Position numbers and translations under genes: made by a program
Source: Halosimplex salinum
GTDB lineage: Archaea > Halobacteriota > Halobacteria > Halobacteriales > Haloarculaceae
NCBI RefSeq assembly: GCF_003730195.1
Contig: NZ_QWGG01000004.1
Span: forward strand, 248,001 to 312,000
Reading direction: 5' to 3'
DNA length: 64,000 nt
The notes under the pieces: model-generated
What the model was told of the DNA's origin: nothing
The model's input: only the letters and a program-made list of their open reading frames with translations
Databases searched by the model: none
In this document: positions 1 to 64,000 of the stretch, piece after piece
How the letters are laid out: every line of letters starts with the position of its first letter
How positions within the stretch are numbered: position 1 is the stretch's first letter

Positions 1-389
1 TCGGCGACCGCCACGGACCGCTGTGGGACGCCGGCTACGGCGCGGTCGTGACGCTCGTTCTCTCCGTGATCCCGTTCTCGCCGATAGCCGGCGGTGCGGC
101 GGCCGCGGCCCGTCGCGGCGGTGGCTATCTCGGCGGCGTCGGGATCGGGACGCTCGCAGGCGTCTTCGCGGCGGTCCCGCTCGCGCTCGTCCTGATACCT
201 GCCCTCCGCGTCGTCGCGTGGCTGGGCGTCGGGATATCGCCGTCGTCGCCCGCGTACGGTCCCTTTCTCGCGATCGTCGCGATGCTCTTTCTGGCGTACA
301 CCGTCGGGCTGTCGGCGGTGGGCGGGCTGGTCGGTGTCTGGACGGTCCGGCACACCGACCGGACGCTCGACCCGGCGCGGTGGCTGTAG
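1..389 (+). CDS. Small integral membrane protein, 5' end cut off by the window (DUF5518-like)
   Basis: The reading frame is open from the first bases of the window and ends with TAG at 387-389, so the start codon lies outside. The visible 129 residues hold three hydrophobic stretches separated by Gly/Ala-rich turns, including a GGAAAAARRGGG segment typical of small haloarchaeal membrane proteins of the DUF5518 kind. I assign that family only by resemblance; no function is known to me. The gene ends 45 bases before the mevalonate kinase start on the same strand and may be unrelated to it. Confidence 0.6.
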   Translation, partial: GDRHGPLWDAGYGAVVTLVLSVIPFSPIAGGAAAAARRGGGYLGGVGIGTLAGVFAAVPLALVLIPALRVVAWLGVGISPSSPAYGPFLAIVAMLFLAYTVGLSAVGGLVGVWTVRHTDRTLDPARWL

Positions 390-434
390 CGGCGTTCGGA
401 AACCCCTAACTCCCCGCGGGTTCGAGGGGCGGGC

Positions 435-1418
435 ATGGTTACCGCGAGCGCGCCCGGGAAGGTCTATCTCTTCGGGGAGCACGCAGTGGTGTACGGCGAA
501 CCGGCGGTGCCCTGCGCCATCGACCGCCGCGCGCGGGTGACGGTCGAGGAGCGCGAGGACGACCACCTGCGAGTCCACGCCGAGGACCTGAGCCTCGACG
601 GCTTCACCGTCGAGTACGGCGGGACGACCGACGCCGCCCCCGACGTGGACGTCTCCCAGTCGCTCGTCGAGGCCGCGACCGGCTACGTCGACGCCGCGGT
701 CGAACAGGCCCGGGAGGCCGCCGGCACGCCGCGGGCGGGCTTCGACATCACCATCGAGAGCGAGATCCCGCTGGGCGCCGGCCTGGGGTCGTCGGCCGCC
801 GTGACGGCGGCGGGCATCCTCGCGGCGACGCGCGAACTCGGCGCCGACCTCTCGACGAGAGAGGTCGCAGACCGAGCCTACCGAGCCGAACGCGCGGTGC
901 AGGAGGGCAACGCCTCCCGCGCCGACACCTTCTGCTCGGCGACGGGCGGCGCGGTCCGGGTGGAGGGGGACGACTGCCGGTCACTCGACGCGCCCGAACT
1001 CCCGTTCGTCGTCGGGTTCGACGGCGGCGCCGGCGACACGGGCGCGCTCGTCGCGGGCGTGCGCGAACTGAAAGACGAGTACGACTTCGCCGCCGACACG
1101 GTGGCGGCCATCGGCGATCTGGTCCGCAACGGCGAGGCGGCGCTGGAAGCGGGCGATCTGGACGAGCTCGGACAGCTGATGGACTTCAACCACGGGCTGC
1201 TGTCGGCGCTGGGCGTCTCCTCGCGGTCGCTGGACTCGATGGTGTGGGCGGCCCGCGACGCCGGCGCGCTCGGCGCGAAACTGACGGGCGCGGGCGGCGG
1301 CGGCTGTGTCGTCGCGCTCGACGACAGCGAGGAGACCGAGACCGCGCTCCGCTATCTCCCGGGCTGCGAGGAGACGTTCCGGGCGGAACTCGACACCGAC
1401 GGGGTCCGAGTGGAATGA
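435..1418 (+). CDS. mvk: Mevalonate kinase
   Basis: Phosphorylates mevalonate with ATP to 5-phosphomevalonate, the first committed kinase step toward archaeal isoprenoid lipids. The 327-residue protein has the GHMP-kinase layout: an N-terminal segment KVYLFGEHAVVYGEPAV, the ATP-binding loop PLGAGLGSSAAVT near residue 111, and the C-terminal motif KLTGAGGGGCV near residue 282. Length is normal for archaeal enzymes. Its last codon overlaps the start of isopentenyl phosphate kinase (ATGA), so the two are almost certainly co-translated. This pair defines the archaeal variant of the mevalonate pathway. Confidence 0.96.
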   Translation: MVTASAPGKVYLFGEHAVVYGEPAVPCAIDRRARVTVEEREDDHLRVHAEDLSLDGFTVEYGGTTDAAPDVDVSQSLVEAATGYVDAAVEQAREAAGTPRAGFDITIESEIPLGAGLGSSAAVTAAGILAATRELGADLSTREVADRAYRAERAVQEGNASRADTFCSATGGAVRVEGDDCRSLDAPELPFVVGFDGGAGDTGALVAGVRELKDEYDFAADTVAAIGDLVRNGEAALEAGDLDELGQLMDFNHGLLSALGVSSRSLDSMVWAARDAGALGAKLTGAGGGGCVVALDDSEETETALRYLPGCEETFRAELDTDGVRVE

Positions 1419-2155
1419 CGACCGTCCTCAAACTCGGCGGGAGCGTCGTCACGGAGAAGGACACGCCGGAGACAGTCGACGACGACGCCCTCGCGCGCGC
1501 TGCAGCGGCGGTCGCCGACGCGGAGGACGACGTCGTCGTCGTCCACGGCGGCGGGAGCTTCGGTCACCACGCCGCCGCCGAGCGCGGCGTCAGTTCGACC
1601 GAGGGGACGCGGTCGGCGGCCGACACGGTCGCCATCCACGGGGCGATGGGACGGCTCAACCGGGCCGTGCTCGACGCGCTCCACGAGGCGGGGGTCGAGG
1701 CGCTCCCCGTCCGACCGCTGTCCGTCGCCAGCCGAGACACCGAGGGCGAACTCTCGCTCCCGACCGGGAGCGTCGCGACGATGCTGGAGGAGGGGTTCAC
1801 GCCCGTGCTCCACGGCGACGGGGTCGCTCACGCGGGCGCGGGTGTGACGATCACGAGCGGCGATGACCTCGTGGTCGCCATCGCGAGGGGGCTCTCGGTC
1901 GACCGCGTCGGCCTGTGTTCGACGGTCCCGGGCGTCCTCGACGGCGAGGGGGACGTCGTCGAGCGGATCGAGCGGTTCTCGGACGTGGCCGACGCCGTCG
2001 GTGCGAGCGAGGCGACGGACGTGACCGGCGGGATGGCCGCGAAGGTCGAGACGCTGCTCGGCCTGTCCGCACCGGCGCACGTCTTCGGTCCCGACGGGCT
2101 CGCGGCGTTCCTCGCGGGCGGATCCCCGGGCACCGTCGTCGACGGTCGCGACTGA
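1415..2155 (+). CDS. ipk: Isopentenyl phosphate kinase
   Basis: Phosphorylates isopentenyl phosphate to isopentenyl diphosphate, the last step of the archaeal mevalonate pathway. I start at ATG 1415, which overlaps the mvk stop; the frame is open further upstream, but that segment is an Arg-rich shadow of mvk. The 246-residue protein belongs to the amino-acid-kinase fold: the nucleotide loop LKLGGSVVTEKD is at residues 4-15, and HGGGSFGHH near residue 41 contains the substrate-binding His typical of IPK. A late GGMAAKVE segment fits the ADP-binding helix. The context with mvk supports the call. Confidence 0.95.
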   Translation: MTTVLKLGGSVVTEKDTPETVDDDALARAAAAVADAEDDVVVVHGGGSFGHHAAAERGVSSTEGTRSAADTVAIHGAMGRLNRAVLDALHEAGVEALPVRPLSVASRDTEGELSLPTGSVATMLEEGFTPVLHGDGVAHAGAGVTITSGDDLVVAIARGLSVDRVGLCSTVPGVLDGEGDVVERIERFSDVADAVGASEATDVTGGMAAKVETLLGLSAPAHVFGPDGLAAFLAGGSPGTVVDGRD

Positions 2156-2222
2156 CGCCCGCCGACCGGTGATGGCTGACCGGAGACCCGCCGGTTATCA
2201 GGGAGCGTTCCCGTCGTCGTAA

Positions 2223-2231
2223 CCTATTTGG
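2223..2231 (+). promoter_or_regulatory. Candidate TATA box
   Basis: An AT-rich patch CCTATTTGG about 25-30 bases before ATG 2255, inside otherwise GC-rich DNA. It fits a leaderless haloarchaeal promoter for the acidic membrane protein. Confidence 0.45.
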
Positions 2232-2254
2232 CCGGGCTATGCAATGAGGGTGAT

Positions 2255-4048
2255 ATGACATCGGTCTCACGTGGAGCGGCATTTCGCTACGGCTTCTATC
2301 TCTTCTCGTACTGGCTGGGACTGCTCGTCTTCTGCGGCGCGCTGGTCGCCGGCGGCGGCTGGCTGCTGTATCAGCAGGTCGAGAGCGGCAGCGTCGGCTC
2401 GACCCGCGACGGCGCGCTCGCTGCCGTCGGCGGGTTCGCCGCCGTCCTCGGCGTCCTCGTCTACGGCGCGGGCCAGACTGGCCTCGCCTACAAACTCGTC
2501 GCGGACGCTACGGGTGTCGGCGTGGTCGGCGCGGTCGGCACGACTGCGGAGTCCGAGGACGCGGAGTCGGACGCCGAATCGGAGTCCGCGAACGGTGTCG
2601 CCGCGGCGGGCGGCGCCGCCGCGTCGGGAGACCCGCTCGAATCGGATAGCGAGCCGGTCGACCGACCCGAGCCACAGCCCCGCGAACCGGGAAGTGCGGG
2701 CCAGCGGAGCGGAGCGGCGGCCGAGGGCCGGTCGGACTCGTCGGGCGACGGCGCGACTGCTCCGGCCGACGGGTCCGTCGCCGACGACGCGGCGACCGAC
2801 GACCGAACAGACGTGCCGACCGACGACGCGGCGACCGACGACCGACCGGACTCGCCGGTCGTCGAACCGTCGGCCGACGCCGATACGGAAGCCGTGACGT
2901 CCGAAACTGCCGCGGAGTCCGACGACGACCGGTCGACGACCGTTCTGCCGGTGGACGACGAGCCGGTTGACGACGCAACCGACGAGGAACCGGCCGACGA
3001 GCGGACAGGCGAGTCCGGGTCCGGTGAGTGGGGGCCCGCAGGCGTCGCCGCGGGCGGACCGCCGGACGGCGACGAACCGGGAGACGACTCCGCGGACGAA
3101 TCACGAGCGGACGACGCGTCCGAACCCGACGACTCCTCCGTCGTGGAACCGGGCCCGGCGGAGAACGAGGCCGACGAGAGTTCCTCCGACGGACCGAGTG
3201 ACGGCGGCGACGAGGGCGAGGGGCCGTTCCCCGAGGACGTCGCGAACGAGAGCGACATCGCGGAGGAACTGGGCTTCGGCCAGGGAGACGGTCCCGCTCC
3301 GACGGCCGGCGACGCCGACCAGTCGTTCCCGGGTACCGACGACGAACCCGAAGCGGACGCCGAACCGGAGGCCGCTCCGGCCGACGCTCCCGACCGGGAG
3401 GGGGATTCGGCACCCGTCGAACCGGTCGACGACGAACCGACCGACGACCGCGGCGACCCGCTGTTCGGTTCCGCCGACGAGAGCGACCCGCTCGCGTCGG
3501 ACGACGGATCGGACGACGGGTCGGCCGACGACCTGTTCGCGGGCGACGATGCCGAGAGCGGCGACCCGCTCGCTCCGAGCGGCGGAGACGACGCCTCGCT
3601 TTCGTCTGAAGACGGTGCCGACGACGGGTCACTTCCGTCGGAGAGCGGGACCGACGACGACTCGCTTTCCTCGGAAGCAGCCGGTAACGGGGAGGAGAGC
3701 CCGGGAGACGACGAGGCCGCCGAACCGACCGGGTCCCCCGACCTGTTCTCGTCGGCGAACGGAGACTCGACAGACCCGCTGACGCGCGGCGACGAGGACG
3801 ACCCGCTGGCACCCAACAGCGACACCGACCCGCTCGCGTCGGGCGCGGACGGCGCAGAGGGTTCGGTCGCTGAAGACCCGGCGGACGGGCTTTCCGGGGA
3901 TTCGTCGACGGTGTCGGATTCCTCCGCGGACTCGGACGCGTTCGTCGCGGCCGACGAGGGTTCGGAGGAGGACGGCGACGAGGGCGCGGGAGCGGACGAG
4001 AGCGGGGGCGGCTGGACGACGGGGAGCGGGCACATGGGCGAGGAGTGA
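2255..4048 (+). CDS. Two-helix membrane protein with a very long acidic, DPL-repeat tail (DUF7139-like)
   Basis: The 597-residue protein starts at ATG 2255, placed by the TATA-like patch about 25 bases upstream. Residues 14-40 and 52-78 are hydrophobic and predict two membrane helices. From about residue 95 to the end the chain is almost only Asp, Glu, Ser, Gly, Pro and Ala, so it should be disordered and highly charged. The last third carries a recurring DPL motif ([35 protein letters not shown]), about eight copies between 3455 and 3850. It lies between ipk and RNase J on the same strand. I do not know its function; DUF7139 membership is from memory. Confidence 0.85.
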
Positions 4049-4073
4049 CAGCGCGCGGAGACGAGCCGTACTC

Positions 4074-4082
4074 TTTTTAAAA
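4074..4082 (+). promoter_or_regulatory. TATA box upstream of RNase J
   Basis: The run CTTTTTAAAAC just after the stop at 4048 is a strong archaeal TATA element. If used, transcription begins near 4105, giving a leader of about 220 bases before ATG 4329. Confidence 0.55.
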
Positions 4083-4148
4083 CCTCGACGTATAGGTGGA
4101 GATAACCGAGCATACGGCCGCCTGGGTCGCAGTAGGGGCGGCCGGCTG

Positions 4149-4169
4149 ACGCATCGGGCGCCGATGCGT
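4149..4169 (+). other. 9-bp stem-loop in the RNase J leader
   Basis: Bases 4149-4157 (ACGCATCGG) pair perfectly with 4161-4169 around a three-base GCG loop. It sits in the roughly 220-base untranslated region between the TATA box near 4078 and the rnj start, where haloarchaeal genes normally have almost no leader. Confidence 0.5.
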
Positions 4170-4328
4170 GCTGGACTCCGGCCATCGCCGGTGACGCGCG
4201 GGCCGCTGCGATTTCGCGGCTCTCGTGTCGACGGACCGGGACGGTTCGGAGCGCGGCAGTCACGCAAGCGTCCACTGTTCGCCGGCCGCCACCGCGTCCG
4301 CGGGCGAGCCTCCCTCGGAGTGCAAACC

Positions 4329-5669
4329 ATGGAAATCGAAATCGCAACTATCGGCGGCTACGAGGAAGTCGGTCGCCAGATGACGGCAGTTCGTGCGGGC
4401 GACGACGTCGTGATCTTCGACATGGGCCTGAACCTGTCGAAGGTCCTCATCCACGACAACGTCGAGACCGAACGGATGCACAGCTTGGACCTGATCGACA
4501 TGGGCGCGATCCCCGACGACCGCGTCATGTCCGACCTGGAAGGTGACGTGAAGGCCATCGTACCGACACACGGCCACCTCGACCACATCGCGGCCATCCC
4601 GAAACTGGCCCACCGCTACGACGCGCCGATCGTCGCCTCGCCGTTCACGCTCGCGCTCGTCGAACAGCAGATCAAGAGCGAGGAGAAGTTCGGCGTCCAG
4701 AACGACCTCGTCGAGATGGAAGCCGGCGAGACGATGAGCATCGGCGAGGAGAACGAACTCGAGTTCGTCAACGTCACTCACTCGATCATCGACGCGATCA
4801 ACCCGGTCCTCCACACCCCCGAGGGCGCTATCGTCTACGGGCTGGACAAGCGCATGGACCACTCGCCGGTCATCGGCGACCCCATCGACATGGACCGGTT
4901 CCGCGAGATCGGCGAGGAAGGCGTCCTCTGCTACATCGAGGACTGTACCAACGCGAACAAGAAGGGACGCACCCCCTCGGAGTCCGTCGCGCGCAAGCAC
5001 CTGAAAGACGTGATGTACAGTCTGGAGGACTACGACGGCGGCATCGTCGCCACGACCTTCAGTTCCCACATCGCGCGCGTCACCTCGCTCGTCGAGTTCG
5101 CCGAGGACATCGGGCGCCAGCCCGTCCTCCTCGGTCGCTCGATGGAGAAGTACTCGGGCACTGCAGAGCGACTCGACTTCGTCGACTTCCCGGACGACCT
5201 GGGGATGTACGGCCACCGCAAGTCCGTCGACCGCACGTTCAAGCGGATCATGAACGAGGGCAAGGAGAACTACCTCCCCATCGTGACGGGCCACCAGGGC
5301 GAACCGCGCGCCATGCTCACCCGCATGGGCCGCGGCGAGACGCCCTACGAACTGGACGACGGCGACAAGGTCATCTTCTCGGCGCGGGTCATCCCCGAGC
5401 CGACCAACGAGGGCCAGCGCTACCAGAGCGAGCGCCTGCTGGGGATGCAGGGCGCGCGCATCTACGACGACATCCACGTGTCGGGCCACCTCTGCAAGGA
5501 GGGCCACTACGAGATGCTCGACGCGCTCCAGCCTGAGAACGTCATCCCGGCCCATCAGGACATGAGTGGGTACGCCGACTACGTCGACCTCGCGGAGAGC
5601 GAGGGATACAAGCTGGGCGAGGACCTGCACGTCACCCGCAACGGCAACATGATCCAGCTGGTCGAGTGA
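4329..5669 (+). CDS. rnj: Ribonuclease J (archaeal metallo-beta-lactamase/beta-CASP RNase)
   Basis: A 5'-to-3' exoribonuclease (in some species also endoribonuclease) acting in mRNA decay and RNA maturation. The 446-residue protein starts at ATG 4329 ([18 protein letters not shown]); the open upstream frame is Arg-rich leader sequence. The zinc-binding signature [11 protein letters not shown] lies near residue 79, and beta-CASP motifs follow ([11 protein letters not shown] near residue 320, [14 protein letters not shown] near residue 383). It is one base upstream of the prenyl synthase gene, so an essential RNase is co-transcribed with lipid biosynthesis, an arrangement I recall in other haloarchaea. 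Confidence 0.95.
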
Positions 5670-5670
5670 G

Positions 5671-6711
5671 ATGAACGGGCAGTCCCAGGCGGCCGTCGAG
5701 CGGGCTATCGTCGAGCGCCGTGAGCTGGTCAACGAGGCCATCGCGGTCGAACTCCCGGTCGAGCATCCCGAGCGCCTCTACGAGGCGACGCGGTACCTGC
5801 TCGATGCCGGCGGGAAGCGGCTCCGACCGACCGTCCTCCTGCTGGTCGCGGAGTCGCTCGCCGACGTGGACGCCGACGCCGTCGACTACCGGTCGTTCCC
5901 GGTCGGTGACGACGCGGTCGACATGTTGCGGGCCGCGGTGAGCGTCGAGGTCATCCAGACGTTCACGCTCATCCACGACGACATCATGGACGACGACGAC
6001 CTGCGGCGCGGCGTCCCGTCGGTCCACCGCGAGTACGACCTCTCGACGGCGATCCTCGCCGGGGACACCCTCTACTCGAAAGCCTTCCAGCAACTGCTCG
6101 AGACCGGCGCCGACCCCGCCGACACCAACACGGCGGCGCTGGAACTCGCCACCACCTGCACGAAGATCTGTGAGGGCCAGTCGCTCGACATCGACTTCGA
6201 GTCCCGCGGCGCCGTCTCGACCGACGAGTACCTCGAGATGGTCGAACTGAAGACCGCCGTGCTGTACGCCGCCAGCGCCGCCATCGCCGCGACGCTGCTC
6301 GGCGCCGACGACGAGACCGTCGACTCGCTGTACGGCTACGGCCTCGACGTCGGTCGCGCCTTCCAGATCCAGGACGACCTCCTCGATCTGACCACGCCGA
6401 GCGAGAAACTCGGCAAACAGCGCGGCTCCGACCTCGTGGAGGGCAAGCAGACGCTCATCACGCTGCACGCCCGCGAGCAGGGCGTCGACGTCGACGACCT
6501 CGTCGAGACCGACTCCGTCGAGGCCGTCGACGAAGCGGAGATCGAGGCCGCCGTCGACCGCCTCCACGACGTGGGCAGCATCGAGTACGCCCGCGAGACC
6601 GCCCGAGAACTGATCGTCAGCGGGAAGGACAACCTGAAAGTCCTCCCCGACAACGACGCGCGCGACCGACTCGAGGACATCGCCGACTACCTCATCGAAC
6701 GCGAGTACTGA
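5671..6711 (+). CDS. idsA: Geranylgeranyl/farnesyl diphosphate synthase
   Basis: A chain-elongating trans-prenyltransferase condensing isopentenyl diphosphate with allylic diphosphates to give the C20 precursor of archaeal ether lipids. The 346-residue protein has both aspartate-rich motifs: the first, DDIMDDDD followed by RRG, near residue 104, and the second, DDLLD, near residue 235. GGKRLRP near residue 47 is the conserved IPP-binding segment. The start is one base after the rnj stop, implying translational coupling. Product chain length cannot be read with certainty. Confidence 0.95.
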   Translation: MNGQSQAAVERAIVERRELVNEAIAVELPVEHPERLYEATRYLLDAGGKRLRPTVLLLVAESLADVDADAVDYRSFPVGDDAVDMLRAAVSVEVIQTFTLIHDDIMDDDDLRRGVPSVHREYDLSTAILAGDTLYSKAFQQLLETGADPADTNTAALELATTCTKICEGQSLDIDFESRGAVSTDEYLEMVELKTAVLYAASAAIAATLLGADDETVDSLYGYGLDVGRAFQIQDDLLDLTTPSEKLGKQRGSDLVEGKQTLITLHAREQGVDVDDLVETDSVEAVDEAEIEAAVDRLHDVGSIEYARETARELIVSGKDNLKVLPDNDARDRLEDIADYLIEREY

Positions 6712-6803
6712 CCCCGGATCCCCTCGGTCTTCTCGACGGCACCAGACGACCGCGAGTCCCGACGTCGGGGAACGTTCTTCCGCGACGAGCCCCTACTGCG
6801 TCC

Positions 6804-6986
6804 GTGTCCGACGACGACCTCACCGGCCCGTGGGTGCTCGCGCTCGGGGCGCTCGCGGTCGGCGTGGCCGCCGTCGCGGCGAGAGCGCTCCGACGGCGCG
6901 GAGACGACGACGAGCCCGGCGAGCCTGACGAGTTCGGCGAGCCCAAAGAGCCCGACGAGCCCGACGAGACGGCGCGACGCGACTGA
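6804..6986 (+). CDS. Small single-helix membrane protein
   Basis: A 60-residue reading frame from GTG 6804: a short acidic N-terminus, one hydrophobic helix (residues 9-27, Ala/Val/Leu), two to three Arg, then an acidic Pro-rich tail with a GEPDEFGEP-like repeat. The positive residues just after the helix and the amino-acid balance look like a real haloarchaeal small membrane protein rather than an Arg-rich shadow frame. No family recognised. It stands alone between idsA and the YihY gene. Confidence 0.55.
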   Translation: MSDDDLTGPWVLALGALAVGVAAVAARALRRRGDDDEPGEPDEFGEPKEPDEPDETARRD

Positions 6987-7041
6987 GTCGGGACGGGGGC
7001 GGCCGCGGCCGCTCGGTCGGCGGAGCCGCGTCCGTTACAGG

Positions 7042-7050
7042 AATTTTAGG
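7042..7050 (+). promoter_or_regulatory. TATA box for the YihY/BrkB gene
   Basis: AATTTTAGG lies 22-30 bases before ATG 7072, the spacing expected for a leaderless transcript. Confidence 0.6.
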
Positions 7051-7071
7051 TCTCGTGCCCGTATCACCGGT

Positions 7072-7848
7072 ATGCCGCGTCTGGCCGACGTCCTCGACGC
7101 CGCGCTCACGGCGGCGCGGGTCGCGGACGAGCACGACATCAAGTACCCCGCGGCCGCGTTCGCCTACTACGCGTTCGTCTCGTTTCTCCCGGTGACGGTG
7201 CTGGCGCTGGCGGTCCTCGGCGATCGGTCGGCCGCAGAGGTCCGGGCCGCGATGCCGCGGTTGCTGACGCCGGAGGCCCGGCGACTCGTCACGGAATCGA
7301 TCGGGACGGCCTCCGGGCGGACCGGGGCGACGATGCTCGCCATCGTCGTGTTCGCCTGGAGCGGCGCGAACATGGGCGTGGACTTCCAGTCGGTCGTCGA
7401 ACGCGTCGAGGGGACCGACGAGCCACCCCTGGTCGAACAGCTCCGCGACGCCGTCCGCGTCCTCGGGTCGCTCTCGCTGGCGGCGCTGGCAGTCGTCTTC
7501 ACCGGCGGGGTCTTCTCGCAACTGTCGGCCGGCCCGCTCACCGCGGTCGCCTGGCCGCTCGTGCTTCTGGGCGTGCTCGTCCTCGCGTTCCTCCCGCTGT
7601 ACTACCTTCCCTCGACGCTCGTCACGTCACCGTCGGGCGCGTTACCGGGGGCGCTCACGGCCGCGGTCGGATGGACGGTCCTGATACTCGGCATCCAGTT
7701 CTACGTCGCGAACGCCGGCCAGTACGCGCTCTACGGCATCCTCAGCGGCGTGATCCTCATCCTGACGAGCCTCTACCTCGCCGCGCTCGTCCTCATGCTC
7801 GGCGTGGTCGTCAACGCGACGCGGAACCGCGAGGATCGGTCGAACTGA
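7072..7848 (+). CDS. YihY/virulence factor BrkB family membrane protein
   Basis: A 258-residue polytopic membrane protein. The N-terminal part has the family pattern of an amphipathic helix followed by YPAAAFAYYAFVSFLPVTVLAL; four to five more hydrophobic helices follow, with the usual gap before the last two. Bacterial members were once called RNase BN, which was later shown to be wrong; the molecular role is unknown. It is transcribed from its own TATA box and is not clearly part of an operon. Confidence 0.85.
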   Translation: MPRLADVLDAALTAARVADEHDIKYPAAAFAYYAFVSFLPVTVLALAVLGDRSAAEVRAAMPRLLTPEARRLVTESIGTASGRTGATMLAIVVFAWSGANMGVDFQSVVERVEGTDEPPLVEQLRDAVRVLGSLSLAALAVVFTGGVFSQLSAGPLTAVAWPLVLLGVLVLAFLPLYYLPSTLVTSPSGALPGALTAAVGWTVLILGIQFYVANAGQYALYGILSGVILILTSLYLAALVLMLGVVVNATRNREDRSN

Positions 7849-7936
7849 CTCGGGGGACGGTCGCCGACCTGCCGACGGCAGTGTCGGTGCGCAGGACGGA
7901 AGCGACGGACAGCAGTCGCGACGTCGAACCCAACGC

Positions 7937-7946
7937 GGTTTTTACG
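7937..7946 (+). promoter_or_regulatory. TATA box for gltX
   Basis: GGTTTTTACG is centred about 27 bases before ATG 7969, fitting a leaderless message. Confidence 0.6.
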
Positions 7947-7968
7947 CGGGGGCGAGAACCCACGCCCA

Positions 7969-9702
7969 ATGGACGACGACGTACGCGAGCAGGCCGAGGA
8001 GGCCGCCGAGGTGAACGCGCTGTTCAACGCGCTGAAACACGACAGCGACGCACAGGTGGGCGCTATCATGGGCCCGCTGATGGGCCAGAACCCCGACTTC
8101 CGGGAGTACGGCGACCAGATGGCGGGTGTCGTCGCGCCGGTGGTCGAGCGGGTCAACGGGATGAGTGCGTCGGAACAGCGCGAGCGACTCGCCGAACTCG
8201 CCCCGGAGAAGGTCGAGGAACTCGACGCCGAGGAGGAGGAAGACGACCAGATCCTTCCAGATCTACCGAACGTCGACGAGCACGACGAGGTGCGGATGCG
8301 CATGGCACCCAACCCGAACGGGCCGTGGCACCTCGGGAGCGCGCGGATGCCGTCGGTCATCGGGACGTACAAGGAGATGTACGACGGCTGGATGCTCTGC
8401 CGGTTCGACGACACCGACCCCGAGACAAAGCGGCCGGACCTGGACGCCTACGACGAGATTCTGGAGGCCGTCGACTTCCTCGGCTTCGAACCGGACGAGG
8501 TGATCAAGGCCAGCGACCGCCTCGACGTCTACTACGACCACGCGCGAGAGCTGATCGACCTCGGTGGCGCGTACACCTGCTCCTGTTCCGGCGAGGCGTT
8601 CTCCGACATGAAGAACTCCGGGGAGGCCTGCCCCCACCGGGACAAGGACAGCGAGACCGTCCACGAGGAGTTCGAGGACATGGTCGCGGGCGAGTACGAG
8701 AGCGGCGAGATGGTCCTGCGGGTGAAGACCGACATCACGCACAAGAACCCCGCACTGCGGGACTTCGTCGCCTTCAGGATGATCGACACGCCCCACCCCC
8801 GCGAGGAGGCCGCCGAGTACCGCTGCTGGCCGATGCTGGACTTCCAGAGCGGGATCGACGACCACCTGACCGGGATCACGCACATCATCCGCGGGATCGA
8901 CCTGCAGGACTCGGCCAAGCGCCAGGGGTTCGTCTACGACTACTTCGGCTGGGAGTACCCCGAGGTCGTCCACTGGGGGCACGTCCAGATCGACGCCTAC
9001 GACGTGCCGATGAGCACGTCGACCATCATCGAGAAGATCGAAGCGGGCGACCTGACGGGATGGGACGACCCGCGCGCGCCGACCATCGCGAGCCTGCGCC
9101 GACGCGGCATCCGCGGCGAGGCCATCGTCGACGCGATGGTCGAACTGGGCACGTCGTCGTCGAACGTCGACCTCGCGATGTCGTCCATCTACGCGAACAA
9201 CCGCGACATGATCGACGAGGAGACCGACCGCGCATTCCTCGTGCGCGAGGACGGGCCGGACGTCGAGGGAGCGGTCACGATGCCGGTCTCCGGCGGTCCC
9301 GACGCGGCGGAACCGCCCGTCCACCCGAACCACGAGGACCGCGGGCGACGACACGTGCCCGTCGACGACGCGGTGATGCTCGAAGCGGGCGACGTCCCCG
9401 AAGCCGGCGAGCGCGTCTGGCTCAAGGGCTTCGGCTGCGTCCGCCGCGAGGACGGGGCACTGGTCGCGACCGGCGACGACCTCGACGTGGTCCGGGCGGG
9501 CGACGTGCCGGTCGTCCACTGGGCGCCCGCCGACGGCCCGCGGATCCGCCTGCGGACGATGGACGGCGACGTGACCGGCGTCGCCGAGCCCGGCGTCGTC
9601 GAGTACGACGAGGACACGATGCTCCAGTTCGAACGCGTCGGGTTCGCCCGCCTCGACGACCTCGACAGCGACCCCGCCGTCGCCTACTACGCACATCCCT
9701 GA
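7969..9702 (+). CDS. gltX: Glutamate--tRNA ligase (archaeal type)
   Basis: Charges tRNA(Glu), and in archaea usually also misacylates tRNA(Gln) for later amidation by GatDE. The 577-residue class I synthetase has an N-terminal helical extension of about 95 residues, then the HIGH-type motif PNPNGPWHLGSARM near residue 117. The KMSKS-type site VPMSTSTII is near residue 346. The C-terminal beta-barrel anticodon-binding region is of the archaeal/eukaryotic type, not the bacterial helical cage. The start is fixed by the TATA box about 27 bases upstream. Confidence 0.96.
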   Translation: MDDDVREQAEEAAEVNALFNALKHDSDAQVGAIMGPLMGQNPDFREYGDQMAGVVAPVVERVNGMSASEQRERLAELAPEKVEELDAEEEEDDQILPDLPNVDEHDEVRMRMAPNPNGPWHLGSARMPSVIGTYKEMYDGWMLCRFDDTDPETKRPDLDAYDEILEAVDFLGFEPDEVIKASDRLDVYYDHARELIDLGGAYTCSCSGEAFSDMKNSGEACPHRDKDSETVHEEFEDMVAGEYESGEMVLRVKTDITHKNPALRDFVAFRMIDTPHPREEAAEYRCWPMLDFQSGIDDHLTGITHIIRGIDLQDSAKRQGFVYDYFGWEYPEVVHWGHVQIDAYDVPMSTSTIIEKIEAGDLTGWDDPRAPTIASLRRRGIRGEAIVDAMVELGTSSSNVDLAMSSIYANNRDMIDEETDRAFLVREDGPDVEGAVTMPVSGGPDAAEPPVHPNHEDRGRRHVPVDDAVMLEAGDVPEAGERVWLKGFGCVRREDGALVATGDDLDVVRAGDVPVVHWAPADGPRIRLRTMDGDVTGVAEPGVVEYDEDTMLQFERVGFARLDDLDSDPAVAYYAHP

Positions 9703-9788
9703 CCGCTGCGTCGACGACGTTACGGCTCGTCAGGGTGGTGTCGACCGGACCGTCCGTCGGCGATGGCGCGAACCCGTTCCAGTGCGGA

Positions 9789-9798
9789 TCGGTTTTTT
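9789..9798 (+). terminator. Candidate poly-T terminator after gltX
   Basis: A T6 run (CGGTTTTTTC) about 90 bases after the gltX stop, within otherwise GC-rich DNA. Archaeal intrinsic termination needs mainly a U-tract. It could instead be an AT-rich element of the next promoter, but it is over 100 bases from that gene. Confidence 0.35.
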
Positions 9799-9904
9799 CA
9801 GCCGCTGGTTCGTACACGAACGCAGCCGTAATGGGGAGACGATGCATGATGTGCCATGGTAATTGGCTTTCGGGCGGGCCGCATAACACGGGACCGTTGG
9901 TTGT

Positions 9905-10558
9905 ATGAGCGTCATCGCCGAGATCAGTATTCCAGCGACGGAGTTCGAGTTGGGACGTATCATGGACGTTTCCGGGTCGGGGACGGTCGAGCTAGAGTCG
10001 CTCGTTCCGACGGGGGAACGGGCGGTGCCCTTCTTCTGGGTCTACGATGCGGACTTCGCGGCGTTCGAGCGGACGGTGAGCGAGGCGCCGTCGGTGGCGG
10101 AACTCGTCGAGATCGACACCTACGACGACCGCGTGCTGTACACGTTCGAGTGGTCGGTCGAGAACGACGCGGTGTTCCGGTCTATCCGCGACGTCAACGC
10201 CTACATCCTGAACGCGACGGGGGCCGACACCTCCTGGCGGTTCGAGTTGCGATTCCCCTCCCACGAGGCGATGTCGACCTTCCAGGAGGAGTGCGCCGAG
10301 GAGGATATCGGCTTCGAGGTGATCCGCGTCTACAACCCCGGCAAACCGGACCTGGGTCCGTGGTTCGGGCTGACCGAGCGCCAGCGCGAGGCGATCGTCC
10401 TCGCGGTCGAGGAGGGGTACTACGACATCCCGCGGGACTGTACGACCGTCGAACTGGCAGACGATCTCGGTATCTCCGACCAGGCGGTCACCGAGCGCCT
10501 CCGGCGCGCGATCGTCAGACTCGTGACGAACACGATCCTGACCTCGCCCGGAAACTGA
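9905..10558 (+). CDS. HTH-10 family transcriptional regulator (bacterio-opsin activator-like C-terminus)
   Basis: A 217-residue DNA-binding protein. The C-terminal 65 residues form the HTH-10 domain, with LTERQREAIVLAVEEGYYDIP followed by TTVELADDLGISDQAVTERLRR, the recognition helix. The N-terminal part resembles the bacterio-opsin-activator GAF/HTH-associated domain, which probably senses an unknown signal. It stands directly upstream of the ferredoxin-Etf-FixC genes on the same strand and is a reasonable but unproven candidate for their regulator. Confidence 0.85.
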   Translation: MSVIAEISIPATEFELGRIMDVSGSGTVELESLVPTGERAVPFFWVYDADFAAFERTVSEAPSVAELVEIDTYDDRVLYTFEWSVENDAVFRSIRDVNAYILNATGADTSWRFELRFPSHEAMSTFQEECAEEDIGFEVIRVYNPGKPDLGPWFGLTERQREAIVLAVEEGYYDIPRDCTTVELADDLGISDQAVTERLRRAIVRLVTNTILTSPGN

Positions 10559-10660
10559 CCGACGGCGGGCGCTCCGACCCGTCGAACGGCGACAGTGGTG
10601 AGACGCTGGATCCCGCCGCTGAGCCCCGAACCGGCCGCGGTACGGCGGTTCGGTCGGGGC

Positions 10661-10670
10661 AAGGTTTACG
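10661..10670 (+). promoter_or_regulatory. TATA box for the ferredoxin gene
   Basis: AAGGTTTACG lies about 30-38 bases before ATG 10699. Confidence 0.5.
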
Positions 10671-10692
10671 TGCGCACGGGTGGTTCACGTAG

Positions 10693-11028
<336 letters not shown>

Positions 11029-11155
11029 CCGGTTCCGAACTCGTCGGTGGCCGTCTTATCGGTATACGGACATCACCCGTCGCCGAGCCCCCGGTTCGTC
11101 CCGATCGCACGTCACGAAGGCGAGACGCGTCACAGTTCCGGGGTTTCGATGGACG

Positions 11156-11165
11156 AAAAACTTAC
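11156..11165 (+). promoter_or_regulatory. TATA-like element for etfB
   Basis: AAAAACTTAC about 40 bases before ATG 11204 would give a short leader of roughly 12-15 bases. It implies that the etf-fix genes can be transcribed separately from the ferredoxin. Confidence 0.5.
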
Positions 11166-11203
11166 CCATTGTCGACTCGGTAACCAGTGTGTGTGAGTCA
11201 CAT

Positions 11204-12100
11204 ATGCATAGTGTCGTACTGACGAAAGGCGTCCCGGACTTCAGGGAGGGCCAGGTCTCGTTCGACGAGGACGGCCACCTGGAGCGAGGGAAGACGCCGA
11301 CGGTGATGAACCCCAACGACAGACACGCCCTCCGGGCGGCGCTGCAGACCAAGGTCCGGAAGGGGGGGACGGTATCGCTGATGAGCATGGGCCCGCCCGG
11401 CTACATGGAAGTGCTCCAGGAGGGCATGCGGGACGTGTACGCCGACGACCTGTATCTGCTCTCGGACCGCGAGATGGGCGCCGCGGACACGTGGGCGACG
11501 GCGATGACCGTCGCGACCGGCATCCAGAAACTCGACGACCCGCCGGACCTCGTGTTCGCCGGCTTCAAGACCGCCGACGGGGAGACCGGCCACACCGGGC
11601 CCCAGACGGAGTGGTGTCTCGACATGCCCCTCGTGACGCACGTTATCTCCCTCGACATCGACGATGACGAGGGTGTGTTGCGAGCGAAACGGCTCGTCGA
11701 GGGCGACGTGGAGGAGATCGAGACGGTCGAGGCGCCGCTGCCCGCGTTCGTCGTCGCCGACCCGGAGTTCGAGCCCACCTACCGGAAGGCCGAGCATCGG
11801 CTGAAACACAAGGACCTGCGCGAGCAGACCCGGGAGCGGGCTGCCGAGTTCGGCGAGTACCTCGACGACGACAGCGACCTCGACGTGGCGGAGTACGACC
11901 GCTTCACGATGTGGGACCACACGGCGCTGAACCTCGACCCCGACTTCATCGGGCTGGACGGGTCGCCCACTATCGTCGCCGGCGTCGATCCCATCCCGAA
12001 AGCCCCCTCCGAGCGGGAAGCGACGATGGTCGACCCCGACGACGAGGGGGCGATGGAACGGGTCGTGGACGAACTCGCGCCGTACGCGGCGGGTGACTGA
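11204..12100 (+). CDS. etfB: Electron transfer flavoprotein beta subunit (FixA/EtfB)
   Basis: The small subunit of electron transfer flavoprotein, carrying electrons from dehydrogenases to the membrane quinone oxidoreductase. I start at ATG 11204 (MHSVVLTKGVPDF); the frame is open upstream, but that part is Arg/Ser-rich noncoding sequence containing the TATA box. The 298-residue protein has the beta-subunit pattern, including MNPNDRHALRAAL near residue 29 and GAADTWATAMTVATGI near residue 93. Two bases separate it from etfA, so they form an operon. Confidence 0.93.
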   Translation: MHSVVLTKGVPDFREGQVSFDEDGHLERGKTPTVMNPNDRHALRAALQTKVRKGGTVSLMSMGPPGYMEVLQEGMRDVYADDLYLLSDREMGAADTWATAMTVATGIQKLDDPPDLVFAGFKTADGETGHTGPQTEWCLDMPLVTHVISLDIDDDEGVLRAKRLVEGDVEEIETVEAPLPAFVVADPEFEPTYRKAEHRLKHKDLREQTRERAAEFGEYLDDDSDLDVAEYDRFTMWDHTALNLDPDFIGLDGSPTIVAGVDPIPKAPSEREATMVDPDDEGAMERVVDELAPYAAGD

Positions 12101-12102
12101 CG

Positions 12103-13815
12103 ATGCCAGAGATAGACCCCACAGACCACGAGATCGCGGAACTCGGGCCGAAGATCAAGGACGTCGACGACGCCGACGAACTTCGGGAGATGCTGGAACT
12201 CGAGGAGAGCGGCGAGGACCGCGCTCCCGTGAAGACGCTCATCGAGAGCCGCATCGAGAAGCTCGAGGAGGAAGACGAGGAGGTAGACCCCTCATCCGCC
12301 GACCTCGACGACATGACGGTCGCCGACATCGCCAACCTCGTCCGCGACGTCGACGACGTGACGGTCCTCGAGGACATGCTCGAACGCGAGCAGGCGGGAC
12401 AGGACCGCAAGACCGCGAAGGGCCAGATCGAGGACCGCATCGAGTCCATCGAGGGGAGTGAGGACGAAGCGGGCGAGGAACTCGAGTACGTCCCGCCCGA
12501 GGAGAAACACCCCGACCTCGACCACCCCACCAACGACAAGCAGTGGGTCGAGAACATCGACGGCGGCACGTACCGGGACATGTGGGTGTACTGCGAGACC
12601 CAGCACGGCGAACTCATCGACGTGTCCCGGGAGATGCTCGGGAAGGCCCGCGAGTTGATGGACGACTACAACGACCGCTACGGCGTCTCCGACGAAGTCG
12701 GAGGCTCGGAAGACTCGTCTTCCGGCGGCGACGAGGACGGCAACCCCGAGGACGTGGTCGCGGTCCTGATCGGTGACGGGGCGAGCGACCTCACCGAAGA
12801 GGTAATCGCCTACGGCGCCGACCGCGTCGTCTACCACGAGGACGATAGGTTAGAACGGTTCCGCCACGAACCGTACACGGAGATCTTCTGTTCGATGGCC
12901 CGCGCCGGCGGGCAGGTCGCCGACGAGGACCACGAGGACGTCGAGTGGAAGGAGTACGACGAACCGCGCTACACGGTGTTCCCGGCGACGAACAACGGCC
13001 GGGACCTCTCGGCGCTCGTCCAGGGCGAACTCGACTCCGGGCTGGCCTCGGACTGCTCGGGCCTCTACATCGAGGAGGCGATGATCTCGAACCCGGCCAA
13101 GACCGGCAAGCCGGGCGACAGTAAGGAGTTCGACCGCATCCTGCACATGAAGCGGCCGGACTTCTCCGGCTTCGAGTACTCGACGATCCTCTGTATCGAC
13201 AAGCCGTTCCGCGACTTCCACCCGCAGGGCGCGTCGGTCATCCCGGGGAGCTTCGAGATCCCGGAGGCCGACCCCGAACGCGAGGGCGAGGTGATCGACT
13301 TCGACATGGACCTGAACGACGACTGGTTCCAGGTCGAGGTGACCGACTTCGACACGCTCGACAGCGGGATCGACCTCACCGGCCACGACGTGATCGTCGC
13401 GATGGGCCGGGGCATCGGCGACGCGCCCACGGAGGGGATCGAACTCGGTCTCGATCTCGTCGACGCGTTCGACGACGCCGCCTTCGGCCTCTCGCGGGGC
13501 GTGATCACCTCCTCGTACGACTTCGACGGACACGTCGAGCAGTACATCGGCGAGGACAGACAGATCGGCGAGTCCGGGCAGGTCGTCGAGCCCGACGTGT
13601 ACATCGCGGCGGGCATCTCCGGGGCGATCCAGCACAAGGTCGGGATGGACGAGTCCGACACGATCATCGCGATCAACACGGACCCCGACGCGGACATCAG
13701 CGGGTTCTCGGACTACTACATCGAGGGCGACCTGTTCGAAGTGCTCCCCCGCTTGACCGAGGCGGTCGAGTCGGGCGAACTGGCGGCGGCGGTCGCGGAG
13801 GCGAGCGACGACTGA
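12103..13815 (+). CDS. etfA: Electron transfer flavoprotein alpha subunit (FixB/EtfA) with a duplicated helical N-terminal extension
   Basis: The FAD-binding large subunit of electron transfer flavoprotein. At 570 residues it is far longer than the usual 310-330. Residues about 8-55 and 63-115 are two similar acidic helical units: both contain I-x-(D/N)-x-V-(D/R)-DVDD, a LExxLExE-like segment, then a basic TxIExRIExxE helix. A Ser/Gly/Asp linker near residues 200-215 precedes the alpha-subunit core. The C-terminal FAD domain is present, with GISGAIQHKVGM near residue 502. The extension could mediate complex assembly, but its role is unknown to me. Confidence 0.92.
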   Translation: MPEIDPTDHEIAELGPKIKDVDDADELREMLELEESGEDRAPVKTLIESRIEKLEEEDEEVDPSSADLDDMTVADIANLVRDVDDVTVLEDMLEREQAGQDRKTAKGQIEDRIESIEGSEDEAGEELEYVPPEEKHPDLDHPTNDKQWVENIDGGTYRDMWVYCETQHGELIDVSREMLGKARELMDDYNDRYGVSDEVGGSEDSSSGGDEDGNPEDVVAVLIGDGASDLTEEVIAYGADRVVYHEDDRLERFRHEPYTEIFCSMARAGGQVADEDHEDVEWKEYDEPRYTVFPATNNGRDLSALVQGELDSGLASDCSGLYIEEAMISNPAKTGKPGDSKEFDRILHMKRPDFSGFEYSTILCIDKPFRDFHPQGASVIPGSFEIPEADPEREGEVIDFDMDLNDDWFQVEVTDFDTLDSGIDLTGHDVIVAMGRGIGDAPTEGIELGLDLVDAFDDAAFGLSRGVITSSYDFDGHVEQYIGEDRQIGESGQVVEPDVYIAAGISGAIQHKVGMDESDTIIAINTDPDADISGFSDYYIEGDLFEVLPRLTEAVESGELAAAVAEASDD

Positions 13816-13875
13816 GATGACGGGTCTCGGCCGCACGCCGACCGGAACGACGAGCGAACACCAACGGAGACGACG

Positions 13876-15543
13876 ATGACAGACGACTACGAACACTACG
13901 AAGCGGTCGTGGTCGGCGCCGGTCCGGGCGGCGCCGCGGCGGCCGCCACGCTGGCACGCAACGGTATCGAAACGCTGGTCCTCGAACGCGGGGTCGACGC
14001 CGGGTCGAAGAACGTCTCGGGCGGCCTCCTCTACGCGGAGGAGTCCTCGCCGTACACCATCGACGACCTCTTCCCCGGCTTCCGCGAGGAGGCGAGCGAC
14101 CGCGAGGTCACCGAGCACTACATCCACAACATCGCCGGGCGGAACGTGAAGACGTTCGACCTGCACGACCTGCACCACCACGACACGGAGTGGGCCGACT
14201 CGGTGCTCCGGCGGAAGATGGACTCGTGGCTCGCCCGCGAGGTCCACGAGATGACCCGCGAGACCGGCGGCGGCCTGCTCACCGAAGTGCGGGTGAACGG
14301 CCTCCTCCGCGAGGGCGCCGAGATCGTCGGCGTCACCCTCGACGAACTGGACCCGATCAAAGCGGACGTGATCATCGGCGCCGACGGCGTCAACTCCGAA
14401 CTCGCTCGCGACGCCGGGCTGATGGACTGGGAGGAGCCCGACGAGTGGTTCCAGGGCGTCAAGGCGGTCGCGCAGATGCCCGAGGGCGCCATCGAGGAGC
14501 GGTTCGACGTCGACGAGGACGAGGGCGTCGCCCACCTGTTCTCGGGCGACCTCTTCGAGAACGTCCGCGGCGGCGGGTTCCTCTACACGAACGACCAGTC
14601 CCTGTCCATCGGCACGGTGTTCCACCTCGACTCCATCGCCGACCAGCGCGCCGAACCGCAGGAGCTGCTCGACAACCTGCTGACCCACCCGCTGCTGGCC
14701 GACTGGATCGGCGACGAGTACACCGAACTGGAGTACTCGGCGAAGCTCGTCCCGGACTCGAAGAAGGTGGCCCACCCCTCGCCGTACCGCGACCGGCTCC
14801 TGCTCGTCGGCGACGCCGCCGGGCAGATGCAGGCCCAGGGCCCGATCATCAAGGGGATGAACCACGCCGTCACCGCGGGCGCGCTCGCGGCGGAGGCGTT
14901 CGTCGACGCGAAGTCCCGGGGCGACACGAGCGCGGCGGGCGAGCGCTACGTGACGAAACTCGAGAACGAGGGCGTGATGGACAAGCTCAGGCCGACGCGC
15001 TACCGGACGCTCGGGAGGCTCGGCGAGGTCGGTCCCGTCGCATCGGCGATGAACGCCGTGACCGACTCCGTGGTCGGCCGTACGGCCATCTCCGCGCTCG
15101 GCGACCGCGCGGAGTCGCTGTTCAACTCCCCGTTCCTCATGGGGATGCTCCCCGACACGCGGATGGGGTACGTGACGGTTCCCACCGTGGTCGCCGAGCA
15201 ACTCGGCAGTCCGGTCGAGGGCGAGTCGACGGTCGAACCGCCCGAACTCGACGACCGCATCGGCGACCTGACCTACGACGTCGACGAGGGCAACCCGCAC
15301 ATCGAACTGCGGGACAACTCCTTCGCCGCCAGCGGGACGGCCGTGACGGCCTGTCCCGTCAGCGCGAAGGACTTCGGCGGCGGGTGTTACCGCGACGAGT
15401 ACGTCGGGTCCAACGGGACCGAGGAACACGTCGTCAGCCTCGACACCCAGCCCTGCGTCGAGTGTGGTACTTGTGCTGTGGTCGCCGACACGAACTGGAC
15501 GCACCCGCGCGGCGGCAAGGGCGTCGAGTACGAACAGGGCTGA
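13876..15543 (+). CDS. fixC: FixC-FixX fusion: ETF-quinone oxidoreductase-like flavoprotein with C-terminal ferredoxin-like domain
   Basis: A 555-residue FAD protein passing electrons from EtfAB to quinone. It begins with a Rossmann dinucleotide loop VVVGAGPGGAAAAATLARNG near residue 12 and the FixC-type GGLLYAEE segment. The active-site GDAAGQMQAQGPIIKGMNHAV region is near residue 313. The last 85 residues match FixX, normally a separate small ferredoxin: CPVSAKDFGGGCYRDE, then PCVECGTCAVV and WTHPRGGKGVEYEQG. So fixC and fixX are fused here. It lies 60 bases after etfA, and the downstream DUF gene follows at 19 bases. Confidence 0.93.
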   Translation: MTDDYEHYEAVVVGAGPGGAAAAATLARNGIETLVLERGVDAGSKNVSGGLLYAEESSPYTIDDLFPGFREEASDREVTEHYIHNIAGRNVKTFDLHDLHHHDTEWADSVLRRKMDSWLAREVHEMTRETGGGLLTEVRVNGLLREGAEIVGVTLDELDPIKADVIIGADGVNSELARDAGLMDWEEPDEWFQGVKAVAQMPEGAIEERFDVDEDEGVAHLFSGDLFENVRGGGFLYTNDQSLSIGTVFHLDSIADQRAEPQELLDNLLTHPLLADWIGDEYTELEYSAKLVPDSKKVAHPSPYRDRLLLVGDAAGQMQAQGPIIKGMNHAVTAGALAAEAFVDAKSRGDTSAAGERYVTKLENEGVMDKLRPTRYRTLGRLGEVGPVASAMNAVTDSVVGRTAISALGDRAESLFNSPFLMGMLPDTRMGYVTVPTVVAEQLGSPVEGESTVEPPELDDRIGDLTYDVDEGNPHIELRDNSFAASGTAVTACPVSAKDFGGGCYRDEYVGSNGTEEHVVSLDTQPCVECGTCAVVADTNWTHPRGGKGVEYEQG

Positions 15544-15561
15544 CCGGTTCTCCCCCTTCAG

Positions 15562-15936
15562 ATGGCCTCACAGTACCAGGACAGGATCGCCGATATCGCC
15601 GCCGACGCCGCGAGCGCTCGCGAGTCGTTCGTCCCACCGGACGAGCCGCCGGACGAGGAGCGCGCCATGGCGTTCTGTCGCGAGGGGGTCGGCGCGGCCG
15701 TCGCCGTCTACGTCGACGCCCGGAGCGGCGAGTGGGACCGCTTCGACGAGGCGGAGTTCGCCCGCCTGGAACGGGCGATGAACGACTACCTCGACCTGTA
15801 CGCCCGCTGTTACGGCGTCGAACTGGACGCGGACTACTCCGTGCGGACGGCCGCCGAGGCCCTGCTCGACACGCACAACGTCGCCGACGTGGCCCGGATC
15901 CTGACCGGCGTACCCGCCGGAGATCGCCAGTGCTGA
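15562..15936 (+). CDS. Conserved small acidic protein linked to the etf-fix genes
   Basis: A 124-residue soluble protein, mostly helical, with many Ala, Asp and Tyr and no membrane segment. It starts at ATG 15562, 19 bases after fixC, and is probably the last gene of that operon. Two Cys (AMAFCREG near residue 39, LYARCYGVE near residue 83) do not form a metal motif. I recognise it only as a haloarchaeal hypothetical that accompanies Etf genes; a role in assembly or regulation of the complex would be a guess. Confidence 0.75.
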   Translation: MASQYQDRIADIAADAASARESFVPPDEPPDEERAMAFCREGVGAAVAVYVDARSGEWDRFDEAEFARLERAMNDYLDLYARCYGVELDADYSVRTAAEALLDTHNVADVARILTGVPAGDRQC

Positions 15937-15992
15937 CGCTCGCAGCCCCCACTTCCCGCCCGTTTCTCGCCCTCCTGCGGACGACGCGCGAC

Positions 15993-16000
15993 TCTATATC
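15993..16000 (+). promoter_or_regulatory. TATA box for the HTH-GNAT gene
   Basis: TCTATATC predicts a transcription start near 16022, which supports ATG 16048 over the earlier in-frame ATG at 16009. Confidence 0.55.
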
Positions 16001-16047
16001 GATCGTCCGTGACAAATGCTAAGTGTCGTGGCGTGGTACCGATCCCC

Positions 16048-16779
16048 ATGGAGCTCACAGCAGAGTTATCGTTCGACCACGACGACCGGCGCGACATCTA
16101 CGACTACGTGGAGCGCCACGGGTCAGTCGAGCCCAAACGGGCGCGGCGCTCGCTCGACATGGACCCGCGGGCGTTCGGCCACCACGTCGCCATCCTCAAG
16201 CGCGACGGCGTCCTGCTGGAGTCCGACGGAGAGTTGCGGATCGCGTACGACGACGAGGTCGAGGAGGAGTTCAGTTCGAACGGGATCGACGTGACGATCC
16301 GCCGCGCCCGCGAGGAGGACCTGACGGGGCTCGTCGGCGTGATACGGCAGGCGATCGGTGACGGGACGTACGTCGACGCGGAGACGGTGGCGGACGTGGT
16401 CGACCACGAGGAGGTGCTCCTGCGGCACAACGAACTCCAGTCGCGGGTGTTCTTCGTCGCGACGGTCGACGAGGAGGTCGTCGGCTGGGTGAACCTCAAC
16501 ACCAACGAGACGGAGAAACTCGACCACACGGCCGAACTCACCGTGGGCGTCCTCGACCAGTACCGCGGCCACGGGATCGGCAGCGAACTGCTCGAACGCG
16601 GACTCGAGTGGGCGACCGACAACGGCTACGAGAAGATCTACAACAGCGTCCCCGACTCCAACGAGGCGGCCATCGAGTTCCTCAAGTCCCACGGCTGGGA
16701 GGTCGAGGCCGTCCGCGAAGACCACTACAAGTTCGACGGCGAGTACCTCGACGAGGTCATGCTCGCGACGACTCCCTGA
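16048..16779 (+). CDS. GNAT N-acetyltransferase with N-terminal winged-helix domain
   Basis: A 243-residue two-domain protein. Residues about 8-70 look like a winged helix (RRDIYDYVERHGSVEPKRARR, then AFGHHVAILKRDGVL as recognition helix and an acidic wing). Residues 80-243 form a GNAT fold with the acetyl-CoA loop VGVLDQYRGHGIGSELLERG near residue 168. A VPDSNEAAIEFLKSHGW segment near residue 205 is typical of small-molecule or protein acetyltransferases. The substrate is unknown. The predicted start is chosen from the promoter position. Confidence 0.85.
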   Translation: MELTAELSFDHDDRRDIYDYVERHGSVEPKRARRSLDMDPRAFGHHVAILKRDGVLLESDGELRIAYDDEVEEEFSSNGIDVTIRRAREEDLTGLVGVIRQAIGDGTYVDAETVADVVDHEEVLLRHNELQSRVFFVATVDEEVVGWVNLNTNETEKLDHTAELTVGVLDQYRGHGIGSELLERGLEWATDNGYEKIYNSVPDSNEAAIEFLKSHGWEVEAVREDHYKFDGEYLDEVMLATTP

Positions 16780-16818
16780 GCGGGTTCGCGGGCGCCGTCT
16801 CCGAGTCACCACGGCACT

Positions 16819-16827
16819 CTTTTATAC
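16819..16827 (+). promoter_or_regulatory. TATA box for the winged-helix gene at 16852
   Basis: CTTTTATAC lies about 25-33 bases before ATG 16852, which is leaderless spacing. Confidence 0.6.
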
Positions 16828-16851
16828 GACGTTCTCGCTAATCGCTACTCA

Positions 16852-17193
16852 ATGACGGTCGAAGACGAGGAAGCGGATCTCGATAGGGCCTTCGAGCTAG
16901 TCGCGAACCGTCGGCGCAGGGCGGTGATCGAAGTGCTACGCACGACGCCGCGCGGGTCGCTCGAAGTCGCGACGCTCGTCGAGGCCGTGGCGACGGTGAG
17001 CGACGTCGACGACCTGACGTCGTCGCTCTCCCAGCGCCACCTCCCGAAACTCGACGCCGCGGGCGTGGTCGACTACGACGAGGAGGCCGGTGTCGTCGAG
17101 TACGACTCAGACCCGCTGGTCGAGCGCTGTCTCGACGTGGCGGAACTGTACCGCTCGGACCAGTGGATGCGCCGCTCCTCGGACTCCGTCTGA
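16852..17193 (+). CDS. Small winged-helix protein (DUF7344-like)
   Basis: A 113-residue predicted DNA-binding protein. LDRAFELVANRRRRAVIEVLRTTP near the N-terminus is the hallmark start of haloarchaeal winged-helix regulators of this type. It is followed by SLSQRHLPKLDAAGVVDYDEEAGVVEY, the recognition helix and wing. No ligand-binding domain is present. It stands alone after the GNAT gene with its own promoter, so its targets cannot be inferred. Confidence 0.85.
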   Translation: MTVEDEEADLDRAFELVANRRRRAVIEVLRTTPRGSLEVATLVEAVATVSDVDDLTSSLSQRHLPKLDAAGVVDYDEEAGVVEYDSDPLVERCLDVAELYRSDQWMRRSSDSV

Positions 17194-17221
17194 GAGGGCG
17201 CGCCCGCGCTCCGTCCACCGA

Positions 17222-17386
17222 TCACGGCCAGGCGTCCTCGCGCCCCTCCAGCGGGTCGGCGACGACGCCGTCCTGTCTGGCGATCACGCGCGCGTGGCCG
17301 GCACACACCACCTGGTTCTCAGCCCACGGGATGTGGAGCTCGACGACCGCCTCGTCGTCGCAGTCGTCCTCCGCGCACTCGACCAT
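17222..17386 (-). CDS. 54-residue zinc-finger-like small protein
   Basis: A short frame running from ATG at 17386 down to TGA at 17222. It encodes MVECAEDDCDDEAVVELHIP and continues with VVCAGHARVIARQDG to an acidic end. Cys4 and Cys9, with Cys28 and His31, could bind one zinc (C-x4-C ... C-x2-H). Amino-acid use is acidic and balanced, unlike the Arg-rich shadow frames nearby. It lies between the convergent winged-helix gene and DUF456. Many such one-domain zinc small proteins occur in haloarchaea; I know no specific function for this one. Confidence 0.65.
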   Translation of the reverse strand: MVECAEDDCDDEAVVELHIPWAENQVVCAGHARVIARQDGVVADPLEGREDAWP

Positions 17387-17449
17387 ACGACCTCTACGAG
17401 CGCCGCGAGGAGAGTCTTTCCCGCGCTCGACTGCCGGCGTGGAGCCGGG

Positions 17450-17959
17450 TCACAGCACGAGGACGCCGACCATCGCGACGAGGACGCCCGCGGTGAGGAG
17501 GACCTGCAGGACGCTCGAAGTGAGCATCCCGAGGAGCGTCACGCCCGCGGCGCGGGCGCTCTCCTCGGGGTCGCCGCCGTCGGCGAGTTCGAGGACGAAG
17601 ACGGTGCCGGCGGTGCCGAGCAGGAACCCGATCGGACCGAACGTCAGTCCGATCAGTCCGACGACGGTGGCGATCACCGTCGTCCGAAGCGACGCCCCGC
17701 CGGCCGTGGCGGAGACGGCGCCGGCGAGCCAGTCGACGAGGACCGCGAGCAGGGCGACGAAGAGCACGCCCGAGAGGACGAGCACGTTCGGTTCCGAGAA
17801 GCCGCTCGCCCACCAGTAGACGAGGACGCCGGACAGCGAGAGCAGTCCGCCAGGGACGACCGGCGCGACGCTGCCGACGACGCCGGCGACCAGCAGGACG
17901 AACGCGACTATCACGAGCAGATCCACGGGGAGGGCCTCGAGTGCGGGGAGTTGCATCAT
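17450..17959 (-). CDS. DUF456 family membrane protein
   Basis: About 169 residues, nearly all hydrophobic, with five to six predicted membrane helices and Gly-rich packing motifs (VAGVVGSVAPVVPGGLLSL, then GLIGLTFGPIGFLLGTAGTVF). This is the DUF456 pattern; no function is established. The start is ATG 17959 or the adjacent ATG 17956, overlapping the TmcA stop codon, so it is co-translated with tmcA. Pairing with a tRNA acetyltransferase may simply be operon packing. Confidence 0.85.
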   Translation of the reverse strand: MMQLPALEALPVDLLVIVAFVLLVAGVVGSVAPVVPGGLLSLSGVLVYWWASGFSEPNVLVLSGVLFVALLAVLVDWLAGAVSATAGGASLRTTVIATVVGLIGLTFGPIGFLLGTAGTVFVLELADGGDPEESARAAGVTLLGMLTSSVLQVLLTAGVLVAMVGVLVL

Positions 17960-20316
17960 TCGAATCGCTCCAGTTCTGCCTCGACGTTGGCGTCCCCGAA
18001 CCGTGAAAGCAGTGGTCGGACCGCCTCCCCGAGCGCGCGCATGCACTGGCCGTCGGAGTGATAGCCCAGTTCCGCCGTGACGCGTTCCCAGGAGTGACCC
18101 TGCAGGGCTTTCCGAACGAACAGGCGCTCCTGTTTCGGAGTCAGGAGCGACTCCCCGTCACCGTCGTCCTCGTCGTCACCGCCTTCGTCGCTGCCGTGTC
18201 CGTCGGCGTCCGCGCCGGCCGCCCCGCCGACGTCCGCGAGGTATCGGACGGTCAGCCTGCGCAGCGGCCGCGGCGACGTGTCGAAGATGCCGGCGCCGCC
18301 GGTCATACCGACGAGGAGGCGCCACTCCCACTCGGAGAGGGAGAGCGCGGGCGTCGCGTCGACGCTCCGGAGCGCGGCGCGCACCACGTCGGGGTCCATA
18401 TCGTCGAGCGGGTCCGAGCACATCGCCCCGACGCGGTCGACGAACCAGCGGCCGTGTCGGTCCGCGAGGGCGCGTCCGGCGTCGCTGGTCGGGGCGAGCA
18501 TCACCGCGGAGTACTCGCCGCTGGACTCGTTGCGGGTCGTGGAGAGGTGCACGGTATCGAAGCCGTTCGCCCGCCAGAACCGCAGGAGTTCGGGCGTCGC
18601 GCCGTAGCCGGTGCCCAGCCAGTCGACCGAGGCGGCGAACTCCTCGCGGACGTGCGACAGCAACCGAGAGCCGAGGCCACGCGAGCGGACGGCGTGGTGG
18701 GTCGCGATGCGGAGAACGCGCAACCCTTCGGGCTCGGCGGCCGCCTCGTCGCGCAACTGGCTCGTGAGCACGTCCGGGATCATGTTCCCGCGCACCCTCC
18801 CGCCCTCGTACATGTGCGCTCGCAGGTCGGCCGGGAGGTTCCCCTCCCTCGCGAGTAGCGCCACCGAGACGACGTGACCCTCGTAGGTGAGTGCCCGGAC
18901 GGCGACGTTGGGCGCGTCCAGCACTCGGGCGAGGTCGTCCGGCTCCGTCTGGTAGTGGGCGGCGACGAGCAGGCCGAACACCTCGCGGAGCAGGTGCTCG
19001 TCGGCGAGCAGGTCGCCGGCGTCGAACGCGCGATAGGCGATCGAATCGGGGTCTTCGTCCGGGTCGGCGTCGGCCACGAGCGGGTCGACCGCGGGGCCGG
19101 CGTCGAGCAGGAGCGCGCGGAAGGCCCAGACCTCGACGGGGTCGCCGGCGGCGTAGCGGATCGGGTCGGTCATCGACACGTCCCGTATCTCGAAGTCGCT
19201 CTCGGCGAGGCGGTCGCGAAAGCGCACGGAGAAGCCCCGACCCGCGCCCTCGTAGCCGTGGATCGTCGTGGTGAACGCGACTGCGGGGGCGGCGAGGAGC
19301 CGTTCGAGGAGTCTGACCGGGAGCGCGGCCGCCTCGTCGACGAGGACGGCGTCGGGGTCCTCGGGCAGGTCGGCCGCGGCGGCGGGCCGCTCGAAGCGGA
19401 CCCGGCCGCCCGAGTCCGCCCGGAGCAGTTCGGGGTCCCGGCCGCCATCGCTCTCGTCCCCGTCCTCGTCCGGCTCTCCCCGGAGCGCGCCGGCGCTCGC
19501 GAGCACCTCCCGGGCCCGTGCGAACACCTCGGCGGCGCTCCGGTACTGCGGCGCGGTGACGAGCACGTCGCGGCCGGCGAGTGCGAGCGCGCCCGCCGCC
19601 AGCCCACCGGCGCTCGACTTCCCGCGGCCGCGGTCGGCCTCGACGACGACCGCCTCGCCGGGTTCCCCGAGCGCTTCGAGCGCGTGGACGGCCGTCACCT
19701 GGTCGTCCGTGAGACAGCGCTCGTACACGTCGAGGGGAAAGATGGGGTCGTCGGGGACCGCGGGCGGGTCCGGCGGGACGCGGGGCGCGGGGTCGGTGAG
19801 TCCGGTCTTCTCGACATTCGGATCGCCGCTCTCGTCCACGTCGACGACGGCGATTCCGGGGTGGGCCCGGAGCAGTTCGACGAGTCGCGTCCGGAAGTTG
19901 CCGGCCACCTCGCTCGCGTCGAACGGCGGGACGGCGAGGCTCTCGTCGAAGGCGTCGCGGCGGTCGGGCCACTCGTCCAGCGGCGGGACGCAGAGGACGA
20001 GGAGTCCGCCGCCGTCGACCGCACCGACGGCCCGGCCGAGTGCGTTGGGGCGACACTCCTCGTGGCAGTCCAGCACGAGCGCGGCGTGAGTCGTCCCGAG
20101 GAGGTCGCCGGCGCGGGCGGGCGGTACCCGCTCCCACGGCGTTCCGTCGGCGTCTCCGACGTAGGTCACGTCCGAGGGGTCGACGTCGCCGGCGTCGAGC
20201 GCGGTCGCGGCGGCGTCGCGTGTGGCGGACGCGTCGCCGGAGAGAACGAGGAGTCGGCGCTCGTTGGTAGCGCGGGCTTCCTCCCAGAGCGCGGCGGCGA
20301 CGCGACCGACGGTCAT
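17956..20316 (-). CDS. tmcA: tRNA cytidine acetyltransferase TmcA
   Basis: Makes N4-acetylcytidine in tRNA using ATP and acetyl-CoA; in bacteria the target is the wobble base of elongator tRNA(Met). I start at ATG 20316 (MTVGRVAAALWEEA), since the upstream frame runs into the divergent gene. The 786-residue protein has an N-terminal DUF1726-like region and a helicase-like ATPase with P-loop EADRGRGKSSAGG near residue 226. A DEAAALP Walker B lies near residue 328, a GNAT domain with HHAVRSRGLGSRLL near residue 540, and a C-terminal tRNA-binding tail follows. An Asp/Gly-rich insert stands near residue 710. Confidence 0.94.
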   Translation of the reverse strand: MTVGRVAAALWEEARATNERRLLVLSGDASATRDAAATALDAGDVDPSDVTYVGDADGTPWERVPPARAGDLLGTTHAALVLDCHEECRPNALGRAVGAVDGGGLLVLCVPPLDEWPDRRDAFDESLAVPPFDASEVAGNFRTRLVELLRAHPGIAVVDVDESGDPNVEKTGLTDPAPRVPPDPPAVPDDPIFPLDVYERCLTDDQVTAVHALEALGEPGEAVVVEADRGRGKSSAGGLAAGALALAGRDVLVTAPQYRSAAEVFARAREVLASAGALRGEPDEDGDESDGGRDPELLRADSGGRVRFERPAAAADLPEDPDAVLVDEAAALPVRLLERLLAAPAVAFTTTIHGYEGAGRGFSVRFRDRLAESDFEIRDVSMTDPIRYAAGDPVEVWAFRALLLDAGPAVDPLVADADPDEDPDSIAYRAFDAGDLLADEHLLREVFGLLVAAHYQTEPDDLARVLDAPNVAVRALTYEGHVVSVALLAREGNLPADLRAHMYEGGRVRGNMIPDVLTSQLRDEAAAEPEGLRVLRIATHHAVRSRGLGSRLLSHVREEFAASVDWLGTGYGATPELLRFWRANGFDTVHLSTTRNESSGEYSAVMLAPTSDAGRALADRHGRWFVDRVGAMCSDPLDDMDPDVVRAALRSVDATPALSLSEWEWRLLVGMTGGAGIFDTSPRPLRRLTVRYLADVGGAAGADADGHGSDEGGDDEDDGDGESLLTPKQERLFVRKALQGHSWERVTAELGYHSDGQCMRALGEAVRPLLSRFGDANVEAELERFE

Positions 20317-20389
20317 GCCTGCCAGTCCGCCGCCGAACGGCAAAGAACCGCCGATCGGATTCAAGGTCGACGCGCTCGCATCACCGGTC

Positions 20390-21421
20390 GTGTCCCTCCA
20401 CACGCCGCTCTGTGACCGACTCGGCATCGAACACCCGGTCGTCCAGGCGCCCATCGGGAGCGTCTCGACGCCGGACCTGGCCGCGGCCGTCTCGAACGCC
20501 GGCGGACTCGGGACGCTCGCGGTCACATGGCGCGACTTCGACCGGACGCGTGCGGCGGTAGACGCGGTCCGGGAGCGGACCGACGACCCGTTCGCAGTGA
20601 ATCTCGTGCTGGACGACGCCGCTCGAGAGCGTCCGACCGAGGAGCATCTCGACGTCTGTCTCGACGCCGGTGCCCCGCTCGTCTCGTTTTCGTTCGGGGA
20701 CCCCGAACCGTACGTCGAACGGGTCCACGAATCCGGGGCCGACGTGCTCGCGACGGTCGGGAGCGCCGACGAGGCTCGGGCGGCCGTCGAGGCGGGCGTC
20801 GACGTGGTCGTCGCGCAGGGCTGGGAGGCCGGCGGGCACGTCCAGAGCGACGTGGCGACGATGGCGCTCGTCCCCCGAGTCGCGGACGCGACGCCCGACG
20901 ACGTGCCCGTGGTCGCCGCGGGCGGGATAGCGGACGGGCGCGGACTCGCGGCGGCGCTCGCCCTCGGCGCGGACGGCGGGTGGCTCGGAACCCGCTTCGT
21001 CGCGACCGAGGAGGCCGACGCCCACGAGCGCTACCGCGAGGCAGTGGTCGACGGGGCGGCCGACGAGACGGTCCGCGGGACGCCCTTCCCGAGAGGGTGG
21101 CCCGAACAGCCCCACCGGACCCTGGAGTCGCAGGCGACCGAGCGGTGGATCGCGGCCGGGCGGCCGCCCCTCGACGAGCGGCCGGACGCCGACGCGGTGG
21201 TGGCCGAGACGGGCGACGGTGAGTCCCTCCGGCGGTACGTCGACCTGCCGCCGCTGGCGGGGGTCGAGGGCAGTGTCGAGGAACTGCCACACTACGCCGG
21301 CCAGAGCGTCGGTGGGGTCGACGAGGTGGCGCACGCGAACACGGTCGTCGCGGAGCTGGTGGCCGAGGCGACCGACGCAGTCGAGACGTTGCGAGCGGTT
21401 CGCGGCCCCGGGGGGTCGTAG
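20390..21421 (+). CDS. Nitronate monooxygenase-family FMN protein
   Basis: A TIM-barrel flavoprotein of the 2-nitropropane dioxygenase family, which oxidises alkyl nitronates; some members are enoyl reductases instead. I choose GTG 20390 (V/MSLHTPLCDRLGIEHPVVQAP) because homologues begin here; no in-frame ATG is close. The 343-residue protein has the FMN-phosphate elements AGGIADGRGLAAALALGADG near residue 181 and the family signature AQGWEAGGHV near residue 141. It is divergent from tmcA, with 73 bases between the starts. Confidence 0.9.
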   Translation: MSLHTPLCDRLGIEHPVVQAPIGSVSTPDLAAAVSNAGGLGTLAVTWRDFDRTRAAVDAVRERTDDPFAVNLVLDDAARERPTEEHLDVCLDAGAPLVSFSFGDPEPYVERVHESGADVLATVGSADEARAAVEAGVDVVVAQGWEAGGHVQSDVATMALVPRVADATPDDVPVVAAGGIADGRGLAAALALGADGGWLGTRFVATEEADAHERYREAVVDGAADETVRGTPFPRGWPEQPHRTLESQATERWIAAGRPPLDERPDADAVVAETGDGESLRRYVDLPPLAGVEGSVEELPHYAGQSVGGVDEVAHANTVVAELVAEATDAVETLRAVRGPGGS

Positions 21422-21536
21422 CGTGCGCGGGCGCGGTGCCGTTCGAGGCGCGATCGATCGGCGGGGTTCGCGCTGAGGGGTGTAAGCGGCCGTGACGTGT
21501 GCAGGCGGCTCACACGCTTTCTCATCTTCGAAAGGG

Positions 21537-21545
21537 CTTTTAGTA
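21537..21545 (+). promoter_or_regulatory. TATA box of the rpl7ae ribosomal operon
   Basis: CTTTTAGTA about 150 bases before ATG 21692. Transcription should begin near 21567, giving an unusually long leader for a haloarchaeal gene. Confidence 0.5.
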
Positions 21546-21566
21546 CTCCTCTGCCAGTTGGGTGTA

Positions 21567-21691
21567 CAGCCTGTGCGGGGTTGATGATGCTCCTAGCCTC
21601 TCAGGATACGTGCCGCGGACTTCTCGCGGCCCACGGGCGTCGGCCCGGAATGGCGGGGGAGCGCGAGCCCACGCACAGGAGGTGAACACAA
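21567..21691 (+). promoter_or_regulatory. Long 5' leader of rpl7ae with Shine-Dalgarno and C-box-like sequence
   Basis: About 125 bases of probable untranslated mRNA. It contains TTGATGATG near 21581, resembling the C box (RTGATGA) bound by L7Ae, and a strong Shine-Dalgarno GGAGGTGA at 21679-21686, five bases before ATG 21692. L7Ae is known in other archaea to bind kink-turns in its own leader. I could not find a clear matching CTGA D box here, so the kink-turn is only a possibility. Confidence 0.4.
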
Positions 21692-22054
21692 ATGCCAGTA
21701 TACGTAGACTTCGACGTACCCGCGGACCTCGAGGACGACGCTCTCGAGGCCCTCGAGGTCGCACGAGACACAGGGACAGTGAAGAAAGGAACCAACGAGA
21801 CGACCAAGTCCGTCGAGCGCGGCAACGCCGACCTCGTCTTCGTCGCAGAGGACGTCCAGCCCGAGGAGATCGTCATGCACCTCCCGGAACTGTCCGACGA
21901 GAAGGACATCCCGTTCGTCTTCGTGAGCACGCAGGACGACGTCGGTCACGCCGCCGGCCTCGAGGTCGGCAGCGCGGCCGCAGCCATCGTCGATGCCGGC
22001 GACGCACAGGACGACGTCGACGACATCGCCGACAAGGTCGAGGAACTCCGGTAG
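21692..22054 (+). CDS. rpl7ae: Ribosomal protein L7Ae / kink-turn RNA-binding protein
   Basis: A 120-residue protein of the 50S subunit that also binds kink-turns in C/D and H/ACA guide RNAs and RNase P. The start at ATG 21692 follows a strong Shine-Dalgarno sequence. The core motifs are [20 protein letters not shown] near residue 31 and [23 protein letters not shown] near residue 52, the RNA-contacting loop. It heads the conserved archaeal group rpl7ae-rps28e-rpl24e-ndk. Confidence 0.97.
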
Positions 22055-22064
22055 GTGACCGACG

Positions 22065-22295
22065 ATGTCAGCTGAAGAATCCGACGGAGACGGCGGTTCC
22101 ACGCCCGCCGAAGTGATCGAAGTCGTGGGCACCACGGGGATGCACGGCGAGGCCATGCAGGTCAAGTGCCGGATCCGCGAGGGCGAGAATCAGGGTCGCA
22201 TCATCACGCGAAACGTCCTCGGTCCGGTCCGCGAGGGTGACGTACTCCAGCTCCGCGAGACCGCACGCGAGGCCGACCAGATCGGAGGTCAATAA
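22065..22295 (+). CDS. rps28e: Ribosomal protein S28e
   Basis: A 76-residue 30S protein of the OB fold. The conserved core [19 protein letters not shown] and [22 protein letters not shown] is intact; the first 14 residues are an acidic extension usual in halophiles. It starts 11 bases after rpl7ae and its stop codon shares one base with the start of rpl24e. Confidence 0.96.
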
Positions 22296-22723
22296 TGCCA
22301 CGAACGCGCGAATGTGACTACTGTGGCACCGACATCGAGCCCGGCACGGGCACCATGTTCGTCCGCGTCAACGGCTCGACCATCCACTACTGCTCCTCGA
22401 AGTGCGAGAAGAACGCCAACCTCGGTCGCGAGTCCCGCGACCTCGAGTGGGCCGGCGAAGACGCAGAGGCCGAGGCCGAACCGGAAGCCGAAGCCGAACC
22501 GGAGCCGGAACCCGAAGCGGAGTCCGAATCCGAGGACGAAGCCGCCGAGGCGGAGGAAGCGGACGACGCCGAGGCCGAAGCGGACGACGCGGAAGCCGAG
22601 GCGGACGACGCGGAAGCCGAGGCGGACGACGAGTCCGACGACGAGGACGAGGCCGACGCAGAAGCCGAAGCGGACGAGGAGTCCGACGACGCCGACGCCG
22701 AGGAAGAGGAGGCGGAAGCCTAA
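22295..22723 (+). CDS. rpl24e: Ribosomal protein L24e with a long acidic C-terminal tail
   Basis: A 50S zinc-ribbon protein. Residues 1-55 are a full L24e domain with zinc ligands CDYCG near residue 7 and HYCSSKC near residue 32. L24e in archaea is normally about 60 residues, but this one continues for some 85 residues of Ala, Glu, Asp and Pro, including three tandem DDAEAEA units coded by a 21-base DNA repeat at about 22560-22631. The tail is in frame, ends four bases before ndk, and uses ordinary codons. A Shine-Dalgarno GGAGG precedes the start. Confidence 0.95.
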   Translation: MPRTRECDYCGTDIEPGTGTMFVRVNGSTIHYCSSKCEKNANLGRESRDLEWAGEDAEAEAEPEAEAEPEPEPEAESESEDEAAEAEEADDAEAEADDAEAEADDAEAEADDESDDEDEADAEAEADEESDDADAEEEEAEA

Positions 22724-22726
22724 CCC

Positions 22727-23206
22727 ATGAGCCACCACGACGAACGCACCTTCGTGATGGCGAAGCCCGACGCGGTCCAGCGCGGGCTCACCGGCGAGAT
22801 CGTCTCCCGCCTCGAAGAGCGCGGGCTGAAGCTCGTCGGCGCGAAGTTCATGCAGATCGACGACGACCTCGCCCAGCGCCACTACGGCGAGCACGAGGAC
22901 AAGCCGTTCTTCGACGACCTCGTCGCGTTCATCACCAGCGGTCCGGTGATGGCGATGGTCTGGGAGGGCGCGGACGCCACCCGACAGGTCCGACAGATGA
23001 TGGGCGCGACCGACCCGGCCGAGGCCGCCCCCGGCACCATCCGCGGTGACTACGGGCTGGACCTCAGCCAGAACGTCATCCACGGCTCGGACCACGAGGA
23101 CGAGGGCGCCAACGAGCGCGAGATCGAGCTGTTCTTCGACGAGGACGAACTCGTCGACTACACCCGAGCGGACGAGCCCTGGGTGTACGAAGACGAGTCG
23201 CACTGA
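22727..23206 (+). CDS. ndk: Nucleoside diphosphate kinase
   Basis: Transfers the gamma-phosphate between nucleoside triphosphates and diphosphates. The 159-residue protein shows the active-site loop NVIHGSD with the phosphorylated His near residue 121, [13 protein letters not shown] at the N-terminus and [18 protein letters not shown] near residue 93. Length and acidic surface are normal for a haloarchaeal enzyme. It is the last gene of the ribosomal operon. Confidence 0.97.
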
Positions 23207-23242
23207 GCGTTCGGACCCCGCTTTTCGGCCGTCGCTGCGTTC

Positions 23243-23264
23243 GTCGGCGGACCGCTCCGCCGAC
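23243..23264 (+). terminator. 9-bp hairpin downstream of ndk
   Basis: Bases 23243-23251 (GTCGGCGGA) pair with 23256-23264 around a CCGC loop, 37 bases after the ndk stop. A short T4 tract (CTTTTC) at about 23221 precedes it. It could stabilise the 3' end of the ribosomal operon mRNA. Confidence 0.4.
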
Positions 23265-23389
23265 TTACACACGTCCTCCAGCAGTCGCCACGTCGAACGG
23301 CGGCGACCGACGGCCGCTTTCGACGACGCCGTCGCCCGCCCGACGGACGGACGGGGAAACCAGTCGGTCGTCCGACCGGAATCGGACTG

Positions 23390-23400
23390 ATACATTTTTG
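23390..23400 (+). promoter_or_regulatory. TATA box for the phosphotransferase gene
   Basis: ATACATTTTTG lies about 25-35 bases before the GTG start at 23425. Confidence 0.5.
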
Positions 23401-23424
23401 CCACCCCCTGTCCAATAGGAGGGC

Positions 23425-24438
23425 GTGCAGACGACATCGGCCGCCGATATCGAAGCCGTCCTCGACGAGTCCGGGCCGGACTACGAGGAGTTCCGGTACG
23501 AACCGGCCACTGGCGGGACTCGCGCGGACGTCTATCTCGTCACCCTCGTCTACCGGGGGAACGAGTACGAGGTGGTCGTGAAGTTCAAGCCGGCGGGCGA
23601 CGACCGATTCGCGGTCGAACCGAAGCTCCACGACTACGTCGCCGACCGGACGGACCTTCCGATTCCCCGCATTCTCGTGTTCAAGCAAGAGCCCGAGCGC
23701 AACGTGCCGCCGTACTTCGTCACCGAGCGGGTGCGCGGTGACAACCTCGCGGACCAGTACGGCGCGATGGACCAGGCGCTCTGGGAGCGCGTCATCGAAC
23801 AGGTGGGACGGATCATGGGCGACCTCCACTCCGAGATCGCGTTCGAGGCGTTCGGGCGGCTGATGCTCTACGACGACCGGATCACGATCGAGAACTGGCG
23901 GGGCAACTGGCAGGAGTACTTCGCCGACCTCACCGAGTCCCACATCGACCGGCTCTCGGAAACGCCCTTCGAGGGCGTCGAGTCGCGGGCGCGCGAGGCG
24001 TTCGAGGACACCGTGCAGCTCGTGCCCGAAGACGGGATGCCCCGGCTCGTCCACGACGACATGCAGCCGACGAACCTCCTCTGTATGCTCGACGAACCCG
24101 AGCCGATCACGGCGGTGCTCGACTGGCAGGACACGCTCGCTGCCCACCGCGACTACCAGGTCGCCCAGTCGGAGTTCCTCTACATCGACTCGACGTTCGA
24201 CGACCCGACGGTCCGCGAGACCCTGCGCGAGAAACTGTACGAGGGGTACCGCGAACACCACGAGTTCGAACCCGACGAACGGTACGAACAGTGCAAGCCG
24301 ATCTACCAGCTCTCGACGCTGCTGTGGCGGATGACGGGCTTCGACGACGCCTTCGCCGAGGACGACCTCGGCCGCGCCCGCGCGGAGTTCCAGTACCGCC
24401 AGCAGTTCGACCGCCTCCTCGCGGAACTCCCGCGGTAG
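23425..24438 (+). CDS. Aminoglycoside-phosphotransferase-like kinase family protein
   Basis: A 337-residue protein of the APH/choline-kinase fold. It has the Brenner motif LVHDDMQPTNLL near residue 209 with catalytic Asp and metal-binding Asn, and AVLDWQDTLAAHRDY near residue 230 for the second metal Asp. The ATP-side lysine is in YEVVVKFKP near residue 50. The start GTG 23425 is placed by the TATA box. The natural substrate is unknown; antibiotic resistance is unlikely given the chromosomal context. Confidence 0.87.
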   Translation: MQTTSAADIEAVLDESGPDYEEFRYEPATGGTRADVYLVTLVYRGNEYEVVVKFKPAGDDRFAVEPKLHDYVADRTDLPIPRILVFKQEPERNVPPYFVTERVRGDNLADQYGAMDQALWERVIEQVGRIMGDLHSEIAFEAFGRLMLYDDRITIENWRGNWQEYFADLTESHIDRLSETPFEGVESRAREAFEDTVQLVPEDGMPRLVHDDMQPTNLLCMLDEPEPITAVLDWQDTLAAHRDYQVAQSEFLYIDSTFDDPTVRETLREKLYEGYREHHEFEPDERYEQCKPIYQLSTLLWRMTGFDDAFAEDDLGRARAEFQYRQQFDRLLAELPR

Positions 24439-24536
24439 CGACCCGACGAACCGGACGCCTGCTCACCATACACCTGTTGGAAATTCTACTTTCCCTCCAC
24501 CACGTGTCCGCACGCGAACCTGTCTCCTGAAACGAA

Positions 24537-24545
24537 GTTTTTAAG
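24537..24545 (+). promoter_or_regulatory. TATA box for the Yip1 gene
   Basis: GTTTTTAAG is centred 30 bases before ATG 24572, the expected leaderless spacing. Confidence 0.6.
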
Positions 24546-24571
24546 TCGACACTCTACGGAACACTCCGCGC

Positions 24572-25231
24572 ATGCCCTCCACACTGGCGTTGCTGACCGA
24601 CCCGAACGAGTTCTTCCGCGAGCGGCAGGCGGACCCGTCGCTGATAGGTCCGCTGGTCGTAATCTTGCTGATAGCTGCGGTCAACGTGATCGCTTCGATA
24701 CTCCAGTCACGATTCAGAGCGCAGGTCTTCGAGAGCGGCCAGTTCGACGCGGGCCTCATGGGTGCGGTCCAGGCGATCACTCTGATCCTGGTGGTCGCGG
24801 GCCCGTTCGTGATCTGGCTGCTGTACGCCGGTGTCTTTCACGGCGTCTCGGCGCTGTTCGACGGCGAGGGCGACTTCTCGACCACGCTGGCGCTGGTGGG
24901 CTGGGGGTTCGTCCCGAGCATTCTGGGGTCGATCGCCGAGGCCGCGATCCGCTACTACCGGTTCAACGTCCGCGGCGTGGAGGTGCCCTCCGAGATCACG
25001 ATGGAGACGATGCAGGAGTTCTCTCGAAACCTCCAGACCGGGCCGCTGGTCGCGCTCATCGCGGTTCTTGGGATCGTCTTCACACTCTGGAGCGCGTTCC
25101 TCTGGACGTTCGCAGTGAAACACGCCCGGAACCTGACCCTCAAACAGGCGGGGCTGAGCGTCGCCGTACCGGTCGCGCTCGGCCTGCTACTCACGATCCG
25201 CTCGCTGCTGATAGCAGTCGAGGTCCTCTGA
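24572..25231 (+). CDS. YIP1 family membrane protein
   Basis: A 219-residue protein with five predicted membrane helices. It begins with LLTDPNEFFRERQADPS, a typical Yip1 domain entry, and contains an LVGWGFVPSILGSIAEAAIRYY helix near residue 107. Function in archaea is unknown; possible roles are in membrane organisation or transport. It sits 70 bases before the three-gene ABC export set and may belong to the same expression unit. Confidence 0.8.
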   Translation: MPSTLALLTDPNEFFRERQADPSLIGPLVVILLIAAVNVIASILQSRFRAQVFESGQFDAGLMGAVQAITLILVVAGPFVIWLLYAGVFHGVSALFDGEGDFSTTLALVGWGFVPSILGSIAEAAIRYYRFNVRGVEVPSEITMETMQEFSRNLQTGPLVALIAVLGIVFTLWSAFLWTFAVKHARNLTLKQAGLSVAVPVALGLLLTIRSLLIAVEVL

Positions 25232-25301
25232 TGACTCGTCTCCGAACCCCCGCTCCGCGTTCGCGCATCGACACCCGGATCCCGCGAACCCGCTTCGACA
25301 A

Positions 25302-27110
25302 ATGAATCGCAACAAGACGGTAGCCTTCCTGGTACTGCTCGCAGTCGCATCGCTTCCGGCCGTCTCGGCCGCGACCAGCGTCGACGTGACCATCTCCTCG
25401 GTCGACGTCAGTCCCGACCGCCCCGTCCCGGGCGGCGAGATAGAGGTCACGCCGACCATCGAGAACTTCGACAGTAGCTCGGCGGGGTACTTCGTCGACA
25501 GGGTCCGGATCGTCGAGGCGAACGGCGGTGACGACCCCGACGAGTACGACGACGTGAAAGACATCGGGACGATCCCCGTCGGCGGCTCGAAGACGGTCCC
25601 GCTGACGGCGTCGTTCGACGAGCCCGGCACGTACGACCTCCGGGTCCGCGTCTCGGGTCGCGAGACCGAGAACGACGAGCGGACCCAGCTGAGTTACCCG
25701 TTCTCGGTCACCGTCGAACAGCGCCAGCCGCAGGTCGACGTCGACGCGAACGACTCGGCGGCCGGCGTCCGCGCCGACGGGGAGGTGACGGTCGCCAACA
25801 GCCTCGGGAGCCCGATCGAGAACGTCGAACTCACGCTCGACGGCGAGGACGTGACGATCTCGAACCGGCGCGCGGTACTGGCGACGGTCGACCCCAACGC
25901 CTCGCGCACCGTCGAATTCGACTACCGCGCCGACGAACCCGGTACGCACTCGATGACGGCGGAGCTCACGTACACGACCGCGGGCGGCGTGACCGACACC
26001 GTCACCGACACGGTGACCGTCCGCACGGAGGAGGCGCGGCCGCAACTGGACGTCGACACCAACGGGTCGATCGCCGGCATCGAGTCGGACGGGACGGTGA
26101 CGGTCGCCAACGGCCTCGGTGCCGCGATGACCAGCGCCGAACTGACGGTGTCGGGCGACGGCGTCACGGTCAGGAACGACCGGTCGGTGTTCACCCGGAT
26201 CGCCGACGGCGAGTCGGCGACGGCCGGCTTCGAATTCCAGCCGGCACAGGCCGGCGAACAGGAACTGACCGCGACGCTGACCTACTCGACGCGCGGCGGT
26301 GCGAGCCGGACCGTCACCGAGACGGTCACGGTCGACACGGACCCGCTCCGCGACCGCGTCGCGCTCGACCTGAGTTCCCGGGAGGGCGGCAACGCCCAGA
26401 CGGTGTCCGTCTCGGTGCTCAACCAGGGGAACGCCCCTCTCTCGAACGTCAGCGTTCGCGCGAACTCGCCAAACGCCTCGATCGGACAGGCGCTAGTCGA
26501 CCGCGTCGCGCCCGGGGACTCCCGGACGGTCCGCCTGAACGCGTCGCTGTCGGAAGACAGCGCGACCGTCGACGTGACGGCGACCTACGACGTGGGCGAC
26601 CAGCGCGGCGAGACGAGCGCGTCCACGGCGCTCACGCAGACGCCGGGCACCATCGGCCTGACCGGTATGGAGGTCGTCCCCGACCGCGGGCGGCTCCGGA
26701 TCTCCGGGAGCGCGAGCAACCTCGGGACGACAGACGCCGAGAGCGTGCTCGTCAGCGTCGTCGACACCGAGCGGGTGACGCCGAGCGCGCCCAACCGGGA
26801 GTTCTTCGTCGGGACCGTCCCGGCGAGCGACTTCGTCTCCTTCGACGTGTACGCGACCACGCGGGGGAACGTCTCGACGGTCCCCCTCGAAGTCCAGTAC
26901 CTCGTCGACGGTGAACGACACACTCGGACGATCGACGTCGACACCGGCGGTGCGGGACAGGCCTTCGGTGGCGGCGGGGGCGACCCCGAACCGCGTAACT
27001 CCGGTAGCGGCGGCGGCATCCTCCTGCCCGCGGTCGTCGCCGGCATCGTCGTGCTGGGCGTCGGTGCAGTCGTCTTCCGCGCCTGGAGGAACAGCCGTGG
27101 CGGTGATTGA
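25302..27110 (+). CDS. Secreted, membrane-anchored protein with CARDB/NEW3-like repeats (COG1361-type), ABC-linked
   Basis: A 602-residue protein with a cleavable-looking signal peptide (MNRNKTVAFLVLLAVASLP, cleavage after VSA-A near residue 24). Three to four beta-sandwich repeats of about 110 residues follow; each carries a variant of VDxNxSxAGxxxDGxVTVANxLG, which reads DANDSAAGVRADGEVTVANS in one copy. A Gly-rich linker and a single membrane helix near residue 573 end the chain, so most of it faces outside. It overlaps the ABC ATPase gene by 14 bases. It may act as the extracellular partner of the transporter, as MacA does for MacB; this is an inference. Confidence 0.87.
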   Translation: MNRNKTVAFLVLLAVASLPAVSAATSVDVTISSVDVSPDRPVPGGEIEVTPTIENFDSSSAGYFVDRVRIVEANGGDDPDEYDDVKDIGTIPVGGSKTVPLTASFDEPGTYDLRVRVSGRETENDERTQLSYPFSVTVEQRQPQVDVDANDSAAGVRADGEVTVANSLGSPIENVELTLDGEDVTISNRRAVLATVDPNASRTVEFDYRADEPGTHSMTAELTYTTAGGVTDTVTDTVTVRTEEARPQLDVDTNGSIAGIESDGTVTVANGLGAAMTSAELTVSGDGVTVRNDRSVFTRIADGESATAGFEFQPAQAGEQELTATLTYSTRGGASRTVTETVTVDTDPLRDRVALDLSSREGGNAQTVSVSVLNQGNAPLSNVSVRANSPNASIGQALVDRVAPGDSRTVRLNASLSEDSATVDVTATYDVGDQRGETSASTALTQTPGTIGLTGMEVVPDRGRLRISGSASNLGTTDAESVLVSVVDTERVTPSAPNREFFVGTVPASDFVSFDVYATTRGNVSTVPLEVQYLVDGERHTRTIDVDTGGAGQAFGGGGGDPEPRNSGSGGGILLPAVVAGIVVLGVGAVVFRAWRNSRGGD

Positions 27111-27840
27111 GACCCGGGACGTGGTCAAGCGGTACCGGACCGGCGGCGAGACGCTGACGGCCCTGAAGGGGATCGACTTCGCCGTCGAACCCGGCGAGTT
27201 CGTCTCCATCATGGGCCCCAGCGGCAGCGGCAAGACGACCCTGCTGAACCTGCTGGGCCTGCTCGACGACCCCAGCGAGGGCGAGGTCCTCCTCGACGGC
27301 GAGGACGTGACCGGCATCTCCGACACGGAGCGGACCCGCTCGCGCAAGCGCACCATCGGCTTCGTCTTCCAGAACTTCTACCTCATCCCGACGCTCACCG
27401 CCCGCGAGAACGTCGAGATCCCCGCGCTGTTCGACCACGACCCAACCGTGGAGGAGCGGGCCGTCGACCTGCTCGAACGGATGGGCCTCGGCGACCGACT
27501 GGACCACAAGCCGGACGAACTCTCCGGCGGGCAGAAACAGCGGGTCGCTATCGCCCGCTCGCTCATCAACGAACCCCGCCTCCTGCTCGCCGACGAACCG
27601 ACGGGCAACCTGGACCGGGCCACCGGCAAGCAGATCCTCGAGGAGTTCGTCGATATCACCGACCGCGACGTGGCGGTCATCGCCGTCACCCACGACGAAC
27701 TCGTCAACGAGTACGTCGACCGGACCGTGGAACTCGTCGACGGCTACATGGGCGAGGACGTGCCAACGGACGGCGAACACGCGAGCGATTCGGCGCTGTC
27801 CGCCTCGGAACCGGGATCCGACGGAGGTGGCCCACCGTGA
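27097..27840 (+). CDS. ABC transporter ATP-binding protein (MacB/LolD type)
   Basis: A 247-residue cytoplasmic ATPase. The GTG start at 27097 gives MAVIETRDVVKRYRTGGETL, the normal start for this family; it overlaps the preceding gene. Motifs are Walker A GPSGSGKTTLLNLLGLL near residue 40, a Q-loop VFQNFYLIPTLTARENVE near residue 92, signature LSGGQKQRVAIARSL near residue 142, Walker B LLLADEPTGNLD near residue 162 and H-loop VTHDE. This pattern marks LolD/MacB exporters acting on the membrane or extracellular substrates. It overlaps the permease by four bases. Confidence 0.95.
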   Translation: MAVIETRDVVKRYRTGGETLTALKGIDFAVEPGEFVSIMGPSGSGKTTLLNLLGLLDDPSEGEVLLDGEDVTGISDTERTRSRKRTIGFVFQNFYLIPTLTARENVEIPALFDHDPTVEERAVDLLERMGLGDRLDHKPDELSGGQKQRVAIARSLINEPRLLLADEPTGNLDRATGKQILEEFVDITDRDVAVIAVTHDELVNEYVDRTVELVDGYMGEDVPTDGEHASDSALSASEPGSDGGGPP

Positions 27841-28988
27841 TCGACTGGCTGCTCAAGCGGTTCCCCGCGCTCCTGATGGCTCGCCGGAACATCGGCCGGA
27901 CGAAAGTCCGGTCGGTGCTCGCGGCGCTCGGCATCGTCATCGGCGTCATCGCGATCGCGTCGCTGGGGATGTTCGGGCTCACGCTCAGATACCAGATAAC
28001 AGAGAACTTCGACGACATCGCCAACCAGGTGACCGTCGAGCCGAATCGGGACGGCCGGCAAGCGCCCACCGCCATCTCGGAACGCGAGGTGAGAGACATC
28101 CGGCGGATCGCCGGAACGAGCGCGTCGGTCGTCCCGCTCCAGCAACAGCGGGCGCCGGTCTCGCTCGACAGGGGACCACCGCAGAACCGGTTCATGTACG
28201 CCGTCGACTCTCCGGCGGGGGTCTACGAGGCCAGCGAGGGGACCATCCCCGAGAACTTCCGGAGCGGTGCGCTCGTCGGCCAGCAGCTCGCGATGGAGTA
28301 CGACCTCGAGCCGGGCAGTTCGATCTCGATCAACGGGTCGACGACGCGAGTGCGAGCGATCCTCGCTCCCGGCGGGACGGTCGGGTTCCTCCCGACGGCG
28401 AACGTGGTCGTCGTCCCGACGACGATGTTCCAGCAGCGGACCTACTCGCAGGTCATCGTCCAGGCGGAGGACAGTCAGGCCGCGAACGAGACCGCGATGG
28501 CCCTCCGTGAACAGCTCAACGACCGGCGCGACCGCTTCACCGTCGACGACAACGCCGATCTGGCCGACCAGATCGGGGAGACGTTCCAGGCGCTCAACCT
28601 CTTCCTGCTCGGCATCGGCTCTATCTCCCTGCTCGTCGCCGGCGTCAGTATCCTCAACGTCATGCTGATGAGCACCGTCGAGCGCCGCCAGGAGATCGGC
28701 GTCCTCCGGGCCGTCGGCTTCCAGAAGCGCGACGTCCTGAAGATCATGCTCTCCGAGGCGGTCCTCCTCGGCGTCGTGGGCGGGATCGTCGGCGTCGTCT
28801 TCAGCATGATCGCCGGCGGGTTGATCAACCACTTCATGCTCGACGACGCGCTGCTCGCGTTCCGCCCGGACAACTTCCTCTACGTCGGCCTGGCGTTCGC
28901 CTTCGGCGTCGGCACCAGCCTCCTCAGCGGCCTCTACCCGGCCTGGAAAGCCGCCAACGAACGCCCGGTCGACGCGCTCCGGAGCTGA
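27837..28988 (+). CDS. ABC transporter permease (MacB/FtsX family)
   Basis: A 383-residue permease with one N-terminal helix (near residues 27-48), a large extracellular domain (about 50-258), then three C-terminal helices. ARRNIGRTKVRSVLAALGIVIGVIA at the start and STVERRQEIGVLRAVGFQKRDVLKI near residue 281 are FtsX/MacB hallmarks. GTG start overlapping the ATPase stop (GTGA). With the two upstream genes it forms a complete mechanotransmission-type ABC system; the substrate is not identifiable. Confidence 0.94.
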   Translation: MIDWLLKRFPALLMARRNIGRTKVRSVLAALGIVIGVIAIASLGMFGLTLRYQITENFDDIANQVTVEPNRDGRQAPTAISEREVRDIRRIAGTSASVVPLQQQRAPVSLDRGPPQNRFMYAVDSPAGVYEASEGTIPENFRSGALVGQQLAMEYDLEPGSSISINGSTTRVRAILAPGGTVGFLPTANVVVVPTTMFQQRTYSQVIVQAEDSQAANETAMALREQLNDRRDRFTVDDNADLADQIGETFQALNLFLLGIGSISLLVAGVSILNVMLMSTVERRQEIGVLRAVGFQKRDVLKIMLSEAVLLGVVGGIVGVVFSMIAGGLINHFMLDDALLAFRPDNFLYVGLAFAFGVGTSLLSGLYPAWKAANERPVDALRS

Positions 28989-29009
28989 AATCCGCGAAAA
29001 TCCCCCTCT

Positions 29010-29519
29010 TCAGTCCGCACTGACGCTCAGCCGCGGCTCCGCCCGGTCGACGGTGACCGGCGCGAACTGCTCGAACCAGTCGGTCTCCTCGTCCTCGAAG
29101 GCGTCGAGGCAGTCCTGGACGGAGAAGTGGATCTCGCCGGATTCGTCGGCACACGGGAACACCGCCTGCAGGTCGCTCTCGGCGTAGACCGCCAGCGACG
29201 CCATCGGGAACACGACAACGTCCTGAACTACGTCGGTGCCGATGTAGGAGCGCTGTCGGCGCTCGAACGCCGGTTCGAGCCGGTAGCCGTTCTCGCGCGC
29301 CCACTCGCCGAACTCCTCGTAGGTTCGGACGGCCTCGTCCCGGCTGTCCTGTTCGGGCGTTCGGATGCGCTGCCAGGAGGCGTCGACGTCGGTGTCGGCC
29401 ACGACGCCCTCGGCTCCGAGGTTCTCGACGCGCTGGAGGATCCGATTCTGCCGGTCGTAGCTGCCGTACGTGTCCCCGCGGAGGTATAGCTCGACGCGAT
29501 AGTCTGTTGTGCTGGTCAT
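29010..29519 (-). CDS. HTH_63-like haloarchaeal regulator-type protein
   Basis: A 169-residue protein from ATG 29519 (an in-frame GTG at 29531 is possible). It resembles the haloarchaeal HTH_63 family. It starts with a beta strand YRVELYLRGDTYG and a helix LQRVENLGAEGVV. It then has RTYEEFGEWARENGYRLEPAFERR, a VVFPMASLAVYAESDLQAVFPC segment and a closing DCLDAFEDEE. The name implies DNA binding, but no function has been shown to my knowledge. It is convergent with the ABC permease and single-gene. Confidence 0.7.
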   Translation of the reverse strand: MTSTTDYRVELYLRGDTYGSYDRQNRILQRVENLGAEGVVADTDVDASWQRIRTPEQDSRDEAVRTYEEFGEWARENGYRLEPAFERRQRSYIGTDVVQDVVVFPMASLAVYAESDLQAVFPCADESGEIHFSVQDCLDAFEDEETDWFEQFAPVTVDRAEPRLSVSAD

Positions 29520-29531
29520 GCTGGTTGTCAC

Positions 29532-29794
29532 TTGATCGATTCCTCGAGTGGGTGCCTCAAAACGCTTTCCGCCGTATTCCTTCGAGGGGATTTAGGCCGC
29601 TAGAATGGCGCTGGTTAGCACTGCGTCGGTACTCGAAAGGCGTCCGGCACGTTCGATCGCCGGGGTGCCCTCACGGTCTTCGGTGGTGTGTCGCTCTCCC
29701 GGGTGCGCGATCAGAGCCACAGCGGCAGCGTTCGGCGCGAGTGCCGAGAGCCATCGGCTCGCTGTGCGTGCCACGCAGAAAGAAAGCCCGGGTC
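29532..29794. other. Intergenic region, no gene seen
   Basis: This gap lies upstream of the HTH_63-like gene and downstream of metE2 (both minus strand). Near 29780-29795, reading minus, a T-rich CTTTCTTTC tract follows the metE2 stop and may be a terminator. A short GAGCC/GGCTC hairpin occurs near 29748. Nothing else is evident. Confidence 0.4.
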
Positions 29795-30880
29795 TCAGTC
29801 GTCGGCGGACGCCGTCTCGCCTGCGACGGGGACGTCGATCTCGTCGGCGTCGAGTTCGGCCTCGATCTCGCGGGCGGCCTGCACCATGTTCTCCATCTTC
29901 TGGTAGGCGATCTCGCGGGGCAGGAGCTTCAGGCCGCAGTCCGGGGAGATGGTCAGTTGCTCCGGGGGGACGACCTTGAAGCCCTGTTTGATGTTCTCCT
30001 TGATCTCCTCGACGGTCTCGACCTCGGCGGTGTGGTTGTCGACGACGCCGAGGGCGAGGTCGAGCGTGAACTCGGGGTCGGTGAACACGTCGATCTGCTC
30101 GTAGTTGCCGTTCGTGAGTTCCAGGTCGACCTCGTCGACGGGGTAGTCGAGGATCTCCGGGTAGATGCGGGAGTAGTCGCCGTAGCAGACGTGGACGCCG
30201 ATGCGCACGTCCTCGGGGATGTCCTCGACGATGCGCTCGAGACACTCGCCGACGATGGCGTGGTCGTCGGGCGTCGTGGCGAGCGCGGGCTCGTCGATCT
30301 GGATGTAGCGGGCGCCGGCGTCGACCAGCTGCTCGATCTCCTCGTTGACGAGCTCGGCCAGGTCGTAGGCGAGCGCCGCGTCGTCCTCGTAGGCCTCGTT
30401 GAACGTCCAGCTGGCGAGGGTGTACGGGCCGGTGATGGGCACCTTGACCGGGCGGTCGGCGACCGAGTCGGTGAACTCGAACTCGTCGACGAGCCACTGC
30501 TCGCCGTACTCGACCTCGTCGGCGACGCTGGGTTTGTTGAAGTAGTTGTGTCCCCAGACCTTCACGCGGCCGTTGAACTCGTAGCCGTCGATGCGCTCGG
30601 CGAAGTACTCCACCATCTCGTTGCGGCGCATCTCGCCGTCGACGACGACGTCGAGGCCCGACCGCTCGTGCTCCTCGGTGATGAGGCGGGCGGCGTCGTC
30701 GGTGGCCTCCTCCCACTCCTCGTCGCCGAAGTTGGTGTCCTCGTCCTCGAGGAGGTCGCGGGCGTGGTCGAGCCACTTGGGCTTCTTGTAGCTGCCGACG
30801 ACAGTCGTCAGCAGGAAGTGGTCGTTGTCGTGCTCGGCGGGGCGGAACTGCTCTCGGTTGTCTGCGGGTCGGTCACTCAT
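29795..30880 (-). CDS. metE2: Methionine synthase, cobalamin-independent, C-terminal (catalytic) module as a separate gene
   Basis: Transfers a methyl group to homocysteine. The 361-residue protein starts at ATG 30880 (MSDRPADNREQF). It corresponds to the C-terminal zinc domain of MetE, with TTVVGSYKKPKW near residue 24, zinc-ligand region DEPALATTP near residue 196, HVCYGDYSRIYPEILDY near residue 228 and SPDCGLKLLPREIAYQKM near residue 318. Archaeal core MetE enzymes lack the bacterial N-terminal half, and the methyl donor may not be methyl-THF. Its start overlaps the metE1 stop by four bases (ATGA). Confidence 0.93.
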   Translation of the reverse strand: MSDRPADNREQFRPAEHDNDHFLLTTVVGSYKKPKWLDHARDLLEDEDTNFGDEEWEEATDDAARLITEEHERSGLDVVVDGEMRRNEMVEYFAERIDGYEFNGRVKVWGHNYFNKPSVADEVEYGEQWLVDEFEFTDSVADRPVKVPITGPYTLASWTFNEAYEDDAALAYDLAELVNEEIEQLVDAGARYIQIDEPALATTPDDHAIVGECLERIVEDIPEDVRIGVHVCYGDYSRIYPEILDYPVDEVDLELTNGNYEQIDVFTDPEFTLDLALGVVDNHTAEVETVEEIKENIKQGFKVVPPEQLTISPDCGLKLLPREIAYQKMENMVQAAREIEAELDADEIDVPVAGETASADD

Positions 30881-31890
30881 GCTTTCACCTCCGTGCGCTC
30901 GACGGCGCCCAGCGCCGCGAGCTTCTCCTCGAACTTGCCCGACGGCAGGTAGAACGTCGGGGTGTTGATCGTCGCGTACGCCGTCTCGAAGTCGGTGCCG
31001 GGCGTGTTGGCGAGCGTCCACTCGACGCGCTCCGCGATCTCGTCGGGCTCCTCGACGAGCGTGTTCTGCCCGTCGACGATGCCCAGCGCCACGTCGTCGG
31101 TACAGCCGTACTCGCCGACGAGGTAGGCGTTGTCCTCGTGGTTGGCGACGAAGTCGAAGCCGACCGCGTCGATATCCGCGTCGAGCAGGTGCGCGTACAC
31201 CTTCTCGTCGAGGGCGCCGTCGCCGCCGTGGGACTCCCAGTAGGTGTGGGTCACGACGTCGGCGTCTGCGGCCTGCGCGACGGTGTCGATTGCCTCGCTG
31301 GCGCGCTCGTCCGCGCCGTCGCCGGGCGGCGACTCCAGCAGGGACGGTTCGAGGAGGAACAGCGTCTCCACCTCGGGGAACTGCTCGGCCTCGCTCGCGA
31401 GGAAGTCGGCGAGCGCCGACTGGAACGCGGCCTCGTCGCCGTAGTGCTCGTCGGTCGCGAGCTGCGAGAGCGTGTACGGGCCGGGGAGGACGGCGTTCAG
31501 GCCGTCGTCGGTGAGCTCACCGGCGGCGTCGAGCTCGTGGGCCACGTCGCCCGTGGCGGTCAGGTCGTCGGTGACGACCGGCTCTCGGTAGAAGTTGTTA
31601 TTGTCGAAGTAGCGGACGATGCCGCGCGTCTCGACCGAATCGGCGACCGAGAGCGGGTGGGTCAGCATGTCGTCCCACCGCAACTGGCCCTCGACCGGCA
31701 GGTCGATACCGGCGTCGGTCTGCAGTTCGACTATCTCCCGGCGCGCCCGGTCGTAGGCGTCGGTGATCTCCGCGCTCTCGTCGCCGGAGACCAGACCGCC
31801 TTTCTGTCGCCCCTTCAGATCCGCGAGTTCGTCCTTCGCCCAGTCCGGTAACGGGAACAGCCCGGGCGTCGTGGAAACTACCTCCGTCAT
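30877..31890 (-). CDS. metE1: MetE-like protein, N-terminal-type paralogue paired with methionine synthase
   Basis: A 337-residue UROD/MetE-fold protein, starting at ATG 31890 as the promoter indicates. It shares the MetE barrel pattern (LPVEGQLRWDDMLTHPL, LPGPYTLSQLA, VGFDFVANHEDN) but lacks a clear zinc-ligand set in its last third: no HxC or terminal Cys motif of the catalytic kind is visible. Haloarchaea commonly carry such a pair of consecutive genes. It could be the folate/methyl-donor-binding partner of the catalytic protein, or a structural half; the division of labour is inferred. Confidence 0.85.
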   Translation of the reverse strand: MTEVVSTTPGLFPLPDWAKDELADLKGRQKGGLVSGDESAEITDAYDRARREIVELQTDAGIDLPVEGQLRWDDMLTHPLSVADSVETRGIVRYFDNNNFYREPVVTDDLTATGDVAHELDAAGELTDDGLNAVLPGPYTLSQLATDEHYGDEAAFQSALADFLASEAEQFPEVETLFLLEPSLLESPPGDGADERASEAIDTVAQAADADVVTHTYWESHGGDGALDEKVYAHLLDADIDAVGFDFVANHEDNAYLVGEYGCTDDVALGIVDGQNTLVEEPDEIAERVEWTLANTPGTDFETAYATINTPTFYLPSGKFEEKLAALGAVERTEVKA

Positions 31891-31913
31891 TGAACCGAGA
31901 TAGGACATGACGC

Positions 31914-31926
31914 CCTATAATATTTC
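31914..31926 (-). promoter_or_regulatory. TATA box of the metE operon
   Basis: On the minus strand, GAAATATTATAGG lies 24-36 bases before ATG 31890. It supports that start and a leaderless transcript. Confidence 0.65.
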
Positions 31927-31985
31927 TCATCTCTTTTGATGCGTTAGAGTAATTTCTGGCGGGTCGTCCACGGGCCGGCGACCCG

Positions 31986-32789
31986 TCACGCGGAGGTCCG
32001 TCGGTCGCCCGACCACCACGCGGCCACGATCGCGACGGTGACGGCGAACTGGCCGAGGACGAACGCGAGCGATCCGGGATCAGTTTCCAGTACTGGAATC
32101 GCCCAGGTGGTCCAGTTGAACGACGTGTGGACGAGGAGCATCGCGAGCAGGCTCCCGCCCGTCAGGTCGTAGAGCCACGTCATCACGACTGTCAGCATGA
32201 CGATCGAGGCGACGAACCCCCAGATAGCCGTCTGGTAGTAGATGGTCTCTCCCGGGATGTAGAACAGCGGGAGGTGCCACAGTCCCCACAGCAGCCCGAG
32301 GACGACGCTCCCACCAAGGCGTCCGGCCCGGTCGACCAGGGGTTCGAGCGCGAACCCGCGCCAGCCGAACTCCTCCTGGAGCGGCCCGCCGAGGAGCAGG
32401 ATGTACCCGAACGCGACGGGGAGGGCCACCGGCGCTCCCGCCCAGGGCGGCGTCGGGAGTCCCGCACCGGCGAAGCGGGCGTAGCCCGCGGCGACGGCGG
32501 CGACGAGCGGAAACAGGCCGAGTATCGGCACCCAGAGCCACCGGGGGAACCCGACGTCGACGGCCCTGCGAGCGAGGTCGGCGAGTCCCGAGCGCCCGCG
32601 TCGCCACGCGACTACGGCGATTCCGGCCACCGACGGACCGAATGCGCCCAGTGCGGGGAGACTCGGGGAACTGGCGAGGTAGCCGGTCTCGACGAGCGCC
32701 TGCGGTCCCCAGAACGCCCACGACCAGCCCAACGCGATGAGGAGGAAGACACCGAACGCGACCGGAGACGATCGAGTTCTGTCACTCAT
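31986..32789 (-). CDS. CPBP-family intramembrane glutamic protease
   Basis: A 267-residue protein with about eight predicted membrane helices. It has the Abi/CAAX-protease motifs: EEFGWRGFALEPL (EExxxR) near residue 143, WGLWHLPLF (FxxxH-type) near residue 176, and an HTSFNW motif near residue 229. These residues form the glutamic-protease active site. I start at ATG 32789. Substrates of archaeal members are unknown; bacterial ones act in prenyl-protein processing or bacteriocin immunity. Confidence 0.9.
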   Translation of the reverse strand: MSDRTRSSPVAFGVFLLIALGWSWAFWGPQALVETGYLASSPSLPALGAFGPSVAGIAVVAWRRGRSGLADLARRAVDVGFPRWLWVPILGLFPLVAAVAAGYARFAGAGLPTPPWAGAPVALPVAFGYILLLGGPLQEEFGWRGFALEPLVDRAGRLGGSVVLGLLWGLWHLPLFYIPGETIYYQTAIWGFVASIVMLTVVMTWLYDLTGGSLLAMLLVHTSFNWTTWAIPVLETDPGSLAFVLGQFAVTVAIVAAWWSGDRRTSA

Positions 32790-32894
32790 CACGGACGAAT
32801 TCGGGACCGACTGCAATCAAAGCGTAGGCCTCGCGACCCCGGGCCGCCCTCGAACTGTCGCGGTCGACGCGGCCGGTGCGGCTGTGGCCCGTGT

Positions 32895-33500
32895 TCAGCC
32901 GTCGTCGAGAGCGAACCGCATCACCAGCAGCGTCTCGAAGGGGTGGGACTCGCTGGCTATCTCCTCGGCTTCGAGCCCGTTCGCCGCCGCCAGTGCTCGC
33001 ACGGCGTCGGGGTCGGTGAGCGAACTCACGAGCAGGTACGCCGCACCGTCGGATGCCAGCACTCGCGCGACGTCGTCGAGGAAGGGTTCGATGGCCGCGC
33101 GGCCGTCCTCACCGCCGGAGAGCGCCCGCTCCATCCAGTCGTCCCACTCCCGCTCGGGCTCGGTCGGCAGATACGGCGGGTTGAACGTCACCACGTCGAA
33201 CGCGCCGTCGCGAAACGCCGTCGTGAGGTCCGCCCGTACGGTGGGAATTCCGCTGTCGGCGGCCTGGCGGCAGGCGTGTGGGTTGAGGTCCGCGCCCACC
33301 GCGTCGGCGCCCGCGTCCCGCAGCCGCGCGGCGACGTAACCCGACCCCGTGCCCACGTCGAGCGCGCAATCGCCCGCTTCGACGCGTTCGACCACGGCGT
33401 CCGCGAGCAGTTTCGAGTCCTCCGCGGGCTGGTACACCTGCTCGACGTCTCGCTGGTCGGCGAGGCTCGGCGCTCCGTCGGTCCCGCCCCCGTCGGTCAT
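32895..33500 (-). CDS. HemK2/MTQ2-type protein N5-glutamine methyltransferase
   Basis: A 201-residue Rossmann methyltransferase without the N-terminal helical domain of bacterial PrmC, matching archaeal HemK2. SAM-binding motif I is LDVGTGSGYVAARL near residue 46, an acidic motif II is GADLNPHA, and the catalytic NPPYLP is near residue 108. The likely substrate is the GGQ glutamine of release factor aRF1. Its start overlaps the ksgA stop by four bases, at the end of the rpl21e operon. Confidence 0.9.
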   Translation of the reverse strand: MTDGGGTDGAPSLADQRDVEQVYQPAEDSKLLADAVVERVEAGDCALDVGTGSGYVAARLRDAGADAVGADLNPHACRQAADSGIPTVRADLTTAFRDGAFDVVTFNPPYLPTEPEREWDDWMERALSGGEDGRAAIEPFLDDVARVLASDGAAYLLVSSLTDPDAVRALAAANGLEAEEIASESHPFETLLVMRFALDDG

Positions 33501-34378
33501 GCCGACGGGTGCTCGCCCGGTTCCCCGACCTCGTACGCCAGCGTCGCCAGATCGGCGAACTCCGCCGGCGTCACCTTCCCGGCGCGGGCGCTCATCAGGT
33601 CCTCGTCCGCGGCCTCGACGACGGCGTCGGGATTGTCCAGCCCGGAGATGTGAGCAGTGTTCCTGACGGCGTTGCGCATCGTCTTCCGGCGCTGGGTGAA
33701 CACGGCTTTCAGGAACTCCATGAAGAACTCCTCGTCGGGGATCTCGTAATCGGGGTCCCTGGGCGTGGTCCGAACGACCGCGCTCTGGACGGCCGGCGGC
33801 GGCGAGAACGCCTCCTTGGGCACGGGCTCGACGACTTCCACATCGGCGTAGTGGCCCGCGGTCACGGAGAGTCTGCCGTAGTCGTCCGTGTCCGGGTCGG
33901 CGGCCATCCGCTCGGCGAACTCCCGCTGGAACATCAGGATCATCGGCCGGCCCTCGGGCAACAGCCGGAAGGCCAGTTCGCTGGAGGGGCCGTACGGGAG
34001 ATTCGAGATAGACGCCGTGAACGCCGGCAGGTCGACCTCGAGTGCGTCACCCTCGAGGACGGTGAGCCGTCCCTCGTCGATCTCGGCGGCGAACTCCCGG
34101 CGGAGGAAGGCAGCGAGATCCGGGTCGCGCTCGACGGCCGTCACGCGGTCGGCGACCGCGAGCAAGCGGTCGGTCAGCGCGCCCGTCCCCGCGCCGATCT
34201 CGAGGACGTGGGAGAGGTCGACGTCGACCGCCTCGGCGTAGCCGGGGAGGCGGTCGAGGACGCGGTCGTCGACCAGGAAGTGCTGGTCGTGGTCCGGGTC
34301 GCCGCGGACGCCGGCGCGCGCGAGGAGGGCGTCGGGGTCGCGCTCGCCCGTGGTCTCGGTCGCGTTCTCGCCGTTCAT
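33497..34378 (-). CDS. ksgA: 16S rRNA (adenine-N6,N6) dimethyltransferase KsgA/Dim1
   Basis: Dimethylates two adjacent adenines at the 3' end of 16S rRNA, a late check in small-subunit assembly. The 293-residue protein has motif I HVLEIGAGTGALTDRLL near residue 58, the catalytic NLPYGPSSELAFRLL near residue 123, and a C-terminal helical domain with QRRKTMRNAVRNTAHISG near residue 232. It overlaps genes on both sides by four bases, showing tight operon packing. Confidence 0.96.
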   Translation of the reverse strand: MNGENATETTGERDPDALLARAGVRGDPDHDQHFLVDDRVLDRLPGYAEAVDVDLSHVLEIGAGTGALTDRLLAVADRVTAVERDPDLAAFLRREFAAEIDEGRLTVLEGDALEVDLPAFTASISNLPYGPSSELAFRLLPEGRPMILMFQREFAERMAADPDTDDYGRLSVTAGHYADVEVVEPVPKEAFSPPPAVQSAVVRTTPRDPDYEIPDEEFFMEFLKAVFTQRRKTMRNAVRNTAHISGLDNPDAVVEAADEDLMSARAGKVTPAEFADLATLAYEVGEPGEHPSA

Positions 34379-34962
34379 TCCTCGTCCTCGCGGCGGGCGA
34401 ACGTCCGGTACTTCAGGTCGTCCTCGCGGATCTCTTCGAGGATCCGTTCGACGATGACCTCGCGGGGGTTGTGGAGCCCGTCGACGCGGTCTTCGAGCTC
34501 GTCGAAGCTCTCGAAGGGGCCCCGCTTTCGCTCGTCGAGGATCGAGTTACGGAGCTTCTTGCCGATGCCGGGCAGGAGGTTCAGCTGGTGGAGGCGGAGG
34601 GTGATCGGCTGGGCGTCGTTGTAGAAGTCGACGAAGCGGCGCTCCTCCTCGTCGACGAGGTCTTCGACGGCGTAGTCGAGTTCGGACTGCGCGCCGCCGG
34701 GGAGGTCCTCGTACTCCACTTCGCCGGTGCGCTCGATGGCGTCGGCCGACCGGTCGATCACCAGGTCGTCGCCGATGGAGACGTCCGCGTCGGCCGAGAG
34801 GACCACCTCGTATAGGCGGAAGTCCCCGCGGTCGAGCGCGTAGGCGAGGGGCTGTTTCTGGTACTGCGGACGGTCGTCCTCGGTCCGGCCGTGTGCGAGA
34901 AAGTCGAGGACGACGGCCGTGGGACCCCCCGACGCGTCGTCGCCGCGCTCGGTGTCGCTCAT
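34375..34962 (-). CDS. DUF655 family RNA-binding-like protein
   Basis: A 195-residue archaeal protein always found with rpoF and ksgA. It starts with a small beta domain (VVLDFLAHG, YALDRGDFRLYEVVL). From about residue 125 it carries a helix-hairpin-helix LHQLNLLPGIGKKLRNSILDERKRGPF, suggesting nucleic-acid contact. Function is not established; the neighbourhood points to ribosome or RNA metabolism. It overlaps ksgA by four bases and has a TATA-like GGGGTTTAAG about 25 bases upstream on the minus strand. Confidence 0.9.
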   Translation of the reverse strand: MSDTERGDDASGGPTAVVLDFLAHGRTEDDRPQYQKQPLAYALDRGDFRLYEVVLSADADVSIGDDLVIDRSADAIERTGEVEYEDLPGGAQSELDYAVEDLVDEEERRFVDFYNDAQPITLRLHQLNLLPGIGKKLRNSILDERKRGPFESFDELEDRVDGLHNPREVIVERILEEIREDDLKYRTFARREDEE

Positions 34963-34983
34963 GACAGACGAGTAGGGCGAGAC

Positions 34984-34994
34984 GGAACTTAAAC
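34984..34994 (-). promoter_or_regulatory. TATA box for DUF655-ksgA-hemK2
   Basis: On the minus strand GGGTTTAAGTT is about 25-32 bases before ATG 34962, so these three genes can be transcribed apart from rpl21e-rpoF. Confidence 0.55.
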
Positions 34995-35034
34995 CCCCGC
35001 AGTCGGGTGGTCGCGGGGAGAACGGTGCGCCGCG

Positions 35035-35391
35035 TCAGGCGTACTTCGCGACGACTTCGAGGATGGCGTCGAGTTCCTCGCCCGAGAGGGTGAACCGCTC
35101 CTGCGCGTAGATGGCGCGGAGCTCGTCCCGATCCATCGGGCGGAGGTTCGCGATCTTGTAGGCGGTCGGCTCGTCGACCTTCTCGAGTTCGAGCAGTTCC
35201 TCGACGAACTCGAGGGACTCCTCGGGGTCGAGGACGGCGAAGCGGTTGACGTGCTCGATGGCGCGCGCGAGTTCGTAGCGCATCTCGCGGTCCTCGTCGG
35301 CGGCGCGCTCGCGCTCGAGTTCCTCCAGGATCGCCTTCGTCTCGGCGACCGTGAGGTACTCTTCGTCGACTTTCTCCTTGAATATCGTCAT
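35035..35391 (-). CDS. rpoF: DNA-directed RNA polymerase subunit F (Rpo4/Rpb4)
   Basis: A 118-residue subunit of archaeal RNA polymerase that forms the stalk with Rpo7. The helical pattern [22 protein letters not shown], then [21 protein letters not shown] and a [22 protein letters not shown] segment near residue 74 are typical. Its ATG overlaps the rpl21e stop by four bases. Haloarchaeal length is normal. Confidence 0.95.
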
Positions 35392-35678
35392 TCCTGGCTG
35401 CGGAGGTGGGCCGGCTTGACGATGAGCGTCTTGTCGACCGTGCCGTCGACGATGGCGACCTTGTACGCGGCGCCCTGCTCGCCGACGACCTCGCCCGTGC
35501 GACCGTCGAAGCGCGGGTGGTAGCGCCCCTCGGGCACGCTCGGGTCGATCTTCAGGTGAACTTTCTCGCCCGTCTCGTACTCCGCGACGGCCCGCTGGGG
35601 CGGCGACGTTCCGCTCTCTCGCGGCTTGTTCCGGAGCTTCTTGCGCGTCTTCTTCTGGGGTCCGTTGGAGTTAGGCAT
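35388..35678 (-). CDS. rpl21e: Ribosomal protein L21e
   Basis: A 96-residue 50S protein. The basic N-terminus [20 protein letters not shown] precedes the SH3-like core [26 protein letters not shown] and [15 protein letters not shown]. It heads the operon rpl21e-rpoF-DUF655-ksgA-hemK2, a conserved archaeal gene order. Its promoter lies 27-35 bases upstream. Confidence 0.96.
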
Positions 35679-35704
35679 TCGTGCGGTTGCGTTATCCGGT
35701 CGCG

Positions 35705-35713
35705 CATATAAAA
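35705..35713 (-). promoter_or_regulatory. TATA box of the rpl21e operon
   Basis: On the minus strand GTTTTATAT sits 27-35 bases before ATG 35678, indicating a leaderless transcript. Confidence 0.65.
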
Positions 35714-35749
35714 CGTGCGTTACGCGGTCGTCGCGCGGGCCGCGGTCGG

Positions 35750-38104
35750 TCAGTCGCCGCCCTCGCCGGCGCCGTCCGCGATCGGTTCCAGCCGCGTCTC
35801 GCCCGCGCTCGTCCCCGCCGGACCGCCGGACTCGACGGTGAAACTCCCCAGCAGGTCCCCGAGTTCGGCGACCTGTGACTCGATGGACGCGGCGGTGTCG
35901 GTCACCTCGTCGATGCTCGAGACCTGTTCGTCCGTCCGGTCCGCGGCGGTCCCGGCGCTCGTGGCGGTCCGGGCGCTGATCTCGGCGACGCGGTCGGCCA
36001 GCGTGACGACCTCCTGTGCGGTGTCGGCCTGGTCGGCCGTCGCCGAACTGATCTCCTGGACGCCGTCGTTGGTCTCGCGGACCTGCTCGGCGATATCGTC
36101 CAGGGCGTCCAGCGCGTCCTGCGTCGTCTCGACGCCGCCGACCACGTCCGAGCGCATCGACTCGATGTCCGCGACCGCCTCGCCGGTCCGCTCGGACAGC
36201 TGCGAGAGCAGGTCGTCGATCTGCTGGGTCGCCTCGCTGGTCTCCTCGGCGAGTTCCTTGACCTCGCTCGCGACGACGGCGAAGCCCTGCCCGGACTCGC
36301 CCGCGCGGGCCGCCTCGATGGAGGCGTTCAGCGCGAGCGTGTTGGTCTGGCTCGCGATGTCGTCGATGAGGTCGACGATCTCGGCGACGCGGTCGACCTC
36401 CTCGTCGAGCGCGCGGATCTCCTCGGCGGTCTCGGCGGTCCGGGACTCGATGGTCTCCATCTCCGACATCGCGTCCGTCGCCGCCGTCGACCCGTCCGAG
36501 GCCAGCGACTCCGTCTCGGCGGCCAGTTCCGCGACCGTGTCGGTCGTGGCGGCGACCTCCTCGACGGTCGCCGAGAGGTCGTTCATCTCCTCGGTGACCT
36601 CGCCGAGGTACTCGTCCTGCTCGTCGGCGTTGTCGGCGATCCCCGAGACGGCGTCGCTCACCTCCCGGCTCGTCTCCCTGACCGCCTGGGTCGCCGTCGT
36701 CGCTCGCGTCGTCGACTCGGCCACCTCGTCGGCGAACGAGCGCACCCGCGCGACCGTCTCCTCCAGGTCGCTCATGGTGTCGTTGAACGCCCGGGCGATC
36801 TCCGCCATCGCGTCGCTCTCCTCGTCGACGTCGAGCCGTCGCGTGAGGTCGCCGTCGGCGCAGGCCCTGATGGTCTCGCCGTAGTCGTCGGCGGTCGCTT
36901 CGAGGTGTTCCGTGAACTGCTCGGCAGTCTCGCGCTCCCGTTCGGCCTCTTTCCGTGCCTCCTCGGCCTCGGCGCGGGCCTCCTCGCGGGCGGTCTCGAT
37001 CTCGTCGATGCGGTCGGCCAGCGAGTCGCGCATCGAGGCGAACCGCTCGTAGAGGACCCCGATCTCGTCGCGCCGGTGGGTCTCCAGGTCGACCCCCAGG
37101 TCGCCGTTCTCGATGGCTTCGGTCCTGTCGGCGAGCCCGCTGATCGAACGAGCGACCGGTCGCTCGACGACGACGCCGACGGTCCCGAGGCTGAACGCGA
37201 CGAACAGGAGCACCAGGGCGAGGTAGAGCTTCGTCTCGGTCGGGACGGCGTAGGCGTCGGTCGTCGCGGTCGTCACGACCGCCATCCGCGCGCCGTCGAC
37301 GCCGGCGTAACTGACGAGTTCGCCGTCCTGCTCGACGAGCGTCGCGTTCTGGTAGTCGTCGCTGGGGCTCAGGCTGGCGAGCGACGGGAAGTACTCCGTC
37401 CGATTGTGGAGGTTCTCCGCGCCGGGGCCCCCGTAGGCCGTGCGGAAGCGGTCGGGGTCGTCACCGTGGAGATAGGTCGCGTTCCGATAGAGCAGTTGCG
37501 TCCGGCTCTCGGCGGTCGCGTCGTCGAGGTCGAACGACTCCGGGATCGACACCTCGACCGCGGCGGCGTAGCCGATGCCGTACTGGGTCTGGCTCACGAA
37601 CGCGATGCGGGTGTCGTCGTTCACCCGGTAGGCGTCGGTCGTCCGAACCGACGTGATGCCGGAGCGTTCGAGGTCGATGGCGGCGAGCCACGGGAGCCGC
37701 TCGGTGGGCCGATCACCGAGGGAGTTCGAACTGGCGACGAGGCTCCCCTCGTCCCAGGAGATGTAGTGGACGCCGACGACCTCGCCCGGCATCGAGCGCT
37801 CGACGCTCTTGAGGTGCGTGTCCAGCGACGCCTCCTCGTCCGGTCGTAGCTTCCCGGACTGGGAGACCAGCTGCGTCGAGGCGGTGTACTGACTGTGCCA
37901 GTTGGCGACCTGTTCGGCGTTGCGCTCCGTCGTCGACTGGAACTGGTCCTGGACGGCGTCCCGCTGTGACCGCTGCTCGGCCACGTAGACGCCGCCGAGG
38001 ACGACCATGAGGACGAGAAGTATCAGCGCAACTGCCGCTGCGAACTGGCGCACGTAACTGCGCCGAATCGAGTCGGGGAGGTACGTCGATATCCGACGGT
38101 CCAT
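35750..38104 (-). CDS. Methyl-accepting chemotaxis transducer (Htr) with extracellular sensor domain
   Basis: A 784-residue membrane signal transducer. A membrane helix at residues 21-44 and a second near 292-314 enclose a sensor region of about 245 residues with YLHGDD and [15 protein letters not shown] segments, resembling a Cache domain. HAMP follows (near 315-370), a second HAMP-like unit near 405-450, then a long coiled coil. The signalling tip [18 protein letters not shown] is near residue 577, followed by [17 protein letters not shown]. It would control CheA and archaellar rotation. The ligand is unknown; no che genes are nearby. Confidence 0.93.
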
Positions 38105-38392
38105 ACCTACTCCGTCCGCGGACCGCGAGTTAAGGATTCCTAGCCAATCTCAGAGTTGATAAGACTCTGTTGCTGACAGGGCGAGCTCCGATACGGCTCA
38201 GGAGTGTACTGGAATGCCTGATACCGGGAACCGGGAGTGGTCGCTGCCGGTGGAGACGGAGAGTTGTCGCGTCGGAGAGGGAAGGCTGGCGCTACGGAGA
38301 CGGAGAGTTGTCGCCACGGAGAGGGAAGGCTACGCGACGGTGGCGCTGCTGGGGGGTCGTGCTGTAAGGACGGAGACTGTCGCGTCGACGGT
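38105..38392. other. Intergenic region with a tandem repeat
   Basis: The gap lies between aEF1B and the transducer, both on the minus strand, so it is the upstream region of the transducer gene. It contains two 36-base direct repeats (38252-38287 and 38296-38331) and a weaker third partial unit near 38367-38388. No credible gene is seen. Confidence 0.6.
38252..38331 (+). repeat. Two-copy 36-bp direct repeat, 44-bp period
   Basis: The unit begins GGAGACGGAGAGTTGTCGC and ends GGAGAGGGAAGGCT. Copies at 38252-38287 and 38296-38331 differ only at two adjacent bases (GT versus CA). A partial related unit (GGACGGAGACTGTCGCGTCG) occurs near 38369. The repeat is purine-rich, lies upstream of the transducer gene, and is not part of a recognisable gene. 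Confidence 0.8.
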
Positions 38393-38659
38393 TCAGAGGC
38401 GGCCGACGTCGCCGACTTCGACGGACTCGACGCCTTCGACGTCGGTGAAGGCCTCCTCGACGGCCTCGGTACCGCCGGCCTCGTCGGGGACGACGACGGT
38501 CGGGAGCAGGGCGACGAGGCCGAAGGCCACGTCGTCGCGCTCGAAGCCGCTGACTTTCGCGCCCTCGGGGAGGGACTGCTCGAGGCGCTCCTGGAGCGCG
38601 TCGAGGTCGACCTCGGGGCTCTGGGGCATGACCTTGATCTGCGCGGCGACTTTCCCCAT
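38393..38659 (-). CDS. ef1b: Translation elongation factor aEF1B (EF-1 beta)
   Basis: The guanine-nucleotide exchange factor of archaeal EF-1A. The 88-residue protein ([20 protein letters not shown] at the N-terminus) matches the single-domain archaeal form, with [20 protein letters not shown] near residue 49 and a [13 protein letters not shown] end. I start at ATG 38659; the open frame upstream is an Arg-rich shadow of the next gene. It starts two bases after the stop of the small zinc protein gene, hence the same operon. Confidence 0.93.
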
Positions 38660-38661
38660 CG

Positions 38662-38841
38662 TTACGGCCCCATGAACCCGCAGTCCGGGCACTCGTAGAG
38701 GTTGCTCTGCTTGCGGCACTTGGCGCAGCGGTAGATCTGCTGGCCGCAGTCGGGACACTTGAACGCGGCCGCGTTCGTGCCGGCGATGTTGATGCCACAC
38801 GAGACGCACTTTTGCTTGCGTTTCTGTTGGCTCTCGCTCAT
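38662..38841 (-). CDS. 59-residue double zinc-finger small protein (HVO_2753-like)
   Basis: A short frame from ATG 38841 to TAA at 38662. It reads [20 protein letters not shown] and has four CxxC pairs (CVSC, CPDC, CAKC, CPDC), enough for two zinc ions. Length and motif order match Haloferax volcanii HVO_2753, a small protein reported to bind zinc and to affect swarming and biofilm formation. It is the first gene of a two-gene operon with aEF1B, which hints at a translation-related job. Confidence 0.88.
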
Positions 38842-38863
38842 ACCAGTCCGTATCCTCTCACGG

Positions 38864-38872
38864 GTTTTAACC
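38864..38872 (-). promoter_or_regulatory. TATA box for the zinc protein-aEF1B operon
   Basis: On the minus strand GGTTAAAAC lies 23-31 bases before ATG 38841, leaderless spacing. Confidence 0.6.
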
Positions 38873-38928
38873 GTTATTACCTGCGTCGGCCAGGCGCGAT
38901 CGTCGCACTCGGCCGAACAGCGACCCGA

Positions 38929-39558
38929 TCAACCGAAGTTCTCGACTTTCGCGGCGTCGGGCTCGCCCCCGGCAGTGGCGATGGCCGACGTGGCGTCGTC
39001 GAGGAACTCCGCGAAGCCGTACACGAACACCTGCGTATCGTCGGTCAGCACGTCCGCGACGGACGATTCGAGGGGCGACTCGGGGGCGAGGACGGCGACC
39101 GACACGCCGCGCTCGCTCAGCGCGGTCAGTCGCTCGTCGTGGATCGGCGCCCCGTCCTGATAGACGATGGCCGCCTCCCCGCCGTCGTCCAGCGCGCGCT
39201 CCGCGATCCCGATCGCCGGGCCGACCCCCGGCCCGCCCGCCAGGATCAACACGTGCTCCTCGTCCTCGTAGTAGGCGTTCCCGAAGGGGCCCGACACCTC
39301 GACGGTGTCCCCGGCTTCCAGCTCGGCGAGCTCCGGCCCGACCTCGCCCTCGGGGTCGATGCCGACCGTGATCTCGAAGGTCTCGCGCACGTCGGGTGAA
39401 GAGATGGTGTAGAAGCGGGACTCCTCGACGCCTTCGAGCGCGACCTTGACGAACTGGCCGGGGCGAGCGGCGAACCCGTCGGGCGTCTCGAAGTCGATGG
39501 CGACGGCGTCCTCGCCGACGGACTCGACGGCGACGACGGTGACCTCGGTGTCTTCCAT
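38929..39558 (-). CDS. FAD-dependent ferredoxin-reductase-like oxidoreductase
   Basis: A 209-residue flavoprotein of the ferredoxin-NADP reductase superfamily. The FAD-binding motif is RFYTISSPD near residue 48 and the pyridine-nucleotide loop LILAGGPGVGPAIGIA near residue 104; a QVFVYGFAEFLDD end corresponds to the C-terminal strand. It is short and lacks an iron-sulfur domain, so it probably works with separate carriers. It is divergent from the oxidoreductase genes at 39785, which could be a functional partner. Confidence 0.87.
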   Translation of the reverse strand: MEDTEVTVVAVESVGEDAVAIDFETPDGFAARPGQFVKVALEGVEESRFYTISSPDVRETFEITVGIDPEGEVGPELAELEAGDTVEVSGPFGNAYYEDEEHVLILAGGPGVGPAIGIAERALDDGGEAAIVYQDGAPIHDERLTALSERGVSVAVLAPESPLESSVADVLTDDTQVFVYGFAEFLDDATSAIATAGGEPDAAKVENFG

Positions 39559-39749
39559 GCTCGGCGTTCACAGGCCGCGGCGCAAGGCACTTTCGTTCCG
39601 TGCGGCCGACGGACGGCGCTGGACGTTCGTCGACCGAACGCGTTCATAAATAGAGGACAGTGTTACCGCTTGTTCGAAACTGCCGATTTCCGCCCGTGCG
39701 TCCACTTCTGCGACGGAAGTATGGGTCGAAATCCGGGGCCATTACAGAA

Positions 39750-39759
39750 GTCTTTTTGC
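39750..39759 (+). promoter_or_regulatory. TATA box for korAB
   Basis: GTCTTTTTGC is 26-35 bases before ATG 39785. Confidence 0.55.
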
Positions 39760-39784
39760 CGGGCAGAGGATACTCCAATGCAGT

Positions 39785-41563
39785 ATGCCCGAGGACCTTA
39801 ACTGGGCCATCGGCGGTGAAGCCGGTGACGGGATCGCGTCTACCGGGAAGATATTCGCACAGGCACTCTCGCGTGCCGGCCGTCACGTCTTCACCTCGAA
39901 GGACTTCGCGTCGCGGATCCGGGGCGGGTACACCGCCTACAAGATCCGCACGTCGGTCGACCGCGTCGAGAGCGTCGTCGACAGGCTCGACATCCTCATC
40001 GCGCTCACCGAGCGCACTATCGACGAGAACATGGACGAACTGCACGAGGGGAGCGTCGTCATCTACGACGGCGAGCGCTCCACGATGCAGGACGTCGAAG
40101 TTCCGGATGAGATGATCGGCCTGTCGGTTCCGCTCCAGCGACTCGCCGAGGACGCCGGTGGCGCCATCATGGCGAACATCGTCGCCCTGGGCGCGGCCTG
40201 CGAAGTGGCGCAGTTCCCCATCGAGAATCTGGACGAATCACTGGACAAACGCTTCGGCGACAAGGGCGAGGCCATCGTCGAGAACAACAAGGAGGCCGCC
40301 CGACTGGGCCAGCAGCACGTCCAGGAGGAGTACGACCACGAGTTCGACTACGACATCGAGACCACGGACGAGGACTACGTCCTGCTCAACGGCGACGAGG
40401 CCATCGGCATGGGCGCCATCGCCGCGGGCTGTCGGTTCTACTCGGGCTACCCGATCACGCCCGCGACCGACGTGATGGAGTACCTGACCGGCCGCATCGA
40501 GCAGTACGGCGGCAAGGTCGTCCAGGCGGAGGACGAACTCTCCGCCATCAACATGGCCCTCGGCGCCGCCCGCGCCGGCGCACGCGCCATGACGGCCACC
40601 TCCGGGCCGGGGATCGACCTGATGACCGAGACGTTCGGCCTGGTCGCCACCACGGAGACGCCGCTCGTCATCTGTGACGTGATGCGCTCCGGTCCCTCGA
40701 CCGGGATGCCGACCAAGCAGGAACAGGGCGACCTCAACATGACGCTGTACGGCGGCCACGGCGAGATTCCGCGGTTCGTCGTCGCGCCGACTTCGGTCTC
40801 CGAGTGTTTCTGGAAGACCGTCGAGGCGTTCAACTACGCCGAGAAGTACCAGACGCCGGTCTACCTGGTGTCGGACCTCGCGCTCGCGGTCACCGAGCAG
40901 ACGTTCTCGCCGGAGACCTTCGACATGGACGAGGTCGAGATCGACCGCGGCAAGGTCGTCGACGAGTCCGAGATCGACAGCTGGCTCAACGAGAAAGGGC
41001 AGTTCCAGCCCCACTTCCCGTCCGCCGACGGCATCAGCCCGCGGACGTTCCCGGGCACGACCGACGGCGCACACATGACCACCGGCCTCGAACACGACGA
41101 ACTCGGTCGCCGGACCGAGGAAGAGGAGGTCCGCATCGAGCAGGTCGACAAGCGCACGCAGAAGGTCGAGACCGCCAAGGAGGAGGAGGACTGGGACTAC
41201 CGCGAGTTCGGCGACCCGGACGCGGACACACTCGTCATCTCCTGGGGCTCCAACGAGGGCGCCATGCGCGAGGCGCTCGGATTCCTCGACGACCGCGGTC
41301 ACGACGTGCGTTTCATCTCGGTGCCCTACATCTTCCCCCGGCCCGATCTGTCGGAAGAGATCGAGCAGGCCGACGACGTGATCGTCGTCGAGTGTAACGC
41401 CACCGGCCAGTTCGCGGACGTCATCGAGCACGACGTGCTCGAACGCGTCCAGCGGGTCAACAAGTACAACGGCGTCCGCTTCAAGGCGGACGAACTCGCG
41501 ACGGACATCGAGAACACACTCTCCGGTGCCGACACCGGCACGACGGAGGTGGAGGCAGAATGA
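39785..41563 (+). CDS. korA: 2-oxoacid:ferredoxin oxidoreductase, alpha subunit with fused gamma domain
   Basis: Oxidatively decarboxylates a 2-oxoacid to the acyl-CoA while reducing ferredoxin. The 592-residue protein has an N-terminal gamma domain (residues 1-190, GGEAGDGIASTGKIFAQALSR) and then the alpha part. GAIAAGCRFYSGYPITPATD near residue 212 and AMTATSGPGIDLMTETFGL near residue 268 are typical. Lengths of this pair (592 and 287) fit the haloarchaeal 2-oxoglutarate enzyme better than the pyruvate enzyme, as I recall; the substrate is not proven by sequence. It overlaps the beta gene by four bases. Confidence 0.9.
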   Translation: MPEDLNWAIGGEAGDGIASTGKIFAQALSRAGRHVFTSKDFASRIRGGYTAYKIRTSVDRVESVVDRLDILIALTERTIDENMDELHEGSVVIYDGERSTMQDVEVPDEMIGLSVPLQRLAEDAGGAIMANIVALGAACEVAQFPIENLDESLDKRFGDKGEAIVENNKEAARLGQQHVQEEYDHEFDYDIETTDEDYVLLNGDEAIGMGAIAAGCRFYSGYPITPATDVMEYLTGRIEQYGGKVVQAEDELSAINMALGAARAGARAMTATSGPGIDLMTETFGLVATTETPLVICDVMRSGPSTGMPTKQEQGDLNMTLYGGHGEIPRFVVAPTSVSECFWKTVEAFNYAEKYQTPVYLVSDLALAVTEQTFSPETFDMDEVEIDRGKVVDESEIDSWLNEKGQFQPHFPSADGISPRTFPGTTDGAHMTTGLEHDELGRRTEEEEVRIEQVDKRTQKVETAKEEEDWDYREFGDPDADTLVISWGSNEGAMREALGFLDDRGHDVRFISVPYIFPRPDLSEEIEQADDVIVVECNATGQFADVIEHDVLERVQRVNKYNGVRFKADELATDIENTLSGADTGTTEVEAE

Positions 41564-42423
41564 GCTCCGACGTTCGATTCACAGACTTCAAATCCGACAA
41601 GCAACCGACGTGGTGTCCCGGCTGCGGCGACTTCGGGACGATGAACGGCATGATGAAGGCCCTCGCCGAGACGGGCAACGACCCCGACAACACGTTCGTG
41701 GTCGCCGGCATCGGGTGTTCCGGCAAGATCGGCACCTACATGCACAGCTACGCGCTCCACGGCGTCCACGGCCGCGCCCTGCCCGTCGGCATCGGCGTCA
41801 AACTCGCCAACCCGAACCTCGAAGTGATGGTCGCGGGCGGCGACGGCGACGGCTACTCCATCGGCGCCGGACACTTCGTCCACGCCGTCCGCCGCAACGT
41901 GGACATGTCCTACGTCGTCATGGACAACCGCATCTACGGCCTCACCAAGGGCCAGGCGTCGCCGACCTCGCGCCAGGACTTCGAGACGAGCACCACTCCC
42001 GAGGGCCCCCAGATGCCCCCGGTTAACCCGCTCGCCCTCGCGCTCGCCTCCGGCGCGACGTTCATCGCCCAGTCGTTCTCCTCGGACTCCCAGCGTCACG
42101 CCCAGATCATCCAGGAGGCCATCGAGCACGACGGCTTCGGCTTCGTGAACACGTACTCGCCGTGCGTCACCTTCAACGACGTCGACACCTACGACTACTT
42201 CCGCGACTCCATCGTCGACCTCGAGGAGGAGGGCCACGACCCCACCGACCGACAGGCGGCCAAAGAGAAGATCCTCGAGGGCGACAAGGAGTACATGGGC
42301 GTCATCTACCAGGACGAGAACTCCGTCCCGTGGGAGGAACGCGAGGGCATCGACCAGAACATGTCCGACATCCCCGACGGCGCCCCCGACGACGCGATGG
42401 ACCTGGTTCGAGAGTTCTACTAA
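41560..42423 (+). CDS. korB: 2-oxoacid:ferredoxin oxidoreductase, beta subunit
   Basis: The thiamine-diphosphate and iron-sulfur subunit. Motifs are PTWCPGCGDFG near residue 16 and GIGCSGKIG near residue 49 for the 4Fe-4S cluster. GGDGDGYSIGAGHFVHAVRRN near residue 92 binds ThDP-Mg, and a distal YSPCVTFN near residue 199 supplies the fourth Cys. The 287-residue length is standard. ATGA overlap with the alpha gene. It is followed at once by a repeated 3' element (42424-42546) that probably ends the transcript. Confidence 0.92.
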   Translation: MSSDVRFTDFKSDKQPTWCPGCGDFGTMNGMMKALAETGNDPDNTFVVAGIGCSGKIGTYMHSYALHGVHGRALPVGIGVKLANPNLEVMVAGGDGDGYSIGAGHFVHAVRRNVDMSYVVMDNRIYGLTKGQASPTSRQDFETSTTPEGPQMPPVNPLALALASGATFIAQSFSSDSQRHAQIIQEAIEHDGFGFVNTYSPCVTFNDVDTYDYFRDSIVDLEEEGHDPTDRQAAKEKILEGDKEYMGVIYQDENSVPWEEREGIDQNMSDIPDGAPDDAMDLVREFY

Positions 42424-42546
42424 ACCATCTTTTTCCGCGCGGGGTTTCCTCGCGCGCCTCCGGCGCGCTGCGGGGAACCCCGCACGCAAAAACATGGGTG
42501 AAAAAGGCCGGACGCCTCGCTCACTCCGTTCGCTCGCGTCCGGTGA
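42424..42546 (+). repeat. 3'-end-associated repeat family 1, copy downstream of korB
   Basis: Starts right after the korB stop with CCATCTTTTTCCGC. Nested stems follow (42439-42449 with 42474-42483, one bulge; inner perfect 7-bp stem 42452-42458/42462-42468), then ACGCAAAAACATGG (42484-42497), GTGAAAAA, GCCGGACGC and GCGTCCGGTGA. The same ordered blocks occur on the minus strand after dnaJ (53779-53971). A transcription terminator or REP-like element is likely. Confidence 0.75.
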
Positions 42547-42547
42547 A

Positions 42548-42566
42548 CCGGCGCCTGCGGCGCCGG
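42548..42566 (+). other. 8-bp perfect hairpin (TGC loop)
   Basis: CCGGCGCC (42548-42555) pairs with GGCGCCGG (42559-42566), immediately following repeat family 1. Confidence 0.6.
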
Positions 42567-42574
42567 ACGTTACC

Positions 42575-42653
42575 CGCAACCGCCTCCGCGACCGCAACGG
42601 CTACCGCGACCGCAACTGTCTCCGCCACCGCGACCGCCTCCGCTACCGCAACC
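42575..42653 (+). repeat. Low-complexity ACCGC-rich microsatellite-like tract
   Basis: Units such as CGCGACCGC (three times) and CGCAAC (four times) recur with 6- and 12-base spacing. The tract lies between the korB 3' element and the next gene. It looks like a slipped-strand expansion and not a gene. Confidence 0.65.
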
Positions 42654-42721
42654 CCCTCACTACCGCCTTCCACTCCTTTCAGCCGGAAATCACTTGACCG
42701 GTCCCGCTCTCAGTTCTCGAC

Positions 42722-43402
42722 GTGAAGCGTCTCGGGACCGCGCTGGTCGCCCTCCTCGCGCTGGTCGCGCTCGCGGGAGCCGCGGGCACGTTCGACGCCG
42801 TCCAGGAGCCGTCGTTCACCGACGAGGAGACCCCGGTCGACGGCCCGAAATTCACCGACGTACCGCCGCCCACCGGCGCGCCCGGCGGCGCCGACGACTC
42901 CGCCGCTCGACACTCACCGACCGAGACGGCCGCCGGTGCGGGTGACAGCGGCGGCGTCTCGCCGATCGTCGTCCCGACCGTCGTCGGGTCCCTCTTCGCG
43001 AGCGCGCTGTTCGCCGTCTTCCTGACCGGCGACGACGAGCGCGCTCCAGACGCTCCCGCCGCGACCGACGACGCCGAGACCGGTCCCGAACCGACCGTCG
43101 AACCCGACTACGACTCACCGGGAGAGAACGCGGTCGCCCGAGCGTGGCAGCGGTTGCGCGGGCGCGTCGACGCGGACGACGAGACGGCCACTCCCGGCGA
43201 AGTCGCCGCACGCGCCCTCGACCGGCGACTCCCGGACGAACCGGTATCGACGCTCACGGACGAGTTCCGGGCCGTGCGCTACGGGGACGAACCCGCAACC
43301 GACGAGCGGGTCTCGAACGCGACCGACGCGGCGGCGACTCTCTCCGAGGCGGGCGCTCCCCCCGACGACCAGCCCGATTCTCCGCCGGACCACGGTCGAT
43401 AA
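42722..43402 (+). CDS. DUF4129-domain membrane protein, copy 1
   Basis: A 226-residue protein from GTG 42722. A signal-like hydrophobic N-terminus (MKRLGTALVALLALVALAG), an external Pro/Asp-rich stretch, a membrane helix near residues 79-104, then a cytoplasmic part ending in a DUF4129-like domain (ENAVARAWQRLRGRV, TPGEVAARALDRRLP, LTDEFRAVRYG) from about residue 137. DUF4129 proteins accompany MoxR/DUF58 systems. It is the first of two tandem homologues: the gene at 43434 has the same order of segments and closely similar ends. Confidence 0.85.
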   Translation: MKRLGTALVALLALVALAGAAGTFDAVQEPSFTDEETPVDGPKFTDVPPPTGAPGGADDSAARHSPTETAAGAGDSGGVSPIVVPTVVGSLFASALFAVFLTGDDERAPDAPAATDDAETGPEPTVEPDYDSPGENAVARAWQRLRGRVDADDETATPGEVAARALDRRLPDEPVSTLTDEFRAVRYGDEPATDERVSNATDAAATLSEAGAPPDDQPDSPPDHGR

Positions 43403-43407
43403 AAACT
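43398..43407 (+). promoter_or_regulatory. TATA-like element before DUF4129 copy 2
   Basis: CGATAAAAAC spans the stop codon of copy 1 and lies 27-36 bases before GTG 43434, so copy 2 and the genes after it may have their own promoter. Confidence 0.45.
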
Positions 43408-43433
43408 TGTAGATGGGGTGAACACTCCCGTTC

Positions 43434-44135
43434 GTGAAACGGTTCGCGACCGCCCTGATCGCCCTCCTCGCGCTGGTCGCACTCGTCACCGCCGCCGGGT
43501 CGCTCGGCGACGGTGTCGACCAGCCACGACTCGGTGTCGAGTCGACGACGGTCGCACCCGCGCCCGAATCCCCGAGCGCAGGTGGGGTCGGAGAAGGCCC
43601 GAACGCGACCCAGTCCGCCGAGGTCGTCGACACGGAAGCGACTGCTCCGGCCGAATCCGGCGACGGGGACGGCGGTATCTCGTCGCTCTTCGTCGTCGCG
43701 CTCGTCGGGGGACTCCTCCTCGCAGCGGCGCTGGCCGTGTTACTGACCGACGACGACGCGCGAGCACCACCACGCAAGGATGACGACGACGGCGGCGAGA
43801 CCACTGAACCCCCTACGCCCGCAGTCGACCCGGCCTACGACTCGCCGGCCGAGAACGCCGTCGTGGGCGCCTGGCGCCGACTCACCGAGCGCGTCGACGG
43901 CGTCGACGACTCGACGACGCCGGGGGAAGCCGCGTCCGCGGCCGTCGACCGCGGCTTCCCGACCGAGGCGGTCGAGGGTATCACGGGCCAGTTCGAAGCA
44001 GTGCGCTACGGGCGAGAACAGGCGAACAGCGAGCGCGAGCGCCGTGCCAGCGAACTCGCGGGGCGTCTCGACGCGGTCGACCAGCACCGGAGCGGCGCGA
44101 ACGGGAAGCGCGGCGACGGAGGTGACGGCGCGTGA
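43434..44135 (+). CDS. DUF4129-domain membrane protein, copy 2 (tandem paralogue)
   Basis: A 233-residue protein from GTG 43434. Its start MKRFATALIALLALVALVTA is nearly that of copy 1. Then come a variable Ser/Pro/Asp region, a membrane helix near residues 82-104, and a DUF4129 region (ENAVVGAWRRLTERVDGVDD, STTPGEAASAAVDRGFP, ITGQFEAVRYGREQ). The middle has diverged far more than the ends. Its stop overlaps the next gene's GTG (GTGA), so it is in the operon with DUF7269-like, DUF58 and DUF7519-like genes. Confidence 0.85.
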   Translation: MKRFATALIALLALVALVTAAGSLGDGVDQPRLGVESTTVAPAPESPSAGGVGEGPNATQSAEVVDTEATAPAESGDGDGGISSLFVVALVGGLLLAAALAVLLTDDDARAPPRKDDDDGGETTEPPTPAVDPAYDSPAENAVVGAWRRLTERVDGVDDSTTPGEAASAAVDRGFPTEAVEGITGQFEAVRYGREQANSERERRASELAGRLDAVDQHRSGANGKRGDGGDGA

Positions 44136-44710
44136 ACGCTCGCCGAGCGCTGCTCGGCGTCGGGTTCGGTGCCGTCGCCGTCGGCGTCGCGCTGACGCTC
44201 CGGCCGGGGCTCGTCCGATTCGACTTCGCGACGCTGCTGACGCTCGGCATCTGGGCCGTCGCGCTGGTCGGGGGCGCGCTCGCGGCGTTCGAACGCCTCG
44301 GCAGCGAGCGGACGACCGGCGGCGGACTCCCGCGGGCGGGCGAACGGCCCGACTACGACGTGCCGGGCGACGACCTCGCGGCGGCGGTCGGCGCGGTCGG
44401 CGTCGGCGAACGCGACGCGGCCGAACGCGACCGCATCCGCGAACGCCTGCGGGACGCCGCCGTCGACGCGCTCGACCGGTACGAGGGCGTCCCACCCGCG
44501 GAGGCCGAACAGCGACTGGTCGACGGGTCGTGGACCGGTGACTCCGAGGCAGCGGCGCTGTTCACGGACGTTGACGACTCCCCACACGAGGGCGTCGAAT
44601 CGGGGTTCGACCGGCGGGCCGAGCGGGCCGCCGCGGCGGTCGCTCGACTCCGGGACGGAACTGACGGGGACGCCACGGCCCGGCGACGCGGAGGTGTCGC
44701 CGATGACTGA
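44132..44710 (+). CDS. Membrane protein of the DUF58 cluster (DUF7269-like)
   Basis: A 192-residue protein with two N-terminal hydrophobic helices (residues 5-22 and 34-52) and a soluble C-terminal part with DYDVPGDDLAAAVGAVGVGERDAAERDRIRERLRDAAVDAL, a helical region. GTG start overlapping the stop of DUF4129 copy 2. In haloarchaea this family is seen next to DUF58 proteins; no molecular function is known to me. Confidence 0.8.
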   Translation: MNARRALLGVGFGAVAVGVALTLRPGLVRFDFATLLTLGIWAVALVGGALAAFERLGSERTTGGGLPRAGERPDYDVPGDDLAAAVGAVGVGERDAAERDRIRERLRDAAVDALDRYEGVPPAEAEQRLVDGSWTGDSEAAALFTDVDDSPHEGVESGFDRRAERAAAAVARLRDGTDGDATARRRGGVADD

Positions 44711-46058
44711 CGGGGCCGCGCTGGGGGCGGGACTGGCTCGCGGGGAAGAACGGCTCGAACGGACGGGTCGCTGGAACGGCGTCTACGGCCTCGCGCTCGT
44801 CGCGACGGCGGTCGGCATCCTCGTCGGCACGCCCGTCGTGATCCTCGCCGGCCTCGCGGGCGTCGGGTTCGCCGCGTACAGCCGATTCACGGACGCGCCC
44901 GACCCCGCGCTCGCCGTCGAGCGCCACGTCAGCGACACCGACCCGGACCCCGGCGACACCGTCCGGGTGACACTCACCGTGACGAACGAGAGCGGCGCCA
45001 CGCTGCCGGACCTCCGGTTTTGCGACGACGTGCCCGCCGGACTGGAAGTCGTCGAGGGGACGGCCCGACACACGACGGCGCTCCGGCCCGGCAAACGCGC
45101 CTCCATCGCCTACGAGTTCGAGGCGGTGCGCGGGCGCCACGAGTTCGACAGCCTCACCGTCGTGACCCGCGATCTGAGCGGCGCGAGCCGACGGGTCAGT
45201 CGACAGGCGACCGACCGCTCGACGGTCGTCTGCCGGCCGCGCTACGACGAACGCTCGGTCCCCCTTGGCGACCTGGCGACCCAGTTGACGGGGAGCCGGC
45301 CCGTCTCCGCGACCGGCGAGGGGCTCGCCTTCCACTCGCTGCGCGAGTACCGGACCGGCGACTCCCTCGCCAGCATCGACTGGAACCGTTTCGCGAAGGA
45401 CGGCGCCCTCGCGACGCGGCGATTCGACCAGCCCCGGACGGTGAAAGTCGTCCTGCTGGTCGACGCCCGGCGACCGGCGTACGTGACGGCGGCGGGCGAC
45501 CGGCGACCGGGCGTCGACGTCTGTGCACACGCGGCTGGCGCGCTCGTCGGCGGACTCACGGACGGAGGCTGTCACGTCGGGCTGGCGGCGCTCTCCCCGC
45601 GGTCGCTGTGGCTCCCGCCGGCGTCGGGTCGGACCCACCGCGAACGACTCCTCGACGCGCTCACGACCGACGAGGCGTTCGGCTGGCGCCCCCCGGAGTC
45701 GGCGACGGACGACGGCTTCGACCGACTGCGCTCGCAGTTGCCCGGCGACGCGCAGGTGGTGTTCTGTTCGCCGTTCGTCGACGACCGGGCCGTCGACGTC
45801 GCTCGCGCGCTCGACGCGCGCGGCCACGACGTGACCGTCGCGAGCCCGGACGTGACCGCGACGGACTCCGCCTACCGACGCCTCGCCGGGACGGAACGAC
45901 GGCTCAGGCTCGACGAGTGCCGGCGCACCGGCATCCCCGTCGTCGAGTGGTCGGAAGGCGACGGTGGCGGCGGCACCCGTTCGGCGCGGCCGTCGGACGC
46001 GTCGCCGCAGTCCGACAGGGCCGTCGCGACCGACGGAGGTGGTGCCGGATGGCGGTGA
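44703..46058 (+). CDS. DUF58 domain protein (VWA-like, MoxR-associated family)
   Basis: A 451-residue protein from ATG 44703, overlapping the previous gene by eight bases. Two adjacent hydrophobic helices (near residues 29-62) are followed by a beta-sandwich with repeated polar strands (VERHVSDTDPDPGDTVRVTLTV). The DUF58 core follows: SLREYRTGDSLASIDWNRFAKDGALATRRF near residue 213 and VVLLVDARRP near residue 250, a MIDAS-like DxR start. DUF58 proteins are partners of MoxR AAA ATPases in protein maturation; no such ATPase is in this window. Confidence 0.9.
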   Translation: MTDGAALGAGLARGEERLERTGRWNGVYGLALVATAVGILVGTPVVILAGLAGVGFAAYSRFTDAPDPALAVERHVSDTDPDPGDTVRVTLTVTNESGATLPDLRFCDDVPAGLEVVEGTARHTTALRPGKRASIAYEFEAVRGRHEFDSLTVVTRDLSGASRRVSRQATDRSTVVCRPRYDERSVPLGDLATQLTGSRPVSATGEGLAFHSLREYRTGDSLASIDWNRFAKDGALATRRFDQPRTVKVVLLVDARRPAYVTAAGDRRPGVDVCAHAAGALVGGLTDGGCHVGLAALSPRSLWLPPASGRTHRERLLDALTTDEAFGWRPPESATDDGFDRLRSQLPGDAQVVFCSPFVDDRAVDVARALDARGHDVTVASPDVTATDSAYRRLAGTERRLRLDECRRTGIPVVEWSEGDGGGGTRSARPSDASPQSDRAVATDGGGAGWR

Positions 46059-46549
46059 GGCGCGTCGACGACAGGCGGCGACCGCGAGTGAGTCACGGGC
46101 TCGCCGTGCTGGCCTCGTTCGCCGTTCTGTCGGCCGTGCAGGGGTCGACAGTCGCTGTCCTGATCGGAGCGGCGGGAGGCCTCACGCTCGCGGCGGCACT
46201 GGTCCGCCGGTCGGAGCCGACGGTCGTCTTCGCGGGCGCGACGCTGTTCGCCGCGACGGTGCTCGCAGGGACCGGGCCGGCCGGGCCCGAGGCGGTACTG
46301 GTCGGGGCGTTCGGTGCGGTGCTCGCGGCCGACGTGGGCACCTTCGCGCTCGGGATCGACCGTGACGCCGACGCGGCGGTCGCGACGACGCGGGTCGAAC
46401 TGCTCCACGCGGTCGGGAGCGCGAGCGTCGCGACTCTCACCGCCGGCGTCGGATACGTGCTGTTCGAGAGCGCGCCGACCGGGGGGTCGCTGGGCGTCGT
46501 CGCGCTCCTGCTCGGCGGGGTCGTGCTCGCGGCGCTCCTGCGGGAGTGA
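46049..46549 (+). CDS. Small membrane protein of the DUF58 cluster (DUF7519-like)
   Basis: A 166-residue protein starting at ATG 46049, overlapping the DUF58 gene by ten bases. After a basic N-terminus (MAVRRVDDRRRPRVSHG) it has five to six hydrophobic helices and ends in LLLGGVVLAALLRE. The position, last in the cluster and coupled to the DUF58 gene, matches the DUF7519 family as I recall it. The frame upstream of the chosen start is only an Arg-rich shadow of the DUF58 gene. Confidence 0.8.
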   Translation: MAVRRVDDRRRPRVSHGLAVLASFAVLSAVQGSTVAVLIGAAGGLTLAAALVRRSEPTVVFAGATLFAATVLAGTGPAGPEAVLVGAFGAVLAADVGTFALGIDRDADAAVATTRVELLHAVGSASVATLTAGVGYVLFESAPTGGSLGVVALLLGGVVLAALLRE

Positions 46550-46611
46550 ACGCGACACACCCGTTCGGTGCGTTCAGCAACACTGATTACGGAGACGCCG
46601 GACCAATTCCT

Positions 46612-47841
46612 ATGAGCGATCGCTTTGACGTGGTGATAGCGGGGGCGGGGCCCGCTGGGGCGCAGTGCGCACGCGATCTGGCGGCGAGAGATTACGAGGT
46701 GCTCGTACTCGAGACCGAGCCCGAGGACGGCTTCCCGCGTCAGAGCAACAAGTCGACCGCCGGCACCTTCCCCTCGATGATGGCGTCGTTCAACGTCCCG
46801 GACGACGTCGTGATGAACTTCACCGAGACCGTCGTGCTGGAGTCCCCGAACGACCACTTCGTCCGCGAACAGCCCGGCGCCGTCCTGGAGTTCGCCGAGT
46901 TCAAACAGTGGCTCGTCGCCGAGGGTCGCGCGAACGGCGCGGAGTACCGCTTCGACTCGCGCGCCTCGAAGCCGATCACCGAGGACGGCGACGTCGTCGG
47001 CGTCCGATACGACGGGAACGAGGAGGTGTACGCCGACGTCGTGATCGACGCCACCGGGCCGGCGGCGCCCCTCGCCAAGGAACTCGGCGTCAGCGACCTC
47101 AAGCGCGGTCGTCAGGCCATCGGCGTCGAGTACGAGTTCGAGGGCGTCGACGCCGACCACCCCGACTTCGCGGACTGCCGGGACGCGATGATGCTCCGCC
47201 TCGACCACGACCTCGCGCCGGGCGGGTACTCCTGGCTGTTCCACACCGGCGAGGACACGGCGAAGGTCGGGCTCTGTTACATCCAGAACGACAGCCACCG
47301 CTCGTACGCGAAGGAAGGGATGGGTATCGACGACTACCTGGAGTACTGGCTGGAGTCGGACCCACGCTTCGAGGACGCGGTCCGGCTGCAGGACAAGCAA
47401 CACCGCGGCTCGGCCCACATCCAGAAACCGGGGAAGCTGTACACTGACAGCTTCATGGCTATCGGCGACACGGTGCCGTCCATCGACCCGCTGTGGGGCG
47501 AGGGGATCCACAAGGGCATGCGCTCGGCGCGGGCCGCTGCCGCGGTGGCCGACAGGGCACTGACCGGCGAACGCGACACGTCGGCCGAGCAGATGCAGAT
47601 CTACGAGAAGCTCTGGCACACGGAGGTCGCGCCGAAGATGAACACGCGCCTGTTGATGACCCAGCTGCTGTATCACGCGCCCAACGAGCGCTACGACAGG
47701 CTGATGGCGGACCTCCAAGCGGCCGACGGCGACACGCTCGCGAAAGTCAACGACGGCAACCGGCTGGCGATGCACGAGTTGATCCACCTGAGCGACCTGC
47801 CGCTGCTCGCGCGCTTCGCGCGGGAACGCCTGGGTTACTGA
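46612..47841 (+). CDS. Geranylgeranyl-reductase-family flavoprotein (digeranylgeranylglycerophospholipid reductase-like)
   Basis: A 409-residue FAD protein that would hydrogenate isoprenoid double bonds, as in saturation of archaeal lipids. I start at ATG 46612 (MSDRFDVVIAGAGPAGAQCA). The Rossmann loop is at residues 10-16; the family signature is QSNKSTAGTFPSMM near residue 43, and the second FAD motif is FMAIGDTVPSIDPLWGEGIHKGMRSA near residue 282. The family also includes menaquinone- and carotenoid-acting reductases, so the exact substrate is open. Confidence 0.88.
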   Translation: MSDRFDVVIAGAGPAGAQCARDLAARDYEVLVLETEPEDGFPRQSNKSTAGTFPSMMASFNVPDDVVMNFTETVVLESPNDHFVREQPGAVLEFAEFKQWLVAEGRANGAEYRFDSRASKPITEDGDVVGVRYDGNEEVYADVVIDATGPAAPLAKELGVSDLKRGRQAIGVEYEFEGVDADHPDFADCRDAMMLRLDHDLAPGGYSWLFHTGEDTAKVGLCYIQNDSHRSYAKEGMGIDDYLEYWLESDPRFEDAVRLQDKQHRGSAHIQKPGKLYTDSFMAIGDTVPSIDPLWGEGIHKGMRSARAAAAVADRALTGERDTSAEQMQIYEKLWHTEVAPKMNTRLLMTQLLYHAPNERYDRLMADLQAADGDTLAKVNDGNRLAMHELIHLSDLPLLARFARERLGY

Positions 47842-47904
47842 CGGCGGAGGCGGCCGGACGACGGCGTTCTCTCCGTCTCCGGTGACCGATCGTGCGTGCG
47901 ACAG

Positions 47905-47913
47905 GATTTTATC
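47905..47913 (+). promoter_or_regulatory. TATA box for the Tat-exported protein gene
   Basis: GATTTTATC is 23-31 bases before ATG 47936, which selects that start among several in-frame candidates. Confidence 0.55.
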
Positions 47914-47935
47914 GCTCCCGTCCGCCGTGGATGGC

Positions 47936-49882
47936 ATGGAACGGGAACCGAGCAGGCGACGATTCATAACGGGTTGTTGTGTCGCGGGCGCGGGGGCGCT
48001 CGCGGCGGGCGGATTGGCGGGCGGTGCGACGGCCGAGACCGACGACCGGCAGTCGACGCCCGAGACGCGCTGGGAACGGACGTACGACCGGGGGACGAGC
48101 GTCGACGTCAACGGGGTCGCACCGGCGAGCGACGGCGAGTTCGTCCTCGTCGGGACGACCGAGTCCTCCGGCGACGAGACGGTCAGCGAGGCGTGGCTCG
48201 CCAGGGTCGACGCGGCCGGGCAACTCGTCTGGGAAGCGACCTTCTCCGACCGCGAAGTCACCGAGGGGTTCGGCGTGGCCGCCGCGCCGGACGGCTTCGT
48301 CCTCGTCGGCCACACCCGTGAGGAGGGCGCGACCGCACAGAGCGCGTTCGCCGTCCGCGTCGACACCGAGGGAACGGAACAGTGGCGGCGGACCTTCGAC
48401 GCACGGCCGAGCACGACCGACACCATGCGCGCGGTCGACGTCGACTCGGACGGTCGGTTCGTCTTCGTGGGCTGGACGAGCCGTTTCGACGACGCGTGGG
48501 TCACGCAACTCGACGACTCGGGGTCGATAAACTGGGCGAAGCGGTACGGTCCGGGGTCGCGAAACCAGTATCACGGCGTCGTCGCGGACCCCGAAGGCGG
48601 GTACGTGGTCGTCGGTGAGACGGACGACACGTCCGGCGACACTGCCGGCTGGGCCAACAAACTCGACGAGGAGGGGGGACAGGTGTTCTCCCAGCAGTTC
48701 AAGAAGAGCTCGGACAGCGCGACGAACCCCCAGGACGACTTCAACGCCTTCTACGACGTGGATCGGACGCGAAAGGGGTTCGTCGCGGTCGGTGCGAACG
48801 CGTTCGACCCGAAGACGAACGAGCAGCGCGGATGGGCGCTGGAGTTCAACGTCAACGGCGGGAAGCTCTGGGACAAGCGCTACACCGAGGAGAACTACAC
48901 GGAACTCAGGAGCGTCTCGTACGGCGACCTGGAGTACTACGTCGCCGGCCAGACCGCGACGGACGGGAACGGGACCAACGCGCGCGGCTACGCCGCGAAC
49001 CTCGGGATCGAGGGCGATATGAAGTGGAAGGGGACCTGGGGCTCGGGCTCCAGCGAGTTCTCCGCCTTCGACCTGACCGAGGCCGAGGGGATGGTCTGTG
49101 TCGGGAGTACGGCCGACTTCGCCGGTGCGAACACGAGCGGCTGGGGCGTGAAGGTCGGCGGCGAGGAGGTCGCGACGCGGACGCCGTCGCCGACTCCGAG
49201 TCCGACCCCTACGCCGTCGCCGTCGGACGGTTCGACGCCGACGTTCACCCCGACGCCGACGGACACCTCCAGCGGAACCGACGGTGGCGGCGAGACCGAC
49301 GCTACGGACACCGCCGCGCCGACACCGGCCGGAACCGAGACGCCCGGCGATGGCGGTACGGGGGGCGGAACCGAGACGACCGACGCGGCCGACGGCGACG
49401 GCGGAATCTCGCCCACGACCATCGGTATCGGCGCCGTGATCCTCGCGCTCGGCGGGGGCGGCCTGCTGTACAACCGGTTCCTTGCGGGCGACGACGACGC
49501 CGACGTGGCCGGCCCCGGCGAAGGGACTGGCGGCGCGGCGCCCGTGGACACGGGTGACGGCGACGGCGGCGACGGCGATTCCGGCGGCGTCGAGACCACC
49601 GAACCCGACACCGAGGGGACCGAGGAGGTCCAGTCGGCACAGACTGTCGTCGAAGGCGAGGACGCGTCGGGCGGGGCGGACGCCGGCGAGTCGACCGAGG
49701 CCGCCGACGCCGACGCGGACGACACGGACACGGACGCGGACGGAGGCGACACGGACACGGACGCGGACGGAGGCGACACGGACACGGACACGGACGGAGG
49801 CGACACGGACACGGACGGAAGCGATACGGACGCGGACACGGACGCGGGCGACACGGATTCGGACGAGACGAGCGGGGAGTAG
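47936..49882 (+). CDS. Tat-exported beta-propeller-like surface protein with transmembrane helix and Asp/Thr repeat tail
   Basis: A 648-residue protein. The start has a twin-arginine signal (EPSRRRFITGCCVAGAGALAAGG, cleavage probable near ATA-ET). Residues about 45-405 hold six to seven propeller-like repeats, each with a strand like GEFVLVGTTES or GYVVVGETDD and a W..xx..YG/D segment. A Ser/Pro/Thr stalk with TPSPTPSPTPTPSPSD follows, then a membrane helix near residues 496-520. The tail of 120 residues is acidic, ending in repeats of DTDTDADGG coded by a DNA repeat at about 49725-49865. Function unknown. Confidence 0.82.
   Translation: MEREPSRRRFITGCCVAGAGALAAGGLAGGATAETDDRQSTPETRWERTYDRGTSVDVNGVAPASDGEFVLVGTTESSGDETVSEAWLARVDAAGQLVWEATFSDREVTEGFGVAAAPDGFVLVGHTREEGATAQSAFAVRVDTEGTEQWRRTFDARPSTTDTMRAVDVDSDGRFVFVGWTSRFDDAWVTQLDDSGSINWAKRYGPGSRNQYHGVVADPEGGYVVVGETDDTSGDTAGWANKLDEEGGQVFSQQFKKSSDSATNPQDDFNAFYDVDRTRKGFVAVGANAFDPKTNEQRGWALEFNVNGGKLWDKRYTEENYTELRSVSYGDLEYYVAGQTATDGNGTNARGYAANLGIEGDMKWKGTWGSGSSEFSAFDLTEAEGMVCVGSTADFAGANTSGWGVKVGGEEVATRTPSPTPSPTPTPSPSDGSTPTFTPTPTDTSSGTDGGGETDATDTAAPTPAGTETPGDGGTGGGTETTDAADGDGGISPTTIGIGAVILALGGGGLLYNRFLAGDDDADVAGPGEGTGGAAPVDTGDGDGGDGDSGGVETTEPDTEGTEEVQSAQTVVEGEDASGGADAGESTEAADADADDTDTDADGGDTDTDADGGDTDTDTDGGDTDTDGSDTDADTDAGDTDSDETSGE
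49725..49865 (+). repeat. Asp/Thr-coding tandem repeat
   Basis: A degenerate repeat of ACGGACACGGACGCGGACGG-like units (about 24-27 bases) within the preceding gene. Copy number and spacing vary (DTDADGG, DTDTDGG, DTDGSD). Such tracts are prone to length change. Confidence 0.7.
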
Positions 49883-49943
49883 CGCTTTCGGGCGGACTTC
49901 CGGAGTCGCAACCCCTATTGTGCGCATTCCCTCAGTATCAGGT

Positions 49944-50783
49944 ATGTCTCAGGAGTCACTGTCCCCGGAGAGCGTGCCGCGCGTCGACGGGATGCCGCGG
50001 TTCGGACTCGGCACCTGGCAGAACGAGAACCCCGAACAGTGCGTCGCGAGCGTCAGCACGGCGCTGGAGATGGGGTATCGCCACGTCGACACCGCCCAGA
50101 TATACGGCAACGAGGACGCGGTCGGTGACGGCATCGCCGCGGCGGACGTGCCCCGGGAGGAGGTCTTTCTGGCGACGAAGGTCTGGATCGACCACCTCGA
50201 CCGCGACGGCGTGGTCGAGACGACCGAGGAGAGCGTGGCGAAACTCGGCGTCGACCGGCTGGACATGCTGTACGTCCACTGGCCCTCGCGGACCTACGAG
50301 GCCGCGGAGACGCTCCCGGCCCTCGAAGAACTGAAGGAACGCGGGCTGGTCGACCGCATCGGCGTCTCGAACTTCGAACCGCACCACCTCGACGAGGCCC
50401 GCGATGTGCTCGACGAACCGCCGTTCGCCAACCAGGTCGAGATGCACCCGCTGCTCCAGCAGACGGAACTGCGCGAGTACGTCGAGGGGACGGACATCGA
50501 ACTGGTGGCGTACTCGCCGCTGGCCCGCGGTGGCGTGTTCGACGTGCCCGAACTCTCGGATATCGCGGAGAAACACGGCGTCAGCGAGGCGCAGGTGTCG
50601 CTGGCGTGGCTCCGCGAGAAGGGCGTCACCGCCATCCCGAAGGCCACGAGCGAGGCGCACATCCGGGACAACTGGGAGAGCCTGGCGCTCGAACTCGACG
50701 ACGAAGACGTGTCGACCATCGACGCCATCGACCGGACCGAGCGCCAGATAAACCCGGGATTCGGACCGGCCGCCTGGGACTGA
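49944..50783 (+). CDS. Aldo/keto reductase
   Basis: A 279-residue NAD(P)H-dependent reductase of the AKR barrel. The catalytic tetrad is visible: Asp and Tyr in HVDTAQIYGNEDAVG near residue 48, Lys in FLATKVWI near residue 77, and His in LYVHWPSRTY near residue 112. Late cofactor-binding motif GVTAIPKATSEAHIRDNWES near residue 230. I start at ATG 49944; the open frame upstream is a Thr/Arg-rich shadow of the repeat tail. The substrate is unknown. Confidence 0.9.
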   Translation: MSQESLSPESVPRVDGMPRFGLGTWQNENPEQCVASVSTALEMGYRHVDTAQIYGNEDAVGDGIAAADVPREEVFLATKVWIDHLDRDGVVETTEESVAKLGVDRLDMLYVHWPSRTYEAAETLPALEELKERGLVDRIGVSNFEPHHLDEARDVLDEPPFANQVEMHPLLQQTELREYVEGTDIELVAYSPLARGGVFDVPELSDIAEKHGVSEAQVSLAWLREKGVTAIPKATSEAHIRDNWESLALELDDEDVSTIDAIDRTERQINPGFGPAAWD

Positions 50784-50888
50784 GCGACGGAATCTACGGA
50801 CAGAGCGCCGAACGTCGGAAACCCTCGATCCTGTCGGCGAGAGGACCTGTCGACCGCGAACAGTAGCGGCGCTGGACGGCCAACAGAA

Positions 50889-50898
50889 GAAGTATACA
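50889..50898 (+). promoter_or_regulatory. TATA box for the membrane protein at 50922
   Basis: GAAGTATACA is 24-33 bases before ATG 50922. Confidence 0.55.
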
Positions 50899-50921
50899 GG
50901 GGGCTTGCCAAACTGACGAAC

Positions 50922-51674
50922 ATGTCTGTCGGGAATCGGCAGGGGGTCGTCGAAGCGATACGCTTCGACCTGAACAAGTTCCACGAGACGTGGATGGGGT
51001 TGCTGTATCCGCGCCAGCGCGGCGCGAGCGACACCGTCCTGGGGAAGTGGCAGCCACAGACGACTCGCGAGCAGGTCACGTACAACGTGTGGGCGGCGCT
51101 GGGGGCGCTCGTCGTGGCCGTGCTCTACCCGCTCGCGCTGTTCGGCGTGATCGTCCGCTTCCACGCGCGCAAGATCGACGTCTCGGTCGAGAAACTCGGC
51201 GCGGTCGGCGTGATACTGCTGACCATCCTCGTCTGGGGCGGGCTCTCCGCGCTCGTCGAGTTCCGGCTCGACGCACAGTTCTCGTCCCAGCAGGCCAACG
51301 CGATCATCGCCGCCAGCGTCGTCGCCGTCGTCTCCTCGGCGCTCGCGGTGCTCTTCAGGAGCATCGGCGGACGGATCACGACCGTCGTCTTCGCCTACCC
51401 GTTCGGGATGACGGCGATATTCCTGCCGCCGGTGGTCGCCGCGCTCGTCTCCGAGGACGTCGCGCAGTTCAGCATCGTCTACGCAGAGGAGTTCGCGGAG
51501 CTGTTCCGCGCGGAAGTGCTCGAACCGCTCGGGCTCAGAGACGAGGTCGCCGACCGGTTCGACATGACGGAGTTCGCCTACGTCATCATCTGGCTCGGGA
51601 TCTCCGTCCCGCTCGGGTGGCTGCTCGGCACCACGGTCGCGCTGGCGGACTTCATCCGCCCGACCGACGAGTAG
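50922..51674 (+). CDS. Predicted multi-pass membrane protein, no family recognised
   Basis: A 250-residue protein. The first 50 residues are polar and end in a Gln/Thr-rich stretch (WQPQTTREQVTYNVWAALG), then come five to six hydrophobic helices at about residues 57-76, 88-107, 122-140, 152-175 and 222-245. A conserved-looking amphipathic region YAEEFAELFRAEVLEPLGLRDEVADRF near residue 186 may be a cytoplasmic or extracellular helix. I do not recognise the family and see no functional motif. Confidence 0.8.
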   Translation: MSVGNRQGVVEAIRFDLNKFHETWMGLLYPRQRGASDTVLGKWQPQTTREQVTYNVWAALGALVVAVLYPLALFGVIVRFHARKIDVSVEKLGAVGVILLTILVWGGLSALVEFRLDAQFSSQQANAIIAASVVAVVSSALAVLFRSIGGRITTVVFAYPFGMTAIFLPPVVAALVSEDVAQFSIVYAEEFAELFRAEVLEPLGLRDEVADRFDMTEFAYVIIWLGISVPLGWLLGTTVALADFIRPTDE

Positions 51675-51686
51675 CCCACCCAGTTC

Positions 51687-52403
51687 TCACAGCAGGTCCG
51701 ACGGATCGATCACCGTCGATTCGGGGACGTCTCCGCTCCCGTCAGCCACCGCGACCGTCCCGGTCCGGGTGCGATCGACGAGTACCGTGCCACCGGCGCG
51801 AATCGGCGCGAGCACGCCCGCGACCACGGTCCCGGGGTTCGAGAGCGGCGCGCGGATCGTCACCTCGCTGCTCTCGTCAAGCCCCCACTCGTCGACGACG
51901 GCCGCACTCGCGTCCAGCAGTCGTTCGTGAGTGAACGTCTCCCCGGCCGCGTCCAGCGCGGGCGCGTCGGGTTCGACGACGTCCGGCGGGTTCGTCGGGT
52001 TCTCGCTCCACATCTCGGCTTCGAAGTGGGCGAACTCGGGGTCGTCGGGCACGTCGCCGTAGACCAGCGTCTTCGTCCCCGGTTCGGGGTCGTAGGCGTC
52101 GGCCCGTTCGGCGGGGACGAGGAGCGCTTTGGCGTCGCAGTCGCTCGACGGGTCGAACCGGACCGGCGCGCCGAGCAGTCCGGCGCCGAACAGCGCGAGC
52201 AGGGGCGACGGCGTCAGCGACTCGCCGGCGTCGACGGCGACGGTGGCGCCGCCGCGGACGCCGTAGTGGCGCAGGAGGTTGCCGGTCTTCCAGGCGTTCG
52301 TACAGAACTTCTCGTAGCTGTACGAGCCGGCGCGGCTGTCGGTCCGAACCGCCAGTTCGTCGGTGCGCCGCTCGCGCGCGACCAGGTCCCCGATCACGTC
52401 CAT
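51687..52403 (-). CDS. Truncated acyl-CoA-synthetase-like protein (N-terminal ANL fold only)
   Basis: A 238-residue protein. The N-terminal half has the pattern of adenylate-forming enzymes: DLVARERRTDELAVRTD, then a YEKFCTNAWKTGNLLRHYGVRGGATVAVD segment and LLALFGAGLLGAPVRFDPS. The ATP-binding loop (normally S/T-S/T-G-T-T-G-x-P-K-G) is missing: in its place stands PALDAAGETFTHERLL. There is no C-terminal domain. It cannot be a normal ligase. The open frame and codons are intact, so it is a maintained short protein and not an obvious pseudogene. Confidence 0.72.
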   Translation of the reverse strand: MDVIGDLVARERRTDELAVRTDSRAGSYSYEKFCTNAWKTGNLLRHYGVRGGATVAVDAGESLTPSPLLALFGAGLLGAPVRFDPSSDCDAKALLVPAERADAYDPEPGTKTLVYGDVPDDPEFAHFEAEMWSENPTNPPDVVEPDAPALDAAGETFTHERLLDASAAVVDEWGLDESSEVTIRAPLSNPGTVVAGVLAPIRAGGTVLVDRTRTGTVAVADGSGDVPESTVIDPSDLL

Positions 52404-52523
52404 GGCGGCGCTTCGGTCGGAATCGGCAAAAAGCTGGGCGATAGGGCGCGCTCGCGCCGCCCACCGGGCTGTCGGGTGACGGCTACCGGAAACGGAACTG
52501 CAGAACGCGAGAGTCCAGCACGT

Positions 52524-52853
52524 CTACTCGCCGAAGATATCGATCGCGTCGAACGACACCGAGTCGCCGAGCGTCACTTTCGATTCGTCCTTCCTGTACC
52601 GCACGATGCCCGCCTCCGAGAGCTTCGGGACGTGGACGTGGTAGAGCGACGCGTGTACGGTGTCGACGTCGACGTCGTCCGCACCGTCCTCCTCCCGTTC
52701 CCATCGGGTGACTCGCTCCGCGAGTTCCTCCAGCGCGAGCGTCTCCCCGGCCTCCTTCAGACAGCGGACGACACGCAGTCGCCGAGGATTCGAGAGCGCG
52801 TCGTAGACCAGCGATTTGTTGCTGTGTTTCATTCGACCGTCTATGGAACTCAT
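52524..52853 (-). CDS. Winged-helix regulator (DUF7344-like)
   Basis: A 109-residue DNA-binding protein from ATG 52853. The first helix region YDALSNPRRLRVVRCLKEAGETLAL is the family start; SLYHVHVPKLSEAGIVRYRKDESKVTLGD is the recognition helix and wing. It is similar in build to the regulator at 16852, though the sequences differ clearly. A TATA box about 25-30 bases upstream supports the start. Target unknown. Confidence 0.83.
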   Translation of the reverse strand: MSSIDGRMKHSNKSLVYDALSNPRRLRVVRCLKEAGETLALEELAERVTRWEREEDGADDVDVDTVHASLYHVHVPKLSEAGIVRYRKDESKVTLGDSVSFDAIDIFGE

Positions 52854-52874
52854 CACCTATTGTCCGCTCCGTGT

Positions 52875-52883
52875 ACGTATATT
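52875..52883 (-). promoter_or_regulatory. TATA box for the winged-helix gene at 52524-52853
   Basis: On the minus strand CAATATACG lies 22-30 bases before ATG 52853. Confidence 0.6.
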
Positions 52884-53030
52884 GCTTTCGCCAGGGTGAT
52901 ACTTGGAAAATGGCAAACGTAGGCCTGAAGGCTCGTATTATCGAAATCTCGGCGAGTCGGTACCGGCCCAGCGGTGCGAGAAGACGAGAGATTTCGAAAA
53001 ACGGAATTCGGGCGCGACGCCTCGATAGAG

Positions 53031-53546
53031 CTACACTTCGTAGGACCCGGATTCGTCGTCCCCGGCGACGTTCTCTGTGCCGAAGTGGTCGAACGGCCGA
53101 ATGTACCTGTGGCGGATCAGTTCCTGGCTCTCGATCTGGAGCCCGAGTTCGTGGAGAGCCTCCGCGATCCGTGTCAGGTCGTCGCTTTTCGGGGCGACGG
53201 CGACGATATCGACGTTTTCCCGGCCGGACATCAGTTCCATCACTTCCACGACGCCGCCGATTTCGAGCGCCTTCCGGGCGAGTTGCTCCCGTTCGACGAT
53301 GGTGGCCGTGCAGGTGAACCGGACCTCGAGCTGGTAGCCCGCGGCCTCGTAGTCCACGACCGGGACGTACCCTTCGAGGACACCCCGGTCCTCCAAGTCC
53401 TCGATGCGATTTCGCACGGTCCCGTCACTGACACCGACCTGCTCGGCTATCTCGACCGCGGTCCTGTGTCGGGCATCCCGCTGTAGTAACTGGAGGATCG
53501 CCCGGTCGATGTCGTCGAGCGGCGTGAACTCGGGGGACGCGCACAT
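53031..53546 (-). CDS. Lrp/AsnC family transcriptional regulator
   Basis: A 171-residue regulator. Residues 10-60 form the winged helix with LDDIDRAILQLLQRDARHRTAVEIAEQVGVSDGTVRNRIEDLEDRG, and residues 66-145 the RAM-like ligand domain (CTATIVEREQLARKALEIG, MELMSGRENVDIVAVAPKSDD). Members respond to amino acids or redox state and form octamers. It is a single gene on the minus strand; no neighbour suggests a specific pathway. Confidence 0.92.
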   Translation of the reverse strand: MCASPEFTPLDDIDRAILQLLQRDARHRTAVEIAEQVGVSDGTVRNRIEDLEDRGVLEGYVPVVDYEAAGYQLEVRFTCTATIVEREQLARKALEIGGVVEVMELMSGRENVDIVAVAPKSDDLTRIAEALHELGLQIESQELIRHRYIRPFDHFGTENVAGDDESGSYEV

Positions 53547-53684
53547 CGCTTACAGGCACGGGCCGCCGACACTTGTCGCCTTCGAGGAGTAACCCTACGT
53601 ACGTGGTGAATACGTGGCTACGAGCGGTTCTACGGCGGTGCTGGGATCGTACCGGGCCGAGCGAAGCGAGGCGCGGTTTCACCG

Positions 53685-53700
53685 TCAGAGCATGCTCTGA
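53685..53700. repeat. Perfect 16-bp palindrome
   Basis: TCAGAGCATGCTCTGA is identical to its reverse complement. It is about 140 bases upstream of the Lrp gene start, so it could be an operator or part of a repeat element. Confidence 0.7.
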
Positions 53701-53778
53701 TACGTCCGGAGTCGTTCGCGGTGGTCACTCCTTCGGACGTCGCTCGTGAGGGGGGCCAGTGAGCGGAGGGAGCGTGAC

Positions 53779-53971
53779 TCACCGGACGCGAAGGAGCGGA
53801 GCGACTGAAGCGTCCGGCTTTTTCACCACCGGAAGGCGGTCCGCTCGCTTCGCTCGCGGCTCCGACTTCCGAGCCTTGCCTCGCTTCGCTCGGTAAGACC
53901 ATGTTTTTGCGTCGGGGGTACCCGCAGGCGCGCGAAGCGCGCCGAGGATGCCCCCGGCGGAAAAAGATGGT
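53779..53971 (-). repeat. 3'-end-associated repeat family 1, copy downstream of dnaJ
   Basis: Read on the minus strand from the dnaJ stop: CCATCTTTTTCCGC (53957-53970), GC-rich stems, ACGCAAAAACATGG (53899-53912). About 66 bases of GAAGCGAG-type insert come next, then GGTGAAAAA, GCCGGACGC (53810-53818) and GCGTCCGGTGA (53779-53789). It matches the element after korB block by block, in the same orientation relative to the gene. Confidence 0.75.
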
Positions 53972-55129
53972 CTAGAAGGAGCTCTTGATCTTCTCGAAGA
54001 AGCCCTGTTCGACCTCGACCTCCTCGCCGCCGGCCTCGGCGAAGGCTTCGAGGGCCTCGCGCTGCTCCTCGTTGAGGGAGTCGGGGGTGACGACCTGCAC
54101 CTGGACGTAGAGGTCGCCGTTGCCGCGCCGGCGGAGACGGGGCATGCCCTTGCCGGAGAGGCGGAACGTCTCGCCGCTCTGGGTGCCCTTGGGGACGTCG
54201 AGTTCGACCTTGCCGTCGACGGTCGGCACCTCGATGCTGTCGCCGAACACCGCCTGCGGGAAGGAGATGGGCTCCTGGTGGTGCAGGTCCGCGCCGTCGC
54301 GCTCGAAGTCGGGGTGGTCCCGCACCGAGACCTCGATCAGGAGGTCGCCCTTGGGGCCGCCGCGTTCGCCGGGGGCGCCCTCGCGCTCCATGCGGAGGGT
54401 CTGGCCGTCCTCGATGCCGGCCGGGATCTCGACGGAGAGGGAGGCGTCCTCGCGGACGACGCCGTCGCCGCGGCAGGTCGAACACGTCTCGTCGTAGATG
54501 GTTCCCTCGCCCTCACAGCGCCGGCAGGTCTGGCGCTGCTGGACGCGACCCATCGGGGTCTGCTGGACGGTGGTGGTCTGCCCGCGGCCGTCGCACTCGG
54601 GGCACTGCCGGGAGTCGGTGTCCGGCGGGTGGCCCTGCCCGTTACAGTCCGAACAGGTGTCCGGGCGGGTGACGTTGAGTTCCTTCTCGACGCCGTGGTA
54701 GGCGTCCTCGAGGTCGATCTCGAGTCCAGTGCGGAGGTCTCGACCCTGACGGGGGCGGTTGGACCCGCCGCCGCCACCGCCGCCGAAGAACGTCTCGAAG
54801 ATGTCGGACATGTCGCCGAAGGGGCCCTGACCGCCGCCCATGCCGCCCATACCGCCCATGCCGCCGGCGCCGCGGCCGCCGTTGTCGGTGGCGCCGTGCT
54901 TGTCGGCCTCGACGTAGCGGTCGTGGCCCAGCTGGTCGTACATCTGGCGCTGTTCCTCGTCGGTGAGGACCTCCTTCGCCTTCTTGGCCTGCTTGAACTT
55001 CTCCTCGGCGTCGGGCTCGTCGCTCACGTCGGGGTGATACTCGCGCGCCTTCTCCCGGTAGGCCTCCTGGATCTCGTCCTCGCTGGCGTCCCGGGAGACG
55101 CCGAGTACCTCGTAGAAGTCCTCGCTCAT
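53972..55129 (-). CDS. dnaJ: Chaperone protein DnaJ
   Basis: Stimulates DnaK ATPase and delivers unfolded clients. The 385-residue type I protein has the J domain at residues 3-66 with AREYHPDVSDEP (the HPD triad), a Gly/Met-rich linker near 88-130, four CxxCxGxG zinc repeats (CSDCNGQG, CPECDGRG, CRRCEGEG, CSTCRGDG) around residues 160-225, and the C-terminal substrate domain. dnaK and grpE are not adjacent in this window. The stop codon is followed at once by repeat family 1. Confidence 0.96.
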   Translation of the reverse strand: MSEDFYEVLGVSRDASEDEIQEAYREKAREYHPDVSDEPDAEEKFKQAKKAKEVLTDEEQRQMYDQLGHDRYVEADKHGATDNGGRGAGGMGGMGGMGGGQGPFGDMSDIFETFFGGGGGGGSNRPRQGRDLRTGLEIDLEDAYHGVEKELNVTRPDTCSDCNGQGHPPDTDSRQCPECDGRGQTTTVQQTPMGRVQQRQTCRRCEGEGTIYDETCSTCRGDGVVREDASLSVEIPAGIEDGQTLRMEREGAPGERGGPKGDLLIEVSVRDHPDFERDGADLHHQEPISFPQAVFGDSIEVPTVDGKVELDVPKGTQSGETFRLSGKGMPRLRRRGNGDLYVQVQVVTPDSLNEEQREALEAFAEAGGEEVEVEQGFFEKIKSSF

Positions 55130-55218
55130 TACTTGTCGCGGTGTAGATGGTTGAGATACTTGAATAGAACGGGTCTGGATTCGTCCCCCGCGCCGACGTC
55201 GGAACCCCCGGTGGTCGA

Positions 55219-56019
55219 CTACGGCGTGTCGGTGCCAGAACCGCTGGTCGCCGAGTGGGACGTCTCCGTACCGGCGACGATGTCGACCGCGACCCGCCGA
55301 CTCTCTCCTGGACCGCTGTACGCGAACGGAATCTCACCCTCGCCGTCGTACGCTTCGAACGTTGCAGATCCGGCGCCCGTGTCACCGGGGTCGACTTCGA
55401 CCTCGACGGTCTTCGGAAGTCCGCCGGTCCGGAAGCCAGCGAGGAACGTGCCCGTTCGGTCGCCGTCGTTGGTGACGGTCACGCCGAGTTCGAACCGCTC
55501 GTTCGGTTCGACCGACTCCGGGATATCGATCGAGTCGAGGCCGAGATCCGGTGCAGTGGGGAGGCGTTCGCGGGTGGACTCGTCGAGCGGCCAGCGGCGA
55601 CCGTCGCGGAGCAGCGCCGCGCTGTCTGCCTCGACCCTGGGAACGTCGAACCTGAGCGCTCCCGACCTGCGCTCGTCCGTGTACACCGAGTCGACGTCGG
55701 GTGTCCAGGACATGAATCCCGACACAGACGTGGCGGGCGCGAATCGCTCCGAACCGATTTCGAGCGTGTAGGCGTCCGTTGGGTGGTCGGTGTCCGTGTC
55801 TGGCGGGCGAACGAACGCGAACTGCGCGTGCTCGGGCGCGGAGACCCCGATAGCGTCGTCGTTGACACCGTATCGATACGACGAGCGAAGCGTGGTCTGG
55901 ACCGGTTCGTCGGGCGCTGGCGACCGCGTTTCGGTCGCACCGAAGCGGGACGACCCGCCGACACAGCCGGCGAATCCACTCGCGAGCGGGAGGGCGGCGA
56001 CGAACTGACGGCGACGCAT
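55219..56019 (-). CDS. Tat-type lipoprotein with a CARDB-like domain, function unknown
   Basis: A 266-residue protein starting at ATG 56019: MRRRQFVAALPLASGFAGC has a twin-arginine start and a haloarchaeal lipobox ending at Cys19, so it should be a lipid-anchored surface protein. The middle has no recognised domain. The C-terminal part (IDIPESVEPNERFELGVTVTNDGDRTGTFLAGF near residue 175) looks like a CARDB beta-sandwich. It is a single gene, not linked by overlap to neighbours. Confidence 0.82.
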   Translation of the reverse strand: MRRRQFVAALPLASGFAGCVGGSSRFGATETRSPAPDEPVQTTLRSSYRYGVNDDAIGVSAPEHAQFAFVRPPDTDTDHPTDAYTLEIGSERFAPATSVSGFMSWTPDVDSVYTDERRSGALRFDVPRVEADSAALLRDGRRWPLDESTRERLPTAPDLGLDSIDIPESVEPNERFELGVTVTNDGDRTGTFLAGFRTGGLPKTVEVEVDPGDTGAGSATFEAYDGEGEIPFAYSGPGESRRVAVDIVAGTETSHSATSGSGTDTP

Positions 56020-56080
56020 ACGGTTCCTCTCGGGGTCGACGGTAAGTGTTTTCTGGCAGTAACGAACGTGCGGCCGTGTG

Positions 56081-56686
56081 CTACGTCCGGTACGGCGGCC
56101 GGTCGAACTCGGCGCCGCACTCGTCACAGGCCGCGACGACCTCGTTCTCGTCGTCGAGACCGAGCGTCATCGCGTCCGCGCCGCAGTCGGGACAGGGAGC
56201 GGGGACGCGCTCGGCGCCGCAGTCGGGACAGACGAACGAGAGCGTCTCGCCGCCGGTGTCGAGCGCGAAGTCCGCTCGCTCGCAGTCGGGACAGGCGACG
56301 GGGACGCGCACGTCCTCGCTGTCGCGCGGCGCGCCGATAGCCAGCGCGACCAGATCCCCGTCGCTGCGGTTGTGGCCGGACTGGTACTCGCCGGGGGCGA
56401 AGCGGATCGCCTCGCCGCTCTCGACGGTGACGACGCGACCGGTGCGTGGTCGGTCCACGGGGCCGTCTCGCTCGGGGAGCGTCTCGAACGTCGCCTCGCC
56501 GTCGAGGACGACGAAAATCTCCTCCTGGTCCACGTGGGTGTGGAGGCCGCTGGGGAAGCCGTCGCCGGGCGGGATGCGATACTGATTGAGCGCCGCGTCG
56601 GTCGCTCCGAGGGGGCCGGTGAGGCCGCGGCGGTCGGCGTCGGGGGACGGACTGGACGACAGGTCGTCGATGACGACTCGTTCCAT
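56081..56686 (-). CDS. Cupin with C-terminal multiple zinc-ribbon knuckles
   Basis: A 201-residue protein from ATG 56686. Residues about 20-115 form a cupin barrel (YRIPPGDGFPSGLHTHVDQEEIFVVLDGEATFET, then APGEYQSGHN), with His-x-His-x5-Glu metal ligands. The last 75 residues hold four CxxC-type pairs (CPDCERAD, CPDCGAER, CPDCGADA, CDECGAEF), a zinc ribbon array. The cupin could be a small-molecule sensor or enzyme and the ribbons a nucleic-acid or protein docking part; this is an inference. Confidence 0.83.
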   Translation of the reverse strand: MERVVIDDLSSSPSPDADRRGLTGPLGATDAALNQYRIPPGDGFPSGLHTHVDQEEIFVVLDGEATFETLPERDGPVDRPRTGRVVTVESGEAIRFAPGEYQSGHNRSDGDLVALAIGAPRDSEDVRVPVACPDCERADFALDTGGETLSFVCPDCGAERVPAPCPDCGADAMTLGLDDENEVVAACDECGAEFDRPPYRT

Positions 56687-56768
56687 GCCCGGACGGTCGA
56701 CCGGGACCGAAAAGTGTCTGTGGGACGGGCTGTCGGGACTGCGGTGGCGTGACTCGGTCAGACCCGCG

Positions 56769-57368
56769 CTACACACCGAGCCACTCGTCGTTACTGACCT
56801 CGTAGCCGTTCTTCCGGCAGTACTTCGCGGCCTCCCGGCGCACGTCGCGCGAGCCCGGGAGCTTCTCCTTCTCGCGGATGCGCTCGACGATCCAGTCGGC
56901 CATGACCGGGATCCCCTCGTCGTCGTCGACGGCGTCGATGGCTTTGAGTTCCCGGAACGTCCGCTCGTACCCCTCCCGCTGTGAACTCCCGAAGTCGACG
57001 CCCTGGAGGTCGTCGGCCGCTTCGACGATCCGTCGCATCGCCGCGGCGATCGTCGGTCGCCTGACGCGGTCACGGACCGCTTCGGGCGAGTCGTACTCCT
57101 CGCGCTCCGAGCGCGGCAGTAGATCCGCCAGGTCGTGGGTCTCCCCCTCCGACTCGATCTCGTGGTAGCCGACCGCCTCGACGAGCTCCAGCCCCGTCGC
57201 CGGGAACTCGACCGTGTCGAGTTCCGCGTCGAGGTTCTCGAGTTCCCGCTCCTCGACCGGCGGTTCGGTCTCGTCGTTGCGTTCGAGCTCTTCGAGCATC
57301 GCCCGCATCCGCTGTCGGTTCTCCTCGTCTAGCGCCTGTTTGTCTCTCCCCGATTTGTCGTCTGGCAT
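56769..57368 (-). CDS. DUF5789-like acidic protein
   Basis: A 199-residue soluble protein from ATG 57368. The N-terminal 60 residues are a highly charged helix (DEENRQRMRAMLEELERND). A globular part follows with VEFPATGLELVEAVGYHEIESEGETHDLADLLP and a helical end SRDVRREAAKYCRKNGYEV. I recall it as haloarchaeal DUF5789; no function is known to me. It is divergent from the Rieske gene, about 165 bases apart. Confidence 0.75.
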   Translation of the reverse strand: MPDDKSGRDKQALDEENRQRMRAMLEELERNDETEPPVEERELENLDAELDTVEFPATGLELVEAVGYHEIESEGETHDLADLLPRSEREEYDSPEAVRDRVRRPTIAAAMRRIVEAADDLQGVDFGSSQREGYERTFRELKAIDAVDDDEGIPVMADWIVERIREKEKLPGSRDVRREAAKYCRKNGYEVSNDEWLGV

Positions 57369-57503
57369 CCCTGAAGTGTTCGAGTCCTGCGCGGGTAAGC
57401 CTGTGGCCGCCGGTTTTCGACCTGTGAGTATCCTCACACCATCCGCTCGCGACAGTGACGCCGGACCTGACCGTTCGATTTCAAAAACCCGCTTCAGCGA
57501 ACG

Positions 57504-57512
57504 CCTATATCC
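57504..57512 (+). promoter_or_regulatory. TATA box for the Rieske gene
   Basis: CCTATATCC lies 22-30 bases before ATG 57534, leaderless spacing. Confidence 0.6.
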
Positions 57513-57533
57513 CGTCCGGCCGAACCGTGTCGT

Positions 57534-59294
57534 ATGTCATCAGACAGCACGTCCGGTTCGGCGTTCGAGCGGGTCGCGGCTCTCGACGACCTCCGGGAGG
57601 AGGGGCGGACGGTGACGACGGTCGGCGGGCACAGCATCGCGCTGTTTCACCACGACGGCGAGGTGTACGGCGTCGACAACCGGTGCCCGCACATGGGCTT
57701 TCCGCTCTCGAAGGGGACCGTCGAGGACGGACTGCTGACCTGCCACTGGCACCACGCTCGGTTCGAACTCTCCTGTGGCGACACGTTCGACATCTGGGCC
57801 GACGACGTGCAGACGTTCCCGACGGAGGTGCGCGACGGCGAGGTGTACGTCGATCCCGACCCGGAGACCGACGTGGCGCCGGAGGTCCACTGGCGGAATC
57901 GACTCGTGGACGGGATGCGCGAGAACCTCTCGCTGGTGATGGCGAAGGCCGCGATCCACCTCGACCACCACGGTGAGGGGTTCGCGACGCCGCTCGAAAC
58001 GGCCGTGGACTTCGGGACGAAGTACCGTGCCGACGGCTGGGGGCGCGGGCTGACGACGCTCGGCGCGATGGCGAACCTCTACGACCGGGTCGACCACGAC
58101 GAGAAACAGCGGGCGATGTTCGTCGGCGTCCGCGAGGTGGCCGATAACTGCGCGGGTCAGCCGCCGCGATTCGACCAGTACGCGCTGAGCAACGAGGACC
58201 TCTCGAAGGCGCGACTGAAGTCGTGGTTCCGCGAGACCTGCGAGGTGCGCGACGCCGACGGCGCCGAACGCTGTCTCCGCGCGGCGACGGCGACGCTACC
58301 CCCGGAGGACCTCGTGGAGATCCTCGTCGCCGCCGCGACCGACCACCTCTATATGAACGCGAGCCACACGATCGATTTCGTCAACAAGGCGTTCGAGACG
58401 CTGGACCACGTCGGGTGGGACAGGGCGGAGGACGTGCTCGCGTCGACGGTCGACACGATCACGGACGGTTCGCGGGCCGAGGAGACCAACGCGTGGCGCC
58501 AGCCCGTCGACGTCGCCGAACTGTGTTTCGACGCCGACGAGGACATCCCGGCTCTCTCGGCCGCCGGGGACGGGAAGTCGTGGGAGCGTCCAGACGACTT
58601 CGTCGAGACGCTGCTCTCGGACGACCCCCACGCCATCGACGAGGCGCTCCGGGACGCGATCAGGGCGGGCGCGACGACCGAGCAACTGGCCCACGCCGTC
58701 GCCGTCGCGGCGCTCCGACGGGTGGCTCACTTCGCCACCAGCAACGAGTTCGGCGACTGGAACACCGTGTATCACACGTTCTCGTTCGCGAACGCCGTCG
58801 AGCGACTCGCGGGGCGAACCGACGCCGACGACCTGTATCGAGCGTGCTGGCAGGGCGCGATGTCCGTGTATCTCGACCGCTTCCTCAACCAGCCCGAGGC
58901 GCCCCTCCCGGAACCCGGGGAAGGTGGCGACGAGGACCCCGCAGAGTTGCGCGAGCGACTGCTGGCGACCTTCGACGAACAGGGTCGCGTCGACGAGGCC
59001 GATCGGATCGTGAGCCGCCACTTCGACGCCGGCGGCGACCCCGACGCGCTGAAGCGGACGATGGCCGAAGGGCTGCTCCGCGAGGACGCGGGTTTCCACA
59101 CCCTCCAGAGCGTCGAGGGCGGGTTCGCGCAGTTCGAGTCGGCCCGGAGCGACTACGAGCGGCGGCTGGCGCTGGTCGCACCGGCGCGGTACATGGCCGC
59201 CCACTTCCCGACGCGCCGCGAGGCCGAGCAGACGTTCACCATCGCCCATCGGCTGTATCGCGGCGAGAACCTCCACGAGGGGAGCGCGGACTGA
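57534..59294 (+). CDS. Rieske [2Fe-2S] protein with a large helical C-terminal domain
   Basis: A 586-residue protein. The N-terminal Rieske domain has CPHMGFPLSKG near residue 49 and CHWHHARFEL near residue 69, so a 2Fe-2S cluster with two Cys and two His. The rest (residues 110-586) is nearly all helical, with three His-bearing units: DHLYMNASHTIDFVNKAFETL near residue 269, VAHFATSNEFGDWNTVYHTFSFANAVERL near 399 and GFHTLQSVEGGFAQFESA near 520. I see no mononuclear-iron motif of ring hydroxylases. The substrate and the reaction are unknown. A decayed copy of its 3' end lies at 60095-60195. Confidence 0.85.
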   Translation: MSSDSTSGSAFERVAALDDLREEGRTVTTVGGHSIALFHHDGEVYGVDNRCPHMGFPLSKGTVEDGLLTCHWHHARFELSCGDTFDIWADDVQTFPTEVRDGEVYVDPDPETDVAPEVHWRNRLVDGMRENLSLVMAKAAIHLDHHGEGFATPLETAVDFGTKYRADGWGRGLTTLGAMANLYDRVDHDEKQRAMFVGVREVADNCAGQPPRFDQYALSNEDLSKARLKSWFRETCEVRDADGAERCLRAATATLPPEDLVEILVAAATDHLYMNASHTIDFVNKAFETLDHVGWDRAEDVLASTVDTITDGSRAEETNAWRQPVDVAELCFDADEDIPALSAAGDGKSWERPDDFVETLLSDDPHAIDEALRDAIRAGATTEQLAHAVAVAALRRVAHFATSNEFGDWNTVYHTFSFANAVERLAGRTDADDLYRACWQGAMSVYLDRFLNQPEAPLPEPGEGGDEDPAELRERLLATFDEQGRVDEADRIVSRHFDAGGDPDALKRTMAEGLLREDAGFHTLQSVEGGFAQFESARSDYERRLALVAPARYMAAHFPTRREAEQTFTIAHRLYRGENLHEGSAD

Positions 59295-59467
59295 CGACGG
59301 CGGTCGAGTCGACCGCCGCCCTCGCCGGCCAGTTCCGACCTTGAAATCGCCTGCAGTAGCCTGATTCCGGTCACAGGCGCAGATGTGTGCGTGCGTTCAC
59401 ACGTCACCGGGTCCGCGCGGGGACCGGCGGTCAACGAGCAGGCTGCGAGCCCGCGGTGGGCACGCGA

Positions 59468-60088
59468 ATGAGCTTCCTCACGATACTCCCGCTCGCGATC
59501 GTCATGGTCGCCGGGCCGCAGTTTCTCAGCGCCATCTTTCTGGCGACGAGTCGCGACTGGCGGCGCAACTCCGCGCTGTTCGTACTCGGCGCGGCGATCT
59601 CGATCTCGGCGGTGGTCACGCTGACCTATCTCCTCGGCGGCGTGTCGGTGGGCGGGGGTGCGGGCGGGGGCGAGGAGTCGAACGGTCCCCTCTCGACGGT
59701 GGTCCTCGTGTTGATCGTCGCGGCGATGATATCCACGTTCCTCGGGCGCGAGGAGTCCGAGCCGCCGAAGTGGATCGGGAAACTGGAGCGAGCGACCCCG
59801 CGATTCTCCTTCCGTCTCGGATTTCTCCTGCTCGGCGTGTTCCCGACCGACATCGTCACGTCCGTCGCCGTCGGGTCGTACCTCGCCGCGAACGACCTCC
59901 CGCTGGTCGACGCCGCCCCGTTCGTCGCCCTCACGCTCTCGCTGCTGGCGATTCCGTCGCTCGCGGTAGTGCTGCTGGGTGCTCGCGCCGAGACCCTGCT
60001 TCCACAGGTCCGCGACTGGATGAACGACAACGCCTGGATCGTCAACGAGGTCGTCCTCGTCTTCTTCCTCGTGCTGGTGCTCACCTGA
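59468..60088 (+). CDS. GAP/Sap-like membrane protein
   Basis: A 206-residue protein from ATG 59468 with six predicted membrane helices. IVMVAGPQFLSAIFLATSRDWRRNSALFVLGAAISI near the start and GFLLLGVFPTDIVTSVAVGSYLAAND near residue 118 resemble the GAP (sulfolipid-addressing protein-like) and LysE exporter group. It sits between the Rieske gene and a remnant of that gene, so its insertion or a duplication separated them. Function in archaea is unknown. Confidence 0.75.
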   Translation: MSFLTILPLAIVMVAGPQFLSAIFLATSRDWRRNSALFVLGAAISISAVVTLTYLLGGVSVGGGAGGGEESNGPLSTVVLVLIVAAMISTFLGREESEPPKWIGKLERATPRFSFRLGFLLLGVFPTDIVTSVAVGSYLAANDLPLVDAAPFVALTLSLLAIPSLAVVLLGARAETLLPQVRDWMNDNAWIVNEVVLVFFLVLVLT

Positions 60089-60094
60089 CCGGCG

Positions 60095-60195
60095 ATGGCC
60101 GCGGACTTCCCGACCCCGCGCGAGTCCGAGGGGACGTTCACTATCGCCTATCGCTGTACCGCGGCGGGAACCTCCGCGAGGGGAGCGCGGACTGA
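60095..60195 (+). pseudogene. Remnant of the 3' end of a Rieske-helical gene
   Basis: These 101 bases match the last 102 bases of the Rieske gene (59193-59294) at about 80% identity by eye, to the same TGA. One base is missing near 60154 (after TATCG), so the frame is broken: the first part reads MAADFPTPRESEGTFTIAYR, and after the shift LYRGGNLREGSAD. It starts six bases after the GAP-like gene's stop. It shows a past partial duplication or a second copy mostly deleted. Confidence 0.8.
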
Positions 60196-60272
60196 ATCGG
60201 TTCGTTTCCTCCCGTACCGTCGGCACCGATCCCCGACAGCTAACTACCCGGCGCGAGTGAGTTCGGGTACTG

Positions 60273-60806
60273 ATGAGCGGACGTCTCGGATTCGTCGGCG
60301 ACGAACGCGGACTCGCGGTCGAGCGGTGGGTCGTCTGGCTCGTCGTCCTCGCGATCACCGCCGCGGTCGTCGGCTCCGTCGTCTACTTCGGCGACGAGTT
60401 CCGCCGCGACAGCCCGAACGCCGACTTCTCCGTGTCGTTCGACGGCGACGCGAGCGCGCTGACCGTCGAACACGTCGGCGGCGACTCCATCTCGGACCGC
60501 ACGACAGAGCGCCTGCTGGTGGTCGTCGTCGACGGGAGCACCGGGAACAGCGACGAGGTCGTGTGGGTGAGCGATTCGGCGGGGCCGACCAAGCGTGGGG
60601 GCGGGTACCCGGTCAGGTCCGGTGATTCGCTGAGGATCGACGACCCGAGCGTGGACTCCGACGGCGACGAGAACTACCTCGACGCCGAGCGGAGCGTCGG
60701 CTTCCATCTAGAGGACGGGGACAGCGTGCGCGTCGTCTGGGAAGGCTCGATGCGGAGCAGCGAGACTCGGTCGGTGACGCTCGCGAACGCGACGCTCGGG
60801 TCGTGA
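60273..60806 (+). CDS. Type IV pilin-like secreted protein
   Basis: A 177-residue protein. The start GDERGLAVERWVVWLVVLAITAAVVGSVVYFG has a charged segment followed by one long hydrophobic helix (residues 19-40), like archaeal pilins and archaellins. The remainder is a beta-rich acidic domain (ALTVEHVGGDSISDRTTERLLVVV, then VDSDGDENYLDAERSVGF). The hydrophobic core is Val/Ala-rich without Gly-Phe motifs, so the family (DUF1628-like) is uncertain. No other pilus genes are near. Confidence 0.65.
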   Translation: MSGRLGFVGDERGLAVERWVVWLVVLAITAAVVGSVVYFGDEFRRDSPNADFSVSFDGDASALTVEHVGGDSISDRTTERLLVVVVDGSTGNSDEVVWVSDSAGPTKRGGGYPVRSGDSLRIDDPSVDSDGDENYLDAERSVGFHLEDGDSVRVVWEGSMRSSETRSVTLANATLGS

Positions 60807-61019
60807 CTGTCGCACGTTTTTCTGTTTCTGGTGCTGCCGACGACCGCGAGTGACGAACGCCCTCGATGCGCTCGCTATGAATTGTACTAACCGCAGGAGA
60901 CAGCAAGCGACGAAAGCCCTCGGCCCGCTCGCGGTCGCTGAGGCGGGATATCCGCGCTCGGACACCAGCACCGCACCACACTCGCGCGGATAGTGCCCGC
61001 TCAGACGACTAAAATAAAC
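60807..61019. other. Intergenic region before repeat family 2
   Basis: A T5 run (CGTTTTTC) near 60816 may end the pilin-like transcript. The rest contains short GAGCG/CGCTC-rich stretches and one AT-rich spot (CTAAAATAAACG, 61009-61020). No gene is seen. Confidence 0.5.
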
Positions 61020-61205
61020 GCGACCGCGCCTCGCCCTTTCAGTCCGCCAGGACCGCGATTGCACCCGCACAGCACCGCACGGCACCACAGACGGCCTCGT
61101 CCCTCCCCAGCCGATTCGCTCAGTCACTTCGTTCCCTCGCTCATCCCTCGCACGACTACGTCTCGCGCCTTCGCTATCGCTCAGGACGCTCGACAGCGCG
61201 CGCCA
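61020..61205 (-). repeat. 3'-end-associated repeat family 2, copy A (downstream of the threonine-synthase homologue)
   Basis: On the minus strand, moving away from the gene at 61235, it starts TGGCGCGCGCTGTCG. It then has GTGCGAGGGATGAGCGAG, a CGGCTGGGGAGG block and GGTGCCGTGCGGT, and ends GCGGTCCTGGCGGACTGAAAGGGCGAGG through 61020. The closing 37 bases (61020-61056) differ from copy B at only two positions. Confidence 0.8.
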
Positions 61206-61234
61206 CTGCGGCAAAATAGAGGGCTTTCGACCGG

Positions 61235-62431
61235 TCAGATGCCCTTCCGCATCAGGTGCGAGCGGAGCACGTCGTTCTCCTTGTTGCCGGCGACGGGGTT
61301 GACGAGCACGACCACGTCGTCGCTCCCGAGGTGGCCGCCGGCGGCGAGTTCCTGGGCGGCCGCGGCGCCGACACCGCCGGTAGCGCTGGCCTCGACGCCC
61401 TCTTTCGCGAGCGTGACGGCCGCTTCGAGGGCGTCGTCGTCGCTGGCGCCGACTGCCCAGCCGCCGGTGTCGCGGACCGCGTCGAGCGCGAGCGCGCCGC
61501 CTTCGGGGTCGTCAACCTCCAGCGATCCGACGAGGGTGTCCGGGCGCTCCCAGACCTCGGTGTCGTCGTCGCCGGCGTCGTCGGCGGCGACGATGGGCGC
61601 GCAGTCCTCCGGCTGTGCGACGTGGAGCGCGGGCGTCTCGTCGGCGAGGTCCGCGCCGACCAACTGCTGAGCGGCGAGGTGACTGCCGACGACGCCGAGG
61701 CCGTGAGCGGTCGGGTGGACGACGGCGTCTGGCACCTCCCAGTCCAACTGCTCGACGACTTCGAAGAGGAGGGTCTTGGCGCCCTCGTGGCGGTACGGCG
61801 AGTCGAAGGGGGCGAGCGAGTGCCAGTCGGCGTTGTCGTCGTCGGCCATCGCGCTCTCGAAGGCCTCGACGGCGTCGGGGTAGCGGCCCTCGACGACGCT
61901 CATGTCGCCGCCGTGGACGTTGGTCATGGCCTTGGCGACGAACGTCGAGCGCGTCGGGACGAACGCCTCCGAGTCGAGGCCGGCGCGTGCGGCGTAGGCG
62001 GCGACGCTCTGGCCCGCGTCGCCGGTCGTCGGGAGCGCGACCTTCTCGGCACCGTGGGCGCGGGCGGCCGTCACGGCGAGCGCGGCCCCACGGTCGGCAG
62101 CCGTTCCGGTCGGGTTGGCGCCCTCGTCTTTGACGTAGACGGCGCGAACGCCGAGGTCGTCGGCGAACTCGGGACAGGAGATCAGGGGGGTCGTCCCCTC
62201 GTCGAGCGTGACGAGCGCCTCCGTGGCGAAGGGGAGCAACTCGCCGAAGCGGGCGACGCCGTCGAAGCGTTCGTCGGCGAGGGAGTCTCGCGTCACCTCG
62301 ACGGCGGAGTGGTCGTACGTCGGGACGAGCACGCCGCCGCAGTCGGGGCAGCGTCGCGGCGTCTCGGTCGGGTCGTGGGTCGCCTCGCAGTCGACGCAGG
62401 CGAGGCCGTCGAGCGCGGCGGTGGTGTCCAT
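61235..62431 (-). CDS. Threonine-synthase homologue lacking the PLP lysine (probable pseudoenzyme)
   Basis: A 398-residue protein of the threonine synthase family. It keeps the N-terminal zinc-ribbon (CVDCEATHD ... CPDCGG) and the fold, but the active site is changed. The segment that should read NPTGSFKDRG is NPTGTAADRG, so the Schiff-base lysine is Ala112 (codon at 62096-62098). SSGNA is TTGDA, and the glycine-rich phosphate loop is HPTAHGLG. It probably cannot use PLP as a normal enzyme. ATG 62431 is chosen; 62452 is possible. An authentic threonine synthase should exist elsewhere. Confidence 0.85.
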   Translation of the reverse strand: MDTTAALDGLACVDCEATHDPTETPRRCPDCGGVLVPTYDHSAVEVTRDSLADERFDGVARFGELLPFATEALVTLDEGTTPLISCPEFADDLGVRAVYVKDEGANPTGTAADRGAALAVTAARAHGAEKVALPTTGDAGQSVAAYAARAGLDSEAFVPTRSTFVAKAMTNVHGGDMSVVEGRYPDAVEAFESAMADDDNADWHSLAPFDSPYRHEGAKTLLFEVVEQLDWEVPDAVVHPTAHGLGVVGSHLAAQQLVGADLADETPALHVAQPEDCAPIVAADDAGDDDTEVWERPDTLVGSLEVDDPEGGALALDAVRDTGGWAVGASDDDALEAAVTLAKEGVEASATGGVGAAAAQELAAGGHLGSDDVVVLVNPVAGNKENDVLRSHLMRKGI

Positions 62432-62550
62432 ACCCGGAGCGCGGGTTGCCATCGACTAAGCACTGTTCGTTCGCGGCCGATGCGCGGGCCAAGGGCGGCC
62501 GTCGCGGACCGAGACAGGGCCGTTTAGTGGGTCCGGTCCGAGGTCGAGAT

Positions 62551-63813
62551 ATGAGCGAGGTCGTCATCGTCGGCGGAGGACTGTCCGGTCTGGTCGCCGC
62601 GCGGCGCCTGGCCGAAGACGGCGCGGACGTGACGCTGTTCGAGCGCCGCGACGAACTGGGCGGGCGGGTCCGCTCGCGCGAGGTGGACGGCTTCACCCTC
62701 GACCGCGGGTTCCAGGTGCTCTTCACGGCCTACCCGGCCGTCCGCGAGGAACTCGACCTCGACGCGCTGGACCTGCGAGGCTTCGCCCCCGGCGCGACCA
62801 TCGCCCGCCCGGACCACCGCTCGGTGCTCGCCGACCCGCTCCGGGCCCCGTTCGCGGCCATCCAGTCGGCGCTGAACCCGGACGTGACCGTCCTGGACAA
62901 GGTCCGCATCCTGCAGTTGCGCCGCCAGCTCGGGAACGCGGACCCCGAGACGCTCCTCGACGGTCCCGCCGAGAGCATCCGCGAGTACCTCGACCGCAAG
63001 GGGTTCTCCGAGCGCTTCGTCGAGAACTTCGCCGCCCCGTTCTACGGCGGCATCACGCTCGACCGCTCGCTGTCGACCGACGCCGGCGTCTTCCGCTACA
63101 CGTTCTCGATGCTCTCGCGCGGCGAGACCGCCGTCCCCGCCCGGGGGATGGGCGCAATCCCCGCACAACTCGCTACCCGCGCCCGCAAGGCTGGCGTGAC
63201 CATCGAGACCGAGCGGGCGGTTTCGGCCGTCGACGGCGAGGAGGGGGCTGCGACGGTCGAGACCGGCGGCGAGACCGTCGACGCGGACGCGGTCGTCGTC
63301 GCGACCGACCCGAAGCGCGCGAGCGAGTTGACCGGCGTCGACGCGATTCCCACGGACGCGCGGAGCTGTGTCACTCAGTACTTCTCGATGCGGGAGCACC
63401 GCTCGCTCGACACCGGGCACCGGCTCCTCCTCAACGCGGTCGATAGCTGTCCGAACACCGTCGCGCCGCTCTCGACCGTCGCCCCGGAGTACGCCCCCGA
63501 CGGCCACGCCCTCCTCTCGGCGACGACGCTCGGCGTCCCCGACCGGAGCGACGAGGAACTCGCGACCGCCGTCAAAGACGCGCTCGTCACGTGGTACCCC
63601 GAACACCGCTTCGACGACCTCGAACTCGTCGCCACGGACCGGATCGAGTTCGCCCAGTTCGACCAGCCGCCCGGGTTTAGGGACGACCTCCCCGCCGTCG
63701 ATGCGCCCGAGGGCTCCGTCTACCTCGCCGGCGACTACACCCAGTGGTCCTCGATTCAGGGCGCGCTGGAGAGCGGACGGGTCGCTGCCGAAGCGGTCAG
63801 AGACGACGTTTGA
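62551..63813 (+). CDS. FAD-dependent amine-oxidase/phytoene-desaturase-like protein
   Basis: A 420-residue flavoprotein. The dinucleotide loop VVIVGGGLSGLVAARRLAEDGA is at residues 4-25, GGRVRSREVDGFTLDRGFQVLF near residue 38, and the second FAD site VYLAGDYTQWSSIQGALESGRVAAEAV at the C-terminus. AAPFYGGITLDRSLSTDAGVF near residue 165 is typical of the FAD-dependent protoporphyrinogen/carotenoid oxidase group. The substrate is unresolved. It is divergent from the threonine synthase homologue. Confidence 0.88.
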   Translation: MSEVVIVGGGLSGLVAARRLAEDGADVTLFERRDELGGRVRSREVDGFTLDRGFQVLFTAYPAVREELDLDALDLRGFAPGATIARPDHRSVLADPLRAPFAAIQSALNPDVTVLDKVRILQLRRQLGNADPETLLDGPAESIREYLDRKGFSERFVENFAAPFYGGITLDRSLSTDAGVFRYTFSMLSRGETAVPARGMGAIPAQLATRARKAGVTIETERAVSAVDGEEGAATVETGGETVDADAVVVATDPKRASELTGVDAIPTDARSCVTQYFSMREHRSLDTGHRLLLNAVDSCPNTVAPLSTVAPEYAPDGHALLSATTLGVPDRSDEELATAVKDALVTWYPEHRFDDLELVATDRIEFAQFDQPPGFRDDLPAVDAPEGSVYLAGDYTQWSSIQGALESGRVAAEAVRDDV

Positions 63814-63840
63814 GCGGCTGAAACCGACGGACTACCGAAC

Positions 63841-63985
63841 TGGCGCGCGCTGTCGCGGGTCTCGTCCCGCGACAGCATCGTGCGAGGGACGAGCGAGCGA
63901 CGGCAGGAGCGAGCGAGTCGGCTGGGGAGGTGTGAGGCGCGGTGCCGTGCGGTCCTGGCGGATTGAAAGGGCGAGGCCCGGTCGC
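63841..63985 (+). repeat. 3'-end-associated repeat family 2, copy B (downstream of the amine oxidase-like gene)
   Basis: It begins TGGCGCGCGCTGTCG (63841-63855) and contains a perfect 10-bp hairpin (63850-63859 with 63866-63875, loop TCTCGT), the GCGAGGGACGAGCGAG block, CGGCTGGGGAGG and GGTGCCGTGCGGTCC. It closes with GCGGTCCTGGCGGATTGAAA (63949 onward) to 63985. Orientation relative to its upstream gene is the same as in copy A. Confidence 0.8.
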
Positions 63986-64000
63986 GCCGAAGGGGAGGCG

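Follow-up and report, generated by a model that had tools for sequence, protein, structure and literature searches.

A structured palindromic element that directly follows the korB and dnaJ genes of Halosimplex salinum belongs to a dispersed family, found mainly in Haloarculaceae and present in dozens of copies. With moderate confidence, we interpret this element as a two-way transcription terminator or insulator that lies at the edges of transcription units and is exchanged as a unit. The two copies described here are located in a 64,000-nucleotide stretch of contig NZ_QWGG01000004.1 (positions 248,001 to 312,000; hereafter “the window”). An initial annotation had reported matching ordered blocks after the two genes, and direct reading of the sequence confirms them 3′ of korB (42425 to 42546, + strand) and 3′ of dnaJ (53970 to 53779, − strand). 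Both 14-mers, CCATCTTTTTCCGC and ACGCAAAAACATGG, have exact matches in the window at these copies only. One is an imperfect reverse complement of the other, and each pattern matches the opposite arm with 3 mismatches. In the following list, the hairpins of the korB copy were placed by folding and covariation, the 3′ arm of the dnaJ copy by sequence and folding, and the ordered blocks by reading the sequence.

41560 to 42423, + strand: korB gene, whose stop the first copy adjoins
42425 to 42438, + strand: korB copy, box 1 (CCATCTTTTTCCGC), carrying the forward T5C and forming the 5′ arm of palindrome 1
42435 to 42488, + strand: korB copy, GC-rich hairpin 1 between T5 and A5
42484 to 42497, + strand: korB copy, 3′ arm (ACGCAAAAACATGG), which pairs with box 1, with C.C mismatches flanking T5/A5
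42498 to 42505, + strand: korB copy, GTGAAAAA
42498 to 42506, + strand: korB copy, GTGAAAAAG, which is CTTTTTCAC on the reverse strand (reverse T5C)
42507 to 42515, + strand: korB copy, GCCGGACGC
42507 to 42545, + strand: korB copy, hairpin 2 (GCCGGACGC ... GCGTCCGG)
42536 to 42546, + strand: korB copy, GCGTCCGGTGA
42547 to 42569, + strand: korB copy, hairpin 3 (ACCGGCGCC TGC GGCGCCGGACG)
53972 to 55129, − strand: dnaJ gene, whose stop the second copy adjoins
53957 to 53970, − strand: dnaJ copy, box 1, separated from the dnaJ stop by 1 nt
53899 to 53912, − strand: dnaJ copy, 3′ arm (ACGCAAAAACATGG)
53827 to 53898, − strand: dnaJ copy, insert made up of hairpin modules, interrupting box 2
53779 to 53826, − strand: dnaJ copy, GTGAAAAA followed by hairpin 2 (GCCGGACGC ... 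GCGTCCGGTGA)
53826 to 53819, − strand: dnaJ copy, GTGAAAAA
53818 to 53810, − strand: dnaJ copy, GCCGGACGC
53789 to 53779, − strand: dnaJ copy, GCGTCCGGTGA

A single A at 42424 separates the korB stop from box 1, which therefore begins 1 nt after the stop. The element is roughly 140 to 220 bp long here. The insert in the dnaJ copy lies between CATGG and GTGAAAAA and measures 72 bases (53898 to 53827) rather than the 66 originally given, and no clear hairpin 3 can be read in this copy. An insert at the equivalent point also lies to the left of another copy (L070). The neighbor of korB, korA, matches POR and POR_N.

Palindrome and covarying stems

The T5 of box 1 and the A5 of the 3′ arm are opposing arms of a single palindrome that encloses hairpin 1. 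Therefore, T5 precedes hairpin 1, unlike the arrangement in a bacterial terminator. Of 159 distinct arm pairs, 141 have T and A runs of 5/5 and 5 have runs of 6/6. The reverse strand has its own T5C (GTGAAAAAG read backwards), which is located inside the conserved box 2. Hairpin 1 has CCAY/RTGG arms, and hairpins 2 and 3 lie outside these arms.

The stems of the element covary. Pairing is observed in 80% (hairpin 1), 87% (hairpin 2), and 90% (hairpin 3) of cells, compared to 61, 61, and 66% with shuffled partners, where the pair counts for hairpins 2 and 3 were scripted and the alignment placed hairpin 3 poorly.

Family spread and position relative to genes

A genome-wide search with CCATCTTTTTCCGC yielded 7 exact places and 63 with at most 2 mismatches; the reversed control gave 24. 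With the longer box 2 pattern CAAAAACATGGGTGAAAAAG, 50 places were found in the Halosimplex genome at up to 3 mismatches, versus 0 for the control, which bears out the earlier proposal that the two copies represent a family. The dnaJ copy is not among these 50 because the insert splits its box 2. Box 2 is present in 61 of 86 genomes of Haloarculaceae and in 28 of 305 other genomes. Bacteria were among the matches listed from a contig scan, several of them lacking box 1 (e.g., Bacillus and Pantoea). Box 2 also occurs in 3 viral contigs.

Gene positions were counted using a codon-score gene caller. When a + strand gene lies on the left, box 1 lies 0 to 3 nt after its stop in 18 of 31 copies, where about 0.5 (0.52) would be expected. 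When a − strand gene lies on the left, box 1 is located 38 to 41 nt upstream of its start in 9 of 19 copies, against an expectation of about 0.3 (0.28). Copies of the class B type, with box 1 positioned 18 to 51 nt upstream of an opposite-strand start codon, make up 14 of the 50 in this genome. The element does follow stops as first described, but given the class B copies, we rejected the view that it is strictly a 3′-end element. Class B copies, at whose box 1 no gene ends, retain T5C just as well, and thus local termination alone does not account for the conservation of T5C. Furthermore, only 5 of the 63 genes called in the window have a T5 within 60 nt of the stop, and most genes therefore manage without one. 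The idea that CTCAGTACAG at the right end always represents the stop of a convergent gene failed; several copies have a separate long repeat instead.

Proposed two-way termination, proposed exchange of copies, and alternatives

The element probably stops transcription in both directions. A forward RNA polymerase would reach T5C (CTTTTTC) right after the stop codon, and the mRNA would be released there. A polymerase arriving from the opposite direction would pass hairpin 3, hairpin 2, and CTTTTTCAC, and then the second T5. Box 1 would adjoin the shielded unit, whether at a stop codon, at the end of a tRNA, or at a promoter’s upstream edge, with the hairpin 2/3 side turned toward neighboring DNA. 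In a study of Haloferax volcanii (PMC7237163), 95% of reporter transcripts were terminated by an inserted T5C, and intergenic 3′ ends have a T stretch with TC. As the initial annotation noted, a T5 tract adjoins the stop codon, and it is a probable site of termination. As also suspected, the second half of the element is conserved beyond the need of forward termination. Besides the T5C of class B copies and the small number of window genes with a nearby T5, two features count against the terminator or insulator interpretation: the conserved C.C mismatches and the T5/A5 pairing are superfluous for a plain T5C terminator.

Copies may spread or be exchanged whole, by gene conversion or transposition. 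Because they would be exchanged as a unit, a site would keep an element while its sequence changes. The korB core shares 93% identity with a tRNA-adjacent paralogue but 77% with the core at the korB site of a close relative (G408). This comparison indicates that other family members have taken the place of the copy at this site in related species. The palindrome, the copies upstream of starts, the spread among Haloarculaceae, and this replacement on site were all missed in the initial annotation, whose overall reading is partly supported.

Among the alternatives, the most probable, although still unlikely, is that the family is a mobile palindrome without a transposase, comparable to REP, SMR, or MITE sequences, which is kept where harmless and whose terminator activity is incidental. 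The entire unit with both T5C signals is retained whatever the flanking genes, and identity to the best paralogue reaches 0.99 (median of 0.91 across 43 cores). The dnaJ-site element is present in 5 of 7 same-genus genomes and in 1 of 23 other genomes fetched, where gain and loss are not distinguishable. Direct repeats of 19 to 80 bp, mostly consisting of the 3′ end of the neighboring gene, flank 38 of 170 copies. However, placement is far more exact than expected from harmless random insertion, the stems covary rather than decay, and the element is nearly absent from the plasmid collection (2 weak matches) and absent from the phage collection (0 matches).

The flanking repeats have additional features. 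The repeat beside box 1 begins at GGTGG in the gene direction. Of 19 cases in which the alignment of this repeat ends 4 nt before box 1, 16 have a single extra base exactly 3 nt into the repeat. A terminator or insulator leaves both the gene-end repeats and the extra base outside its account. It is conceivable, although we would not expect it, that the family consists of DNA elements, mobile or processed in a site-specific manner, whose precise end lies at box 1. Such an element would attach to gene ends and, through a mechanism not yet described, duplicate or capture the gene end next to it. The elements would then be portable insulators bordering exchangeable cargo. At a divergent-gene locus with two inward-facing elements, the outer flanks are 84 to 87% identical in three genomes (L036, L128, and L154), and the elements enclose unlike DNA of about 0.7, 3.6, and 2.8 kb.

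Two further explanations appear improbable. If the element acted in mRNA, hairpins transcribed past T5 would set the mature 3′ end or shield the mRNA from nucleases. Strong covariation and very stable RNA folds (z of −4.86 for the korB copy and −4.25 for the dnaJ copy) are consistent with this role, as is the 59% termination given for a tested Haloferax hairpin in PMC7237163. However, G.U pairs (34) do not outnumber A.C mismatches (56) in hairpin 1, and therefore selection is not on the forward RNA fold. In addition, T5C precedes hairpin 1, class B copies come after no gene, and Rfam yielded 0 matches in the window at gathering score. A known Rfam RNA was rejected on that result and on a search of four element-bearing loci at E ≤ 1, which gave one match, far below its gathering score.

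Similarly improbable is that the elements are homologous sites for gene-cassette exchange between strains, with transcription secondary: the divergent-gene locus and the paralogue-like replacement at korB fit such recombination borders, but the pattern was seen at one locus only, and exact placement at stops is unnecessary for recombination. Nor does the window pair show it. Synteny continues across the korB element, and the dnaJ-side break is indistinguishable from any intergenic break, so the proposal that synteny breaks fall on these two elements is unsupported at korB and uninformative at dnaJ.

Relation to known elements and significance

In bacterial bidirectional intrinsic terminators, which serve convergent genes, an A run and a T run flank a GC hairpin. 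The Halosimplex element shares the GC hairpin and the A and T runs, but its forward order is inside out, with T5 before hairpin 1 and A5 after it. We rejected a bacterial-type intrinsic terminator for the forward direction because T5 precedes the hairpin and there is no T run behind it. The bacterial order of hairpin and then T run occurs only on the reverse strand, where hairpin 2 is followed by CTTTTTC. The REP/BIME sequences of enterobacteria are likewise dispersed palindromes that adjoin gene ends; they carry a REP tetranucleotide next to the hairpin and are associated with a RAYT transposase. Neither T5C nor a position at promoter edges is known as a REP feature.

The H. volcanii T5C terminator (PMC7237163) resembles our element in having T5 and then C immediately downstream of gene ends and in the presumed release of the transcript at that point. 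In contrast, T5 is here paired to A5 in a palindrome with two more hairpins after it, the other strand also has a T5C, and the dispersed copies also occur upstream of promoters. The SMR-A and PATE elements of Haloquadratum, to which this family is similar, are short, transposase-free, palindromic haloarchaeal repeats with tens of copies per genome (PMC3119063). According to the same study, SMR-A is about 110 bp with inverted terminal repeats, has PATEs and IS605-type elements as targets, and has copies that are >95% alike, with no target duplications reported. The Halosimplex element differs from that account in its location at gene edges, its diversity, its covarying stems, and the gene-end repeats at some copies. 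A literature search, whose coverage excluded most subscription journals, found no description of the element, and the box strings were met only in papers on other organisms.

Haloarchaeal gene ends are known mainly as a T-stretch motif. If our interpretation is correct, archaeal genomes would have a defined insulator in this portable, structured, two-way element, which sits where genes and tRNAs end and at the edges of promoters. The reason for T5C pairing within a palindrome, and the retention of an element at a site despite sequence replacement, would then become testable. Moreover, the single extra base at an exact place within the gene-end repeats hints at a step of DNA processing that would be worth identifying.

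Architecture and spread of a palindromic element family

Two copies of a dispersed palindromic element lie in the window:

42425-42546 (+), korB copy, directly after the korB stop
53970-53779 (-), dnaJ copy, after the dnaJ stop

When the sequence was read directly, the positions claimed for both copies in the initial annotation were borne out apart from small corrections. The placement after the korB stop stands, with box 1 starting at 42425 rather than one base earlier, and the extra sequence in the dnaJ copy, put at 66 bases, is present with a length of 72 bases. The two 14-base blocks are the arms of a single palindrome, CCAT-C-TTTTT-C-NNN ... N'N'N'-C-AAAAA-C-ATGG, whose box 1 holds a forward T5C (T5 followed by C). 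Downstream of the palindrome the order is GGTGAAAAAG, hairpin 2, GTGAACCG, and hairpin 3. Each copy folds much better than shuffled sequence (z of -4.86 for korB and -4.25 for dnaJ).

A search of the 5.07-Mb H. salinum assembly (window at G000:C23:248001-312000) found further copies of the block family. Box 2, which carries a reverse T5C, occurs with up to 3 mismatches at 50 places (26 on the plus and 24 on the minus strand) compared to 0 for the reversed control; this set leaves out the dnaJ copy, whose box 2 is split by the insert. With up to 1 mismatch, box 2 is present in 89 of 391 genomes class-wide (control, 1 match in total). By hand count from the rows, carriers comprise 61 of 86 same-family genomes, with up to 40 copies per genome, and 28 of 305 genomes outside the family, with up to 8 copies each. 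Named archaeal records that carry it come from, among others, Halosimplex, Halorientalis, Haloarcula, Halomicrobium, Halovenus, Salinibaculum, and Halorhabdus. Within the genus, G414 and G404 have exact 60-mers in the thousands in common with named loci of Halosimplex pelagicum and H. carlsbadense, from which the genus is taken to be Halosimplex. The element family is real, lineage-centred, and structured, and no description of it was found in the literature that could be searched.

Base pairing and position relative to genes

Stem positions 12-20 of hairpin 1 are paired in 80% of cells, compared to 61% when partners are shuffled among copies (maximum of 66% in 2,000 shuffles), as counted in 48 of the 50 H. 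salinum copies, the other two having no recognisable box 1. Among 159 distinct arm pairs drawn from element loci in this and other genomes, 81 have C-G and 71 have T-A at arm position 4, and 149 have a C.C mismatch at position 5, compared to 108 at position 11. The lengths of the T/A runs are 5/5 in 141 pairs and 6/6 in 5. Hairpins 2 and 3 are 87% and 90% paired, versus 61% and 66% with shuffled partners, in the 24 of 50 copies that fit the pattern, although taking the best of several registers per copy raises the observed values. A forward RNA would tolerate G.U pairs, yet in hairpin 1 these (34) are not above A.C mismatches (56). Therefore, selection seems to act on the DNA, on both strands, or on a reverse transcript.

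Gene calls relied on a codon score for which the window served as the training set. Box 1 lies 0-14 nt past a plus-strand stop in 23 of the 50 H. salinum copies (class A) and 18-51 nt upstream of a minus-strand start in 14 (class B), with 13 in neither class. Nine of the 14 class B copies are at 38-41 nt, just outside an apparent TATA box (judged by eye). Compared to uniform placement within the same gap, box 1 is within 3 nt of the stop in 18 of 31 copies with a plus-strand gene to the left (expected 0.52; simulated maximum 5) and at 38-41 nt from the start in 9 of 19 (expected 0.28; simulated maximum 4). tRNA genes also precede box 1, namely tRNA-Gly (H. salinum locus L042) and tRNA-Pro (L132). 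Both classes recur in other genera: 154 elements include 30 in class A, 25 in class B, and 66 in other positions, the rest being 12 without box 1 (chance bacterial matches included) and 21 too close to the locus end.

Likeness to T5C terminators

A Haloferax volcanii study (PMC7237163) describes intergenic 3' ends as having a T stretch with TC, and reports that a T5C insert in a reporter terminated 95% of transcripts. It also lists 503 mapped 3' ends with upstream hairpins, and 59% termination for one of the hairpins tested. The element resembles this T5C terminator on both strands, with a forward T5C in box 1 and a reverse one in GTGAAAAAG. Given this likeness, two-way termination is the best reading of the element. 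In 5 of 63 called window genes a T5 lies no more than 60 nt from the stop, roughly nine times the base rate; the elements account for two of the five. Both T5C signals are kept regardless of whether a gene ends on that side, which counts against a purely local function.

Turnover, gene-end repeats, and possible exchange

As judged by eye in the best 30 of 85 (korB) and best 30 of 84 (dnaJ) matching genomes, an element directly follows korB in 7 of 7 same-genus genomes (in two of them as a diverged variant) and in 10 of the 23 genomes examined from the rest of the family; one follows dnaJ in 5 of 7 and 1 of 23, respectively. The window's korB core shares 93% identity with a paralogue located next to a tRNA, but just 77% with the korB-site core of genome G408, despite 97% identity of the G408 KorB protein. 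For the dnaJ core, identity is 89% with the closest paralogue and no higher than 78% with other dnaJ sites. Sites last while their elements get replaced.

A direct repeat flanks 38 of 170 elements with enough flank. A gap of 0-14 nt (mostly 0-4) separates its left copy from box 1, and its right copy generally corresponds to the 3' end of the minus-strand gene. Loci include the following:

L069, L070, L075, L077, L146, L202, L206, and others: neighbour-gene 3' end repeated beside box 1
L091, L097: plus-strand gene start repeated instead
L086 (three 186-bp units), H. salinum L075 and L077: tandem arrays
H. salinum L066, 1764-1947: last 23 nt of tRNA-Glu repeated ~85 nt downstream, right before the element and next to box 1

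In 19 of 38 cases, read in the gene direction, alignment of the repeat ends exactly 4 nt short of box 1. In 16 of these 19, a match to the gene over the first 3 nt is followed by a single extra base (0.3 expected by chance); the 16 include orthologues and represent roughly 12 independent genes by our reading. Mobility with gene-end duplication is the boldest reading compatible with the evidence.

At one divergent-gene locus in three Halosimplex-type genomes, two inward-facing elements have outer flanks that are 84-87% identical and enclose unlike DNA:

L036 1443-2238, about 0.7 kb between elements
L128 527-4312, about 3.6 kb
L154 105-3079, about 2.8 kb

The two elements of the window, separated by 11.5 kb, do not clearly display this pattern. 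The interval from an AMP-binding-like gene to dnaJ (52431-53972) is ~1.5 kb here, with an AsnC-type regulator gene, and 20-23 kb in the related genomes G275 and G404.

A longer structured repeat, with the core GGACTGAAAGGGCGAGGC ... CACTATCC ... GGATATCC ... CGAGGGCTTTCA, often begins directly behind the element's hairpin 3:

61028-61045 (-), window
63960-63977 (+), window
H. salinum L015, L046, L050, L051, L053, L065, L072

It has about 10 copies among the H. salinum loci examined and more in other Haloarculaceae loci. This repeat is a candidate non-coding RNA; three of its loci had no match in Rfam at E up to 1.

For the element itself, the reading with the best support is that of a two-way terminator or insulator whose copies are exchanged as whole units.
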